Source: Helicobacteraceae bacterium | Lineage (GTDB): Bacteria; Campylobacterota; Campylobacteria; Campylobacterales; SZUA-545 | Direction: 5' to 3' | Assembly: GCA_031258155.1 (NCBI GenBank) | Contig: JAIRNH010000001.1 | Coordinates: forward strand, 1-48,769 | DNA: 48,769 bases | In this document: positions 1 to 48,769 of the stretch, piece after piece | Layout of the letters: the number at the start of each line of letters is the position of its first letter | How positions within the stretch are numbered: position 1 is the stretch's first letter | Made by a program: the position numbers and the translations under genes | Notes under the pieces: model-generated | Database searches by the model: none | Told to the model about the DNA's origin: nothing | What the model saw: only the letters and a program-made list of their open reading frames with translations

Positions 1-1
1 G

Positions 2-175
2 CTCGTGTGGGATAAAACTCTTGGCGGCAGCGCCGACGACGAGGCTTATTCCATCCAACAGACGAGCGACGACGGCTATATTGTCGCGGGCAGAAGCCTC
101 TCTAACGACGGCGATGTAACGGGTCATCATGGCGCTACCGACCGTTACGACTATTGGATAGTAAAACTAAAATAA
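2..175 (+). CDS. C-terminal fragment of a repeat-rich surface protein (5' end outside window)
   Basis: The first 57 codons are an open frame entering from the left edge and ending in TAA. The fragment holds one complete unit of a familiar extracellular repeat: a WDKTLGGS start, then D-A-S-I-Q-T, DGYIVAGRS, NDGDVTGHHG and finally YWIVKLK. Such units occur in tandem in beta-propeller-like surface or secreted proteins of several phyla. The function of this one is unknown. It ends right after a unit, so no anchor or sorting domain follows. The start, the number of repeats and any signal peptide lie outside the window. Confidence 0.75.
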   Translation, partial: LVWDKTLGGSADDEAYSIQQTSDDGYIVAGRSLSNDGDVTGHHGATDRYDYWIVKLK

Positions 176-280
176 CGCCGCGTAAGGAGACGTAACAACG
201 CCAATTCGCCCTTCGCGTCTTTCCCGCGTAAGCGCCCCGATAGGAGCGCAAGGCGCGCAGGAAGGCGGAAAACCATCCTC

Positions 281-423
281 GTCATTCCCGCGCGGAGCGA
301 TAGGGCGGTTTACCGCCCGTAATCGCGGAGGCAAGCGGGAATCCATCTCTTTGACGCCTTCGGCGCGTATATGGATACCCGCCTTTGATTACGAAGCGTT
401 CGCGCTTGCTTTGCGCGGGTATG
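281..423. repeat. Composite palindromic dispersed repeat (dRS3-like plus ATACCC unit)
   Basis: An ATTCCC at 284-289 is matched by GGGAAT at 337-342, with smaller hairpins nested between. After a short spacer, ATACCCGC at 375-382 is matched by GCGGGTAT at 415-422. The outer ends (GTCATTCCC, GGGAATCCAT, TATATGGATACCCG, GGGTATGACA) recur near 5530-5680 and 48424-48460. The layout resembles Neisseria dRS3 (ATTCCC-N8-GGGAAT) and REP-type intergenic elements. The small open frames across it look like by-products of the palindromes. Confidence 0.6.
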
Positions 424-596
424 ACAGAGGAGGCGCCGCTTGTAGCAAAGCGATTGCAACACACAATTCGCCTACGAAGGTTTGAATAGCGGCTTTAGCG
501 GCGCGTAAAACGTTACTTTTTGCGACAAAGATATTTATAAACGGCAACGGCGAAAGAGCGCGCCGAATCTCTTTTCTTAAAAAATCCCCTTAACTA

Positions 597-653
597 AAAA
601 CGTCGCGTCCGTAGTCGCTGGTAATACGAGCTAACCGTCGCTAATAAAGGAAG
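597..653 (-). repeat. Degenerate duplicate of the metX 3' end just downstream of metX
   Basis: Immediately past the metX stop, the minus strand again encodes a fragment reading SDYGRD, in a setting nearly identical to the SDYGHD of the true metX C terminus. On the plus strand, CGTCGCGTCCGTAGTCGCTG at 600-619 repeats 710-729 with one mismatch. This is probably a partial tandem duplication that has decayed. Another copy lies near 40989-41140. The rest of 424-596 has no gene that I can support. Confidence 0.5.
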
Positions 654-1763
654 TTAGCGCAATACGTCGGCTAATATGTCCGCGAACTTGTCCGTTTCAA
701 CCAGAAAAGCGTCGTGTCCGTAGTCGCTGTTTATATGGTGGTAGGCGCTTAGATCGCCTTTGCCGATCTTTTTCATCGTCGCGTCGATCTCCTGTAGCTC
801 TCGCGGCAAAAAGAGCAGATCGCGATCAAAGCCAAACAGATGCAGGCGCGATTTCACGCGCGATAGAGCGCTCTCTAGGGAGTCGTAGCCGCGCGATATA
901 TCGTATATGTTGATCGCCTTGATAATATACAAAAACGACAGCGGATCAAACCATCTAGGGAAGTTGCCGCCGTTATAGTCGAGATACCGCTCGATCTGAA
1001 AGCGCCCGAATAGATCAAACAAACCTTCCGCGCCCGTAAAATCGCGACCAAACTTGCGGTTCATCGATTCGGGGCTAAGAAAACTGATATGCCCCGCCAT
1101 TCGCCCGATCGCCGCGCCCTTTAACCCGCGCTCTCGCAACGCCTCTATATCGTAAGCGCCGTTTTCAAACGCGGGATCGCTGATCGTCGCCTCCATAGCG
1201 ACCTTATTAAACGCGATCGCCCAAGGGCTTGTCGCGTGCGTAGTCGCCATAACGACTATACGCTTCGCCAAAGAGGGGTAATCGACGGCGAAATGTAGCG
1301 CCTGCATTCCTCCCATGCTGCCGCCGATAACCGCGTGGATACTATTTAGCCCAAGCCGATCGATAAGCAATCTTTCGGCTTTGACCATATCTTTGACCGT
1401 AACGACGGGAAACTTAAAGCGATACGGCTCCAAACTCGGATACGCGGGGCTAGTTGGTCCCGTCGAGCCGTAGCACGATCCGATCACGTTCGCGCATATC
1501 ACAAAAAAGCGATCAACGTCAATCGCCTTGCCGCTTCCGATCAGAGCGTCCCACCAACCAGCTTTTTTGTCGTTTTCGTAGCGCCCCGCCGCGTGGTGGC
1601 TGCCGCTCAAAGCGTGGCAGACGACGATTGCGTTGTCTTTGGCTTCGTTAAGCGTCCCGTAGGTCTCATAGACGATCTCAAACGGCTCCAAAATCCGCCC
1701 GCTCTCCAAATAGAGCGCGTTTTTGAACGACGCGGTTTTTGTTCTTAGGTTAAGATCGCCCAC
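654..1763 (-). CDS. metX: Homoserine O-acetyltransferase (MetX)
   Basis: MetX transfers an acyl group from acetyl-CoA (in some members succinyl-CoA) to homoserine, the first committed step to methionine, in the cytoplasm. The 369-residue alpha/beta-hydrolase has the usual MetX length. The nucleophile is Ser149 in GGSMGG, the N-terminal part has the HALSGSHH and GSCYGSTGP motifs, and the acid and base lie in DRDLLFLP and SDYGHDAF near the C terminus. The start is GTG at 1763. It is the last gene of a gatA-guaB-metX minus-strand group, 10 bases after guaB. Acetyl versus succinyl specificity cannot be decided by eye. Its 3' end is duplicated in decayed form at 597-653 and 40823-41140. Confidence 0.93.
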   Translation of the reverse strand: MGDLNLRTKTASFKNALYLESGRILEPFEIVYETYGTLNEAKDNAIVVCHALSGSHHAAGRYENDKKAGWWDALIGSGKAIDVDRFFVICANVIGSCYGSTGPTSPAYPSLEPYRFKFPVVTVKDMVKAERLLIDRLGLNSIHAVIGGSMGGMQALHFAVDYPSLAKRIVVMATTHATSPWAIAFNKVAMEATISDPAFENGAYDIEALRERGLKGAAIGRMAGHISFLSPESMNRKFGRDFTGAEGLFDLFGRFQIERYLDYNGGNFPRWFDPLSFLYIIKAINIYDISRGYDSLESALSRVKSRLHLFGFDRDLLFLPRELQEIDATMKKIGKGDLSAYHHINSDYGHDAFLVETDKFADILADVLR

Positions 1764-1773
1764 TTACTTAAAT

Positions 1774-4589
<2,816 letters not shown>

Positions 4590-4900
4590 AGGCGGTATCC
4601 TTGCCAAAATATGAGCGGATTATAGCGCCGCTACGCCAAGTTTTTTGCCAAAACGTAAAATCGACCCTATTGCTACGCGGCGCAATAGCCAAAGCGCCAA
4701 AGCGCTGAGCGTATCGACGGGGCGCTCGCCGCCGCGGTCGTTAAAATCGATCGGCAAATTATGCCGCCGCCGAATTTCTAGCAAGCCTCGCGCTAAACGA
4801 ACGTAGCGCTCTAGCAATCCGCTTGTTTGATTACTTTCGATCTCTTCGCGCTACGTTTTACAGGCGATTTACTAGCTAAATTAGCGCGAGCGGCAGAACC

Positions 4901-5205
4901 CTATTTGGCGCCTATCTCTATAAGCTCGAAGTCGGCAAAGCGCAAAACTTCGTCTTTAAGTTCTTTTGCGATTTTGCGATACAGTCCGTATTTAGGACGC
5001 GCAAAATCGTTTTGGCGCGCAATAAAATTAGGTCGTTACCTGCGTATTTAAGCGGCGGCTTGCCGTCTCTAACGCTCGTTATCGTTATCTCGTAAATCAA
5101 TAAACCGCTTTTTCATACGCAAGAACCCGCCCGCCAAGAAAATCATTTAGCGGGGCTTTCCTGAGATACGCGTCTTTGCTGCCCGTATAAGCGCGGCATG
5201 TAAGC
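4901..5205 (-). pseudogene. Frameshifted relic of an unidentified protein gene
   Basis: On the minus strand, protein-like sequence continues only by changing frame at least twice. One frame ends in GGRVLAYEKAVY at about 5110, the next gives YEITITSVRDGKPPLKYAGN, and the last gives RPNFIARQNDFARPKYGLYR followed by KIAKELKDEVLRFADFELIE and a stop at 4901-4903. The pieces abut in order and have ordinary amino-acid composition, which suggests one former gene. I do not recognise the family. Confidence 0.35.
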
Positions 5206-5499
5206 TCCAACCGACGGTGGATTTACGCCTTGTTGTAAGCGTAATAATCGGATCGCCCTCGCCGCGCCGCCGACGGGTTTTAACCAACAAATGCGCGAAA
5301 AACCATCCGACGGCGTAAAATCGCTTGGCGACTTAAACTCCCAACGATATAGTGGTCAGCTCATATGTATCCGTAGCGCAAGCGGAACGTCCGTCAAAGT
5401 TTAACGCTAACAAACAAGCCGCTTTTTAACAAAGGATTGACCGCCTACGGCTTGCGCGCGGAGAGAGGCGCTCGAAATACGCGCGCCAAAAACGACTCA

Positions 5500-5690
5500 T
5501 TTTCCAGCCAAAGCGGGAATCCGCGCTTCCGTCATTCCCGCGCACGCGGGAATCCATAAAAGGTCAAAAACCATGCAACGCGCTTACATTACGATTATTT
5601 GACAGAAGTGGATACCCGCCCTGCCCCGCCCGCCTTGCGCTCCTACTCGCGCGGGCGCTTCGCGGGAACAACTGGAGAAGCGGGAACGAC
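5500..5690. repeat. dRS3-like inverted repeats
   Basis: A perfect ATTCCC-N8-GGGAAT element lies at 5534-5553, preceded by GTC and followed by CCAT. A half site AAGCGGGAATCC lies just upstream (about 5504-5515). A related unit runs from GTGGATACCCGCC (5608-5620) to GAAGCGGGAACGAC near 5690. The conserved outer bases match the repeat families at 281-423 and 48424-48460. Confidence 0.65.
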
Positions 5691-6044
5691 AAAGAAGGTT
5701 GTTGCGATATGACCAGAGTTTGAGGGGTTAGATTCGGTTATGGAAACCTGTCGTTTTTTACCTTTTGGTAAAAAAAGAGAGTAACGCTATCTTAAAATGA
5801 GATATACGATTTACGCATATCGCTTTTTAGACCTTACGCTTAGACTATCAAACGCCCCGCTTAATTCTGCGCTTTTTTATCCTTGCCAGATCGCCGCCGA
5901 TTTGTTGGCGCCCGCCCTACCCCGCGCAAGATTAGCGCCGCCGACTTCGCGGCGCTATAGCGCAAGATATTGGCTCGCGTCCCTTTCCCAATACGATCGC
6001 GTGTTTTTATTAAAGGTTACATGTTTCGCGGCGGCAAGTCGTCG

Positions 6045-8423
6045 TTAGCGCGCCGCTATCTTTTCACGGCAGAGATTGCTCCACGGATCATCGTTAATTT
6101 CAAGATTGGCGCAACGCTGAAACGCTGTCGCCGCCAGATCGACGCTTGCGTTTTGCTCTAAAGCCTCGCCGAGCGTAAATAGCGCCTTGGAGCGATCGCG
6201 AATATCTAGCGCTTCGTTTAATAGCGTTTGCAAAACCAAGATCGCCTCGTTTGGCTTGCCCTCTTTAAGCGCGGCGCGGGCGAACGCCATCTCAGCTTCG
6301 GGCGTAAACGCCTTAACAGCCGTTAATCGCGTTCGGTTAACGAGCTTTTTGGAGTAGTCGTATTGGCTCTTAGAGTCGTTTTGATCGGCGCTTAAAACGA
6401 TCATAGCGGCATATATATCCATCAAGCGCGGCTCTTTGGGAAATTGCGATTCGACGATCGCGGCTATCTCGCCCATTCGTTTAGGCTCAAAACCGGTTCG
6501 GCGGTAAGAGTCAAACAGGCGGATATAGCGATCCGCGCCGATCGGCTCTTTTAGGGCGCGAAGCATTTTGATATAGCGCTCCTCGCCGTCGATATAGCTC
6601 GGATAGTCCGCCATAGCATAGAGCGTATCTAGCCGTCTAGCCGACCACTTCGCTCCTTTAGCCGGCGAATATTTGCGAATGTTGGTTTGCGCGATCTCCA
6701 GCGCGAGGTTAAAGTCGCGCGCCTTGTAAGCGCAGTCAAAATAAGCCTCGTCGCTTCTGATAGAAACGCCGAGCCTACGATCGCGACTAAACCGCGCGGC
6801 GGCGGCGCAATCGCCCGCTTGCAAGAAAGCGTCTAACAGCGAGCGCTCCATCTGTCGCATTTGCGCGTCGAAATTGTGAAACAAAGCCTTATCCAGCTTG
6901 TCTAACTTTGGTAAAATCTCGCTTGCTTCGGCGTAACGACCAAGCCGAACAAGCAATTTAGACTTTTCGTATAACGCGCGGTCTGCCGCTTCGTCGTCCG
7001 GATATTTTGTAATAATCTCGTCATAAAGCGCCAGATTTGCCTCCTGCGTCTGTCTGCCTATCGAGAACTCCAGCAGATCGCGCTCTTTTCTGGCTAACGG
7101 CGCTTGCGGCGAAAAATCAAACTCGGCAAGGTAACGCTCGTAAGTGATCAGCGATTTTTCGCTCATATGCGCGAAGTTTTGCCATCTAGCCAGACTTAAC
7201 AACGAATTTTCATACGTTTGCGACGTCGAGTCGATATGCTCTAGAACAATCTCGCCCAACAGCGCGGCTGGGACGTATAGTTTTTGCTCCGCCATCAGGT
7301 TCATGAGGCGCTCGCTTTCGTCTAGCTTATCCAGAAAAAACTCCGGAGCGCTTTTTAATATCTTTTCGTAAAACTCGGCGGCTTTTGGAATATCGTCCTC
7401 TCGAATAGCCATATCCGCCAAACGCGAGGCGGCGAGCGCGGCGGCGGAAACGTCTTGCGAGTTAAACAAAACGCTCTCGTAACCTAACTTCGCGTCGAAA
7501 GCCTTGCCTTCGATCATGGCGCGATCCGCTTTGTAGATTCGCGCGAAGTCGGAAAGAGGATTTTTGGGATATTCACGAATGAGCGTATCGTAATGATACC
7601 GCCCGTCGGCGATAAGCCCTAGTCGCGTTTGCGCGTTGGCTAGGAGCAGTAAAATCTCCGGCGTCTCTTTATGAAAGGCGTAAGCCTCCGTCCAAGGCTT
7701 AGCGGCGGCTATTAGCGCTTCGTCCTGATCGCCGAGCTTGTCTAAAATCTTTATCTTAAGCGCAAGAAGCTCCGGCATAAACAGATGTTTGCCGTCGCTT
7801 CGCGCCAGCGCGTCGTCGATCATTCGCTGCGCGTCGGTCAAAAATCCAGCCTCATACTGCGCTAAAATCCGCGAAAACTCCTGTCCGTCCTCGCTTATGG
7901 CGCGATTGGCGATCGGAGCGCCGTTTAGATCAAGCGCGCCGACGGAGGGAGGTTCAAACGGCGGAAAAACGACGGGAAAGTTTAATCCGCCGCCGCTTGA
8001 CGCGCGTAAAACAGGCGGCTTGTTTTTGTATCCGATCGCGATCCAGCGCGACGAAGAGGTTATTTCGCCGTTTGGCGCGATCGGAATCGAGGAAAGCGTG
8101 GGCGTCTCCATCGGATACACAAGCGCATTTTGCTTGAACGCAATCTTTATTGTAAAGCGCTTTGGGTCTAAAATCGGTTCGACGCTGAAAAAGGGATTGT
8201 CGATTGGCTGCGGCTTCAGCGCGGGAACGCGATCAAACTCGCAAACCATATTGCCCGCTTCCAATAACGTAGCGGGATTAACGCGGCAAGAAAATGGGCG
8301 ATCCTCTTTGAGCGTAAGAGCTAGGTAGCTCTCTTTGTCTATAATGCCCGTCGTCTGCGTAATATCAAGCGCGTATAACGACGAGACGACAAGCGGCAAG
8401 ATTACGCCAAAAAACTGTTTCAT
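6045..8423 (-). CDS. pflA: PflA-like flagellar motor protein (paralysed flagella), exported TPR-type
   Basis: PflA is a periplasmic component of the enlarged Campylobacterota flagellar motor, needed for rotation rather than filament assembly. The 792-residue product begins with a signal peptide (MKQFFGVILPLVVSSLYA). A beta-rich N-terminal region (about 20-175) follows, with PFSCRVNP, CEFDRVPA and the FF-x-V-E pattern, then a long helical region (about 200-790) of degenerate TPR-like hairpins (EAGFLTDAQRM, LLANAQTRLGLI, ALYEKSKLLVRLGRYAEASEI). Family length is near 790. In H. pylori pflA directly follows the nuo operon, and here it follows nuoN after an intervening accessory locus, which supports the call. 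The assignment rests on length, domain plan and position; a generic exported TPR protein is the alternative. Confidence 0.72.
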   Translation of the reverse strand: MKQFFGVILPLVVSSLYALDITQTTGIIDKESYLALTLKEDRPFSCRVNPATLLEAGNMVCEFDRVPALKPQPIDNPFFSVEPILDPKRFTIKIAFKQNALVYPMETPTLSSIPIAPNGEITSSSRWIAIGYKNKPPVLRASSGGGLNFPVVFPPFEPPSVGALDLNGAPIANRAISEDGQEFSRILAQYEAGFLTDAQRMIDDALARSDGKHLFMPELLALKIKILDKLGDQDEALIAAAKPWTEAYAFHKETPEILLLLANAQTRLGLIADGRYHYDTLIREYPKNPLSDFARIYKADRAMIEGKAFDAKLGYESVLFNSQDVSAAALAASRLADMAIREDDIPKAAEFYEKILKSAPEFFLDKLDESERLMNLMAEQKLYVPAALLGEIVLEHIDSTSQTYENSLLSLARWQNFAHMSEKSLITYERYLAEFDFSPQAPLARKERDLLEFSIGRQTQEANLALYDEIITKYPDDEAADRALYEKSKLLVRLGRYAEASEILPKLDKLDKALFHNFDAQMRQMERSLLDAFLQAGDCAAAARFSRDRRLGVSIRSDEAYFDCAYKARDFNLALEIAQTNIRKYSPAKGAKWSARRLDTLYAMADYPSYIDGEERYIKMLRALKEPIGADRYIRLFDSYRRTGFEPKRMGEIAAIVESQFPKEPRLMDIYAAMIVLSADQNDSKSQYDYSKKLVNRTRLTAVKAFTPEAEMAFARAALKEGKPNEAILVLQTLLNEALDIRDRSKALFTLGEALEQNASVDLAATAFQRCANLEINDDPWSNLCREKIAAR

Positions 8424-8829
8424 ATCCTAAATAAAAAGCAAACCGCGTTCCTTGAAGCCAATAATAGCCGATTGCGGCTCGCAAACTATTGAACAGCGTC
8501 GCGCGCCTAAACTTAGCTGGCTAGCGTTGCCATAAAAGAGACGCAAAGAGCATAGCGGAAATTGTTCAAGGCAACGCGACAATCGGCGAACGCGGCGATT
8601 GAGACTGATCGTTTTGCGCTCTACCTTGTTCGACATTTTATGAAAACCATATAGGCGCGACAAGGCAAAAAGCGCGCGCTAAAATTAAAAGCGATTGATC
8701 GTAGCGCCCGCAAATAAGGGCGGCGCGAGCGCGAGCGGCGAGTCGGGATAAGGGCGGCTGTTTTGCGTTGCGCCGATTTCGATATTACGCCAAAGCGACG
8801 CAAACGCGAAAACCTTAAATGTCCGAAAC

Positions 8830-9290
8830 AAAGCCCGCGCTTACTCGTCTGCCCTCGACAAACCTGTAGCGCTCCCGCGATCTTTTTATTAGACGCGTTA
8901 TAAACGCCTACGTTGAACCGCAATCCGTCTCTAAACTTTATAACCGCGCCTATATCGCTGTCGCATAAGCTCTGTTTTTCGTCGCGGTTGCCGCCGTAAT
9001 ATCCGATCTCTCCTTATACGAACCCGTAAAAGCGTATTGTCCGCTCAACCTTTCCGTGATTTTAACGTCGATATTGGGCGCTTGCCATACGCTTTGAAAC
9101 GCTGTTTAGCGGTTGATCTTTGCTTTAGTTTCGGTCAAATCTAACGGCGTTCGTTGTAAGAGCGCGCGCCGCTTGAAAAAGCGCGGTTGGCTACGCCGCC
9201 TTTTACGATCGGATCGTAGCCAACATGATAGACCGCGTAAACGCGAGGGCTTATATTCGATCTAAACGCCTCGCCTATCGGCTCGGCGCG
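8830..9290 (-). pseudogene. Relic of a TonB-dependent outer-membrane receptor (C-terminal part)
   Basis: The minus strand carries receptor-like fragments in shifting frames. From right to left they are AVYHVGYDPIVKGGVAN, then ITERLSGQYAFTGSYKERSD, then GYYGGNRDEKQSL, then DIGAVIKFRDGLRFNVGVYN with ASNKKI. The last resembles the closing barrel strands of TonB-dependent receptors, where a phrase like LRFNLGVYNLFNKK is common. Several stops and frame changes intervene, so no protein is made. The rest of the gap (8424-8830) has only short frames without support. Confidence 0.45.
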
Positions 9291-9298
9291 ACATGATA

Positions 9299-11339
9299 CT
9301 AATAACTGCACCTTCTCCAATTGTAGTAATTATCCCAAAGAATCTGACCCTTGTCATAAGAGGTACCGCCACTGTTATGTATTCTTATCTGTATTTTATC
9401 GCCGCTGATATCTTCGACAAAAGCCTGGCATGGAAATAAAGCGCCAAACAAGAGTGTCGTATCCCTGCAGACTAATTCCCCTATAGATTTACGCGCCATG
9501 TATGCCTCGTTTTTCCTGCGTTCGCGCTCCGCCTGTTCTTTCTCCCATTCTTCTTTCAATCTAGCTTCTTCTTTAGCCTGAGCCTCCAGACGCGCCCGAT
9601 AGGCTTTTTCGTCGGCTTTTAATTGCGCTAAGTCTTCTTGCGCGGCGGGAATCAGCGCGGATTTCGGAACGGCGGCTATAAAATCGTTCAAAGCGGCAAT
9701 GGAGGTTCTGGCTAAATCGTAATATTTTTTTTCCGCCTTGTCCCGATGAACGGATTGAGGGCATAGCTCTATGAATGCCTTCATTTCGGCAATGGTTTTG
9801 GCCAGTTCGTAATACTTTTTTTCCGCCTCTGCCCGATGGATGGATTGAGGATATAGCTCTATGAAAGCCCTCACTTCGTCTATGGTTTTGGCTAGATCGC
9901 AATACTTTTTTTCAGCCTCTGCCCGATGGATGGATTGAGGATATAGGTCTATGAACGCCTTCACTTCGGCAATGGTTTTGGTCAGATCGCAATACTTTTT
10001 TTCAGCCTCTGCCCGATGGATGGATTGAGGATAACTCTCTATGAAAGCCTTCACTTCGTCTATGTTTGAAGCCTCTTTAAGAAGGTAGCCCTCCACAAAC
10101 TGTTCCGGCTTAAGGAGAGTTCTGGGCGGAACGGCGGTGAATTTATCGCCGTCCGCTCGGATCTCCAATTCAATATCCTTGGCGTTGGCTTGCAAGATGC
10201 GCTTAAAATCCTGAGCATAAGACATCTTTACTGGGACGCGCATGGGCAGAGTGAAGTTCTGGTCGATCTGAGCTCGAAAAATTACAGAAAACTCCTGTTT
10301 ATCCGCGTTATATTCAACCTTGTCTAACATCGGGGCGCCGTAAAGAAAATGGAAAACGTCGCTGTAATAGCCCATGATAACACTCTGGTTCTTCTTGAGG
10401 TTCTCTCTGGTCTGCCGGCAATCTCTTTTACGTTTAGCGTCTCTCTCTCGCCAAGCCGCTAGAGCGTCTTGGTAACCCTTTTCGGCGTCGTCTAGCAAGG
10501 ATTTTACCTTTTTGTCATAATCCGCGGTGATTTCAAATTCGCCCTTAGGCGGAATGGTTGCCTCGGTTTTGACCGGCTTCGCTTCAGCGGCGCAGATTCC
10601 GGCAAGGTCTTTCTTGGCCATTTCCGCCATTAGCCTGGTTGGCGCCGCCCTGACTTTGTTGACATCGCTGGGGGAAACCGCGCAGATGGCGTTATAACGG
10701 GCAGTCCTATCAAACCAGTCGTCCTGCTCACGCCAGTCTACTGGACGCCAAATACGTACTTTCGAGTAATTTATTGTACTGACGCTTATTGCGTCATAGT
10801 ATACAATACCGCCATCTTTTTTATAGTAATAGTCGTCATCTTTAGTTTTAGTCCAGTAACTTTTCTCACGTTTATCAGGAAGGAATTCATAAGAGTCCCC
10901 CAACTTTACCATCTCGTACCGGTTCGGCAATCTCCAGGGGATTACAGACGGGTAGTTTTTGCAATATGTCTCAGCTTCTCTATAAGTAACGCCTTCGAGC
11001 GTTTCAGAAAAGAACACCCCTTCATAAAAGAACATCCCCTTATAAAAGGAAGGCAGTTTCGCGTCGATATTCTTCCAGACAAATGTTCCGGCGCCGCCGA
11101 CGACAATCTTCGCTTTGTCAAGCTCGGTTACGTTGCCGTCGGAAGCGGTTTTCGATGGTTCTATCGCGCTCGAGGAATTTTCGCTCGCGTTCTCTTCGCC
11201 TGATTGCGCCGCGGCGAATGAACTGTTTGATTCAGCCGATTCGTCGGCTATTATTGGAGAGGTTAGACAAGTTAGAGCCGTTATTAGAGCTAAAAGCCCC
11301 CCCCCCCCGCTGTGGATTTACGCTACGAGCTAAAGTCAT
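9299..11339 (-). CDS. Probable phase-variable exported DUF1566-like repeat protein; out of frame as sequenced
   Basis: Function unknown. The main open frame runs from 11296 to 9299, but a proper start lies in another frame: ATG at 11339 with AAGGAAAAGCA upstream. Ten codons later comes a run of 12 G. With 11 or 14 G the frames join and the product begins MTLARSVNPQ-RGGG-LLALITALTCLTSPIIA, a plausible signal peptide. With 12 G translation stops soon after. Without the switch the first in-frame ATG is 11035, which lacks a signal peptide. Mature parts: a linker rich in S, E and A; a DUF1566/Lcl-type fold (YREAETYC, WRLPNRYEM, SYWT, VRIWRPVDW); a middle region; four 30-residue repeats (PQSIHRAEAEKKYCDLA type); an E/K/R-rich coiled coil; and a C-terminal domain ending NWRRCSY. 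It lies between nuoN and pflA, which are adjacent in H. pylori. Confidence 0.7.
9711..10070 (-). repeat. Four tandem 90-bp (30-residue) coding repeats
   Basis: The string AATACTTTTTTTC (with variants) recurs at 9721, 9811, 9901 and 9991 on the plus strand, an exact 90-bp period. Each unit encodes about SIHRAEAEKKYCDLAKTI followed by EVKAFIELYPQ. The inner copies are nearly identical in DNA and the outermost are diverged, as expected of a tandem array that expands and contracts by recombination. Confidence 0.85.
11297..11308 (-). repeat. Homopolymeric G12 tract (candidate phase-variation switch)
   Basis: Twelve consecutive C on the plus strand (G on the coding strand) lie 30 bases after the ATG at 11339. 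It is the longest G/C homopolymer I see in the window. Poly-G tracts of about 8-13 are the standard contingency switches of Campylobacter and Helicobacter surface genes. The count of 12 places the ATG and the main frame out of phase by one base. Confidence 0.85.
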
Positions 11340-11482
11340 TGCTTTTCCTTTTGTTAAGGTAGGATTGTAAGAATCAAATCTAACGGAATGATAACCGACA
11401 AACCTTAATGTAATATAAAGCCAGACTTTTGAAATTACGCGATTTAGTTTTTTGCGATTTATATCAGATTAAGTTTCGCCGC

Positions 11483-11508
11483 TTTGCGCCGCCGATCGAC
11501 GGCGCAAA
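11483..11508. terminator. Hairpin downstream of nuoN (second of a tandem pair)
   Basis: A perfect 9-bp stem, TTTGCGCCG/CGGCGCAAA, encloses an 8-base loop. It lies just beyond the first hairpin after the nuoN stop, so it may back up termination of the nuo transcript. The T-rich run on the minus-strand side is short. Confidence 0.45.
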
Positions 11509-11539
11509 TAAAACCGCCGCGCAAGATACGATCGCGGCG
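11507..11539 (-). terminator. Rho-independent terminator of the nuo operon
   Basis: Reading the minus strand after the nuoN stop, CGCCGCG pairs with CGCGGCG across an 11-base loop and is followed by GTTTTATTT. It lies 12 bases past nuoN, at the end of the 15-gene cluster. Confidence 0.6.
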
Positions 11540-11550
11540 CGCGGTCTCTT

Positions 11551-13014
11551 TTAATAACCGCCGGCGACGATTAGATCGTTCAAAGAGCCTAGTAGCGGCT
11601 CGATCCAGAAAAACGACGTAACGACCATTACGGCGGCTACTCCAAGCACGATCTTCAACGGAACCGCGCCGTTTTGATAATAAACCGTGCCGTCGTTATC
11701 CGACGGATCGCGCAAAAACATATAGACGATTAACTTTAGGTAGTAATAGACGGCGATCGCGCTATTGACCAACATAATAAGAGCGAGATAGAGATGATCG
11801 CTCGCTATCGCCTCGCCAATCAAATAGATTTTGCCGAAAAAGAGCGCAAACGGCGGAATACCGGCGAGCGAAAGCATAAAGATCGCCATAATCACGGCGC
11901 CCATAGGGCTAAGTTTTATCATGCCAGAAAACTTGCCGTAGGGGTGATCGAAACGAATATCCCACGTTTTGCTTGGGTGGCGCGAAATCCACAGCATAGC
12001 GAACGCGCCTAAATTGGTAAATAAAAATAAAACCCAATAAAGAAACAAGCCCGCGTGCGCCTCGCTGGAACCCATCACGAAAGCGCACATAACAAATCCG
12101 GCGTGGCTAATCGAGCTAAAGGCGAGCATTCGCTTAACGTCGTCTTGCATAAGCGCCAAAAGATTGCCTATCGTCAGCGTGGCGACGGCGACTATATACA
12201 AAAGCGCATAAACCGCGCGATCCGGACTTTGCGCTAAAAAATCAAAGAGCCTGATCGCCACGGCAAAACCGGCGATCTTAGGCGCTATAGACATATAGCC
12301 CGCCATAGGCGCGCTAGAACCCTCGTAAACGTCCGGCGTCCATGTGTGGAACGGCACGATAGAGAGCTTGAAGCCAAGCCCCGCGATAATAAACGCCGAA
12401 GCCGCCACGATCAAAGAGGTATGCTCGAAGCCGCTTGTTACTAACGCGCTTTGAATCTTGCCTATCTCTAAACTGCCCGTCGCGGCGTAAAGCAGCATTA
12501 CTCCAAAGATCAGCAGCCCCGCCGCGAGCGCGCCCATCGTAAAGTATTTAAGCGCCGCCTCCAACGCCTTGTCGCGGCGGTGCATGCTGATAAGCGTATA
12601 GAGCGCCAAAGAGCCGGTCTCGAGACCTATAACGATCACGATTAAATTATCGCTAGAAACCATAGCCGCAAAACCCGCCGCCATAAATAAAAACAGCGCG
12701 TAAAACTCGGCGAACTGATACTCCAAAAACCGCATTCCCGTGAAAGCTAACGGCATAAACAGTAGCGACGCGCCGATAATCACCCATAAAGAGGCTTTGG
12801 CAAGCCCGTCGATCAAGAGCGCGTCGAATAAACTCCGCTCGACAAAATCAAGGTAAAAAAGCGCCGCGATCGCCATAAGCAGCGCGGCAATCGTAATCGT
12901 GGCGAACGCGTTGCGTCCCGCGTTTTTGAAAAACAGATCGACGCTTAAAACGACGATCCCGCCGACGGCTAGAATCAAGATCGGCAGCAAAGAAACAAAA
13001 GAAAACGAACTCAT
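11551..13014 (-). CDS. nuoN: NADH-quinone oxidoreductase subunit N
   Basis: NuoN is one of three antiporter-like membrane subunits that carry the proton channels of complex I. The 487-residue, strongly hydrophobic product matches family length. Typical features include the conserved Glu in VIVIGLETGSLALYTL, a Lys-containing helix (GLGFKLSIVPFHTWTPDVYEG) and the DDVKRMLAFSSISHAGF motif. The nuoM stop overlaps its ATG by four bases (ATGA), indicating translational coupling. It is the last gene of the operon. Confidence 0.96.
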   Translation of the reverse strand: MSSFSFVSLLPILILAVGGIVVLSVDLFFKNAGRNAFATITIAALLMAIAALFYLDFVERSLFDALLIDGLAKASLWVIIGASLLFMPLAFTGMRFLEYQFAEFYALFLFMAAGFAAMVSSDNLIVIVIGLETGSLALYTLISMHRRDKALEAALKYFTMGALAAGLLIFGVMLLYAATGSLEIGKIQSALVTSGFEHTSLIVAASAFIIAGLGFKLSIVPFHTWTPDVYEGSSAPMAGYMSIAPKIAGFAVAIRLFDFLAQSPDRAVYALLYIVAVATLTIGNLLALMQDDVKRMLAFSSISHAGFVMCAFVMGSSEAHAGLFLYWVLFLFTNLGAFAMLWISRHPSKTWDIRFDHPYGKFSGMIKLSPMGAVIMAIFMLSLAGIPPFALFFGKIYLIGEAIASDHLYLALIMLVNSAIAVYYYLKLIVYMFLRDPSDNDGTVYYQNGAVPLKIVLGVAAVMVVTSFFWIEPLLGSLNDLIVAGGY

Positions 13015-14573
13015 TGCCCGCCTCCAAACATCGGCGAATTCAGGCTTTCTAGCCTCTGCCTAGTAGCGTCCTCGTTGGGAACCGACTTTATCGCCATCAT
13101 TTGCGCTAAATATATCGAGGCTTTATCGATCGGCGCTAAAACAGGCTTGGGATACACCCCTAGCCAAACGACGACCAACACAAGCGGAATAAGCGCCGCA
13201 AGCTCGCGTCTATTGAGATCGGTTAGCGTTTTGTTCGCCTCTATCGTAACCGCGCCGTAGAAGGTTTTGCGATAGAGATTAAGCATATAGACCGCGCCGA
13301 GAATAATCGACGTTCCCGCTAACAAAGCCATAATCGGGCTTGCGCGGAAGTAACCGAGCAGAGACAAAAACTCGCCCACAAAACCCATCGTCAGCGGCAA
13401 TCCCGCCGAAGCCATCGCCATAAACATAAAGATCGCCGCGTAGATCGGCATAACGGAGGCGATCCCGCCAAACTCGCTTAACTGCTTTGTGTGGCGGCGA
13501 TCGTAGATTACGCCCACCAGCATAAACAGAGCGCCGCTGATAATCCCGTGGCTAAGCATAAAGAAAACCGAGCCGCCGATACCCTCCGCGTTCAGAGCGA
13601 ACGTCCCTAGAATAATCACGCCCATATGGCTGATCGAGCTATAGGCGATAATCTGTTTTATATCCTTCTGCGCGAACGCCACCATCGCCGCGTAGATAAC
13701 CATAATAATCCCGATCGCGCCCATAAACGGCGCGAAATAGACGCTCGCGTCCGGAAAGAGCGGCAGGCTAAAACGCACAAAACCGTATGTCCCCATTTTG
13801 AGCAGCACGGCGGCAAGCAAGATCGAGCCGATTGTGGGCGCCTGTCCGTGCGCGTATGGAAGCCACGTATGAAAAGGAAACATAGGAACTTTTACCGCGA
13901 AGCCGATCCCCATCGCCGCAAAGAGCCAGAGTTGCGCCGAATAGGCGATCGGGTGTCTATGCCATTGAATAATATCAAAGGTGGCGTATCCCATATCCTG
14001 ATAGAAAAGCCACGCGAAATACAGTATGCCAAGCAGAAGTAAAAGCGAGCCGCTAAAGGTGTAGATAAAGAACTTCACCGCCGCGTAGATTCTATTGCCG
14101 CTGCCCCACGCGCCGATAATATAGAGCATAGGCGCCAGCGAAAACTCCCAAAAGAAATAAAACACGATCGCGTCAAGCGCCGCGAAAACGCCGATCATCG
14201 TCATCTCTAACATCAAAATCGAGGCGACAAGGTTTTTAAGCCGCTCCGTTTCGCCAAGCGCGATCAGCGCAATCAGCGTAATAAAGGCGCTAAGTATGAT
14301 TAAAAACAGCGAAAAGCCGTCCACGCCTACTTTATAGCTAATACCCAACGATTCGATAACGGGCAGCGAATAGACAAACTGCATGCCTAAGCTGTCGTTT
14401 GTGAATTTGTAGTCGTAATCGAACAGATACCACAGATAGAGCGAGAGCGCAAACTCGATCGCGGCGATTACCAGCGCGTAAATCCTAACGCGATCTTTAG
14501 GAATCGCAAAGCCGACTAACGCGCCCAATAACGGAAAAAACACTAAAATCGAAAGCAAATAAGAGGACATCAC
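13011..14573 (-). CDS. nuoM: NADH-quinone oxidoreductase subunit M
   Basis: This is an antiporter-like proton-pumping subunit of complex I. The 520-residue polytopic protein is close to the usual 500-510. Visible motifs are the channel Glu in ILMLEMTMIGVFAALD, the broken-helix Lys motif FAVKVPMFPFHTWLPYAHGQ and DIKQIIAYSSISHMGVI. It overlaps nuoL (upstream) and nuoN (downstream) by four bases each. The order L-M-N is standard. Confidence 0.97.
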   Translation of the reverse strand: MMSSYLLSILVFFPLLGALVGFAIPKDRVRIYALVIAAIEFALSLYLWYLFDYDYKFTNDSLGMQFVYSLPVIESLGISYKVGVDGFSLFLIILSAFITLIALIALGETERLKNLVASILMLEMTMIGVFAALDAIVFYFFWEFSLAPMLYIIGAWGSGNRIYAAVKFFIYTFSGSLLLLLGILYFAWLFYQDMGYATFDIIQWHRHPIAYSAQLWLFAAMGIGFAVKVPMFPFHTWLPYAHGQAPTIGSILLAAVLLKMGTYGFVRFSLPLFPDASVYFAPFMGAIGIIMVIYAAMVAFAQKDIKQIIAYSSISHMGVIILGTFALNAEGIGGSVFFMLSHGIISGALFMLVGVIYDRRHTKQLSEFGGIASVMPIYAAIFMFMAMASAGLPLTMGFVGEFLSLLGYFRASPIMALLAGTSIILGAVYMLNLYRKTFYGAVTIEANKTLTDLNRRELAALIPLVLVVVWLGVYPKPVLAPIDKASIYLAQMMAIKSVPNEDATRQRLESLNSPMFGGGQ

Positions 14574-16465
14574 GCTCCTTTCATAGATACGCTAAGAGTC
14601 GTCGTCGCTAACGCGATAAGAGCGATCGCGAGCAGAGCGACAAGACCGCCGACCATCAACCTAAGCATATGCGAGAGATTGCCCGTCTGCGTCTTTCTAA
14701 GTTGCGCGCCGGACGCCATTGTAAGTTTGGCGATCAGATCAACCGCGAAATCCACGATTTTAAGATCGATCTTTTGCCATAGAAAATCGCCGATCTTCAT
14801 ATACGGCGCGATAATCGCTTTTTTATACAGCGTCGGTATATACCACTCGGCGCTCAAAAACTTATAGATCGGGTTATTTTGCCAATTTGGACTAAAGCCC
14901 CCTTTGGCGTATTTCCAGATGGCAAACGCTATGCTTAAGATAACCAGAGCGAGCGTTCCAGCGATCAGCGCGTATTCGATCGCGTGTTCCAAATGCGGCG
15001 CCTCCACGCTTAACATTTTAGAAACAAGATTCGTATAGCCCGTTTCAAAAAAACCGGCGATAATCGCCAGAATAGCCAACGGCGAAATGGCGATCAGCAT
15101 AAACGTCGGCGCCTCGTGCGGGTGAATATGCAGCTTTTCGTAGTTCGCCTCTTTGCCAAAAAATACGCTCATAACGACGCGGAAGCTATAGAACGCCGTC
15201 ATAACCGCCGTGATTAGCAGCGTAGCCCAAATAATAAAGTGCGAGCTTCCAAACGCTACCTCTAATATCTTATCTTTAGAGAAAAAGCCGGCGAAAGGGT
15301 ATATGCCCGCAAGCGCGATCGAGGCGATCGTCATCATAACCGCCGTCGGCTTCATCGCCGCCCACAACTTGCCCATTTTGCGGATATTAAGCTCGTCGCG
15401 CATGGCGTGCATTACATTGCCCGCGCCCAAGAACAACAGCGCTTTGAAAAAGGCGTGCGTCGTCAGGTGAAAGAGCGCCACCCAATAGTAGCCAAGCCCC
15501 GCCGCGACGAACATATAGCCAAGTTGAGAGAGCGTCGAATAGGCGATAATGCGCTTTAGATCGGTCGCGACAAGCGCCATCGACGCGGCGAAAAAGGCGA
15601 CGAACGCGCCAAGCGACGCGATAATAACGCTAACGTCGCTTACCGCGCTATAGAGCGCGTTAGCGCGCACCAGCAGATAAACGCCCGCCGTAACCATCGT
15701 CGCCGCGTGTATCAGCGCCGAAACGGGAGTGGGACCCTCCATAGCGTTGGCAAGCCACGTATGCAGAGGAAACTGCGCGGATTTGCCCATCGCGCCGATA
15801 AACAGCAAGATCGCGATCCAGATCAAAACTCCGCGCTCGATAAAAGGCAACGAAGCGAAAACCTCCTCGTAACGAAGCGATCCGATCTGCCAATAGATTA
15901 AGAAAATGCCAAGCAGCATTCCTAGATCGGCTATGCGGTTCATAATAAACGCCTCGTTCGCCGCCCACGAGGCAAACGGCTTGTGATACCAAAAGCCGAT
16001 CAGCAGATAGGAGCATAGCCCCACCCCCTCCCAGCCGATAAACAGCCCCAAGAAGTTATCGCTCATCACCAGAACCATCATCGAAAACACGAAGGCGCTT
16101 AGATAACTAAAGAAGCGGTTAAAGCTCTTGTCGTGCGCCATATAGCCGATTGAATAGATATGCACGATCGTGGAAACAATCGTAACGACGCACATCATCA
16201 CGACGCTGATCGCATCGACCACAAAACCAAACTTCAAGTTTAGCCGCCCCGATACAATCCAATCAAAAAGCGAGACGCTAACGCGAACGTCTTGCGTATA
16301 TACAAAATACAACAACGTCAGCGAAGCGCACAACGAGAGCGCCAACAGCGCGCTCGGCGCAAGCCCCGCGACGATCTTTTTCTCCTTCGCGCCAAAAAAC
16401 AGCCCCGCGAAAAGCGAGCCGACGAGCGGCGAAAACAACGCGATTAGCAGTAACGCTTCTTCCAT
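14570..16465 (-). CDS. nuoL: NADH-quinone oxidoreductase subunit L
   Basis: NuoL is the most distal antiporter-like subunit of complex I, with a long lateral helix. The 631-residue product shows FIGWEGVGLCSYLLIGFWY with the channel Glu, the signature GKSAQFPLHTWLANAMEGPT, and DLKRIIAYSTLSQLGYM. The C-terminal 130 residues hold the amphipathic lateral helix region and a final membrane anchor. nuoK ends 8 bases upstream of the nuoL start. Confidence 0.97.
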   Translation of the reverse strand: MEEALLLIALFSPLVGSLFAGLFFGAKEKKIVAGLAPSALLALSLCASLTLLYFVYTQDVRVSVSLFDWIVSGRLNLKFGFVVDAISVVMMCVVTIVSTIVHIYSIGYMAHDKSFNRFFSYLSAFVFSMMVLVMSDNFLGLFIGWEGVGLCSYLLIGFWYHKPFASWAANEAFIMNRIADLGMLLGIFLIYWQIGSLRYEEVFASLPFIERGVLIWIAILLFIGAMGKSAQFPLHTWLANAMEGPTPVSALIHAATMVTAGVYLLVRANALYSAVSDVSVIIASLGAFVAFFAASMALVATDLKRIIAYSTLSQLGYMFVAAGLGYYWVALFHLTTHAFFKALLFLGAGNVMHAMRDELNIRKMGKLWAAMKPTAVMMTIASIALAGIYPFAGFFSKDKILEVAFGSSHFIIWATLLITAVMTAFYSFRVVMSVFFGKEANYEKLHIHPHEAPTFMLIAISPLAILAIIAGFFETGYTNLVSKMLSVEAPHLEHAIEYALIAGTLALVILSIAFAIWKYAKGGFSPNWQNNPIYKFLSAEWYIPTLYKKAIIAPYMKIGDFLWQKIDLKIVDFAVDLIAKLTMASGAQLRKTQTGNLSHMLRLMVGGLVALLAIALIALATTTLSVSMKGA

Positions 16466-16472
16466 ATTGCCC

Positions 16473-16775
16473 CTATCCGTTCATATGCTTGATAACGTTG
16501 AGATCAAGCGTCCCTTTGCGTTTATACAGCAAGATTAAAAGCCCAAGCCCAACCGCCACTTCCGACGCGGTGATCGCGATAATAAAAAAGGCGAATATCT
16601 GCCCCTCTATCGTCCCCGTATAGCGCGAAATCGCCACTAAGCCGATATTAACGCTGTTTAATAAAATCTCGGTGGCAAAAAAGAGCGCCAGCAGATTTTG
16701 ACGGCGCATAACGCCGACTAGCCCGATCGCGAAAAGAATCGCGCTTAAAACGATATAGTGAGTTAGCGTGATCAT
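16473..16775 (-). CDS. nuoK: NADH-quinone oxidoreductase subunit K
   Basis: NuoK is a small three-helix membrane subunit of complex I that is part of the proton path near the quinone site. Exactly 100 residues, the common family size. The two conserved membrane glutamates lie in FFATEILLNSVNIG and in ITASEVAVGLGLLIL. Its start overlaps the nuoJ stop by four bases. Confidence 0.97.
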   Translation of the reverse strand: MITLTHYIVLSAILFAIGLVGVMRRQNLLALFFATEILLNSVNIGLVAISRYTGTIEGQIFAFFIIAITASEVAVGLGLLILLYKRKGTLDLNVIKHMNG

Positions 16776-17293
16776 TTTTTGCGCTCCTCCTCTTGCGAAT
16801 ACTCCATCTGCTTGCTCGCCAAAACGATACCCGCGATCATCGCCGTAAGCAATAACAGCCCCGAAAGCTCGAAAGGCAGAATATAGGTCGTAAATAGGCT
16901 TGTTCCGATCTCGTTTACGTTATCGCCGCTAACTAGCTCGCTATCGCGAGAGAGCGCGAAAGTCGGCGCGGCTATCATAGCTACGACAATCGCCGCGCAA
17001 GCCGCCGCCAGAAAAAATATCGTCTTTTGCGATCCGATCGCCTCGTTAAGCGGCTTAGTCGAATCAAAAAACATCATGCCAAAGACGTATAACGCCATCA
17101 CCGCGCCCGTATATACTACGATCTGAACTATGCCCATAAAATCCGCGCCCAGCATAAAGAAAAACGCGCCGATAAAGATCATACCCGCCGCCAGCGCCGT
17201 AAAGGCGTAGATCGTCCGTTGCGCCGTCGTTACGATCGTAAAGCAGACGATTGTCAGCGCCGCGAAAAAATAAAACGCTATAGCCTCGAACAT
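16772..17293 (-). CDS. nuoJ: NADH-quinone oxidoreductase subunit J
   Basis: NuoJ is a five-helix membrane subunit of complex I whose third helix undergoes the pi-bulge rotation that links quinone chemistry to pumping. The 173-residue product contains the conserved FMGIVQIVVYTGAVMALYVF region with its YTGA motif. It has a charged C terminus (SQEEERKK). It starts 8 bases after nuoI and overlaps nuoK. Confidence 0.96.
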   Translation of the reverse strand: MFEAIAFYFFAALTIVCFTIVTTAQRTIYAFTALAAGMIFIGAFFFMLGADFMGIVQIVVYTGAVMALYVFGMMFFDSTKPLNEAIGSQKTIFFLAAACAAIVVAMIAAPTFALSRDSELVSGDNVNEIGTSLFTTYILPFELSGLLLLTAMIAGIVLASKQMEYSQEEERKK

Positions 17294-17301
17294 CTTGCCT
17301 C

Positions 17302-17880
17302 CTAATACGCTAACGGCGTTTTCTTGAGATTTTCATCGGCGTTAGGACTGAGCGCGCCGAAACCCTCGAACTCTTTTTGTAGCTTGATCGCCTCTTGTTG
17401 CGTAAGCATATCGTCCTTGATCGAAAAATGCGCCCTCTGCTCGCTCGCGTTTTCAAACCGATCGCCATGTACGATCGCGAGCTCCGGACAAACCTCCGCG
17501 CACAAACCGCAGTAGATGCAGCGCCCGAAGTTGATCGTATAGTCAAACGCCTTTTTGCGCCCGTCCTCGCCCAAACCCGTATCCATTCTAATGCAATTTG
17601 AGGGGCATATCTTTTCGCACAGACCGCACCCGATGCAGCGCTCCGCGCCGCTTTCAAGCAGTCTAAGCAGCCTATGAACGGCGCGATAGCGTTTGGATAT
17701 GGGCAGTCTTTCTAGCGGATAGACCGTCGTATGCGTCGGGTCCTTAACCATTACCTTAAAGACTACCCACAACCCTTTAAGTAGCTCCAAGCCAAGACTG
17801 CGTCGAACGACTTGTTTAAATTTTTGCCAGCCGCTTTGCGGATAGGGCGGCAAAGATATGTCGAAATAACCCTGTTTCAT
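17302..17880 (-). CDS. nuoI: NADH-quinone oxidoreductase subunit I (two 4Fe-4S)
   Basis: NuoI carries clusters N6a and N6b and passes electrons to N2 in NuoB. The 192-residue product has two ferredoxin motifs, CIGCGLCEKICPSNCI and CIYCGLCAEVCPELAI, between an N-terminal amphipathic region and a charged tail. I chose ATG 17880 (MKQGYFDIS) over a longer frame reaching 18159. The extra N-terminal part would overlap nuoH and does not resemble NuoI, whereas ATG 17880 lies 9 bases beyond the nuoH stop. Confidence 0.96.
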   Translation of the reverse strand: MKQGYFDISLPPYPQSGWQKFKQVVRRSLGLELLKGLWVVFKVMVKDPTHTTVYPLERLPISKRYRAVHRLLRLLESGAERCIGCGLCEKICPSNCIRMDTGLGEDGRKKAFDYTINFGRCIYCGLCAEVCPELAIVHGDRFENASEQRAHFSIKDDMLTQQEAIKLQKEFEGFGALSPNADENLKKTPLAY

Positions 17881-17888
17881 CGTTGCTC

Positions 17889-18881
17889 CTACAAAATAAC
17901 CGCGGCGGTAATCAAAACGTTGATCACGGCAAGCGGCATTAAGACCTTCCAGCACAGCCACATTAGCTGATCGGGGCGAATATGAGGCCACGCGCCGCGA
18001 ACCAAGATAAAGAAAAAGAAGAAAAACGCCACCTTTAGAAGTAACGCGATCGCGCCCGGCACAATATAAAAATCGTTGTAACCGCCCAAGAAAATTAACG
18101 AAATCAAGAAGCTGATAATAAACATATTGGCGTATTCGCCGATGGCGAACAGACCCCAATGAATGCCCGAATACTCGGTGGCGTAACCCACCACGATCTC
18201 CGCTTCGTGTTCCAACAGATCGAAGGGGGTGCGGTTTGTCTCCGCGAAGCCCGCCATCATAAACAGCGCAAACGCCAGCGGTTGCTTAAAGATCATCCAG
18301 TCGAACAGCCCGCCCGCTTGATAATCGTTTAGATTGATTAGCGAGAGCGATCCGACCAGCAAAATGGGGCTTAGCAACGCGAGAATGCTTACGACCTCGT
18401 AGCTGATCAGTTGAATCGCCGTGCGCGCGCCGCCGATTAGCGAGTATTTATTAAACGACGCAATACCGCCCAACAGAGGACCGTATAGCCCGCTTGCCAT
18501 CACGCCAAGCACGAATAAAACGCCTACGTTTATGTCCGCCACAATCGGTTTGATCGTATGCCCAAACAGCTCGAAGGGCGGCGCGAACGGGACGGCGCTC
18601 ATAGCGATAAACGCGGTGGAGGCGGTGATGATCGGCGCGATAAAAAAGATCGGCTTGATCGCGCGGCTAGGAATGATATTCTCTTTCGTGAACATTTTAA
18701 TGCCGTCGGCTACGATCTGCAAAAGCCCAAGCGGACCTACGTGCATAGGACCCTTGCGCCGTTGCATAAACGCCAGCAGCCGCCGCTCGAAATAGGTACC
18801 GTATCCCGCAAGCGCGGAGAATATCAGCACGACTAAAATCGCCTTAACTATCGTCGCTACAATAGAAAATAGATCGTCCAT
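17889..18881 (-). CDS. nuoH: NADH-quinone oxidoreductase subunit H
   Basis: NuoH is the membrane subunit that forms the quinone chamber with NuoB and NuoD. The 330-residue protein shows the quinone-site motifs FERRLLAFMQRRKGPMHVGP, GLLQIVADGIKMFTKE and the acidic loop FAETNRTPFDLLEHEAEIV, followed by GYATEYSG. The start follows NuoG2 by two bases. It looks intact and canonical. Confidence 0.97.
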   Translation of the reverse strand: MDDLFSIVATIVKAILVVLIFSALAGYGTYFERRLLAFMQRRKGPMHVGPLGLLQIVADGIKMFTKENIIPSRAIKPIFFIAPIITASTAFIAMSAVPFAPPFELFGHTIKPIVADINVGVLFVLGVMASGLYGPLLGGIASFNKYSLIGGARTAIQLISYEVVSILALLSPILLVGSLSLINLNDYQAGGLFDWMIFKQPLAFALFMMAGFAETNRTPFDLLEHEAEIVVGYATEYSGIHWGLFAIGEYANMFIISFLISLIFLGGYNDFYIVPGAIALLLKVAFFFFFFILVRGAWPHIRPDQLMWLCWKVLMPLAVINVLITAAVIL

Positions 18882-18883
18882 CG

Positions 18884-21121
18884 TTACCCTTTAGTAATAC
18901 TCGCCAATTTGAAGCGCCAACCCGTAAGCGCGCCCTCGCAAACGCTAACAAAGGCAAATTCGCCTTGAATATACCCCTCTTTTTTGACTTCGAGCTCCAA
19001 AGAAACGCCGTCGATCGTTACCCTCGCCTTGTCGCCCTCCTTCAATCCATGCCTCTCTAAAAACGTATCGCTCGCCAAGAGTTTATCGCCGCTTGATAGA
19101 TGGGCGTTAAACTCGTCGATCGCGTTAGCTAGATAGACGATAGCGCCGTCTATTTTGAGCGGTTTTGGCTTCTCCAGCGCGTCGATCGACTCGATCTCGC
19201 TTGCCGTTAGCGTAAAACCGCGCCGCTCCTTGCCGTCCGCGCCAAACTCGTTTTCAAGCGAATCGAACGGCGCGCCCAATTCGCCCGTCAAATCCGTCGT
19301 CGTCTCTATAATCTCGCCGTCGTTTGCGATCGCGTTGTAAAGGTGGGCGAGCGTATAGCCTTCGTAGCCAAGCGCGGGATAGATCGCGACGACGCGCTTA
19401 TCGATATTTACGATCGTCCCCTCTTGCTGAACCAAGGCGGGCGTATCCAGCTCGTTTGCGCCTTGCGCGCCAAACGCGGTTAATACAAAATCGCCTTTGG
19501 CGTTGTAGCCTACCGCGTAGCCGTTCGCGCTTTCGTCCAGATCGGCGTTTAGCGCCGCGCCGAGATCGTTGCCCTTTAGCGGCGAGAGCAATACTTTGAA
19601 GGGCGAATACTTTTCCAATAGCCCCAGCATACGCGCTATGTTTTCCGATCGCGGATGGCAGAAGAGATCGCCGCCCGCGATAAGGGTAAAGCCGCTCCTG
19701 TTTTCGACTAATTTATCGATCTGTTCTAGCTCCGCCGCGTCAAATACCAAACCCTCGATCTTCGCCTTTAAGGTTTTGGGCAGTCGATCGGCGAAGCGGT
19801 TTAATAACTTCGCCAGCGCGATCTCCTCGCCGCCGACCTCGCCGCGCATAACAAGCATATTTTTGTGCATCGTATCGACGATCGGATCGCCGATCGGGTG
19901 AAAGTCGATCGCCGCGCCCTTTTTGACGACGAGCGCGTTGTTGATCGCGTAGCGAAGCTGCGGATTGTCGTTCGAGAGACGAACGCCGATCGAGACGGTA
20001 AAATCGCCGATCGTATCCTTCGAGCCGCTATAGAGCGTTTTACCGCTAACGGCGCTAAAGGTTTTAAGAAACTTAGAGAGCGCAAACGCGGAGTCGTTGA
20101 TCAGTTTTAGCCCTAAACGTTTTTTAAGCCGATTGAGGATCAAAATCTCCTCGTTGGTAATTAGCGAGCTAAAACGAACCGCTTTAGCCTTTTTCAGCGC
20201 CTCTAGCGCGCGCTCAAACGCCGCCTCGTCCTTTTTGACGCGCTTGTTAGCAAAGTCGTAACCAAAACGCCCCGCGCCGCATAAGCTCTGAAAGTGAAAG
20301 TCGTTGGTAACGCGGTAGATCGTATCGTCCGGCTCGTCTATGCCGCCCTGTTTAACCTCGTAGAACAGATGACACGCGCTAGGACAGTGAACGCACGAGG
20401 ACGGAACGCGCTTTAGCTCCCAAGCGTTGCTTTTATATTGAAACTCGCTCGTTACCATAGCGCCCGTAGGACAGACCGCCGCGCACTCGCCGCAATCGAC
20501 GCAGTTATCGCCTTTTGGCGAACGGGCGATCAGCGATTTGTTCATTCTGTTCCAGATCGTATATGCGTCTTTGGGCGCCGACTCCTTATACTTCTCGTCG
20601 ATCGCGTCGCCTCCGCGCGGAGTCGTAGCTAAAGCGCCTACGCCAATAATATCTTTGCATACGGTAACGCACCTTTCGCACGCTATGCACAGAGCGGGAT
20701 CGTAGCGAACGCGCCCCCACTCTACAGGCTTCTTATCCGTGTCCTTAATCGCGTAGCTTTGCGAGGCTACGCTCTGAAATAGGGCGTTATCTTGCAATTC
20801 GCACTCGCCCGATTTGTCGCATACGCCGCACTGAAGCGGGTGGTTGATCGCGTAAATCTCCATAATGGCGCGGCGATCGGCGCTAAGATCGTCGCCCTCC
20901 GTTTTAACGACCATTCCCTCTTTGACTTTCGCGTTGCACGAGTAGGCGCGCTTACCGTCGGCGTCCACCATGCAAAGCCTGCAGGCGAGCGTAGGCGAGC
21001 AGCGCGTCAAACAGCAGATCGCGGGGATATAGATATTATTCGCGCGAGCGACCGAAAGAATCGTGTCGCCTTCGTTAGCGACGATCTGGCGATCGTTTAT
21101 CGTTAATCTAATCTCGCCCAT
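18884..21121 (-). CDS. nuoG: Second NuoG-type iron-sulfur subunit of complex I
   Basis: A 745-residue molybdopterin-oxidoreductase-like subunit. It has an N-terminal 2Fe-2S domain (AICCLTRC, CRLCMVDADG), the His-coordinated cluster site HPLQCGVCDKSGECELQD, ferredoxin-type sites CIACERCVTVC and CVDCGECAAVCPTGAM, a SSCVHCPSACHL site at the start of the catalytic-like domain, and a beta-barrel end (LLASDTFLERHGLKEGDKA). It overlaps the preceding nuoG by 14 bases. Two NuoG paralogues in tandem occur in some Campylobacterota. Which one joins the electron path, or whether both do, cannot be told from sequence. Confidence 0.88.
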   Translation of the reverse strand: MGEIRLTINDRQIVANEGDTILSVARANNIYIPAICCLTRCSPTLACRLCMVDADGKRAYSCNAKVKEGMVVKTEGDDLSADRRAIMEIYAINHPLQCGVCDKSGECELQDNALFQSVASQSYAIKDTDKKPVEWGRVRYDPALCIACERCVTVCKDIIGVGALATTPRGGDAIDEKYKESAPKDAYTIWNRMNKSLIARSPKGDNCVDCGECAAVCPTGAMVTSEFQYKSNAWELKRVPSSCVHCPSACHLFYEVKQGGIDEPDDTIYRVTNDFHFQSLCGAGRFGYDFANKRVKKDEAAFERALEALKKAKAVRFSSLITNEEILILNRLKKRLGLKLINDSAFALSKFLKTFSAVSGKTLYSGSKDTIGDFTVSIGVRLSNDNPQLRYAINNALVVKKGAAIDFHPIGDPIVDTMHKNMLVMRGEVGGEEIALAKLLNRFADRLPKTLKAKIEGLVFDAAELEQIDKLVENRSGFTLIAGGDLFCHPRSENIARMLGLLEKYSPFKVLLSPLKGNDLGAALNADLDESANGYAVGYNAKGDFVLTAFGAQGANELDTPALVQQEGTIVNIDKRVVAIYPALGYEGYTLAHLYNAIANDGEIIETTTDLTGELGAPFDSLENEFGADGKERRGFTLTASEIESIDALEKPKPLKIDGAIVYLANAIDEFNAHLSSGDKLLASDTFLERHGLKEGDKARVTIDGVSLELEVKKEGYIQGEFAFVSVCEGALTGWRFKLASITKG

Positions 21122-23141
21122 TTAACTCGCCCTTTCGCGGATTGATAACCTCGTAACGGTATTGCACGTTCGCTTGAATTGTCGGCAAATCAAAGACCTC
21201 CAGCTTTGCTATTACGCCCTTCATCTTGGGCGAAACTATAAACTTCCTCGCAACGGCGCCTAACTTCGTTTCGATTTTAACATTATCGCCATTTTTTAAG
21301 CCGTTTGCCTCCGCGAACTGCTTAGAGCCTATCAACTCGCCTCGCTCCTTAAACGGCTTATAAACCGCGTCGTATCGCGCCACGGAGCCGTTATACTCCT
21401 CGAACGGCTCGATACCTTCGGGCGCGAAAACCGATATTTCGGTCTTTGGATTGTCTATCTCGTAGGGCGTCAGATCGTCAAATGCCGTATCGTTAAACGG
21501 CAACCAACCTGAAGCGTCGATTGTCCATTTAATTTTAAGCCCGCGCTCTTTGGCAAGGGCGCCCGCGCTAACGCCGTCGTATCCGATAGCGGCGTTCAAC
21601 GGTTTTATTACGCGGTCGATCGTAACGATCGTCCCCTCTTTCGCCTCGTTGGGCGCGATCGGAAAGACGTTTTCGCTTTCGCCGTTATGAATATCGCAGG
21701 TTAAAGCGATTCCGAGCGCGTTTGGCGTAGGCGGGATCATCAGAATATCAAACCCGTTCGATCTTAACGCTCCCGCGATTGCGGCGATATTTTCGGCTCT
21801 GCGGCAGGAGTATATCTCGCCGCCAAGAACGATAAGCGTCTTTTTGCCTATGTTAATCGCCTCTAGCTCCTCCTCGCCGACGTTTGTTTCGGCGCTTAAC
21901 GCGCCGTCGTCGAGGTCGTCTAACCATCGTTTCAATTCGCCGCTTGGCTCCTTAACGAGAGCTTTTAACAGCATAGCGAAAACCCCCTCCTCCGCGCCCG
22001 TCTCGTAGCGGATAAAACGCGCCGCTTTGGAGATCGTCTCGTCCTCGAACGGCGCGAAGGCGAAAATATCCGCGCCGCCGATCAACCCCGCCTTGATAAG
22101 CGCGGATTTGATAAAGGCGGATTCCGAACTTACGGCGGGAGCAAAAAGCAAGATCGTATCGCTCGCGGCTATATCGCCGACTTTGGCGTTCCAAAGCGTC
22201 TCGCCGCTCGCTTTGGCGTATGTCGTTAAAAACCGCTGAAAATCCGCGATCGCGTTATTGACGAGTTTATAGCCCATATCGTTAAGCAGATATATCTCTT
22301 CGTTGGTCTCGTCGCCGTTTATCCGAACGTTTTCGGCGCTCTTGTCGAACCCGCCGCTTGCGACGTTTCGCTTAAAGCCAAAGCGTCCTAAGGCGCATAA
22401 GAAGCCGTTTTCCGCGTCGGCGCTCACGCGCTTAACCTCGCCTCGCCTAGTTTCAATCGTCGCGTCGCAACCGAGGGAGCAGTATAGGCACGTCGAAGGG
22501 GTTTTGCTTAGCTCCCACGCGTTGGCGCGGTATTTGAAATCCTTCGTAACGATCGCGCCTACGGGACAGACCGCCGCGCACTCGCCGCAGTTTGAACAGC
22601 GATCGCCGTCAAATACGATTTTGGATTTATAGCCGCCAGCCTCGATAGACAGCGCCGTATCTCCCGCGATCTCGTTGCACGTCCTGACGCACCGCTCGCA
22701 CATCACGCACAGCGAAGGATCGTAGGTTAATATACCCCAATCCTCGATTGCGCGCGGGAGCTCTTTGGCGCTAAATATCTGCTCGCTCAAACCAAACTCC
22801 AGCGCCTTATCCTGCAACTCGCAATCGCCCGATTTGTCGCATACGCCGCACTGAAGCGGGTGATTTACGCATATCATCTGCATAATCCGTTTGCGCGTCT
22901 CAAAGAGCGCGGCGCTGTTTGTCGTTACCCTTATGCCCTCTTTAACCGGCGTTTGACAGGAGGCGACCGCGCCGTTTGCGCCCTCGATCTCCACGACGCA
23001 CAATCTGCACGAACCCGCCGCCGAAATCTTGCTTAAAAAACAGAGCGTAGGGATATACGCGCCGACGCTTCTTGCCGCCCGCAGGATCGTATCGCCCTCG
23101 CGCGCGCAAACTTGGCGATTGTCTATCGTTAAATTAACCAT
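21108..23141 (-). CDS. nuoG: First NuoG-type iron-sulfur subunit of complex I
   Basis: A 677-residue protein with the same plan as its downstream paralogue: the 2Fe-2S domain (TLCFLSKI, SCRLCVVEIEGA), HPLQCGVCDKSGDCELQD, CVMCERCVRTC, CSNCGECAAVCPVGAI and TCLYCSLGCDATI, then a diverged molybdopterin-type domain. It is shorter than the second copy and the two C-terminal halves differ strongly. The start overlaps the NuoF-like gene by 8 bases, and its end overlaps the second nuoG. All cluster-binding cysteines that I can locate are retained, so both copies may be functional. Confidence 0.9.
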   Translation of the reverse strand: MVNLTIDNRQVCAREGDTILRAARSVGAYIPTLCFLSKISAAGSCRLCVVEIEGANGAVASCQTPVKEGIRVTTNSAALFETRKRIMQMICVNHPLQCGVCDKSGDCELQDKALEFGLSEQIFSAKELPRAIEDWGILTYDPSLCVMCERCVRTCNEIAGDTALSIEAGGYKSKIVFDGDRCSNCGECAAVCPVGAIVTKDFKYRANAWELSKTPSTCLYCSLGCDATIETRRGEVKRVSADAENGFLCALGRFGFKRNVASGGFDKSAENVRINGDETNEEIYLLNDMGYKLVNNAIADFQRFLTTYAKASGETLWNAKVGDIAASDTILLFAPAVSSESAFIKSALIKAGLIGGADIFAFAPFEDETISKAARFIRYETGAEEGVFAMLLKALVKEPSGELKRWLDDLDDGALSAETNVGEEELEAINIGKKTLIVLGGEIYSCRRAENIAAIAGALRSNGFDILMIPPTPNALGIALTCDIHNGESENVFPIAPNEAKEGTIVTIDRVIKPLNAAIGYDGVSAGALAKERGLKIKWTIDASGWLPFNDTAFDDLTPYEIDNPKTEISVFAPEGIEPFEEYNGSVARYDAVYKPFKERGELIGSKQFAEANGLKNGDNVKIETKLGAVARKFIVSPKMKGVIAKLEVFDLPTIQANVQYRYEVINPRKGELNGRD

Positions 23142-25134
23142 TCAACGCCGCCAAAGCGATATAGTAACAGCGCATACACCGATCGGCTTCCTTAAACGCC
23201 GCGTCGTTCGTTAAACCGAAATTAACCTCGTCGTGGTTTCTCTTTCTAACTTGCGTCTCAAGTTTTCGCGCGGTCTGCCGCGCAAAACCGCCAAGATAGC
23301 CCGTAGGCTTCTCCTCTTTGTTAAACACGCGAAAGCCGCGCAACAGATCCTCCATCGTCTCGTCGTCGCTTCGCCTGATTTCGCCCGTCTTTAGGTAGTT
23401 TAGCATTACGTTCGCCGCGCGGCGCGCCTGCCCTACGGCATTTACAATCGTCATAGGTCCGTATTCGCAATCGCCCGCCGAAAACACGCCGCGTCGGTTT
23501 GTGGCGAAGGTTTTGCCGTCCGTTTTAATCGTCCCCCAGCTTGTCAGATCGATATTCCACTCTTTGGGCAGAAGGCTTAGATCAGGGTCTTGACTAACCG
23601 CTGGGATCACATAGTCGCACTCAAGCTCGAAATCTTGACCCTCTAGCTTAACTAACTGCTGGCGTGAGCCGCCCGCGCCGCCTTCAATCGCCTCGTAACG
23701 GTTGCACGCAACCTTTTTGATCGCGCCGTTTTCATCGATAATCCTAGCGATCGCGGCGCGAAAAATAAACTCCACGCCCTCCTCTAGCGCCTCTTTATAC
23801 TCCTCTTCGCTCGTGTTCCTAATAATCACTCGCTCGCTTCGGCGATAGAGCATGATAACGCGCTTCGCGCCCGCGCGCACGGCGCAACGCACCACGTCCA
23901 TCGAGGTAAAGCCGCCGCCCGCGCATACGACCGTCTTTCCCGTTAAATCGACGGGCGATCCGATTCTGAATTTCTCCCATAGATTTATCCGATCGAGAAA
24001 GCTAATCGCGCCCCAATAGCCCTTTACGGATTCGTTTTCGTTTTCGCAACGCAACTTTTTAGAAACTCTAGCGCCAAAGCTAAGCAAAATAGCGTCGTAG
24101 TTTTTTTCTAACTCAATCAGTTTTTCAACGTCGATCGGAGAGTTAAGATGTATCTTGGCGCCGCAGGAGGTCGCAAAGCGAATATCGCTTAGATATTTGG
24201 CGCTTGGCATTCGATACTCCGGCACGCCCGTCATCACCTCGCCTCCAGCTACGGGCAACGCTTCAAAAATATCGCATTCCACGCCGTTTAATCCAAGATA
24301 GTAACCGGCGGTAAGCCCCGCGGGACCGGCTCCCACGATCGCTACCTTTTTGCCGATCGGCGCTCGTTTTATCGCTACGCGATCGGATAGAGCGCGCTTA
24401 TCCTCGTAATCCGCGCCGATTCGTTTTAGCTCCATAATGCTTACGGACTCGTCAAAATGGCTTCGGCGGCAACTATCCTCGCACGGGTGCGGACAGACGC
24501 GAGCGCATACATGCGCAAGCGGCATCGCCTTGCGGGTCTCCTCTAAGCTCTTTAGCGGACGGCGATCTTTAAGCGCCTCGATATAGGCTGGAATATCCAC
24601 CCGATCGGGACAGGCGTCCGAACAGGGCGCGGTAACTTTGGCTACGATAGGCAGGGCGCTATCATACTCCGCGCTTTTTTCGCGCAAAACAACGCGCTCG
24701 TTAAACGCTTGCGGAAAATACTCGATCAATTGCAAGATCGCCTTTGGCGTGGTGCGCCCTATCTCGCATTTAGAGCTAGATTGCATAACTAAGCAGGCGG
24801 TTCTAAGCCGCTCAATATCCTCGTTTTCGCCCTCGCCTCTTGCGATCTTATCTAGCAGATCGTAGAGTATCCGCCCGCCAGCTCGTCCGGGCATGCACCG
24901 CCCGCACGCCTGAGCGTAGTTCTGATACTGCAGAGCGTATTCGCAAGCAAGACGCGCCACGTCCACGCCCTTGTCGAAGATCGCCACGCCGTCCCAACCG
25001 ATAAAGGCGCGCACGGCGCGATTGCCGTCGAAAACGTCCGGTAATTTTAACGCGCTTGAAACATACTCGTCGCTTGGCTTGCCGCGATTGTCGATTATCG
25101 CGCCGCGCCAAGAGCTAAACCACGGCTTAACCAT
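23134..25134 (-). CDS. NuoF-position subunit fused to a GltD-like FAD/NAD(P) module
   Basis: A 666-residue protein in the nuoF slot. Residues 1-150 resemble only the C-terminal Fe-S part of NuoF: Cys77 and Cys80 in ACGRCMPGRAGG and Cys123 in SSKCEIG. The position of the third Cys of the usual CxxCxxC is Gly83, so the N3-type cluster may be altered. The FMN/NADH-binding Rossmann domain of true NuoF is absent. Residues 165-650 resemble the glutamate synthase small subunit family: cysteines at PCSDACPDRVD and CARVCPHPCEDSC, FAD motif VAIVGAGPAGLTAGYYL, nucleotide motif CAGGGFTSMDVVRCA, and GVFSAGDC. A CMRCYY motif lies near the end. It probably feeds electrons from a reduced pyridine nucleotide (or another donor) into the complex. 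Confidence 0.8.
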   Translation of the reverse strand: MVKPWFSSWRGAIIDNRGKPSDEYVSSALKLPDVFDGNRAVRAFIGWDGVAIFDKGVDVARLACEYALQYQNYAQACGRCMPGRAGGRILYDLLDKIARGEGENEDIERLRTACLVMQSSSKCEIGRTTPKAILQLIEYFPQAFNERVVLREKSAEYDSALPIVAKVTAPCSDACPDRVDIPAYIEALKDRRPLKSLEETRKAMPLAHVCARVCPHPCEDSCRRSHFDESVSIMELKRIGADYEDKRALSDRVAIKRAPIGKKVAIVGAGPAGLTAGYYLGLNGVECDIFEALPVAGGEVMTGVPEYRMPSAKYLSDIRFATSCGAKIHLNSPIDVEKLIELEKNYDAILLSFGARVSKKLRCENENESVKGYWGAISFLDRINLWEKFRIGSPVDLTGKTVVCAGGGFTSMDVVRCAVRAGAKRVIMLYRRSERVIIRNTSEEEYKEALEEGVEFIFRAAIARIIDENGAIKKVACNRYEAIEGGAGGSRQQLVKLEGQDFELECDYVIPAVSQDPDLSLLPKEWNIDLTSWGTIKTDGKTFATNRRGVFSAGDCEYGPMTIVNAVGQARRAANVMLNYLKTGEIRRSDDETMEDLLRGFRVFNKEEKPTGYLGGFARQTARKLETQVRKRNHDEVNFGLTNDAAFKEADRCMRCYYIALAALNG

Positions 25135-25137
25135 ATA

Positions 25138-25371
25138 TCAAGCGTTTCTTTTTCTAATAGAGACCGTCCAATCGACCTCGTTATATTTAAGCGAGTTAAG
25201 CAATTCGCAATTTAGCTCTTTAACCGCGTCGGCGCTACTCTGAACAATAGAAAAATCTTTCGCCTCGAAAATAAAAAGCGCCGCCTCGTTTTGGGCTAAC
25301 TCGTCCGCGATAATTGTTTTCATTCTACCGATTGCCTCTTGTTTTAATTCGCGTAAATCAAATCGTTTCAT
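25138..25371 (-). CDS. Short NuoE-position subunit of Campylobacterota complex I
   Basis: A 77-residue soluble protein between nuoD and the NuoF-like gene, starting MKRFDLRELKQEAIGRM. It is far smaller than true NuoE (about 165 residues) and has no Cys to hold a 2Fe-2S cluster. Short proteins of about 75 residues in this slot are typical of Helicobacter (HP1264) and Campylobacter, whose complex I does not use the canonical NADH module. It presumably helps attach the unusual input subunit. The call rests mainly on position and size. Confidence 0.75.
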   Translation of the reverse strand: MKRFDLRELKQEAIGRMKTIIADELAQNEAALFIFEAKDFSIVQSSADAVKELNCELLNSLKYNEVDWTVSIRKRNA

Positions 25372-25380
25372 AATATAGTC

Positions 25381-26613
25381 CTATCTATCTATTTCGCCGA
25401 AAATAACGTTGGCGTTGCCGATAATAGTTACCGCGTCGGCGACTTGGTGTCCAATCAACAGGTCCTCTAACAGCCCGCAGTGAAAAAAACTAGGTCCTCT
25501 AACCTTAACGCGGCGCGGATACGGCTCGCCGTCGCTCACGATATAAAAGCCAAGCTCGCCCTTTGGCGATTCGGTGGCGACATAAACCTCGCCCTTTGGC
25601 GGACGCATGCCCTGCGTAATCAGCGCGAAGTGTTGCATAAGCGAGTAGTTTTGCGTCATAAGCTGTTCTTTGGGCGCGCTTATATATTCGGGCGCGTTTG
25701 CCATTAGTTCCGGCGGCGAGTCCTCGTATATTTTCAACGCCTGACGGATCAGTTTAATGGATTGCCACATCTCCTCGATATAGAGACGGTAGCGTCCGTA
25801 GCAGTCGCCTACGTCGGTTATAGGAACCTCGAAATCTACCTCTTTATATAGCTCGTAGGGGCGCTCCTTGCGAATATCCCACGCCACGCCGCTACCGCGC
25901 AGCATAACGCCGCTAAGCCCCCAGCTCATAGCCAGCTCTCTGCTTATCACGCCAATGTTCTCTAACCGCATGCGCCATATTCTGTTCTCTTTTAATAGCG
26001 CGTCGTAGATTTCGATCTGTTTGGGCATATGATCCAAAAACGCCTCGCACTGCTTGATCCATTCGGGCGTGAAATCCAGCGGAACGCCGCCGATTCTTAT
26101 AGAGTTGTGCGTAAGCCGCGCGCCGCAATACTCCTCGAATAGATCGAGCGCGTATTCGCGTTCGCGAAACGGATAGAGCATCATGCTCATCGCGCCCACG
26201 TCCAGCGCGTGCGTGGAGAGAAACAGCAGATGGCTACAGATTCTGCTAAGTTCGAGAAGCGCCAATCTGATCGCTTGAGCGCGGCGCGGCGCCTCTATGC
26301 CGAGCAATGTTTCTACGGCGAGCGCGAAACCGTAGTTATTGGACGTGGAGTTAATATAATCGATGCGATCGGTGGTAGGCAGAAACTCGTTATAGATCAT
26401 ATTTTCCGCCATCTTCTCCACGCCGCGGTGCAGAAAGCCTATATTTGGGCGCGATTTTGTTATCAGCTCGCCGTCAAGCTCTAGGATTAGATTCATCTGA
26501 CCGTGCGCCGAAGGGTGTTGCGGACCAAAGTTTAGGATCATCGTATTGTCGTCGCGCTCAAAGGCGATATTTTCATAAAAAGGCTGTAGGCGATTGGGTA
26601 GTTGCGTCGTCAT
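25381..26613 (-). CDS. nuoD: NADH-quinone oxidoreductase subunit D
   Basis: NuoD is the 49-kDa subunit that lines the quinone pocket. The 410-residue protein shows [22 protein letters not shown] with the quinone-site His, [29 protein letters not shown], and ends in the typical [31 protein letters not shown]. The N-terminal hydrogenase-like fold is intact. Start ATG and the nuoC stop share a base (TAATG). NuoC and NuoD are separate genes here, unlike in E. coli. Confidence 0.97.
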
Positions 26614-27410
26614 TATTTCCTCTTATCTAACACTTTTTGCTTTTGCGGATCGAAGTCGTCGTATAAAACAATCGAGCGTTTTTCCACATATTTGATCGGC
26701 GTAATCTCGTCTTTGGGCGCTTCGCCTACTCCAACCTCGTAGCCAAGCCGCGCGAAGTTGCGCGTATCGTTCCGATCGACTCTCGCGGGATCGCGGTTTT
26801 CCTCGCCGATCTTCTCTCTAAACTCCTTGCCGTATATCTTATCGACCTCGTACCACCGCGCAAACTCGTCGCCTTGAAGCGGATAGGAGCGCAAAAGCGG
26901 GTGTCCGTTCCAATCGTCGGGCATAAGAATACGGCTTAAACGCGGGTGGTTGTTGAATATAACGCCAAACATATCGTAGCACTCGCGTTCCGACCAGTTA
27001 GCCGATCGCCACATGTCCGCGACGCTCTCGATCGCCTCTTTTTCCTTAATAACGACCTTGAGCCGCAAACGGCGGTTTTTTACCGCGCTTAACAGCTCGT
27101 AAAACACTTCTAGCTCGCCGCGCGTCGCTAGATAGTCTATCGCGCTTAGCTCCATCAACTGCTCGTAACCGAGCGATCGCAGCAAAGCCAGAGCCTCTTT
27201 GTTTTTAGGCGCGGGAACATAAACTATCGCCTCGTTGCGCATAAAAAAACTTTTAGTATCGCCGATCGCGCGCTCTAGCTTTTCTAGATCGTCCTTGACG
27301 ATCTCGTCGGTTATCGGCTCTTGGGCTATCTCTTTAGGAACGTAGAATCGATCGGTATGGTAGGGCTTTTTCTGAACGTCGCCCTTTGGCGTATATGGTC
27401 TAAACATCAC
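26613..27410 (-). CDS. nuoC: NADH-quinone oxidoreductase subunit C
   Basis: NuoC is the 30-kDa subunit of the peripheral arm. The 265-residue product has the family signature in [42 protein letters not shown]. The N-terminal 60 residues are a lineage-typical extension. Its start overlaps the nuoB stop by four bases, consistent with coupled translation. Confidence 0.96.
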
Positions 27411-27916
27411 ACAAACCTTTTGGCGCTAATTTTGCGGTTCATCGGCTCGCTTCTGATCTTGCGCTGAAGCATCATCGCCGCATAGATAAGCGTATCGGGG
27501 CGCGGGGCGCAACCGGGGAGATAAATATCCACGGGGATAATGCGATCCACCCCCTGCACCGTAGCGTAGGTGTTGAACAAGCCGCCCGTATTGGCGCAAC
27601 TGCCCATCGAGATCACCCATTTTGGCTCCGCCATCTGATCGTATAATCGGCGCACAAACGGCGCGTGCTTTTTGCTCACCGTGCCGGCGATACACATCAC
27701 TTCCGCTTGGCGCGGCGAGGCGCGAAAGATCGTGCCAAGCCTGTCGAAATCAAAACGACCGCCGCCCGAAGCCATCATCTCGATCGCGCAACAAGCCAAG
27801 CCGTAGGTCAAAAACCACAGCGAATTGCTCCGCCCCCAATTTACCAGCTTATCCACCGTCGTCAGCGCGATCGGCAATCCTCCGCTCGACAGATAATCTA
27901 TTTGATGCTTTGCCAA
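27407..27916 (-). CDS. nuoB: NADH-quinone oxidoreductase subunit B
   Basis: NuoB holds the terminal cluster N2 next to quinone. The product is 169 residues from TTG 27916, preceded by AGGAG with a 7-base spacer and overlapping the end of nuoA by 19 bases. The four ligand cysteines are visible: tandem Cys in [11 protein letters not shown], one in [10 protein letters not shown] and one in [10 protein letters not shown] longer frame reaching 28042 lies wholly inside nuoA, and its extra residues look unlike NuoB, so I reject it. Confidence 0.96.
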
Positions 27917-28284
27917 TTTAGCGCTCCTTTCTTCCACTCGTAAAGAAACCCTACCGCCAAAATCCCCAAAAATATCAGCATGCCGCCGAAAGCCAGCGCG
28001 CCGTTGCCGCTCGCTATTAGGCTCTTGTAAGCCGCAGCCCACGGCGCCATAAATATAATCTCCACGTCAAACAGAATAAACAGCAGCGCAAAGAGAAAAA
28101 ACCGCGCGCTTATTCGGTTGGGCTGAAGCGAGGTTTCAGGTCCGCACTCGAACGGGGAGAGCTTCAGTTTCAGATCGTCTCTTGCCGATCTGGCGTTAAA
28201 CAGCCAAGCCGAAAGCGCAACCGTCGCCGAAAACGCTCCAAACGTAAGGATAAATAGAAAAAAAACTCCGAAATACGATTCCAA
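27898..28284 (-). CDS. nuoA: NADH-quinone oxidoreductase subunit A
   Basis: NuoA is a three-helix membrane subunit of complex I. The 128-residue product contains FECGPE in the loop and the [12 protein letters not shown] motif of the second helix, both family hallmarks. It is the first gene of the operon, starting at TTG 28284 with AAGGAG 8 bases upstream. The hsrA-like gene is transcribed divergently from the same 147-bp intergenic region. Confidence 0.96.
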
Positions 28285-28316
28285 GCCGTCGCTCCTTATT
28301 AAATCTTTTTGTATTT

Positions 28317-28322
28317 ACTATA
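28317..28322 (-). promoter_or_regulatory. Candidate -10 element of the nuo operon
   Basis: On the minus strand TGTATAGT lies about 35 bases upstream of the nuoA start, close to the TATAAT consensus. No convincing -35 is seen, which is normal for Campylobacterota sigma-70 promoters, where AT periodicity replaces it. The flanking region is distinctly AT-rich. Confidence 0.45.
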
Positions 28323-28387
28323 CAAAAATAAGGTTTAATCCTATGAATTTGGTAACCCTTAATCTTGCATAATACTAAAAAAAACTA

Positions 28388-28393
28388 TATAAT
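28388..28393 (+). promoter_or_regulatory. Candidate -10 element of hsrA
   Basis: A perfect TATAAT lies 39 bases before the ATG at 28432, downstream of a run of seven A. Two TTAAT-containing segments (near 28332-28337 and 28360) between the divergent starts could be regulator sites, since HsrA-type proteins bind AT-rich direct repeats at their own promoters, but this is only a guess. Confidence 0.5.
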
Positions 28394-28431
28394 CAATAAG
28401 AAATCTTTAATATTTGCTAGGGATCAGTCGC

Positions 28432-29151
28432 ATGAAACGTCTTCTTATACTATCCTCCTCGGAGGTTCGTCGCCGCATTCTTGCCGAAAATCTAAACGCT
28501 CTACGCTACGCTACTACAACGGCGCAAACGATTGAAGAGGGAGAAGAAGCGCTCAACGCCGAACAGATTGACGTTGTCGTATCCGACTGGCGCATAGCGG
28601 AACCCGTAATCGATTCATTCGCGCTGTCGCTCAAGAAAAACGCCAAGCAGGTCTCTTTGGTAGTCGTCTCCGATAACCCAAGCAAGGACGAGTTGATAGA
28701 CGCGCTAAACAGAGGCGCTGACGACTACTGCGAAACGCCGTTTTGGGGCGACAATCTCGATCAATCGCTATTTGATCTGTTGGAGGCTAGGATTGAAGCC
28801 AGACTGCGCTTTGGCGGTACGAACGTGATCGACGCGGGAGAGCTTATTATCGATCCCGACGAAGAGAAAATCTACTATCGGCAACGCGAGATCGAACTCA
28901 AAGGCAAACCTTTCGAGGTCTTAACCCATCTAGCTAGAAACCGCGATCAGATTATCAGCAAAGAGCAGTTGCTAGACGCGATATGGGAGGAACCGGAACT
29001 CGTCACGCCAAACGTGATCGAGGTGGCGATCAACCAAATTCGCCAAAAAATGGACAAGCCGCTCGGCATTAACACGATTGAAACGGTCAGACGGCGCGGC
29101 TATCGCTTCTGTTTCCCCAACTGTTCGGGGCAGACCATTACCGACAAATAA
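28432..29151 (+). CDS. hsrA: HsrA/CosR-type orphan response regulator
   Basis: HsrA (H. pylori HP1043) and CosR (C. jejuni) are essential, phosphorylation-independent OmpR-family regulators of stress and metabolism genes. The 239-residue product has a receiver (about 1-118) and a winged-helix DNA-binding domain (about 130-235). The second half is strikingly like HsrA: IDPDEEKIYY, KGKPFEVLTHLARNRDQI, SKEQLLDAIWEEPELVTPNV, QKMDKPLGINTIETVRRRGY. The usual acidic pair at the end of strand 1 is replaced by Ser (LILSSSE), so metal binding and phosphorylation are unlikely, although Asp52 in VVVSDWR could fall at the acceptor position. ATG 28432 is preferred over TTG 28414 because AGGGA lies 8 bases upstream. 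It may regulate the divergent nuo operon. Confidence 0.9.
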   Translation: MKRLLILSSSEVRRRILAENLNALRYATTTAQTIEEGEEALNAEQIDVVVSDWRIAEPVIDSFALSLKKNAKQVSLVVVSDNPSKDELIDALNRGADDYCETPFWGDNLDQSLFDLLEARIEARLRFGGTNVIDAGELIIDPDEEKIYYRQREIELKGKPFEVLTHLARNRDQIISKEQLLDAIWEEPELVTPNVIEVAINQIRQKMDKPLGINTIETVRRRGYRFCFPNCSGQTITDK

Positions 29152-29262
29152 CCGGCGACAAAGGACGGGCAAATCGCCCGCGTCGGCGCGACCTCCGCTT
29201 TTCTTGCCGTTTGAATAAACTCTAAAATACGCGGGCGGCATAGCTTAGCTTTCTCGTTGTGG

Positions 29263-29268
29263 TATAAT
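29263..29268 (+). promoter_or_regulatory. Candidate -10 element for the small membrane protein gene
   Basis: TATAAT preceded by TGTGG, 27 bases upstream of the ATG at 29296. It is one of the best consensus -10 elements in the window. No clear -35. Confidence 0.5.
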
Positions 29269-29295
29269 CAAAGCGTTTTATTGAAAGGAGTTCTG

Positions 29296-29487
29296 ATGAG
29301 ACTTAACGCGCCTTCAAAGATTGTGTTTTTGATTTCGCTCGTCGTAGCGATCTTGGCGGTCGCCAACCAAGCGTTATCCGTTATCGGAGTATCGATTCAT
29401 ATTCCGATCTTCACGCCAAACGCTTTTTGGTTTCTTTCCGCCTCTTACGTCCTGCTTGTTTTGGGCGTAACGCTAAAAGGGCTTTAG
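29296..29487 (+). CDS. Small two-helix membrane protein, function unknown
   Basis: A 63-residue protein with an ideal ribosome site (AAAGGAG, 5 bases before ATG) and its own -10 element, followed by a strong terminator, so I take it as a real single-gene unit. Two hydrophobic segments are visible: about 9-32 (IVFLISLVVAILAVANQALSV) and about 41-62 (FWFLSASYVLLVLGVTLKGL), separated by IPIFTPNA. No known domain is recognised. It lies between hsrA and a TPR protein. Confidence 0.7.
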   Translation: MRLNAPSKIVFLISLVVAILAVANQALSVIGVSIHIPIFTPNAFWFLSASYVLLVLGVTLKGL

Positions 29488-29499
29488 CCCCTTCCCCGC

Positions 29500-29524
29500 G
29501 CCGACCGTTTATCGGTCGGCTTTT
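29500..29524 (+). terminator. Rho-independent terminator after the small membrane protein gene
   Basis: A perfect 8-bp GC-rich stem, GCCGACCG/CGGTCGGC, with a TTTAT loop, followed by TTTT. It lies 12 bases after the stop codon. Confidence 0.75.
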
Positions 29525-29597
29525 GCCCGCGAAAGCGCGCCGTTAGCTTGTAAGATTTGTTGTGGCGGCGCTACCAAATTTTGATTTAGGCTAAACG

Positions 29598-30515
29598 ATG
29601 AAAACGATAACAAAAGCTCTGCTAGGTTTATTGCTAACGACAGGCTTTGTATTTGCGGCAGGCGACGCTTTTTATCGCGGTTTAACCGCGGTTGAACAAG
29701 GAAATTACCAAGAAGCGCTTCGGCAGTTCTCGATCGCTATCAAAGAAAATCCAAACGATGCGGAGGCTTACTACAATCGCGGATTTGCTTATGATAATCT
29801 ACATGAATACGCTAAAGCGATCGCCGATTACAGCCAAGCGATCAAAATTAGCCCGGACTACGTTAACGCTTACTACAATCGCGGAGTTGTTTATGATAAA
29901 TTGCGCGACTATGCCAAAGCGATCGCCGATTACAGCCAAGCGATCAAACTCAATTCAAATCATGTCAAAGCCTATAATAATCGCGGAAACGCTTATAGTA
30001 ATCAAGGCGAATATGCCGAAGCGATAGCGGATTTTAACCAAGCGATCAAGATCAATTCAAATTATGCCGACGCTTACAATAATCGAGGAAGCGTTTATAG
30101 CAAATTAGGCGATTATTCAAAAGCGATCGCCGATTACAACCAAGCGATCAGAATCGACTCAAACTACGCGAAAGCCTATTATAATCGCGCAAACGCTTAT
30201 ATTTATCAAAGCGAATACGCTAAAGCGATCGCCGATTACAACCAAGCGATCAAAATAAATCCAAACTATGCCAACGCTTACAATAACCGCGGAAGCGCCT
30301 ATGGCGCTCTAGGCGAATATGCCGAAGCGATAGCGGATTTTAACCAAGCGATCAAGAACAACCTAAACGACGCAGACGCTTACAATAATCGCGCTTTTGC
30401 TTATAAATTATTAAATAACCTTAAACATGCGACTAAAGACGCTAGAAAGGCGTGCGAGCTAGGTAATTGCGCCACATTACAATATTTAGAACAAGAAAAC
30501 CTGATACGCGACTAA
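29598..30515 (+). CDS. Exported tetratricopeptide-repeat protein (eight TPRs)
   Basis: A 305-residue protein with a signal peptide (MKTITKALLGLLLTTGFVFA) followed by eight 34-residue TPR units from about residue 23. Typical units read AYNNRGNAYSNQGEYAEAIA followed by DFNQAIKINSNY. The DNA of units 2-7 is very similar, suggesting recent expansion. A short tail (DARKACELGNCATLQYLEQ) closes the superhelix, as in many Campylobacterota and Helicobacter TPR proteins. TPR folds bind peptides, so a periplasmic scaffold role is likely, but the partner is unknown. No ideal ribosome site is visible before the ATG. Confidence 0.85.
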   Translation: MKTITKALLGLLLTTGFVFAAGDAFYRGLTAVEQGNYQEALRQFSIAIKENPNDAEAYYNRGFAYDNLHEYAKAIADYSQAIKISPDYVNAYYNRGVVYDKLRDYAKAIADYSQAIKLNSNHVKAYNNRGNAYSNQGEYAEAIADFNQAIKINSNYADAYNNRGSVYSKLGDYSKAIADYNQAIRIDSNYAKAYYNRANAYIYQSEYAKAIADYNQAIKINPNYANAYNNRGSAYGALGEYAEAIADFNQAIKNNLNDADAYNNRAFAYKLLNNLKHATKDARKACELGNCATLQYLEQENLIRD

Positions 30516-30737
30516 CGTTTTACGCGAATTAGCCCCTATGGCTACTCCCGCGGCAAAGCGCGTCTATTCATAATACGGAACGCGAAAAAACAAAATACCG
30601 CCGCGCCCGATTGCCATTCATAGGCTTTGGCGTTTCCTTTTATCGTTTCCGTTATTACCGAGCGCTAACATATTGATGAAAGCGTAGCGCGAAGGAAGGC
30701 TATAGCGGGCGTAAAAAGCGACCTTAAAACTTGGCGT

Positions 30738-31112
30738 TTAATCCGTAAAACAGAGCCGCCAGATCGCGGTCGCCCAGATTAAACCCGTAATAGTTAGCGC
30801 GACTAAAACAATGGCGCTACCCGCGTCTTTGGCGGCTTTGGCGAGTTCGTGATATTCGCTTGTAACCAGATCGACTACTCGCTCGATCGCGCTGTTGATC
30901 AACTCGGCAAAGATCGGCAACAGAAGCGATATAAACAAAACGGCGCGATAAATAAACGCTATATCCCAGAATATCAGGATCGCGCTTCCCGCGATCAGCA
31001 ATAAAATCTCCGCCTTCATCGGCTTTTCGTTTTTGGCGACTTCGATCAGCCCCTCGACGGAGTTTATCGTATTGCGCCACAGGCTAAAACCGCGCCTCTT
31101 TTCTCGCTTCAT
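30738..31112 (-). CDS. dgkA: Diacylglycerol kinase (DgkA, prokaryotic integral-membrane type)
   Basis: DgkA phosphorylates diacylglycerol to phosphatidate at the inner membrane, recycling lipid from membrane-derived glycan synthesis. From ATG 31112 the product is 124 residues, the usual size, with three membrane segments and the signature ELINSAIERVVDLVTSEYHELAKAAKDAGSA holding the catalytic Glu and the metal-site Glu. A longer frame to 31379 runs inside ccdA and gives non-DgkA sequence, so I reject it. The start overlaps the ccdA stop by four bases. Confidence 0.94.
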   Translation of the reverse strand: MKREKRRGFSLWRNTINSVEGLIEVAKNEKPMKAEILLLIAGSAILIFWDIAFIYRAVLFISLLLPIFAELINSAIERVVDLVTSEYHELAKAAKDAGSAIVLVALTITGLIWATAIWRLCFTD

Positions 31113-31828
31113 AGCGCCAATAATTTGATTCCGTCGTAGATATAGCTTAGCCCGATCGCGCCCAGCACAATCGACCCCGCAATCTCTATCCGCCGGTAGT
31201 AGGGTTTGATCTTGTCCAGCGCCGAGAACGCCCACGAGGCAAAAAAGGCGATCAATAAAAACGGCAAACCAAGCCCAAGAGAGAAAAGGCTCATCAGCGC
31301 CGTAGCCGCGCCGCGCGATCCCTCCTGAAAGCTCATCGTGATAATCGCGCCAAGAATAGGTCCCGCGCACGGAGTCCAACCCAGCGCGAAACTTACGCCA
31401 AGAATAAACGGCGATAAAAAGGCGATTTTAGCGGTGAAATTAGCCTGTTTATGGACGTTAAACAACGGGATATTGATAATATGCGCAAAATGCAGCCCAA
31501 ACGCGACGATAATAGCGCCGCCAATCACGCGCGCCCACGGGTTTGCGATCAGGTTTCCAAGCGCCAGATCGCCAAAAACGCCGATGGCGATAAAGACGCA
31601 CGAAAAGCCCAGCACAAATAAAAACGCCGTCGCTACAAGACGTATATGCTCGACGAAGTTCAGCGTCTCAAAATGTTGAATCTGTTTTAGCGAAAGTCCC
31701 GAAATATAGGATATATACGAGGGGACGATCGCCAAAACGCAGGGAGCTAAAAAACTCAAAATCCCCGCCGCGAAACTTATAATAAACGGCGCGGAGGAGA
31801 ACAGCGAATATAGCTCCTCTTCCAACAT
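31109..31828 (-). CDS. ccdA: Cytochrome c biogenesis protein CcdA (thiol-disulfide transporter)
   Basis: CcdA carries reducing equivalents from cytoplasmic thioredoxin across the inner membrane to periplasmic thiol proteins for cytochrome c maturation. The 239-residue, six-helix product has the two redox cysteines in equivalent positions: Cys30 in FLAPCVLAIVPSY and Cys154 in GWTPCAGPILGAI. It lies 5 bases after ccoG and overlaps dgkA, so oxidase and cytochrome assembly functions are grouped. Confidence 0.93.
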   Translation of the reverse strand: MLEEELYSLFSSAPFIISFAAGILSFLAPCVLAIVPSYISYISGLSLKQIQHFETLNFVEHIRLVATAFLFVLGFSCVFIAIGVFGDLALGNLIANPWARVIGGAIIVAFGLHFAHIINIPLFNVHKQANFTAKIAFLSPFILGVSFALGWTPCAGPILGAIITMSFQEGSRGAATALMSLFSLGLGLPFLLIAFFASWAFSALDKIKPYYRRIEIAGSIVLGAIGLSYIYDGIKLLAL

Positions 31829-31833
31829 AACCG

Positions 31834-33192
31834 CTACTCCAACCTGCTTCGCGCGGGATAGATAAAGACCGCCTCTCTAAACACGCTGATGTTTTGATCG
31901 TCTTGCGCGTAGGCGCGAATTTGCGCTTTTAGCTTCGTGTCTTCGGAGGGGTTATCGGCTAAAACCTCGTCGGCGTATAGCGTAACGATCTCTTTGCTTT
32001 TGCCTTCGCCGTTAATCTTAAACGGCTTTGTCGGCGAAAGTATTTTCAAACCGCTCGGCGATACTACCTCGAAATAGTATGTATGCGGTTTGTCGTCGGT
32101 ATTGGCGAACAGAAAGATATAATCGGCGCTAACGCGCTTAACGTCGCCAACCGTCTCGATCTTATAAAGACGGCTCGATTTGGTAATATCCAACAGCATA
32201 CTCTCTCTCTCGCCGCCGATTACGGCGATCGCCGTCAAAATAAGCGTAAGCAAGACGGCGTAAGCGATTGTTCTAAAACGCACGAAACGGGTTTTGCCCT
32301 CGCCCAAACTCGCGCGGGCGCTACTCCAATTCACGAGCGACATTTTGCCCAATTTGCCCATAACGTTTCTACATGCGTCGGCGCATTCGAGGCAGTTAAT
32401 ACACTCTAGCTGCAATCCTTTGCGAATATCGATATGCGTCGGACAGACTAGCGTACACGCCTCGCAACCGATACATTCGTCGTTTTCGCCAAGCGGTTTT
32501 TTGCCTAGCTTCGTATCGCCGTCGTAGATTTTGCCGCCGCGTTTTTCATCGTAGATCGTATAGACCGTGTCGCGATCATACATAGAGGATTGAACGCGCA
32601 CATAAGGACAGATAACCGCGCAAAACTTTTCGCCCATAAAGGTTATGTCGAATATCAAAAACAGCGCGATAATCGCAATCATACCGATTAGCACGGGGTG
32701 TTCGGACGGATTTTGAATATAGACGAAAAAATCTTCGGGCGGCACAAAAAACCAGCTGAAATTGGAAGCGGCTAACAGCGCCAAAACAACCCAAATCAAA
32801 AACGCCGCGATCTTTTTTACGCGATTGATCGGTTTTGAATAGTCGATCGGCTTTTGCCTATTGGCTCGTCTGTGAAGCCCAAAGATCAGCCCCTCGATCA
32901 GATCGCGGTAGATAACGCGATAGATCGTCTGAGGACAGCCCCAGCCGCACCAGACGCGCCCGCCCACAGTCGTTACGGCGAATACGAACAAAAAGCCGAA
33001 CATCAGCAGAAACGGCATCAAATAAAACTCTTGCGTGTCAAACGCCACGCCTAGCAGTTCTAAACGCTTATGATCAAACGATAGCAGGAAGATATGTCTT
33101 CCGTTGATCGTTATAAACGGGACGGCGATGGTAAGCGCCGTCGCAAAAGCCATTACGACATAGCGTAACTTGTGGTAAGAAGGTAAGTTCAA
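31834..33192 (-). CDS. ccoG: Cytochrome oxidase cbb3 accessory protein CcoG (RdxA/FixG family)
   Basis: CcoG is a polyferredoxin membrane protein needed for cbb3 oxidase assembly, proposed to reduce copper for the active site. The 452-residue product has several N-terminal membrane helices, VWCGWGCPQTIYR, and the ferredoxin domain CIGCEACTLVCPTHID with CINCLECADACRN. After a further membrane helix comes a periplasmic Ig-like domain (about 320-452). Start TTG 33192 has AAGGAG 7 bases upstream. The cco structural genes are not in the window. Confidence 0.93.
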   Translation of the reverse strand: MNLPSYHKLRYVVMAFATALTIAVPFITINGRHIFLLSFDHKRLELLGVAFDTQEFYLMPFLLMFGFLFVFAVTTVGGRVWCGWGCPQTIYRVIYRDLIEGLIFGLHRRANRQKPIDYSKPINRVKKIAAFLIWVVLALLAASNFSWFFVPPEDFFVYIQNPSEHPVLIGMIAIIALFLIFDITFMGEKFCAVICPYVRVQSSMYDRDTVYTIYDEKRGGKIYDGDTKLGKKPLGENDECIGCEACTLVCPTHIDIRKGLQLECINCLECADACRNVMGKLGKMSLVNWSSARASLGEGKTRFVRFRTIAYAVLLTLILTAIAVIGGERESMLLDITKSSRLYKIETVGDVKRVSADYIFLFANTDDKPHTYYFEVVSPSGLKILSPTKPFKINGEGKSKEIVTLYADEVLADNPSEDTKLKAQIRAYAQDDQNISVFREAVFIYPARSRLE

Positions 33193-33234
33193 GGCTTGCT
33201 CCTTATTTAGATGATGGCAAACATTATAGCAAAG

Positions 33235-34344
33235 TTAAGCGCCCAGTATGTCGCCGACGCGATCAAATAGCTGCTCGTATGTGAAAACGTCTTTGAACTC
33301 CTTTATTCTGCCTCCGGAGGCGTTAGCGTGTCCGCCGCCGTTAAATAGCTTCGCCGCCATAGCGCTAACGTCGATCTTATCGTTGGCGCGCAGACTTATG
33401 GAACCGGAACGATTTACGTCAAGAAAGAAATGATAATCGGGGCGCTCGCTTAAAAAAGCGTTTCCTAGCGTCGAGATATTGCCCGCTTGATAGGTCAAAA
33501 TCCCCTTATGCCCGTCGTAATTCACGCTCATTCGCTCGCGGTTTTTAACAAGCAGTTTTACGACAAACCGCGCCGCTAGATTATCGATCGTATCAATTTC
33601 GCCGCCGTCTCTTAGATAACGTTTTTTGATCGCCAATATATTGTCGTCTAGCTCGATATTTTTGTAACCCTCCAGATACGCGAACGCGTCGCTTAACGCG
33701 CTTAAACGATAGTCGCTATCCTCAAAGCCAAATAGTAGCGGGCTTATCTCCCGCGAATCGGATACTAAACGATTTAGCGTTTTGCCAAACTCGAAGCGAT
33801 CGCGATCCTCTTGCAACCACAGATCGTAAGCATTCACGCAGGCTACGTATTCCGCCAGCGCCTCGTCGTTTGCCGCCTGAATGTTTTCGCCGCGCTCTAC
33901 GCACCAATCATACACGATTTTGGTAGCGCAACGCGATACGTCGAGATAATACCAGTCGAACTCTTCCGCTAACGTTTCGCCGCTTTTATGATGATCTAGC
34001 AGTTGCAACTCGATCTTGTGTCCAGCGCGCGTTAATTGATCGCGGATTTTCTCCGTTAATTTGCAATCTTCTTTGGTTATGTTTAGATCGCTAATTAGGA
34101 TTATTTTTTCGTCGCGCGCGGGCGTTTTTTCCGCGAGCGATCCGATTAACGCAAGTTTCGCTCCCACTTCGGCGCCGTAACCCGAATTAAAGCGTTTAGT
34201 CTCGCCAAAAAACCGCTTTGCGATTAGATGAGAGCTATATCCGTCCAGATCGTTGTGCGATAGATGATACACGACTCTTTTGGACGGCGCGTTTTTAACC
34301 GCGTCTAGCTCGTTTAATCGCTCGCGCAGATCGCTAAACGTCAT
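33235..34344 (-). CDS. DHH/DHHA1-family phosphoesterase
   Basis: A 369-residue protein of the DHH superfamily, whose members include RecJ exonuclease, oligoribonuclease NrnA and cyclic-dinucleotide phosphodiesterases. The metal-binding motifs are present: HNDLDG (Asp32, Asp34), DLN (Asp86) and LLDHHKSGE (Asp117-His118-His119). The C-terminal DHHA1 substrate-binding motif is [12 protein letters not shown] near the end. It overlaps nrdB by 11 bases, and ccoG starts 42 bases after its stop. The substrate cannot be assigned from sequence; short oligonucleotides or pAp are possibilities. Confidence 0.87.
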
Positions 34345-35353
34345 CGAACGTTATACTCCCTTTGGAGTAGTTGCTTACCGTCGCTTCAAAAAAGTTGCTC
34401 TTCTGATCGTTAAACTGGCTGAACTTATCGACCCACTTAATCGGATGTTGCGCGTTATATAGCGGTTTTAACTGCACCGCTTTCAGGCGATTGTCCGTCA
34501 AATATTTAATATACTGATCGATGATTTGATCGGTAAAACCTAAAATGCTGTTAGCGGTAATATGCTGCCCCCATTCGATCTCTAACTTTGTCGCCTCGTC
34601 AAACATCTGATAGGCTTTATCCTCCAACTCTTTAGTAAAAAGATCGGGGCGCTCCTTGCGAAGGGAGTTAAGCATATTTTGAAACATAAGCAGATGACTG
34701 ATCTCGTCGCGTTGAATAAATCTGATCATCTGCGCGCTGCCAAGCATTTTATTATCGCGCGCCAAAGCGTACATAGCGGTAAAACCGCTATAAAAATATA
34801 CGCCTTCTAGTATCTGCACCGCATACATCGCCAACACCTTCATCTCGTCGGTCGGATTATTGACTAGCGAGTCGTAAACGGAGGCGATATAGCTATTTTT
34901 CTTGTATAAAAGCGCGTCTTTGCGCCACATATCGTAGATCTCTTCGGTGTTTTCGCTGATGCTCTCGACCATCACCGCGTAACTAGAGCTATGCAGCGCC
35001 TCCTCGAAGCTCTGCCGCGCCACCAACACGTTAATTTCAGGCGCGGTAATGAACGGGTTAATGTTGTCCTGAAGTTGGTTGGTCTGAATGCTGTCCATAA
35101 AAATTAGCTGGCTCAGCACCAGATCGTACATCCGCTTTTCTTCGGGGCGCAACGCCTTGTAATCTTTGGCGTCCTGCGTCATATCGACCTCTTTTGGAAA
35201 CCACGTATTGGCGAGCATAAGGTCCCAAAGGTTGATCGCCCACTGATACTTGACTTTGGTAAGCTCGACAAGACCTGTCGGATTGCCGGATATGATCATT
35301 CGGTCGCTTACGCCTTCGTTGGAAGTCGGATTGTAGATTATCTTGCGCCCCAT
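34334..35353 (-). CDS. nrdB: Ribonucleoside-diphosphate reductase beta subunit (class I)
   Basis: NrdB holds the di-iron/tyrosyl radical cofactor that starts ribonucleotide reduction in NrdA. The 339-residue product keeps all ligands: Asp87 (FMDSIQ), Glu118 and His121 ([10 protein letters not shown]), radical Tyr125, Glu183 (ILEGVYF), and Glu217 and His220 (QRDEISH). The C-terminal tail ends ITFDDV, the peptide that docks onto NrdA. The tyrosine is present, so it is a normal tyrosyl-radical type rather than the Tyr-less class Ic. nrdA is not adjacent. It is the first gene of a minus-strand run to dgkA. Confidence 0.95.
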
Positions 35354-35375
35354 TTTAGCTCTCCCTCCAGACAGA

Positions 35376-35397
35376 AATAATGATATTATTTTATACT
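35376..35397 (+). promoter_or_regulatory. Palindromic operator candidate and -10 element before the TonB-like gene
   Basis: AATAATGATATTATT (35376-35390) is a 6-3-6 inverted repeat. TATACT at 35392-35397 is a plausible -10 on the plus strand. The half sites resemble those of the H. pylori holo-Fur box (TAATAAT-n-ATTATTA), but the spacer is 3 instead of 1. Iron control of a TonB-type gene would make sense but is not shown. Confidence 0.35.
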
Positions 35398-35424
35398 ACC
35401 GCGCGTTAAAAGAAAGGAGAGCGT

Positions 35425-36153
35425 CTGTATTCTCGTTTTGCCAAGAGCTTCGTAATCGCCGTAGTCGTCTATTTACCGATTATAGCGGCGCTTTTGTTGT
35501 CGCTCAAATCATTGGAGCGCTATCGACAAAGCGAGAAACTAATCCCGATCGCAATCAGTTTTTTTGAAGAGCCTCTAGTAAGCGCGATCCCATCTATCGA
35601 GCCGCCCGCCGCAAGCGCGAACGCCGCTCCGATCGAGCAAATCGATTCCAAAGGCGCGTCGGAAACAATCGAAAGGCAAAACGAACAAAACGCGAGCGGC
35701 GCTTTAAGCGTCGCCGATCTTAACGCCATATTCGCGCCCTCCCCTATCGCTACCGACGGCGCGGCAGCGATCGAATCGCCCGAAAGAAACGAACCGCGAA
35801 CCGCGATCGCGGCGGAGCTAGGCGATCTATACGGCGTTATGCTCTACGAGCTTACCCCGCAAGAGCGCGAGTTTTTAGAGCAAAACCTTAACCCGATTCA
35901 GACCATCACGCAACGCTATTTGTGGCAAAGGGGATACCCCGCCCTAGCCGTCTCGAAAGGTATGCAAGGCGAGGTTATTCTGGGCTTTACGCTTATGCAA
36001 AACGGCGATATAACGCCGATTGAGATTATTAAAAGTTCGGGTTGGAGTCTATTAGACGATCACGCCGTCGATACGATCCGCGTCGCCTATAAAGACTATC
36101 CGCGCCCAAGCGAACCAGTCCGCGTCAGAATGCGCGTTATCTATCGCCTTTAG
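35425..36153 (+). CDS. TonB-family energy transducer
   Basis: TonB-like proteins link the proton motive force at the inner membrane to outer-membrane receptors. The frame gives one N-terminal membrane helix (FVIAVVVYLPIIAALLLSL), a proline- and alanine-containing periplasmic spacer, and a TonB C-terminal domain: YPALAVSKGMQGEVILGFTL, DITPIEIIKSSGWSLLDDHA, VRVRMRVIYRL. No ATG precedes the helix. AGGAG ends 6 bases before CTG 35425, which I suggest as a rare start; a TTG at 35494 would cut off the helix. It diverges from nrdB. No exbB or exbD adjoins. Confidence 0.75.
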   Translation: MYSRFAKSFVIAVVVYLPIIAALLLSLKSLERYRQSEKLIPIAISFFEEPLVSAIPSIEPPAASANAAPIEQIDSKGASETIERQNEQNASGALSVADLNAIFAPSPIATDGAAAIESPERNEPRTAIAAELGDLYGVMLYELTPQEREFLEQNLNPIQTITQRYLWQRGYPALAVSKGMQGEVILGFTLMQNGDITPIEIIKSSGWSLLDDHAVDTIRVAYKDYPRPSEPVRVRMRVIYRL

Positions 36154-36234
36154 CGCGGCGTTTAGTTAGCCGCCGCCCGCCTTTAATTCGCTCTAGCCCG
36201 CTTGTTTTTGCTATATTCGTCGCGTCGCGAACGG

Positions 36235-36365
36235 CTATTTTTTCGGCGGAGCGTTATCTCTGCCGCCGCCAGACGGATTGCCGGTTTTAGACGCCAATTC
36301 GGCGAACCGGACCGCCCGCCTTCCGCGTTGCCGCCGTTTTTTACGCCTTCGTCCTCCGTAGGCAT
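36235..36365 (-). pseudogene. Frameshifted mini-gene (about 43 codons)
   Basis: ATG 36365 has an excellent ribosome site (AAGGAG, 7 bases upstream) and begins MPTEDEGVKNGGNAEGG. After about 23 codons the frame changes character, while the -1 frame gives ASKTGNPSGGGRDNAPPKK and a stop at 36235. The Gly-, Asn- and Pro-rich end looks like a small conserved protein tail. Joining the two pieces needs one indel near 36297. Read without the shift, the frame runs to 36183 with basic, low-complexity sequence. Real gene versus chance is uncertain, and no function is known. Confidence 0.4.
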
Positions 36366-36486
36366 ACAAACTCCTTACTATAAAATTGCGCTATGTTACC
36401 GCGCCGCTTTGCTATGATATATATTCAATGATTTATAATAACTTTTATAACAAAACGTCGCGCGGCTTTCTAAGCAAAGCGGCGGG

Positions 36487-37146
36487 TTAGTCGCGAATTA
36501 TTGAAAGCGCTAGTTTCAAATCTTCAAACGTCTCTTTTTTCGCGCTTTGGTTGGAGCGCAAAAATCCTAACGAATGGGTAGGAACGACCGTAGCGCGATC
36601 AAACGCGCACCGCCACAGCCGCCCGCGAGCGGCGGCGATCGCGTCGTTTGTGGCGCAAAGCATATTAAACGCCCGTTTGCCAAGCGCGACGACCGCGCTA
36701 GGTTTTAGCCGCTCTAGCTCGGCGGCTAAATACTCTTTGCACGCTATAAAAGCCGCGTCCGCGTTTTCGCCGAAGGAGTGGCATTTGATCGCCGCCGTTA
36801 CGTAAACGTCGTCCAAGCTAAGCTCCATCGCGCGCTCGATCATATTTTTTAGCATTTCGCCCGACTCGCCGCAAAACCGCTCGCCGCTCTCGTCCTCCTT
36901 CGCGCTAGGCTCGTCCGTTACGAACATGATCGAGCTTTTCATCGCGCCCGTCCCGATAAACGAACGTTTACGGCGCTTGGATAACTCGCATAAATGGCAA
37001 TTCGCGATCATCGCTTCTAGTCGCTTTGGATCGCTGGGCAACTCCTCGCTTGAAGCTATTGGATCGTTTTGAAAATAGTCGTCCCCAAGCCGCTGAAGTT
37101 GATACAACTCCAACAGGCGTTTAAGTAAAGCCAAACGTCTGCTCAT
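36487..37146 (-). CDS. Uracil-DNA glycosylase superfamily protein, family-4-like with Fe-S cysteines
   Basis: Family 4 glycosylases remove uracil from DNA and bear a 4Fe-4S cluster. The 219-residue protein has an N-terminal helical extension (about 1-45), then cluster cysteines Cys50 and Cys53 (CHLCELSK), Cys122 (IKCHS) and Cys136 (FIACKEYL), spaced as in family 4. Catalytic region 1 reads VTDEPSAKEDESGERFCGES, diverged from the usual GEAPG-x-ED-x-G-x-PFVG, and the C-terminal motif reads VPTHSLGFLRSN. The fold is clear, but activity on uracil is uncertain because motif 1 is degenerate. Confidence 0.82.
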   Translation of the reverse strand: MSRRLALLKRLLELYQLQRLGDDYFQNDPIASSEELPSDPKRLEAMIANCHLCELSKRRKRSFIGTGAMKSSIMFVTDEPSAKEDESGERFCGESGEMLKNMIERAMELSLDDVYVTAAIKCHSFGENADAAFIACKEYLAAELERLKPSAVVALGKRAFNMLCATNDAIAAARGRLWRCAFDRATVVPTHSLGFLRSNQSAKKETFEDLKLALSIIRD

Positions 37147-37376
37147 CGCGGTATTTTACACGATAGCGTCTGCGCAAAGCGAGCAAACGCGCTTTCTCCA
37201 AAATCGGCGCTAGCTTAACGCCGTCGATTTAAGCGTTTATCGTAAAAATTTCGCGGCTAATCGCGCCGTCTAAACCGAACCCGCCGCCTCGGTTTTCTTG
37301 GACGACGCAAGCCTTAGCGCTTTGACGGGCTGTATTCGGCTAAACTTCCGTCGTCGCTTTAAATAAAGAGGTAATT

Positions 37377-38237
37377 TTGAATATATGTTCGGTTATAGAT
37401 AAGTCGTCGATCAACGCGCTGGCGCTAGGCGGCTTCGACGGATTGCACCTTGGACACCGAGAGCTTATAAAAAGGCTCGGCGAAAACGGCGCGTTGCTCG
37501 CGATCGAGCATGATCGCGTCTGCTTAACGCCCGATTGCGTCAGGGAGCGCTTCTGTCCCGTCCCCGTAATTATCGTGCCGTTGGAGCGGATTATGGAGCT
37601 TACGCCCGTTCAATTTATCGCGGAGCTTAAAGAGGAGTTTGTTAATTTAAAACGGCTTGTGGTCGGCTACGATTTTCGTTTCGGCAAAGACCGCGCCGCG
37701 GGAAGCAAGGAGCTTCAAACCATATTTGACGGGGAAACAATCGTCGTGTCGGAAGTTTCGCTCGGCGGGACGGCGGTTCACGCGACGCGGATCAGATCGT
37801 TATTGCTAGACGGCAACGTATCGGGCGCGGCTCGGCTTTTGGCGCGTCCGCATATTATAGAGGGCAAAGTCGTGCGCGGGCAGGGATTGGGTTCAAAACG
37901 GCTCTATCCCACGATTAACCTATCGGTGGAGAAATTTTTAGCGCCGCAAGACGGCGTTTACGCCGCTTGCACGGAGATTGGAGCAAGGAGCTATCAGTCG
38001 GTTAGCTTTGTGGGCAGACGGCTTAGCGCCGACGGCGCGTTTTCGATCGAGACGCATATCATAGAAGAGGGCGCGCAAATACCGCCGATCGATCGCGTCG
38101 CGATTTGGTTTATCGACAGACTTCGCGGCAATCGCCGTTTTGAAGACCTAGACGCGCTTAAAGAGCAGATCGCCAAAGACGTCGCCACCGCCAAAACCAT
38201 TTTAACCTACAAGGAAAACGAATGCGCGAATTTATAA
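37377..38237 (+). CDS. ribF: Bifunctional riboflavin kinase/FAD synthetase (RibF)
   Basis: RibF makes FMN from riboflavin and then FAD. The 286-residue product has the nucleotidyltransferase motif LGGFDGLHLGHREL (residues 17-30) and VVGYDFRFGKDRAAG in the N-terminal half, and the kinase motif GKVVRGQGLGSKRLYPTINL in the C-terminal half. The start is TTG 37377 with GAGG 5 bases upstream; no in-frame ATG is near. It overlaps the next gene by 16 bases, so the two are coupled. A flavin-related link to a UbiD enzyme (which needs prenylated FMN) is notable. Confidence 0.94.
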   Translation: MNICSVIDKSSINALALGGFDGLHLGHRELIKRLGENGALLAIEHDRVCLTPDCVRERFCPVPVIIVPLERIMELTPVQFIAELKEEFVNLKRLVVGYDFRFGKDRAAGSKELQTIFDGETIVVSEVSLGGTAVHATRIRSLLLDGNVSGAARLLARPHIIEGKVVRGQGLGSKRLYPTINLSVEKFLAPQDGVYAACTEIGARSYQSVSFVGRRLSADGAFSIETHIIEEGAQIPPIDRVAIWFIDRLRGNRRFEDLDALKEQIAKDVATAKTILTYKENECANL

Positions 38238-40036
38238 AGCGCCTCGCGGCGGCGGACGAATTGCGCGTTATCGACGAGGAGGTTGACGTATATCTTGAAA
38301 TGGCGCATATCGCATACGCCGAAGTTAAGAAAAAAGACGGCGGGCGGGCGCTACTGTTTACAAAGCCAAAAAGAGGCGGTTATATCTTTCAAACTCCCGT
38401 TTTGATGAATATTTACGGATCGCGCAAGCGCGTGGAGATGATTTTTGGCTGCGAAATAGAGCAAATCGCATCGCGGGTTCAAAAACTAGCCGCGCCCGAT
38501 CATCCCGTTACCATGCGCGGCAAAATCGCCAAAGCGCTGGAGCTGTTCAAGTTGCGCAAATGCTTTCCAAAGCGCTTAAACGGGCGCGGGCAATCTCAGG
38601 CGCGAATCCTGCTCGACAAAGAGGCGAAGTTAAGCGCGCTTCCAATCCTGACGACATGGAAAGAGGACGGCGGCGCGTTTATTACTATGGGACAGGTATA
38701 TACGCGATCGCTCGACGGCAAAGCGCGCAATTTGGGCATGTATCGCCTTCAGGTTTTCGACGATCATACGCTAGGGCTTCATTGGCAGATTCACAAAGAC
38801 TCCAATATGTTTTTTCGAGAGTATGAAAAAGCCGGCGTTCCTATGCCCGTGTCTATCGCGATCGGCGGCGATCCGCTCTATACGTGGTGCGCCACCGCGC
38901 CGCTTCCGCGAGGTATTTTCGAGCTTATGCTTTACGGCTTTATCCGCGATAAACCGGCAAAACTCGTCAAATGCCTTACGAACGATCTGTTTGTCCCCGC
39001 CGACGCGGACTTTACCATCGAGGGCTTTATCGACGATCCCAGCCAAAGGCGCATCGAAGGACCGTTTGGCGATCATACGGGTTATTACACGTTGCCCGAA
39101 GCCTATCCGTTTATGCGCGTTTGTGCGATAACGAGCAAACGCGATCCGGTTTTCGCGGCGACCGTAGTGGGAAAGCCGCCTATCGAGGATAAGTATATGG
39201 GCTATCCTACGGAGCGAATCTTTTTGCCGCTATTTAGAACGAGCTGTCCCGAGCTGATCGACTACAGAATGCCTGAAAACGGCGTTTTTCACAATCTGAT
39301 TATCGCCAAGCTGCGCGTATGTTACGACGCGCACGCGCTTCAAGCCGCGCACGCCTTTTGGGGCGCGGGGCAGATGAGCTTCGTTAAGCACGCGGTATTT
39401 GTAGGCGAGGACGCGCCCGATCTAAACGACTACGCGGCTTTGCTTAAATACTGTTTAGATCGCTTTTCCCCCGATCGTATGCTTATTTCAAGCGGCGTTT
39501 TGGACGCTTTGGATCACAGCTCGCCAAAACCGCTTGCGGGCGGCAAACTAGGGCTGGATTTTACGGGCGAAAAAGCGCAAAAGAAGATCGTTACGCTGGG
39601 CGATCTTGAATTGCTTGACAAAATCAAATCCGCGCTCCCCGAAGCGATCGCCTTAAAGCAATACGGGATAGACAGCGCAAATCCGATCGCGCTAATTCAA
39701 ATTCGCAAGAGCCGTCCCGTCAAAACGTTTGCGGCGGCGCTCGAAAAGCTAAAAAGCCATATATCGATCGCGATAATTTTAGACGAGAAAAACAACGACG
39801 TAAACAACGCCTATATGTCTCTTTGGCGCGTTTGCAATAATATCGACGTAGCGCGCGATCTTATAGCCGCCGACGATTTTATTTTACTTGACGCGACGAC
39901 GAAAGACGAGCGCGACGGCTTTTATCGCGAATGGCCAAAAGACGTCGATTGCGACCGCGCCGTTATTGAAAAACTGCGCGAAAAAGGGCTGTGGGAGTTT
40001 GACGAAACCTTTATAAAAAAGTGGCAGGCGCTATAA
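38222..40036 (+). CDS. UbiD-family decarboxylase (menaquinone-type candidate)
   Basis: UbiD enzymes use prenylated FMN to decarboxylate aromatic or unsaturated acids. The 604-residue product belongs to the long branch common in Campylobacterota, where it is usually annotated as a menaquinone biosynthesis decarboxylase of the futalosine route. Motifs: ITMGQVYTRSLDGKARNLGMYRLQ, GPFGDHTGYYTLPEAYPFM with the catalytic acid region, and VVGKPPIEDKYMGYPTERI. It overlaps ribF by 16 bases. A terminator begins inside its last codons. Substrate assignment is inferred from the lineage, as no other mqn genes are in the window. Confidence 0.87.
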   Translation: MREFIKRLAAADELRVIDEEVDVYLEMAHIAYAEVKKKDGGRALLFTKPKRGGYIFQTPVLMNIYGSRKRVEMIFGCEIEQIASRVQKLAAPDHPVTMRGKIAKALELFKLRKCFPKRLNGRGQSQARILLDKEAKLSALPILTTWKEDGGAFITMGQVYTRSLDGKARNLGMYRLQVFDDHTLGLHWQIHKDSNMFFREYEKAGVPMPVSIAIGGDPLYTWCATAPLPRGIFELMLYGFIRDKPAKLVKCLTNDLFVPADADFTIEGFIDDPSQRRIEGPFGDHTGYYTLPEAYPFMRVCAITSKRDPVFAATVVGKPPIEDKYMGYPTERIFLPLFRTSCPELIDYRMPENGVFHNLIIAKLRVCYDAHALQAAHAFWGAGQMSFVKHAVFVGEDAPDLNDYAALLKYCLDRFSPDRMLISSGVLDALDHSSPKPLAGGKLGLDFTGEKAQKKIVTLGDLELLDKIKSALPEAIALKQYGIDSANPIALIQIRKSRPVKTFAAALEKLKSHISIAIILDEKNNDVNNAYMSLWRVCNNIDVARDLIAADDFILLDATTKDERDGFYREWPKDVDCDRAVIEKLREKGLWEFDETFIKKWQAL

Positions 40037-40051
40037 AATAAGCGCCTTTTT
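40026..40051 (+). terminator. Rho-independent terminator overlapping the UbiD-like stop codon
   Basis: AGGCGCT (40026-40032) pairs perfectly with AGCGCCT (40041-40047) and is followed by TTTT. The stop codon at 40034-40036 lies in the loop. It would end the ribF-ubiD transcript. Confidence 0.7.
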
Positions 40052-40102
40052 GACCTAATTTTTATGTATAGTCGCGTTTGAGCGCTTTGGAGGGCGCAAT
40101 TT

Positions 40103-40774
40103 ATGAGAGCGCATATTCTGCAACACATTTGGTTTGAGGACGGCGGCGCAATCAACGAGATATTGCTCGAACGCGGCTTTGAGATAGGGGTTACGCAATT
40201 TGATAAAGGCGACGCGCTCGCGCCGATCGAGGGGATCGATCTGCTTGTGATAATGGGCGGTTTTATGAGCGCGAACGACGAGGATAAATACGATTGGCTA
40301 AAGCCCGAAAAAGCCTTTATAAAACGAGCGATACAAAACGGCGTTAAAACGATTGGAATCTGTCTAGGAGCGCAACTAATTGCCTCGTCGCTTGGCGCTA
40401 AGGTGTATAAAAACGCCCAAAAAGAGATCGGATGGCATAAGATAACCGCCGTTAGCGGCTCGTTTTTGCCCGATCAAGCGCTTGTTTTTCATTGGCACGG
40501 CGAAACTTTCGATCTGCCAAACGGCGCAAAGCGTATCGCCTCTAGCGCGGCGTGCGCAAATCAGGCTTTTACGATTGGCAAGCATGTAGTCGCGCTTCAA
40601 TTTCACCTTGAAACCACGCCAAAGAGCGCGAAACTGCTGGTGGAAAACTGCCGCGACGAACTAGTCGAAGCGCCCTATATTCAAAGCGAACGCGAAATCC
40701 TAAACGCCCCGACGGAAAACTATAAGGCGATTAGGCTTGCGGCTGAGGCGGCGCTGGACTATCTGCTCGGTTAA
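40103..40774 (+). CDS. Class I glutamine amidotransferase-like protein
   Basis: A 223-residue stand-alone amidotransferase domain of the GMP-synthase-like group. The triad is complete: nucleophile Cys87 in IGICLGAQLIA, and His168 with Glu170 in LQFHLETTP; the oxyanion loop is IMGGFMSAND. GGAGG lies 9 bases before the ATG. Members have varied roles (glutamine or gamma-glutamyl hydrolysis), and no partner synthetase adjoins, so the substrate is unknown. A terminator just upstream separates it from the UbiD gene. Confidence 0.88.
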   Translation: MRAHILQHIWFEDGGAINEILLERGFEIGVTQFDKGDALAPIEGIDLLVIMGGFMSANDEDKYDWLKPEKAFIKRAIQNGVKTIGICLGAQLIASSLGAKVYKNAQKEIGWHKITAVSGSFLPDQALVFHWHGETFDLPNGAKRIASSAACANQAFTIGKHVVALQFHLETTPKSAKLLVENCRDELVEAPYIQSEREILNAPTENYKAIRLAAEAALDYLLG

Positions 40775-40822
40775 CGCTTACCTAGCGAAAACGGGCGGTT
40801 AAAGCGGTTTTAGACAACCGCG

Positions 40823-41140
40823 CGTAAAACGCTACTTTTTTGCGATAAGGCTAGTCGCGAGATAAAGCGACGGCGATCAAGAAAAATAGATCAAACGCGA
40901 CTTTTTTTGATGAGGCTAATTGCGGGCGGCAGCCGCGAAAGAACGCGCCGAGTTTCTTTTTGCAAGAACCCTCGCAACCAAAAAAAAGCGTCGCGTCCGT
41001 AGCCGCCGTTTATATGGCGTAGGCGCTTAGATCGCCCTTGCCGATCTTTTTCATCGCCGCGTCGATCTCCTGTTTTTTAGCGCCGAGCCGCCGCGAATAA
41101 ACGAAGTTAGCGTAATACGCCTGCAAACTTATCGGCAAAA
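40823..41140 (-). pseudogene. Decayed second copy of the metX 3' end and downstream flank
   Basis: Positions 40989-41072 match 710-794 (metX codons for QEIDATMKKIGKGDLSAYHH and the SDYGHD region) with about seven differences including a one-base gap. Positions 41096-41140 resemble 640-690, the metX terminal codons (DKFA...VLR-stop) and flank, with a deletion. Positions 40823-40960 resemble the metX downstream flank (GCGCGTAAAACG, then a CGCGCCGA-containing segment). The coding fragments are in the metX orientation but are interrupted by stops and deletions, so no protein is made. Confidence 0.7.
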
Positions 41141-41342
41141 GTAAGTGTAATACTACCGAGCGCAATCGAATTATTAAGTATTTTTACAACAATTCAGCTA
41201 TATGCGATAGCAAAGAGATAAAAGACGAGTATTTCCTTAAATGCTATTCGGAGGGCAATCAATCAAACGCGGGTATTTTCGCCGTAAAGCAATACGAGTA
41301 GAGGCGGCGTTTCGCTAACGGATATTAACGGGCGCTCCCGCC
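41141..41342 (+). other. Intergenic stretch with an orphan open fragment
   Basis: A plus-strand frame without a start reads CNTTERNRIIKYFYNNSAIC and continues DSKEIKDEYFLKCYSEG to a stop at 41301. It looks protein-like (balanced composition, two Cys) and more AT-rich than its surroundings, so it may be the end of a lost gene. I do not recognise it. Confidence 0.25.
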
Positions 41343-41343
41343 G

Positions 41344-41377
41344 CAAAAAGACGGCGCGTTTTCATTGCAACCGCGCC
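41344..41377 (-). terminator. Rho-independent terminator after tag
   Basis: On the minus strand downstream of the tag stop, GGCGCG and CGCGCC form a 6-bp stem, followed by GTCTTTTT. It would end a panB/bioB/tag transcript. Confidence 0.5.
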
Positions 41378-41428
41378 AAAAAGCGTTTATAAGCAAGCGG
41401 CGCTTGATCGCGATCTTGCTGCTTGCAT

Positions 41429-42001
41429 CTATTTGTTTAACGCTTTTATCTCTTTATAGCGAAAACAATCGACGAGATGATCGTTTATTAACCCTGTCGC
41501 TTGCATATGAGAGTAAATAATCACGCTTCCTAGAAAACGAAATCCGCGCTTTTTCATATCTTTGGCTACGCGATCGGAAAGCTCCGATCTAGCGGGAATA
41601 TCGGCGAGCGTTTTTACGTCGTTAGTTATGACTTTGCCGTCTGTGAATCCCCAAATATAGTTAGAGAAGCTACCGAACTCTTTTTGAACGGCTAAAAATG
41701 CGGCGGCGTTTGTAATCGACGCGGCGATTTTAAGACGATTGCGAACGATTTTGGCGTTTGCCATTAGCTCGGCGATCTTGTTTTCGTCGTATAGCGCGAC
41801 CTTTTGCGGATCGAATCCGTCGTAAGCGGCGCGGTAATTTTCGCGTTTTCGCAAAATCGTCAGCCAACTTAACCCCGCTTGAGCGGATTCTAGGACTAAA
41901 AACTCAAACCGCTTGCGATCGTCGAATACGGGAACGCCCCACTCCTCGTCGTGATAGCGGGCGTAAAGCTCGTCTTGTCCATGCCAGCCGCACCGCGTCA
42001 T
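41429..42001 (-). CDS. tag: DNA-3-methyladenine glycosylase I (Tag)
   Basis: Tag excises 3-methyladenine from DNA. The 190-residue product has the full zinc site at Cys4, His17, His175 and Cys179, the same positions as in E. coli Tag, and the family motifs RCGWHGQDELYARYHDEEWG, FEFLVLESAQAGLSW and FRFLGSVIIYSHMQATGLIN. Its ATG overlaps the bioB stop by one base (TAATG), so it is translationally coupled to biotin synthase, an odd but evident pairing. Confidence 0.96.
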   Translation of the reverse strand: MTRCGWHGQDELYARYHDEEWGVPVFDDRKRFEFLVLESAQAGLSWLTILRKRENYRAAYDGFDPQKVALYDENKIAELMANAKIVRNRLKIAASITNAAAFLAVQKEFGSFSNYIWGFTDGKVITNDVKTLADIPARSELSDRVAKDMKKRGFRFLGSVIIYSHMQATGLINDHLVDCFRYKEIKALNK

Positions 42002-42873
42002 TACGCGCCCATCGCCGCAAAAGCGGCTTTACACTCGGCGGGCGTGGCTACCTTGTAGCCCGCGCCAATAATCGTATCTCGCAGTTTCGCGCTGTCCATT
42101 CCTTCGGTGGTTAGATAATTGCCAACCACCATCGCGTCCGCGCCCGCTTCGATCGCCTCCATCAGGCGATCGCCAAAGGCTTGCTCCTTGCCGCCAGCGA
42201 GCATAATACGCGGTTGAGGTCCCAAGATTTCGCGCGCCTTGCGCACCCACTTTAGCGCCTCGTCGGTATCGATCACGGGTTGTTTGATCGGCAACGCCGG
42301 ATTGGCGATGTAGAAGTTTATCGGCGAACTCATCGGCTTAAACGACGCGATTGTTTTCAGCAGATCGACGCGATCGTCGTCGCTTTCGCCCATGCCGTAA
42401 ATGCCGCCTAGCACCAGTCCAAGCCCCGCGCTCGCGGCGGCTTCGTTGGTTTCGTATCTCTCGCGCCAACTATGCGTCGAGCATATATTTGGAAAAAACC
42501 TTTCGCTGGTTTCGAGGTTATGGTTGTAGAGATCGACGCCGCTTTGCCTTAGCTGCGTAAAGCGATCTTTCGTCCCCGTCCCGTTACAGGCGATAATTTT
42601 CAGATCGAGTTCAAGCGCTTTGACCGCCCGCGCCGCTCTTGAGACGTATTCAAGCGTTTCATCCGTAATAGCGCGTCCCGCCGTAACCAGACAAAAGCCC
42701 ACCGCGCCCGCTTTTGCCGCCGATTTTGCCTCCTCGCATATACGCTCGATCGGCTTGGATTTGAAACGCTCTATTTTTGTCTGATACCGCGCCGACTGCG
42801 CGCAAAAACCGCAATCCTCGTTACAACTGCCGCTTGCTATATTGCTGATCGCGCATAAGAAAACCGAATCCAT
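42001..42873 (-). CDS. bioB: Biotin synthase (BioB)
   Basis: BioB is the radical-SAM enzyme that inserts sulfur into dethiobiotin. The 290-residue product carries the SAM-cluster motif CNEDCGFCAQS (Cys17, Cys21, Cys24) very near the N terminus, the second-cluster region (IACNGTG, YNHNLETSERFFPNICSTHSW), GLGLVLGGIYGMGES, and INFYIANPALP. It lacks the longer N-terminal extension of the E. coli enzyme, which is usual in Campylobacterota. It overlaps tag by one base. No other bio genes are nearby. Confidence 0.94.
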   Translation of the reverse strand: MDSVFLCAISNIASGSCNEDCGFCAQSARYQTKIERFKSKPIERICEEAKSAAKAGAVGFCLVTAGRAITDETLEYVSRAARAVKALELDLKIIACNGTGTKDRFTQLRQSGVDLYNHNLETSERFFPNICSTHSWRERYETNEAAASAGLGLVLGGIYGMGESDDDRVDLLKTIASFKPMSSPINFYIANPALPIKQPVIDTDEALKWVRKAREILGPQPRIMLAGGKEQAFGDRLMEAIEAGADAMVVGNYLTTEGMDSAKLRDTIIGAGYKVATPAECKAAFAAMGA

Positions 42874-42957
42874 TTTATTATCCCCGTTATCAATTTTGAC
42901 GATATTTTATCAAGATTGTTTATAGAGATAATAACTTTTGGCGGCGGCGCGAACGCG

Positions 42958-43749
42958 CTAATAAGATTCTTCAGGGTTTGGAAACGCGCCCGATCTCACG
43001 TCGGCGGCGAATTTGGCGATCGCCTCTCTCGCAAGCGTCGCGCCTTCTAAATAGCGTCTTACGAACTTAGGCTTGAACGCCTCGAAAAAGCCCAACAGAT
43101 CAGACCAGACTAGCACTTGCCCGTCGCACTCTTTTCCCGCGCCTATACCGATAACGGGGATTTTCACGCTTCTAACAACATGGGCGGCGGCTAACGCTTT
43201 TACGCCCTCTAGCACGATTGCAAACGCGCCCGCGTTCTCTAACGCTTCGGCGTCCTCTATTAGCCTTTGAGTCGCCTCCGCGTCTTTGCCCCGCACTTTA
43301 AAGCCTCCGCTTTGACGCGCGAATTGCGGAGTTAAGCCGATATGCCCTATTACCGCGATCGCGTTGTCCGTCAGCCGTTTTACGACTTCGGCTTTCTCTA
43401 CGCCTCCCTCGATCTTAACGGCGCTCGCATTTGTCTCCCTATAGACGCGGATCGCGTTTTCTAAAGCGGTTTTAGCGTTCGGGCAACTTCCAAAAGGCAT
43501 GTCAAAAACGACGAACGAGTCAGCCGCGCCCCTACAAACAGCCTTTGTATGATAGATCATCTCCTCAAGCGTGATTGGGAGCGTGTCGCTATGTCCGCCA
43601 AAGCTCATAGCCAAACTATCGCCTACAAGCAAAATATCCGCTTCGGGCGCGATCAGCCTCGCGAACAACGCGTCATAGGCGGTAACCGCGACGAGTTTTC
43701 TAGCGTTCTTCGCCGCCTTTATCGTTTCAACGGTAGTTTTTGTCACCAA
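42958..43749 (-). CDS. panB: 3-methyl-2-oxobutanoate hydroxymethyltransferase (PanB)
   Basis: PanB transfers a hydroxymethyl group from methylene-tetrahydrofolate to ketoisovalerate, the first step of pantothenate synthesis. The 263-residue barrel has VTAYDALFARL, LLVGDSLAMSFGGHSDTLPI with the metal Asp, DMPFGSC, AVKIEGG, and GHIGLTPQ with the catalytic-face residues, then VIGIGAGKECDGQVLVWSDL. It is full length. The start is ATG 43749 or close by. It is 84 bases upstream of bioB on the same strand; panC and panD are not seen. Confidence 0.95.
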   Translation of the reverse strand: MVTKTTVETIKAAKNARKLVAVTAYDALFARLIAPEADILLVGDSLAMSFGGHSDTLPITLEEMIYHTKAVCRGAADSFVVFDMPFGSCPNAKTALENAIRVYRETNASAVKIEGGVEKAEVVKRLTDNAIAVIGHIGLTPQFARQSGGFKVRGKDAEATQRLIEDAEALENAGAFAIVLEGVKALAAAHVVRSVKIPVIGIGAGKECDGQVLVWSDLLGFFEAFKPKFVRRYLEGATLAREAIAKFAADVRSGAFPNPEESY

Positions 43750-43786
43750 ACGCCTCCGCTCTTTAAGTTTGGGGATTTAATTATGC

Positions 43787-43792
43787 TACAAT
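43787..43792 (+). promoter_or_regulatory. Candidate extended -10 of the chemotaxis receptor gene
   Basis: TGCTACAAT, an extended -10 (TG-n-TACAAT), lies 34 bases before the GTG start. The sequence does not look like a sigma-28 flagellar promoter. Confidence 0.4.
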
Positions 43793-43825
43793 AGAAGTTA
43801 AAACCAACTAAAAAGGAATCATATT

Positions 43826-45484
43826 GTGATTAGAAAAATCAATGTGAAGATACGACTTATCGTCTTGGCGTTGGTAAGTTTAACGACAATAATCGCCGTA
43901 GGAACGTTTGGAGGTCTTGGCGTTAAAACGATGGACGAGCAAGCCGAAAATATGTATAAGATGGCGGCTCTGCCCGCGACGGAGCTTGGCGCGATGAACG
44001 GCGCTTTGGGTAAAATAGTAGCGGATATGTTGCTTGCTTTTCAGCACGATCCGAGAAGCAGATTTTCGGTCGCGCATGCCGATCACCCCTTGTCGGTTCA
44101 TCTTGATAGCGCCGAAGGTTGGCGCAAAAAGTTTGACAAAGGTTGGGAAGCGTATAAAAAAACAGAGCGTAACGACGAGGAAAAAAAGCTCTCTGAAACG
44201 ATAGAGACGCACTACAACGCGTTTGTTAACGACGTATATACGCCTATCGTTAATCAACTAAAACGCGGCGACTTCGACGAGCAAGGCAACATTAAACTTA
44301 TAGCGGGATTCAAAGCTCACGCGGAAAACGTCGAACACGCTGTGGCAAAACTGATCGCTATGCAAGAGGATATCGCCGAGGAGATGAACAAAGAGACGAC
44401 TGTTACATACTCGGAAACAAGCGTTAAAATAATCGTAAGTATCTGTATCGGCTTAGCGTTGATGAGCGTCGTCGCATTCATAATCGCAGTCTCTATCACA
44501 GAACCGCTTAGCAGAATTCAAGCGATGACGGCGGAAATAGAGCGAACGGGAGATTTCACGAAGCGTATAAACATTAGAGCGCATGACGAAGTGGGTAAGA
44601 CGGGCGATACTATCAACAATCTATTAAACTCGTTGCAAATGGCGTTTGTTTCGCTATTAAAGAACACGGAGCAGTTAGACAAAGCCAGCGCGGAACTCGC
44701 CGAGTTAAGCGCTAGAGTGGCGAAAGCGTCCGAAAAAACGAGCGATTCCAGCTCCGATATGGCGGCAAGCGTGGAAGAGATGACGGCAAGCATTACTCAA
44801 GTAGGCGAAAACTCCAAAGAAACAAGCAAAGCGGCGGAAGGCGTGATGGAGCTTTCGCAAAGCGGCGCGACAATCGTCAATAAAACGGTCGTCGAAATGC
44901 AAAATATGTCCAAAGCGGTGCAAAGCTCGTCCGAGACAATAGCGGAGCTTGGCAAACAAAGCGAGCAGATTTCAGGAATCGTTCAGACGATCAAAGACGT
45001 AGCCGATCAAACCAATCTACTCGCGTTGAACGCGGCGATCGAAGCGGCTAGAGCCGGCGAACAGGGACGCGGCTTTGCCGTCGTCGCGGACGAGATTAGA
45101 AAACTCGCCGAACGCACCACCGGCGCTACGACGGAGATCGCAGCTATGATCAGCGCTATTCAGGAAAGCTCGCATACGGCGGTTTCCTCGATGACGCACG
45201 CGGCGTCGATGGTAAGCGAAGGCGTTTCACTGGCGGAACAGGCGGGCGAGGCGATCAACAAGATCGCTCAAGGCGCTTCGCAAGCGCAAGCGCGAGTGGC
45301 GGATATTACGGCGGCTTTAGGAGAGCAATCTAGCGCTAGCCATCAGATAGCCGAACAGGTGGAAAAAGTCGCGCAGGCTACCGACGAGAACTCCGAAGCG
45401 GCAAAAAGCTCTTCGGCGGCGGCGGATAACATCGCTAAACTCGCCGTTACTATGCGCGAAACGATGTCGAAGTTTAAGGTGTAA
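43826..45484 (+). CDS. Methyl-accepting chemotaxis protein
   Basis: A 552-residue transmembrane chemoreceptor. Order: N-terminal membrane helix (about 10-32); a periplasmic domain of about 160 residues, helical and charged, like a four-helix-bundle sensor; a second membrane helix (about 193-217, [20 protein letters not shown]); a HAMP domain ([22 protein letters not shown]); and a cytoplasmic signalling hairpin with the hallmark [38 protein letters not shown]. The C terminus has no CheR-binding pentapeptide. Start GTG 43826 has AAGGA 8 bases upstream. The ligand is unknown. Confidence 0.93.
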
Positions 45485-45508
45485 GCCAAAAAGCTACTCG
45501 CGAAACAA

Positions 45509-45530
45509 CGCGGCGCGCAACCGCCGCGTT
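45509..45530 (+). terminator. Hairpin after the chemoreceptor gene
   Basis: A perfect 7-bp stem, CGCGGCG/CGCCGCG, with a CGCAAC loop, 25 bases after the stop. The following T run is only TTT-like and weak, so it may be a partial terminator. Confidence 0.4.
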
Positions 45531-45693
45531 TGCGGGCGTTGGCGTTGTTTGCGCAAGAGATTGATCTTTGTTTTGCGATCGGCGGCGAGAATTTTTAAAT
45601 AAAACGGCGGCGGATCGCTTTGTTGGAACTTTCGCGCGGTAGCGGCGCGGCTAAGTTTTTGTAAAATACCGCACTTTACGCGAGGTTTGCGTT

Positions 45694-46428
45694 ATGAAAA
45701 AATTGACGGGCTATCTGACTCCAAAACTGCCCGATTGCGCCTTTACGATCGATTTAGCTAACGCGATGTTTGACGCGGGAATGGACGCGCTAGAACTTGG
45801 CGTTCCTTTCAGCGATCCGGTAGCCGACGGCGCGACAATCGAAAAAGCCTCTCATCAAGCGCTAAAAAACGGTTTTGTCTTTAGCGATCTAGCGGCTATT
45901 AGCGCCGCGTTAAAGGGGCGCGATCTGATATGGATGGGTTACGCAAACCCGTTTTTTCGGCGAGGAATGGAAAAGACGGCGCGGGAGGCTAAAGCGCTTG
46001 GCGTTAGCGCGCTTATTATCCCCGATCTGCCCTACGAGGAGGCGCGAACATACCGCGCGATTTTTGAAACAAACAAAATCGATCTTATCGAATTTGTAGC
46101 GCCGACCACGCCCAAAGAGCGGGTCGCGGTAATTTTACAAAACGCGAAAAAATTTATCTATCTCGTAGCTTATACGGGCGTAACGGGCGCGGCACAAAAC
46201 GAGGATTTGCAAGAGACTCTAGCGGCTATCAAAGCCGTCTCTCAAACGCCGGTTTTCGTAGGTTTTGGCGTTAATCGCGACACGGCGAAAGCGCGCGTCA
46301 AAGGCGCGAACGGCGTGATTGCCGGTAGCTGTTTTATTAAAATCTTGCTTGATGAAACGCTATCAAAAAGCGAAAAGATCAAGCGCGCGCGCGATGAAAC
46401 TACGGCGATCAAAGAGGCGATCAATTAG
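45694..46428 (+). CDS. trpA: Tryptophan synthase alpha chain (TrpA)
   Basis: TrpA cleaves indole-3-glycerol phosphate to indole and glyceraldehyde-3-phosphate. The 244-residue barrel keeps the catalytic Glu34 (ALELGVPFSDP) and Asp41 (FSDPVADGATIE), plus IPDLPYEEA, EFVAPTTPKER, YLVAYTGVTG and FVGFGVNRD. It is slightly shorter than the usual 265 residues because the N terminus is abbreviated. GAGG lies 8 bases before the ATG, and TAAAAT at 45662 is a possible -10. It stands alone; trpB is not adjacent, which is unusual. Confidence 0.93.
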   Translation: MKKLTGYLTPKLPDCAFTIDLANAMFDAGMDALELGVPFSDPVADGATIEKASHQALKNGFVFSDLAAISAALKGRDLIWMGYANPFFRRGMEKTAREAKALGVSALIIPDLPYEEARTYRAIFETNKIDLIEFVAPTTPKERVAVILQNAKKFIYLVAYTGVTGAAQNEDLQETLAAIKAVSQTPVFVGFGVNRDTAKARVKGANGVIAGSCFIKILLDETLSKSEKIKRARDETTAIKEAIN

Positions 46429-47098
46429 CCCGCCGCATATCTCTCTCTTTTGCATTCTCGTCGTTGAAAAGTTATGGAAACAACGCGCTAAAAGACGCTA
46501 AGGCAAATAGTCGATTTGTTAGATTAAGAGAGCGCTTTTAACGACGCTTCTAAAACTATGCGAGGCGGCGTAGAAAAGTTCTTTTTAAACAAGCGTAAAG
46601 ATCTCGTTTTACGACAAGCGAAACAAAAGGCTACGGACAATCTATAGGTTTAAAAATAGATCGCTTGCGAGAAACAGGCAAAGATAAAAAATAGTTTAGC
46701 GTAAAAACGACAACCCGCAGACTGCCTAGGTTTGTGGGCTTTTAATTTTTCTTTTTAGTTTCTATGTAGTGAATATGTAGCGGGCTGTGCCGCCCCTAGA
46801 ACTACAAAATCCCTCTCTTTTTACCAATTATACTTTTTGAGAAAATATACTATTCTTAATAAAAAAGAGTAGCAATATTAAGAGGCGTTTCAATACAGAA
46901 AAGAATTTAACAGCAAAAGAGCAAGTCGGTATGGAAATAAAGGAAACTGAAGCCAAAGTCGCTGACCTGTAATTAAACACCTTTGAAAAGTAGGGTGAAA
47001 TCAATAAAAAAGCCGCCGCTCTCATCTTCGACCGCAAATGTGCCCTCAAGCGCTCCGCCGAAGTAGAGGGAAATCATGCTTTGTTCATGGGAAGTGGT
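46429..47098. other. Gene-poor, partly AT-rich stretch after trpA
   Basis: No intact gene. The right part is notably more AT-rich than the rest of the window. A plus-strand frame from about 46885 reads NTEKNLTAKEQVGMEIKETE and continues AKVADL-stop, then after a second stop GEINKKAAALIFDRKCALKR, ending near 47139. This looks like a broken coding region (two in-frame stops) of unknown family. The left part (46429-46700) holds nothing that I can name. Confidence 0.35.
46714..46750 (+). terminator. Terminator-like hairpin with T-rich tail
   Basis: CCCGCAGAC (46714-46722) pairs with GTTTGTGGG (46730-46738) over nine positions including three G-U pairs, with a 7-base loop, and is followed by CTTTTAATTTTTC. 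It lies almost 300 bases past trpA, so it may end a transcript of an unseen RNA or lost gene. Confidence 0.5.
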
Positions 47099-48446
47099 TT
47101 AGAATGCAATGCTTTGCGTATTGTTAATGGTATTTAATGTTATGGTGTTATCCACTGCAATACATAATAAAGATCTTGCACGAGTGGTTGCGACATAGAG
47201 CTGTTTCTTAAACTTTTTCTTATTTTTAGAAAGACTATCGGTTAGACAGCAGGAAACATCTTTTTTTGTTTTATATGTTGTTTCCAATACCAATTGAAGA
47301 TTTTTTCTGTAAACGCAAAGTATCGTTTTCATAAGATATTTCGTGTTTTTTGATTATAAAACCTAGGATTTGATAAAATGCTTTGTTCATATTCAGTTTA
47401 GGATTAGCTCGTAAAGTATGCACTAATTCTATCAAAGCGTCTGATTTCTCTGATTTGCGCGTCTTTTTATAATTTTCAATATAACTTCCAATATGATTTT
47501 GCGGATTATCACTTTGACCAACAAACCCAACAATTTTTACAATGGGATTATCTTCTCGTTCAAAATGGGTGTCTACCAAACCTAAAAAGTGTAAGATAAT
47601 TTGTGATTTTGTTGTTTCTGAATAAGTTATAATCTGGAGTGGTGATTTCGGATTAGACGACAAAGCCGTCATGCTTATCGTTGAAAGTTTGAATTGATTT
47701 ATTAAACCAAGGTGTTGCGCTGGGAATCTTTTGCTGTCGCCTATATTTATTGATGATCGTCTATTTGCATCATTTCCAAAGGTATTTTGGCCGTTCGCGT
47801 TATGAAAGTCATAAATCGCTTGATATGAATCACTGAAACGCTGATAAATGCAAGATATATCATTGAAAAGGCGCTCTATCAGGACATCCTGTGTGTTATT
47901 ATCTTGAGCCTCGTCAATGAACACTAATGGAAAACGCCCCCGCACATTTCGGACATAATCGGGATACATTTCAATAGCGTGATTTGCGCAAGCATACATG
48001 TCGTCATAAAAGAAATATCCGTTTCCCAACGAAGTTTTCTTTTTATTGTACAAGTCTTGATATGTTGCGGTCGTATTGCCAAGTTTGTTTGGCATTCTAA
48101 ATGTGAGTGGAATAAGCGAAGTTAGTGTTAAATCGAACGCTTTATATTGGTTTGAAAGCCAAGTTTTTGTGCCGGGCATTAAAGAGTATTCTATTTTTTC
48201 TTTCGCCAGTTCTGTATCTACAATTCGCATTTTATATCCAAGATGACGAAGCGCTGGATACGCTAGATATTTATCAACAAATTCTTGGATTGCTCCTATA
48301 AAATGAGGGTATTTTAGCAACTCCTTGCCTAATCCACTCTCTGCAATTTTCTTTTTTATTTCGTCTTTTGCAACATTTGTATGCGATAAGACACAGATAC
48401 CACAAGCGGACTTTCTCGCACTTTCGGCGTATATGGATGCCCGTTT
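47099..48446 (-). pseudogene. Broken UvrD-like helicase, Gabija GajB-like, missing its Walker A end
   Basis: UvrD-family helicases unwind DNA; GajB is the helicase partner in Gabija anti-phage defence. The main frame (about 390 codons, 47271-48446) shows motif Ia-like ICVLSHTNVAKDEIKKKI, a GajB-style stretch PHFIGAIQEFVDKYLAYPAL, and motif II LVFIDEAQDNNTQDVL with the following SDSYQAIYDF. Motif I (Walker A) should lie about 50 residues upstream but is absent, because the frame enters a dispersed repeat at 48424-48460. Near 47300 the frame is lost, and motif VI appears in another frame as QLYVATTRARSLLCIAVD, with the KG-type motif V region missing. So it is inactivated at both ends. Base composition is clearly AT-richer than its surroundings, suggesting acquisition by transfer. 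No GajA gene is present in the window. Confidence 0.65.
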
Positions 48447-48460
48447 TCGCGGGTATGACA
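48424..48460. repeat. Dispersed palindromic repeat (ATGCCCG/CGGGTAT unit)
   Basis: TCGGCGTATATGGATGCCCG followed by TTTTCGCGGGTATGACA forms a short hairpin and closely matches the unit at 357-423. Read on the minus strand it encodes SYPRKRASIYAES, a typical artefact at the 5' end of genes called across this repeat. It forms the breakpoint of the helicase relic. Confidence 0.65.
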
Positions 48461-48649
48461 AGCAACGCGATCATTAAAGAGCGCGACAAAACTGCCAAAT
48501 GGCAAGGCAACCGCCGACAGCGCTTCAATGCGCGTTATACCGCGCCACCTTAGCTCTTTACGGCAAAGGCGCTTATTTATGTAAATACGATCGTAAAACT
48601 CCCCCTCCCTCCCCCGGCCTACCGCGCAAAGGGCAAAACGACGCGACGC

Positions 48650-48769
48650 TTACTCGTCCAAATACGGCTTTAATACTTTTTCAACCAAAAAACGCCCGCC
48701 TGCATTGATGGATAAGTGATTGTCATCGCGATAAAGAGGTAATCCATCGTCGCTAAGAATTAAGCATCT
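48650..48769 (-). CDS. C-terminal end of an acyltransferase/SGNH-domain protein (5' end outside window)
   Basis: The last 39 residues of a minus-strand frame entering from the right edge: CLILSDDGLPLYRDDNHLSI and then NAGGRFLVEKVLKPYLDE before TAA. The D-x-x-H in YRDDNHLS matches the last catalytic block (Asp and His) of the SGNH hydrolase-like domain found at the C terminus of membrane O-acyltransferases of the acyltransferase-3 (OafA) family, which acetylate surface polysaccharides. The membrane domain would lie outside the window. The gap between this stop and the helicase relic holds only the repeat and no gene. Confidence 0.7.
   Translation of the reverse strand, partial: RCLILSDDGLPLYRDDNHLSINAGGRFLVEKVLKPYLDE

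Follow-up and report, generated by a model that had tools for sequence, protein, structure and literature searches.

The locus described here bears on the question of how genes come under simple-repeat phase variation. In the stretch of 48,769 nucleotides from a Helicobacteraceae bacterium that was analysed (the window), one gene carries a run of 12 G between its start codon and its long reading frame. The second-longest G run on either strand of the window has a length of 6, and a first-order model predicts 0.0005 runs of at least 12 G. The features of the locus are collected in Table 1.

An earlier, sequence-only reading had placed a start with a ribosome site (ATG 11339) and a long frame on the two sides of the 12 G, one base out of phase, and direct reading of the sequence confirmed this arrangement. 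The main frame is open from 11296 to its stop at 9299 on the minus strand, comprises 665 codons and begins with LLALITALTCLTSPIIA followed by DES, the signal peptide being predicted to be cleaved in front of DES (..PIIA|DES). Counted from the start of the ATG, 31 bases precede the tract, and the arithmetic given previously is correct: 31 plus 12 bases leave the frame of ATG 11339 one base out of phase with the 665-codon body. Because start and body are out of phase by this one base, the gene is OFF as sequenced. Frame analysis indicates that a change in tract length at G12 would toggle the full-length product, as in phase variation, and with 12 G between start and body the locus lies above the PhasomeIt threshold, which asks for a tract of at least 9 G or C inside or adjoining a reading frame (PMC5953494). 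There is thus good support for a poly-G tract that acts as a frame switch within the signal-peptide region of an exported repeat protein, with the gene in the OFF state here.

Table 1. Features of the switch locus, in window coordinates (TBDR, TonB-dependent receptor).
Feature	Position	Strand	Basis
nuoN, left neighbour	11551..13014	-	NuoN equivalog NF004444, 655.7 bits
Whole insert, about 3.1 kb	8457..11550	.	Comparison with congeners G001 and G003, in which the nuoN-pflA junction is empty
Leader/promoter region in common with TBDR genes (TTTAT..TT....TTAAGGTT..)	11340..11422	-	Multiple alignment with C11, C17, C51 and G003
Shine-Dalgarno AAGGA	11350-11346	-	6 nt 5' of ATG 11339
Start codon ATG	11339-11337	-	Direct sequence reading
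OFF-state short ORF, from ATG 11339 to TAG right after the G12 tract, 16 codons	11289..11339	-	Sequence
G12 tract, predicted slipped-strand switch	11297..11308	-	Sequence reading, shuffles, first-order model
Signal-peptide hydrophobic core and cleavage region LLALITALTCLTSPIIA	11246..11296	-	Conserved with three TBDR signal peptides (LLAL[IV]TAL..)
Linker and TonB-box-like motif	11099..11245	-	Alignment; tblastn E 6e-10 to 6e-13 against C11, C17 and G003 TBDRs
Non-TBDR mature body, about 600 residues	9299..11098	-	Profile matches, relatives, composition
Lcl_C/DUF1566-like stretch	about 10996-10832	-	Sub-threshold Pfam match
3.9 tandem copies of a 90-bp unit (30-residue alpha-hairpin, TPR/YfiO-like repeat)	9704..10058	-	TRF; weak YfiO match
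Conserved C-terminal domain	about 9502-9308	-	Alignment of relatives
Decayed TBDR beta-barrel remnants, three frames	8821..9272	-	Collinear with TBDR residues about 439-712
pflA-like gene (DUF7494 and TPR), right neighbour	6045..8423	-	Orthologues 47-79% identical in genus and sister genus

The protein was searched for relatives. Besides the gene itself, the search returned two loci in the same genome (on contigs C17 and C11) and one in congener G003, all of them matching the first 70 residues only. These three loci are TonB-dependent receptors with plug and barrel domains, and their best resemblance is to CirA/IreA-type siderophore receptors, below the equivalog cut-offs. In the alignment, the homology starts about 80 bp before the ATG, runs through start, tract, signal peptide and linker and extends to the TonB box, VTELD..K(I/V)V. 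The box-like motif of the window gene reads VTELDKAKIVV (11131-11099) and is homologous to VTELDEIKVVS of the receptors; alignment and tblastn agree that the signal peptide, linker and TonB box of the receptor family are present in the window gene. Downstream of the TonB box (3' of about 11099), the alignment contains no recognisable homology to the receptors. In the case of the leader, local identities to the receptor genes are about 70%; a sigma-70 promoter consensus was looked for in it and not found. Judging by these alignments, the window gene opens with the 5' end of a TonB-dependent receptor gene, which supplies its start, tract, signal peptide and TonB box. In the chimera, the TonB box is probably carried along as a passenger, and a leader of receptor type may bring iron-responsive control with it. 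These receptor matches overturned the candidate view of the gene as an independent phase-variable locus. The earlier interpretation, a switchable exported repeat protein, is supported in part; it had missed that the 5' end is that of a TonB-dependent receptor, fused to an unrelated body.

The body itself is different in kind. Residues 67-665 of the ORF contain neither plug nor barrel: the plug domain PF07715 has no match in the window gene, with six matches elsewhere in the genome, and the C-terminal beta-barrel PF00593 is absent from the ORF, decayed remnants of it lying downstream only. The relatives of the body start with ordinary signal peptides or lipoboxes. Its C-terminal domain has 36-42% identity with exported proteins from other families of the Campylobacterota, and the homology is strong only at this C-terminus (42% over about 90 residues). 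GC3 of the body is 0.52 compared to 0.59-0.66 in neighbouring genes and receptors, a foreign-like composition. A DUF1566-type domain together with tandem repeats had been proposed from the letters alone. The repeats hold (3.9 copies by TRF), but the Lcl_C/DUF1566 match (PF07603, E 0.0011) scores 19.7 bits, below the Pfam gathering cut-off of 34.9; a relative of the body (L163) has the same weak match. In the single-sequence structure prediction, the helix pairs of the repeats reach a pLDDT of about 85-92, and the model outside these helical repeats is of low confidence. The near-identical 90-bp repeats (9704-10058) keep the frame, so that strains could differ in repeat copy number irrespective of the G tract.

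Several searches with the body or the whole gene returned nothing further. No relative of the whole protein was found in a first scan of the genome contigs, no orthologue of the whole chimera is known, a search across the phylum brought up no relative closer to the body, and a sequence search of solved structures with the body gave nothing meaningful. RNA families were absent from the region. An identity as a phage, plasmid or defence gene was rejected, as the body has no matches in viral contigs, plasmids, PHROGs or PADLOC. Because of the repeats and the exported relatives, our best guess from the sequence is that the body would act as a periplasmic or outer-membrane-associated scaffold or binding protein.

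The surroundings of the gene carry the second half of the argument. The gene had been described as sitting between nuoN and pflA. Both do flank it, but it is no ancestral resident: in congeners G001 and G003 (L150, L149) the two genes are about 40 bp apart and the site is empty, so that the window carries an insertion. The end of the spacer of this empty junction, TTCAAGGAACGCGGTTTGCTTTT, is retained in the window. Congeners G002, G004 and G005 carry unrelated genes upstream of pflA and are consequently uninformative on the empty site. Between the body and pflA, the barrel remnants match the G003 receptor with a tblastn score of 56.6 bits (E 4e-13), compared to at most 26.9 bits in 200 shuffles. 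The 665-codon body is open, next to a receptor remnant that is riddled with stops and frameshifts.

Four parts of the chimera are accordingly in place: an insert between nuoN and pflA, the 5' end of a receptor, an unrelated exported repeat body and, after this body, decayed barrel remnants. The simplest history that accounts for the empty site in congeners, the receptor 5' end and the collinear barrel remnants is one in which the receptor came first, although the order of events is inferred. A receptor gene would have inserted between nuoN and pflA, and recombination would then have swapped its plug and half of its barrel for the body of a foreign exported protein. This second step would have retained the promoter, tract and signal peptide of the receptor, with only the tract out of register. 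The frame would then be shifted by slipped-strand mispairing within the G run. In OFF cells, as sequenced, 16 codons would be translated before the stop; ON cells would make a precursor of about 680 residues and export it through Sec, giving a repeat-bearing envelope protein that is periplasmic or associated with the outer membrane. Overall, we assign a probability of roughly three in four (0.77) to this reading, i.e. a receptor-derived switch on a foreign exported body in the nuoN-pflA insert, in which slippage at G12 toggles the frame and the ON state yields a Sec-exported envelope protein.

To describe the tract beyond the window gene, related receptors were compared. In C17 the receptor carries G11 at the same place as the window tract and is in frame (ON), in C11 it carries G14 and is out of frame (OFF), and the receptor copy of congener G003 is without a long tract. 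Altogether, poly-G tracts of G8 to G15 occur at the 5' end of five of the six plug-domain receptor genes in the genome; two of them lie in the signal peptide and three just after the TonB box. In the latter three (G8 in C54, G15 in C53 and G11 in C12; L188 to L190) the tract directly follows the TonB box and lies outside the signal peptide; the C54 receptor is out of frame, those of C53 and C12 are in frame. Tracts in the same signal-peptide region were detected in Gx485_bin81 (L168, G8) and in congener G001 (G13). A receptor of the same family in Helicobacter marmotae (L172, NZ_NXLR01000001.1) has G10 in its signal peptide, and the switch design thus reaches the genus Helicobacter. Two receptor genes, L169 and L171, of the congener MAG Iy174_bin57 (JAISOU010000086.1 and JAISOU010000039.1; C48 and C13 of G004) do not differ in their first 206 nt once the tract is left out, yet have G14 and G8, respectively. 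They diverge just past the TonB box, with a right-hand breakpoint nearly as in the window gene, and the pair shows both a changing tract and copying of the 5' end. The L169/L171 pair, the sister tracts in mixed phase and the G10 of H. marmotae are good indirect evidence that the switch at the window locus would be live. Two observations that would have spoken against the sequence-only reading, a tract fixed at 12 in all relatives and relatives that lack the signal peptide, did not turn up: related cassettes carry G8 to G14, and the relatives of the body do have signal peptides.

Other explanations have to be weighed against this reading. The locus could be a dead remnant, in which a receptor gene was broken by insertion of the body, the out-of-frame tract is just one of its lesions and expression is not reversible. 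The OFF state, the clearly decaying receptor barrel at the flank and the fact that no orthologue shows conservation are all compatible with this. We nevertheless consider it unlikely, as the body keeps 665 open codons and its conserved C-terminal domain, the sole lesion sits at a tract prone to mutation, the body is joined in frame at the TonB box with its mature part complete, and sister tracts are ON in C17, C12 and C53. It is very unlikely that translation starts internally to give a cytoplasmic protein, with the upstream part irrelevant. ATG 11035 does open an ORF of 578 codons, but it would lose the first part of the domain; the relatives of the body have signal peptides or lipoboxes 5' of the equivalent region, and ATG 11339 has a good ribosome site that is common to the receptors.

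In the case of the assembly, contigs C51, C34 and C4 of the MAG break at such tracts, and cassette repeats do trouble assembly. That the chimera arose during assembly or binning, at a 5' end repeated among receptors, is nonetheless highly improbable: the longest stretch that the insert shares exactly with the receptor contigs checked is 32 bp including the tract, too short for the usual long-k misjoin, remnants of the receptor lie on the far side of the body, and nuoN and pflA bound the insert on both sides. Signal peptides are low in complexity, and the likeness of this one to those of receptors could be put down to convergence in an ordinary resident gene with a poly-G switch of independent origin. 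This is scarcely credible with homology that extends beyond the signal peptide to the untranslated leader, linker and TonB box, receptor barrel remnants that come after the gene and a site that is empty in two congeners. The receptor-derived chimera accounts for these features together: donor type, transferred switch, recipient body and the remains of the donor are all present along with an empty congener site, and the route is therefore readable step by step.

As a whole, poly-G runs are abundant in this lineage. The genome (1.94 Mb, 71 contigs) contains 55 runs of at least 9 G, about 20 of which are near contig ends and in part low-quality sequence, compared to about 2 expected. All six congeners searched, which are Helicobacteraceae bacterium MAGs (e.g. 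JAISMA010000157.1) with bin names suggestive of a termite-gut series, have 26 to 61 such runs per genome; in other genera of the family, five of the eight genomes contain either none or one. The locus thus displays a rich poly-G phasome in a Helicobacter-related lineage, outside the well-studied pathogens.

Several of these tracts deserve mention on their own. In a putative lipoprotein gene (L078, C19:91950), a G10 run separates the ATG region from the lipoprotein signal core (LALLAVVSAATLFTLVGC), which repeats the design of the window switch. Two loci, L104 (C55:23415) and L090 (C34:77), have 206 bp at 93% in common with different upstream flanks; this second cassette of tract and signal peptide has a poly-C before VRVVKSGILASFAFVLSLVFVPNVQA and belongs to a predicted exported barrel-like protein. 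At L068 (C4:70-85) and L085 (C26:44646), 154 bp at 96% are in common around a G15-G16 tract where the contigs break, next to an ORF that we take to be methyltransferase-like. The tracts of L089, L096 and L110 (C33, C48 and C71) lie within related ORFs with an 'IGFLDN(N/D)P' motif, sugar- or glycosyl-metabolism-like, which are possible phase-variable surface-glycan genes.

The window chimera, the L169/L171 pair (206 nt identical, then divergent) and the C34/C55 pair (206 bp, 93%, different flanks) suggest a wider idea, which we hold tentatively and with some doubt. The tract and signal-peptide 5' ends in the genus might be interchangeable 'switchable export cassettes', moved repeatedly between different and even unrelated bodies by recombination extending up to the TonB box or the end of the signal peptide.

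Comparison with known systems separates what is familiar in this locus from what is not. The tract of Neisseria pilC is located in the signal-peptide region, and the window gene has a pilC-like layout, with G12 inside the signal-peptide coding region, the start 5' and the h-region 3', although only as a functional analogy. Both are intragenic poly-G frameshift switches, that of pilC passing between ON and OFF with G9-20 (PMC5953494), but the 5' end of the window gene is that of a receptor and its body is presumably unrelated to PilC. In the oipA/hopZ type of Helicobacter pylori, a repeat in the signal-peptide part of an exported-protein gene likewise shifts the frame (PMC10564699); there, however, the repeats are CT dinucleotides, the proteins outer-membrane Hop proteins and the switch native, whereas the window has a poly-G tract that is borrowed. 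HmbR and HpuAB of Neisseria are TonB-dependent iron receptors under repeat-driven phase variation (PMC5953494); the window keeps only the 5' end and decayed remnants of a receptor, and the switched protein is a non-receptor. A precedent for the transfer is Campylobacter jejuni cj1421c/cj1422c, phase-variable genes that recombination has left with common sequence about the tract; the pair is described as the sole evidence of this effect seen in Campylobacter (PMC6321876). The PhasomeIt authors proposed switch transfer by recombination and found only this homologous pair (PMC6321876), which has about 1000 bp of homology, whereas in the window the tract moved onto a body without homology to the donor. 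Poly-G tracts in ORFs, signal-peptide repeats and phase-variable iron receptors are therefore already known; the unusual feature here is that a switch has passed in its entirety to a non-homologous gene.

Follow-up and report, generated by a model that had tools for sequence, protein, structure and literature searches.

A NuoF remnant fused to a circularly permuted GltD-like module in the complex I operon of Campylobacterota: a candidate NADPH-linked input subunit

Electron input to complex I in Campylobacterota

Flavodoxin is the reported electron source of complex I in Campylobacter jejuni, and the protein Cj1574c is reported to serve that complex (PMC4178425). In the HP1264 family, FMN binding is reported, in the available text, for H. 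pylori HP1264 only (PMC6269979). Outside complex I, the transhydrogenase Stn is reported to oxidise NADPH at a far higher rate than NADH; StnC, made as a recombinant protein, is reported to bind FAD and oxidise NADPH (PMC7483475). Here, the nuo operon of a Helicobacteraceae bacterium is compared with these systems. It lies in a 48,769-nucleotide stretch of DNA, called the window throughout. The comparison yields a testable proposal for the electron source of complex I in a large bacterial group without an NADH subunit, a group that includes hydrothermal-vent sulfur- and hydrogen-oxidisers.

The fusion gene and its operon

The nuoE-F-G slot of the operon is the site of a gene that joins the C-terminal part of NuoF to a GltD-like module, flanked by nuoD and two tandem nuoG genes (Table 1). 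The reading frame given for it in the preliminary description, which was made from the letters alone, is real and exact on the minus strand. The names nuoM and nuoN come from reading the sequence and from ORFs of this kind in relatives, which NuoL matches. By its profile match (PF16514, E 9.9e-30) and its match to PDB 2LXR (E 3.1e-18, residues 1-75), the 77-residue protein in the NuoE slot is a member of the family of the FMN-binding HP1264.

Table 1. Features of the nuo operon and of the fusion gene (coordinates in the window)
Feature	Coordinates	Strand	Remarks
nuoA	27898..28284	(-)	query in cluster comparison
nuoB	27407..28042	(-)	query in cluster comparison
nuoC	26613..27410	(-)	query in cluster comparison
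nuoD	25381..26613	(-)	
NuoE-slot protein, 77 aa, HP1264 family	25138..25371	(-)	PF16514
NuoF-slot fusion, 666 aa	23134..25134	(-)	NuoF C-terminal part + circularly permuted GltD-like module
NuoF-derived part, residues 33-148	24691..25038	(-)	TIGR01959, PF10589
Gly83 codon, replacing third cluster Cys	24886..24888	(-)	Gly in 36/36 aligned fusions
GltD-like core, residues 165-600	23335..24642	(-)	Cys171, 175, 210, 214, 218, 222; motifs; fold match
Permuted cluster segment, residues 622-656	23167..23271	(-)	ends in RCMRC (Cys653, Cys656)
NuoG1, 677 aa	21108..23141	(-)	complete Fe-S ligand set incl. N7-type four Cys; tied to fusion
NuoG2, 745 aa	18884..21121	(-)	NF006305, 860 bits; NuoG also found in clusters without fusion
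nuoH	17889..18881	(-)	query in cluster comparison
nuoI	17302..17880	(-)	start inferred from relatives; listed ORF starts further upstream, 18159
nuoJ, nuoK, nuoL, nuoM, nuoN	11551..17293	(-)	

The NuoF-derived part

Residues 33-148 of the fusion match positions 297-410 of the 410-position NuoF profile TIGR01959, and PF10589 matches residues 74-146. In the AlphaFold2 (AF2) model this part is a short strand-rich stretch (strands within residues 34-52) followed by a helical 4Fe-4S bundle (helices within 59-139). A profile search of the 666 residues gave no match to PF01512, the FMN/NADH-binding 51K domain, just as the preliminary description had it. The sole PF01512 match in the organism's own genome is on another contig, in a HoxF-type gene beside hydrogenase-type ORFs.

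The ligand set of cluster N3 is altered as well. In place of four cysteines there are three and a glycine: Cys77, Cys80, Gly83 and Cys123 are invariant in two alignments, of 23 and of 36 fusions. When 80 named loci were scanned for motifs, an ORF with RVCPHPCE was found in 75, of which 74 also have the CGRC motif, with Gly at the third position in all 74; the scan does not show CGRC in the remaining ORF (L117, 554 aa, with a late start). The substitution, already noticed when the sequence was first read, is thus present in every fusion where the motif is visible. This invariance marks Gly83 as a fixed feature of the clade, and a sequencing error was rejected on the same counts. Another conserved cysteine of the NuoF-derived part was considered as the third ligand and rejected too, since only Cys77, Cys80 and Cys123 are invariant there.

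The GltD-like module

The remainder of the fusion has the double Rossmann domain for FAD and NAD(P)H that is typical of GltD. PF14691 matches residues 168-247, PF07992 matches 262-570 above its cut-off, and the top NCBIfam model for this part spans 152-656. The FAD motif (268-273), the second Rossmann motif GGGFTSMD (406-413) and YRR (430-432) are all in place, and the 36 aligned fusions without exception keep the FAD glycines, Tyr430-Arg431-Arg432 and Asp555. The FAD and nucleotide motifs claimed for this module in the preliminary description therefore hold up on full comparison. In a fold search with the AF2 model, NfnB, GltD and DPD match with Z above 28, and the nearest solved folds are the large subunits of NfnABC and StnABC (Z 37.7-39.9 over 455-462 residues, with residues 1-165 hardly covered). 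The model, which is cofactor-free, is good in the GltD part, with pLDDT below 50 in the cluster segments 168-191 and 654-657.

In this module the order of parts is circularly permuted, with the first cluster segment moved to the C terminus. The RCxxC segment, which is N-terminal in ordinary GltD and NfnB (4ylf and 5jca were compared), is C-terminal in the fusion. A profile of the permuted segment matches residues 16-51 in seven of seven ordinary GltDs; the best of 350 shuffles reached E 0.49. Because the segment sits at the C terminus, the cluster cysteines of the module are kept: Cys171, 175, 210, 214, 218, 222, 653 and 656 are invariant in all 36 fusions. Cysteines for two [4Fe-4S] clusters are thus present in permuted order, with one ligand of the second cluster, the fourth, uncertain; the position of its Glu/Gln ligand, as read from the alignment, is Lys237 in 36 of 36. 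Arg308, likewise found in 36 of 36, falls opposite Arg201 of P. furiosus SudA, a match of alignment only, and we take it that DPD, which is non-bifurcating, has this Arg as well. Arg201 of SudA is reported to be a tuning Arg (PMC7483475).

Distribution, NuoG1 and the joint losses

The fusion gene is widespread in Campylobacterota. It was found in 81 of 298 sampled genomes, and 65 of the 298 match it from residue 6 or earlier to residue 661 or later, so the readings as a local peculiarity or as an artefact of assembly were rejected. Named carriers include Sulfurimonas, Sulfurovum, Nitratiruptor and some Helicobacter records. The preliminary description had asked whether this might be the common, already characterised NuoF of the clade; common it is, but no description of the fusion in complex I was found in the literature searched, as far as its text was available.

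Among 33 clusters compared, the fusion is present in 21, each with NuoG1, and always in the nuoE/F/G slot; it is missing from 12, here called type B, each with a single NuoG. In Campylobacter-type clusters this single NuoG matches NuoG2. Of the 12 type-B clusters, 11 retain a remnant of NuoG1, its C-terminal half. The short slot protein of Campylobacter- and Helicobacter-type clusters, examined in cluster L048 and equated with Cj1574c by position, looks like this orphan half: profile comparison gave a probability of 100% against NuoG1 and 0.8% against the NuoF stub, and a NuoF relic was rejected on these values. An origin from NuoG2 was rejected for the type-B slot proteins, which group with NuoG1, the branch that separates NuoG2 having a support of 1.000. 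The contrast first drawn with Helicobacter and Campylobacter survives in part. A short slot protein does occur in others of the group, but it is a relic of NuoG1, and some Helicobacter-labelled genomes (L134, L135) carry the fusion. Since the remnant is kept in type-B clusters and Cj1574c is reported to serve complex I, it can be argued that NuoG1 docks on complex I.

On the tree, the Fe-S half of NuoG1 disappeared together with the fusion about seven times. Several deep nodes are weak (support 12-64), so the figure is a count on this topology only, and a reversible count gives six changes; transfer between lineages may be an alternative to repeated loss. The better-known enzymes of Campylobacter and Helicobacter seem to be derived forms from which the fusion has gone.

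Proposed function and its alternatives

A different electron donor is well supported by the domain make-up, in which the NADH/FMN domain is absent and an FAD/NAD(P)H module is intact down to its cluster cysteines. The arginine pairs suggest NADPH rather than NADH. The most likely reading, and a somewhat probable one, is that the fusion is an electron-input subunit of complex I that uses NADPH, in the manner of SfrB and Stn. NADPH would pass a hydride to the FAD of the GltD-like module, and single electrons would leave via its two putative [4Fe-4S] clusters, whose cysteines include the C-terminally moved RCxxC. They would then cross the altered N3-like site, enter the chain of Fe-S clusters in NuoG1 and run via NuoG2 and NuoI to quinone, with both NuoGs presumably docked. 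In autotrophs, reverse running may make NADPH. In the Campylobacter- and Helicobacter-type clusters this arm would have been lost, with only the NuoG1 C-terminal half remaining. Gene order points to such modules feeding NuoG-like partners elsewhere, since a NuoF-bundle::GltD protein of Collinsella adjoins an [FeFe]-hydrogenase. The missing N3 ligand and Lys237 count against an NADPH arm.

One could instead see in the fusion and NuoG1 a separate soluble NADPH dehydrogenase that is merely encoded in the nuo operon and does not dock. SfrB is GltD-like and SfrA NuoG-like, which is the same pair (PMC7483475), the two genes are gained and lost together across clusters, and two full NuoG subunits are hard to fit into one standard complex I. 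The constant slot position and the NuoG1 half left beside the single NuoG, whose counterpart in C. jejuni reportedly serves complex I (PMC4178425), speak against such an enzyme and make it rather unlikely. It is also unlikely that, as in C. jejuni, the electrons in fact come from flavodoxin or ferredoxin, with the GltD module coupling to NADP(H) in a ferredoxin/flavodoxin:NADP:quinone hub. A protein of the family of FMN-binding HP1264 fills the NuoE slot, NfnB, a member of the GltD family, exchanges with ferredoxin (PMC8097209, PMC7483475), and 45 of the 81 fusion genomes, the window's among them, have long-chain flavodoxin genes. However, flavodoxin (TIGR01752) is missing from 36 of the 81 and from only 11 of 158 type-B genomes, as if it were needed more once the fusion is gone, in a count that ignores shared ancestry. 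Type B here means a strong NuoD match and no fusion match, as opposed to inspected clusters, and the count leaves out 55 genomes with no strong NuoD match, G297 (outside the NuoD sample) and the unclear G208, G245 and G274; G208 proved to be type B on later inspection.

A degenerate or structural module that keeps its fold and does no redox work would explain why one N3 ligand is gone in all members seen. All other checked cofactor residues are invariant, though, and the GltD part equals the rest in conservation (mean identity to the window's protein 60%, against 57% for the NuoF part), which leaves degeneracy very improbable. As to the bifurcation-like chemistry first suggested along with a different donor, the change of donor is well supported on sequence grounds, but bifurcation by the fusion is possible and unsupported, as no second electron branch was found for it. 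A bolder and quite improbable reading is that the older Campylobacterota complex I was a two-NuoG flavin-bifurcating enzyme. NADPH would have reduced the GltD FAD, with one electron going through NuoG1 and NuoG2 to menaquinone with proton pumping and the other to a low-potential flavodoxin or ferredoxin, perhaps via the putative FMN protein in the NuoE slot; the flavodoxin-driven form of Campylobacter and Helicobacter would be what remained after repeated loss of the arm.

Comparison with known systems

Canonical NuoEF shares with the fusion the C-terminal 4Fe-4S bundle of NuoF; the window's system differs in having no FMN/NADH domain, no thioredoxin-like NuoE and one N3 ligand fewer. The Collinsella aerofaciens protein (L137, WP_195568673.1) has the same order of PF10589, PF14691 and PF07992 and a C-terminal RCxRC. 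Unlike the fusion, it still has a Cys at the third position (CGKCTPCR), is missing most of the sequence that precedes the bundle and is encoded next to the hydrogenase.

The best fold matches, which are also among the best sequence matches, are the Stn/NfnABC transhydrogenases (PDB 8oh5, 9bov, 9n5u). They too have a permuted-type GltD that ends in RCxxC and is partnered with NuoG- and NuoF-type domains. However, their GltD lies inside a NuoG-like chain, they have a full NuoF-like subunit, and they are soluble and bifurcating, whereas the GltD of the fusion is attached to a NuoF stub and encoded in a complex I operon. The length of SfrB is presumably similar to that of the fusion. SfrAB of Geobacter, which oxidises NADPH, resembles the fusion and NuoG1 as a pair of GltD-like and NuoG-like proteins, but the available text of PMC7483475 does not describe it as part of complex I.

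In C. jejuni (Cj1574c/Cj1575c), the flavodoxin-driven complex I has the same operon as the window, and Campylobacter-type clusters have a NuoE-slot protein of the same family and a single NuoG that matches NuoG2. It differs in having no fusion; in such clusters the NuoG1 C-terminal half is the slot protein, to which Cj1574c corresponds by position. This comparison offers an origin for that odd enzyme, in which the slot protein looks like the leftover of a second NuoG and not like a worn-down NuoF.

Composition of the NuoF-slot protein

The fusion in the NuoF slot sits inside a complete nuo operon, flanked by a 77-aa NuoE-slot ORF and two nuoG genes. Its residues 33-148 match the final 114 positions of NuoF, 4Fe-4S bundle included, and residues 152-656 match GltD-like proteins; no FMN/NADH domain was found across the 666 residues. 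This bears out the preliminary description, which had proposed a NuoF Fe-S remnant joined to a GltD-like module without the FMN/NADH domain. A genome-wide search for PF01512 found a single protein, encoded on a different contig and adjoining ORFs read as HoxU, HoxY and HoxH of a putative NAD-linked [NiFe]-hydrogenase. The HoxF-like protein of this set retains the usual N3 motif, CGKCVPCR. The 77-aa neighbor is no thioredoxin-like NuoE; it matches the PF16514/HP1264 family (PF16514, E 9.9e-30; PDB 2LXR, which is HP1264 of H. pylori, E 3.1e-18). HP1264 binds FMN by NMR and fluorescence, according to a review (PMC6269979).

Coordinates of the features discussed (L-numbers are loci fetched from related genomes, except L147)
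Feature	Location	Strand	Length or content
NuoF-slot fusion	23134-25134	-	666 aa
NuoG1	21108-23141	-	677 aa
NuoG2	18884-21121	-	745 aa
Repeat ORF	9299-11035	-	578 aa; internal repeat of ~28 residues (VKAFIxLYPQSIHRAEAEKKYxxLAKTI)
Repeat ORF	29598-30515	+	305 aa; mostly tetratricopeptide-like repeats
HoxF-HoxU-HoxY-HoxH-like set (own genome, contig C67)	L147:572-4895
Helicobacter-family fusion with insert	L032:2857-5643
Helicobacter-family fusion with insert	L039:2885-5773
Helicobacter-family fusion with insert	L054:8918-11593
Type-B cluster, slot protein wholly absent	L047:10542-13168		NuoE-slot and NuoG genes directly overlap
Type-B slot protein	L048:12017-12763	-

In phmmer searches of the PDB, fusion residues 625-656 align with N-terminal residues 11-42 of T. 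maritima NfnB (4ylf) and with 18-45 of P. furiosus NfnI (5jca), each match being weak taken alone. A profile of residues 622-666 was also run on ordinary GltD proteins from within the phylum. Of nine stretches fetched for this, seven yielded an ORF with the filter motif, and the profile matched all seven at residues 16-51, immediately ahead of the GltD core, with E values of 0.00018 to 0.13 compared to 0.49 for the best of 350 shuffled sequences. The GltD module is thus permuted, its RCxxC segment relocated to the C terminus. All eight cysteines of the module (171, 175, 210, 214, 218, 222, 653 and 656) are invariant in 36/36 aligned fusions, as are the FAD glycines, Arg308, Tyr430-Arg431-Arg432 and Asp555. 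By what is usual in the GltD family, the arginine pair would point to NADPH.

Cys77, Cys80 and Cys123 of the NuoF part are likewise invariant (36/36). The third N3 position, where Gly83 had been said to replace the last Cys of CxxCxxC, is indeed Gly in all 36 and in 74/74 scanned ORFs showing the motif. A Collinsella relative has the same domain order and adjoins an [FeFe]-hydrogenase, but carries Cys at this position. On that sequence evidence, the fusion type extends beyond the phylum, and the missing Cys characterizes those Campylobacterota proteins that were examined.

Spread of the fusion

Across 298 genomes sampled from the phylum, the fusion was matched in 81 (E <= 1e-160): 65 matches run from residue 6 or earlier to 661 or later, eight begin at 30-41, seven cover only ~158-664, and one begins at 258. 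Five of the seven were fetched (L032, L033, L039, L054 and L055), and all have the NuoF stub upstream with an insert between. In L032, L039 and L054, the insert between stub and GltD part is long (~200-300 aa) and weakly conserved. Named matches, among those listed, include Sulfurimonas, Sulfurovum, Nitratifractor, Nitratiruptor, Hydrogenimonas, Sulfuricurvum and Helicobacter, and the closest among them are MAGs labelled Helicobacteraceae (80% and 65%). The contrast first drawn with Helicobacter and Campylobacter stands in that all type-B clusters but one do have a short slot protein, but Helicobacter-named matches to the fusion exist. Genera g12 (family f3), g8 (f6), and g14 and g22 (f2) mostly have a divergent NuoD relative (E ~1e-85) or none; some Campylobacterota seem to be without this complex I.

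Two operon types and the origin of the slot protein

Among 33 clusters from 33 genomes, picked for family coverage, 21 are type A (NuoE slot, fusion, NuoG1, NuoG2) and 12 are type B (NuoE slot, a slot protein of 245-294 aa, one NuoG matching NuoG2), with NuoG1 in the last eight (L139-L146) called from score (422-513 bits vs 225-287 in type B) and not from a gene-by-gene listing. In one type-B cluster (L050), the slot protein is a single 351-aa chain. In profile-profile comparison, nine type-B slot proteins match NuoG1 residues 350-750 (probability 100, E 1.5e-54) and NuoG2 (99.5, E 6e-23), with no match to the NuoF stub (0.8). In a tree of C-terminal halves, 10/10 slot proteins used group with NuoG1 (NuoG2 branch support 1.000), those of the Helicobacter family with Helicobacter-family NuoG1 (0.916). 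In L042-L046, L048 and L049-L053, which are Campylobacter/Helicobacter/Arcobacter-type clusters, the short slot protein is a second NuoG reduced to its C-terminal half, with motifs resembling YEVGSEEGV and LDxGYxSAES.

Since the type-B remnant is part of NuoG1, the simple reading is that the operon changed from type A to type B. In a NuoD/H/K/I tree, type B falls into seven or more separate clades under all rootings tried, deep nodes being weak. One genome (G208) has two type-B clusters on different contigs (L148, L149); the other sampled fusion-positive genomes of its family are type A.

A possible electron path

Ligands of clusters N1b and N5 are retained in 10/10 NuoG1 and 19/19 NuoG2 sequences, and two more four-Cys motifs are found in both (NuoG1 9-10/10, NuoG2 19/19). 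The N7-type ligand set is retained by NuoG1 only (10/10). Most likely, with moderate confidence, is a path in which electrons from NADPH would enter the FAD of the fusion, pass via two [4Fe-4S] clusters and the altered N3 site to NuoG1, then NuoG2, and finally quinone, or the reverse in autotrophs. We infer the cluster order, and likewise that a single complex contains both NuoGs. NuoG1 could instead belong to a separate SfrAB-like enzyme, but type B retains the NuoG1 half, and PMC4178425 reports that its C. jejuni equivalent brings electrons into the complex; this is the main argument for docking of NuoG1 on complex I.

TIGR01752 flavodoxin (counted down to E ~1e-39, two weaker matches left out) is present in 45/81 type-A vs 147/158 type-B genomes (Fisher p 2e-11, shared ancestry ignored). 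This fits the report, in the same source, that C. jejuni complex I accepts electrons from flavodoxin via Cj1574c. The flavodoxin gene is also in the window's own, type-A genome, which counts against a strict split.

Comparison with known systems

In the portions of literature searched, we found no description of a complex I input-arm role for a GltD/NuoF fusion, of its spread in Campylobacterota, of an N3 site consistently short of one ligand, or of a Campylobacter-type slot protein derived from NuoG1; novelty is claimed relative to that literature. The pairing of GltD with NuoG- or NuoF-type domains is already known from Stn, NfnABC, SfrAB and composite hydrogenases, as described in PMC7483475, PMC3543383 and PMC9888536. 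The best fold matches to the fusion are the StnC and NfnABC large subunits (Z 37.7-39.9), in which, by sequence match, the RCxxC segment has the same order.
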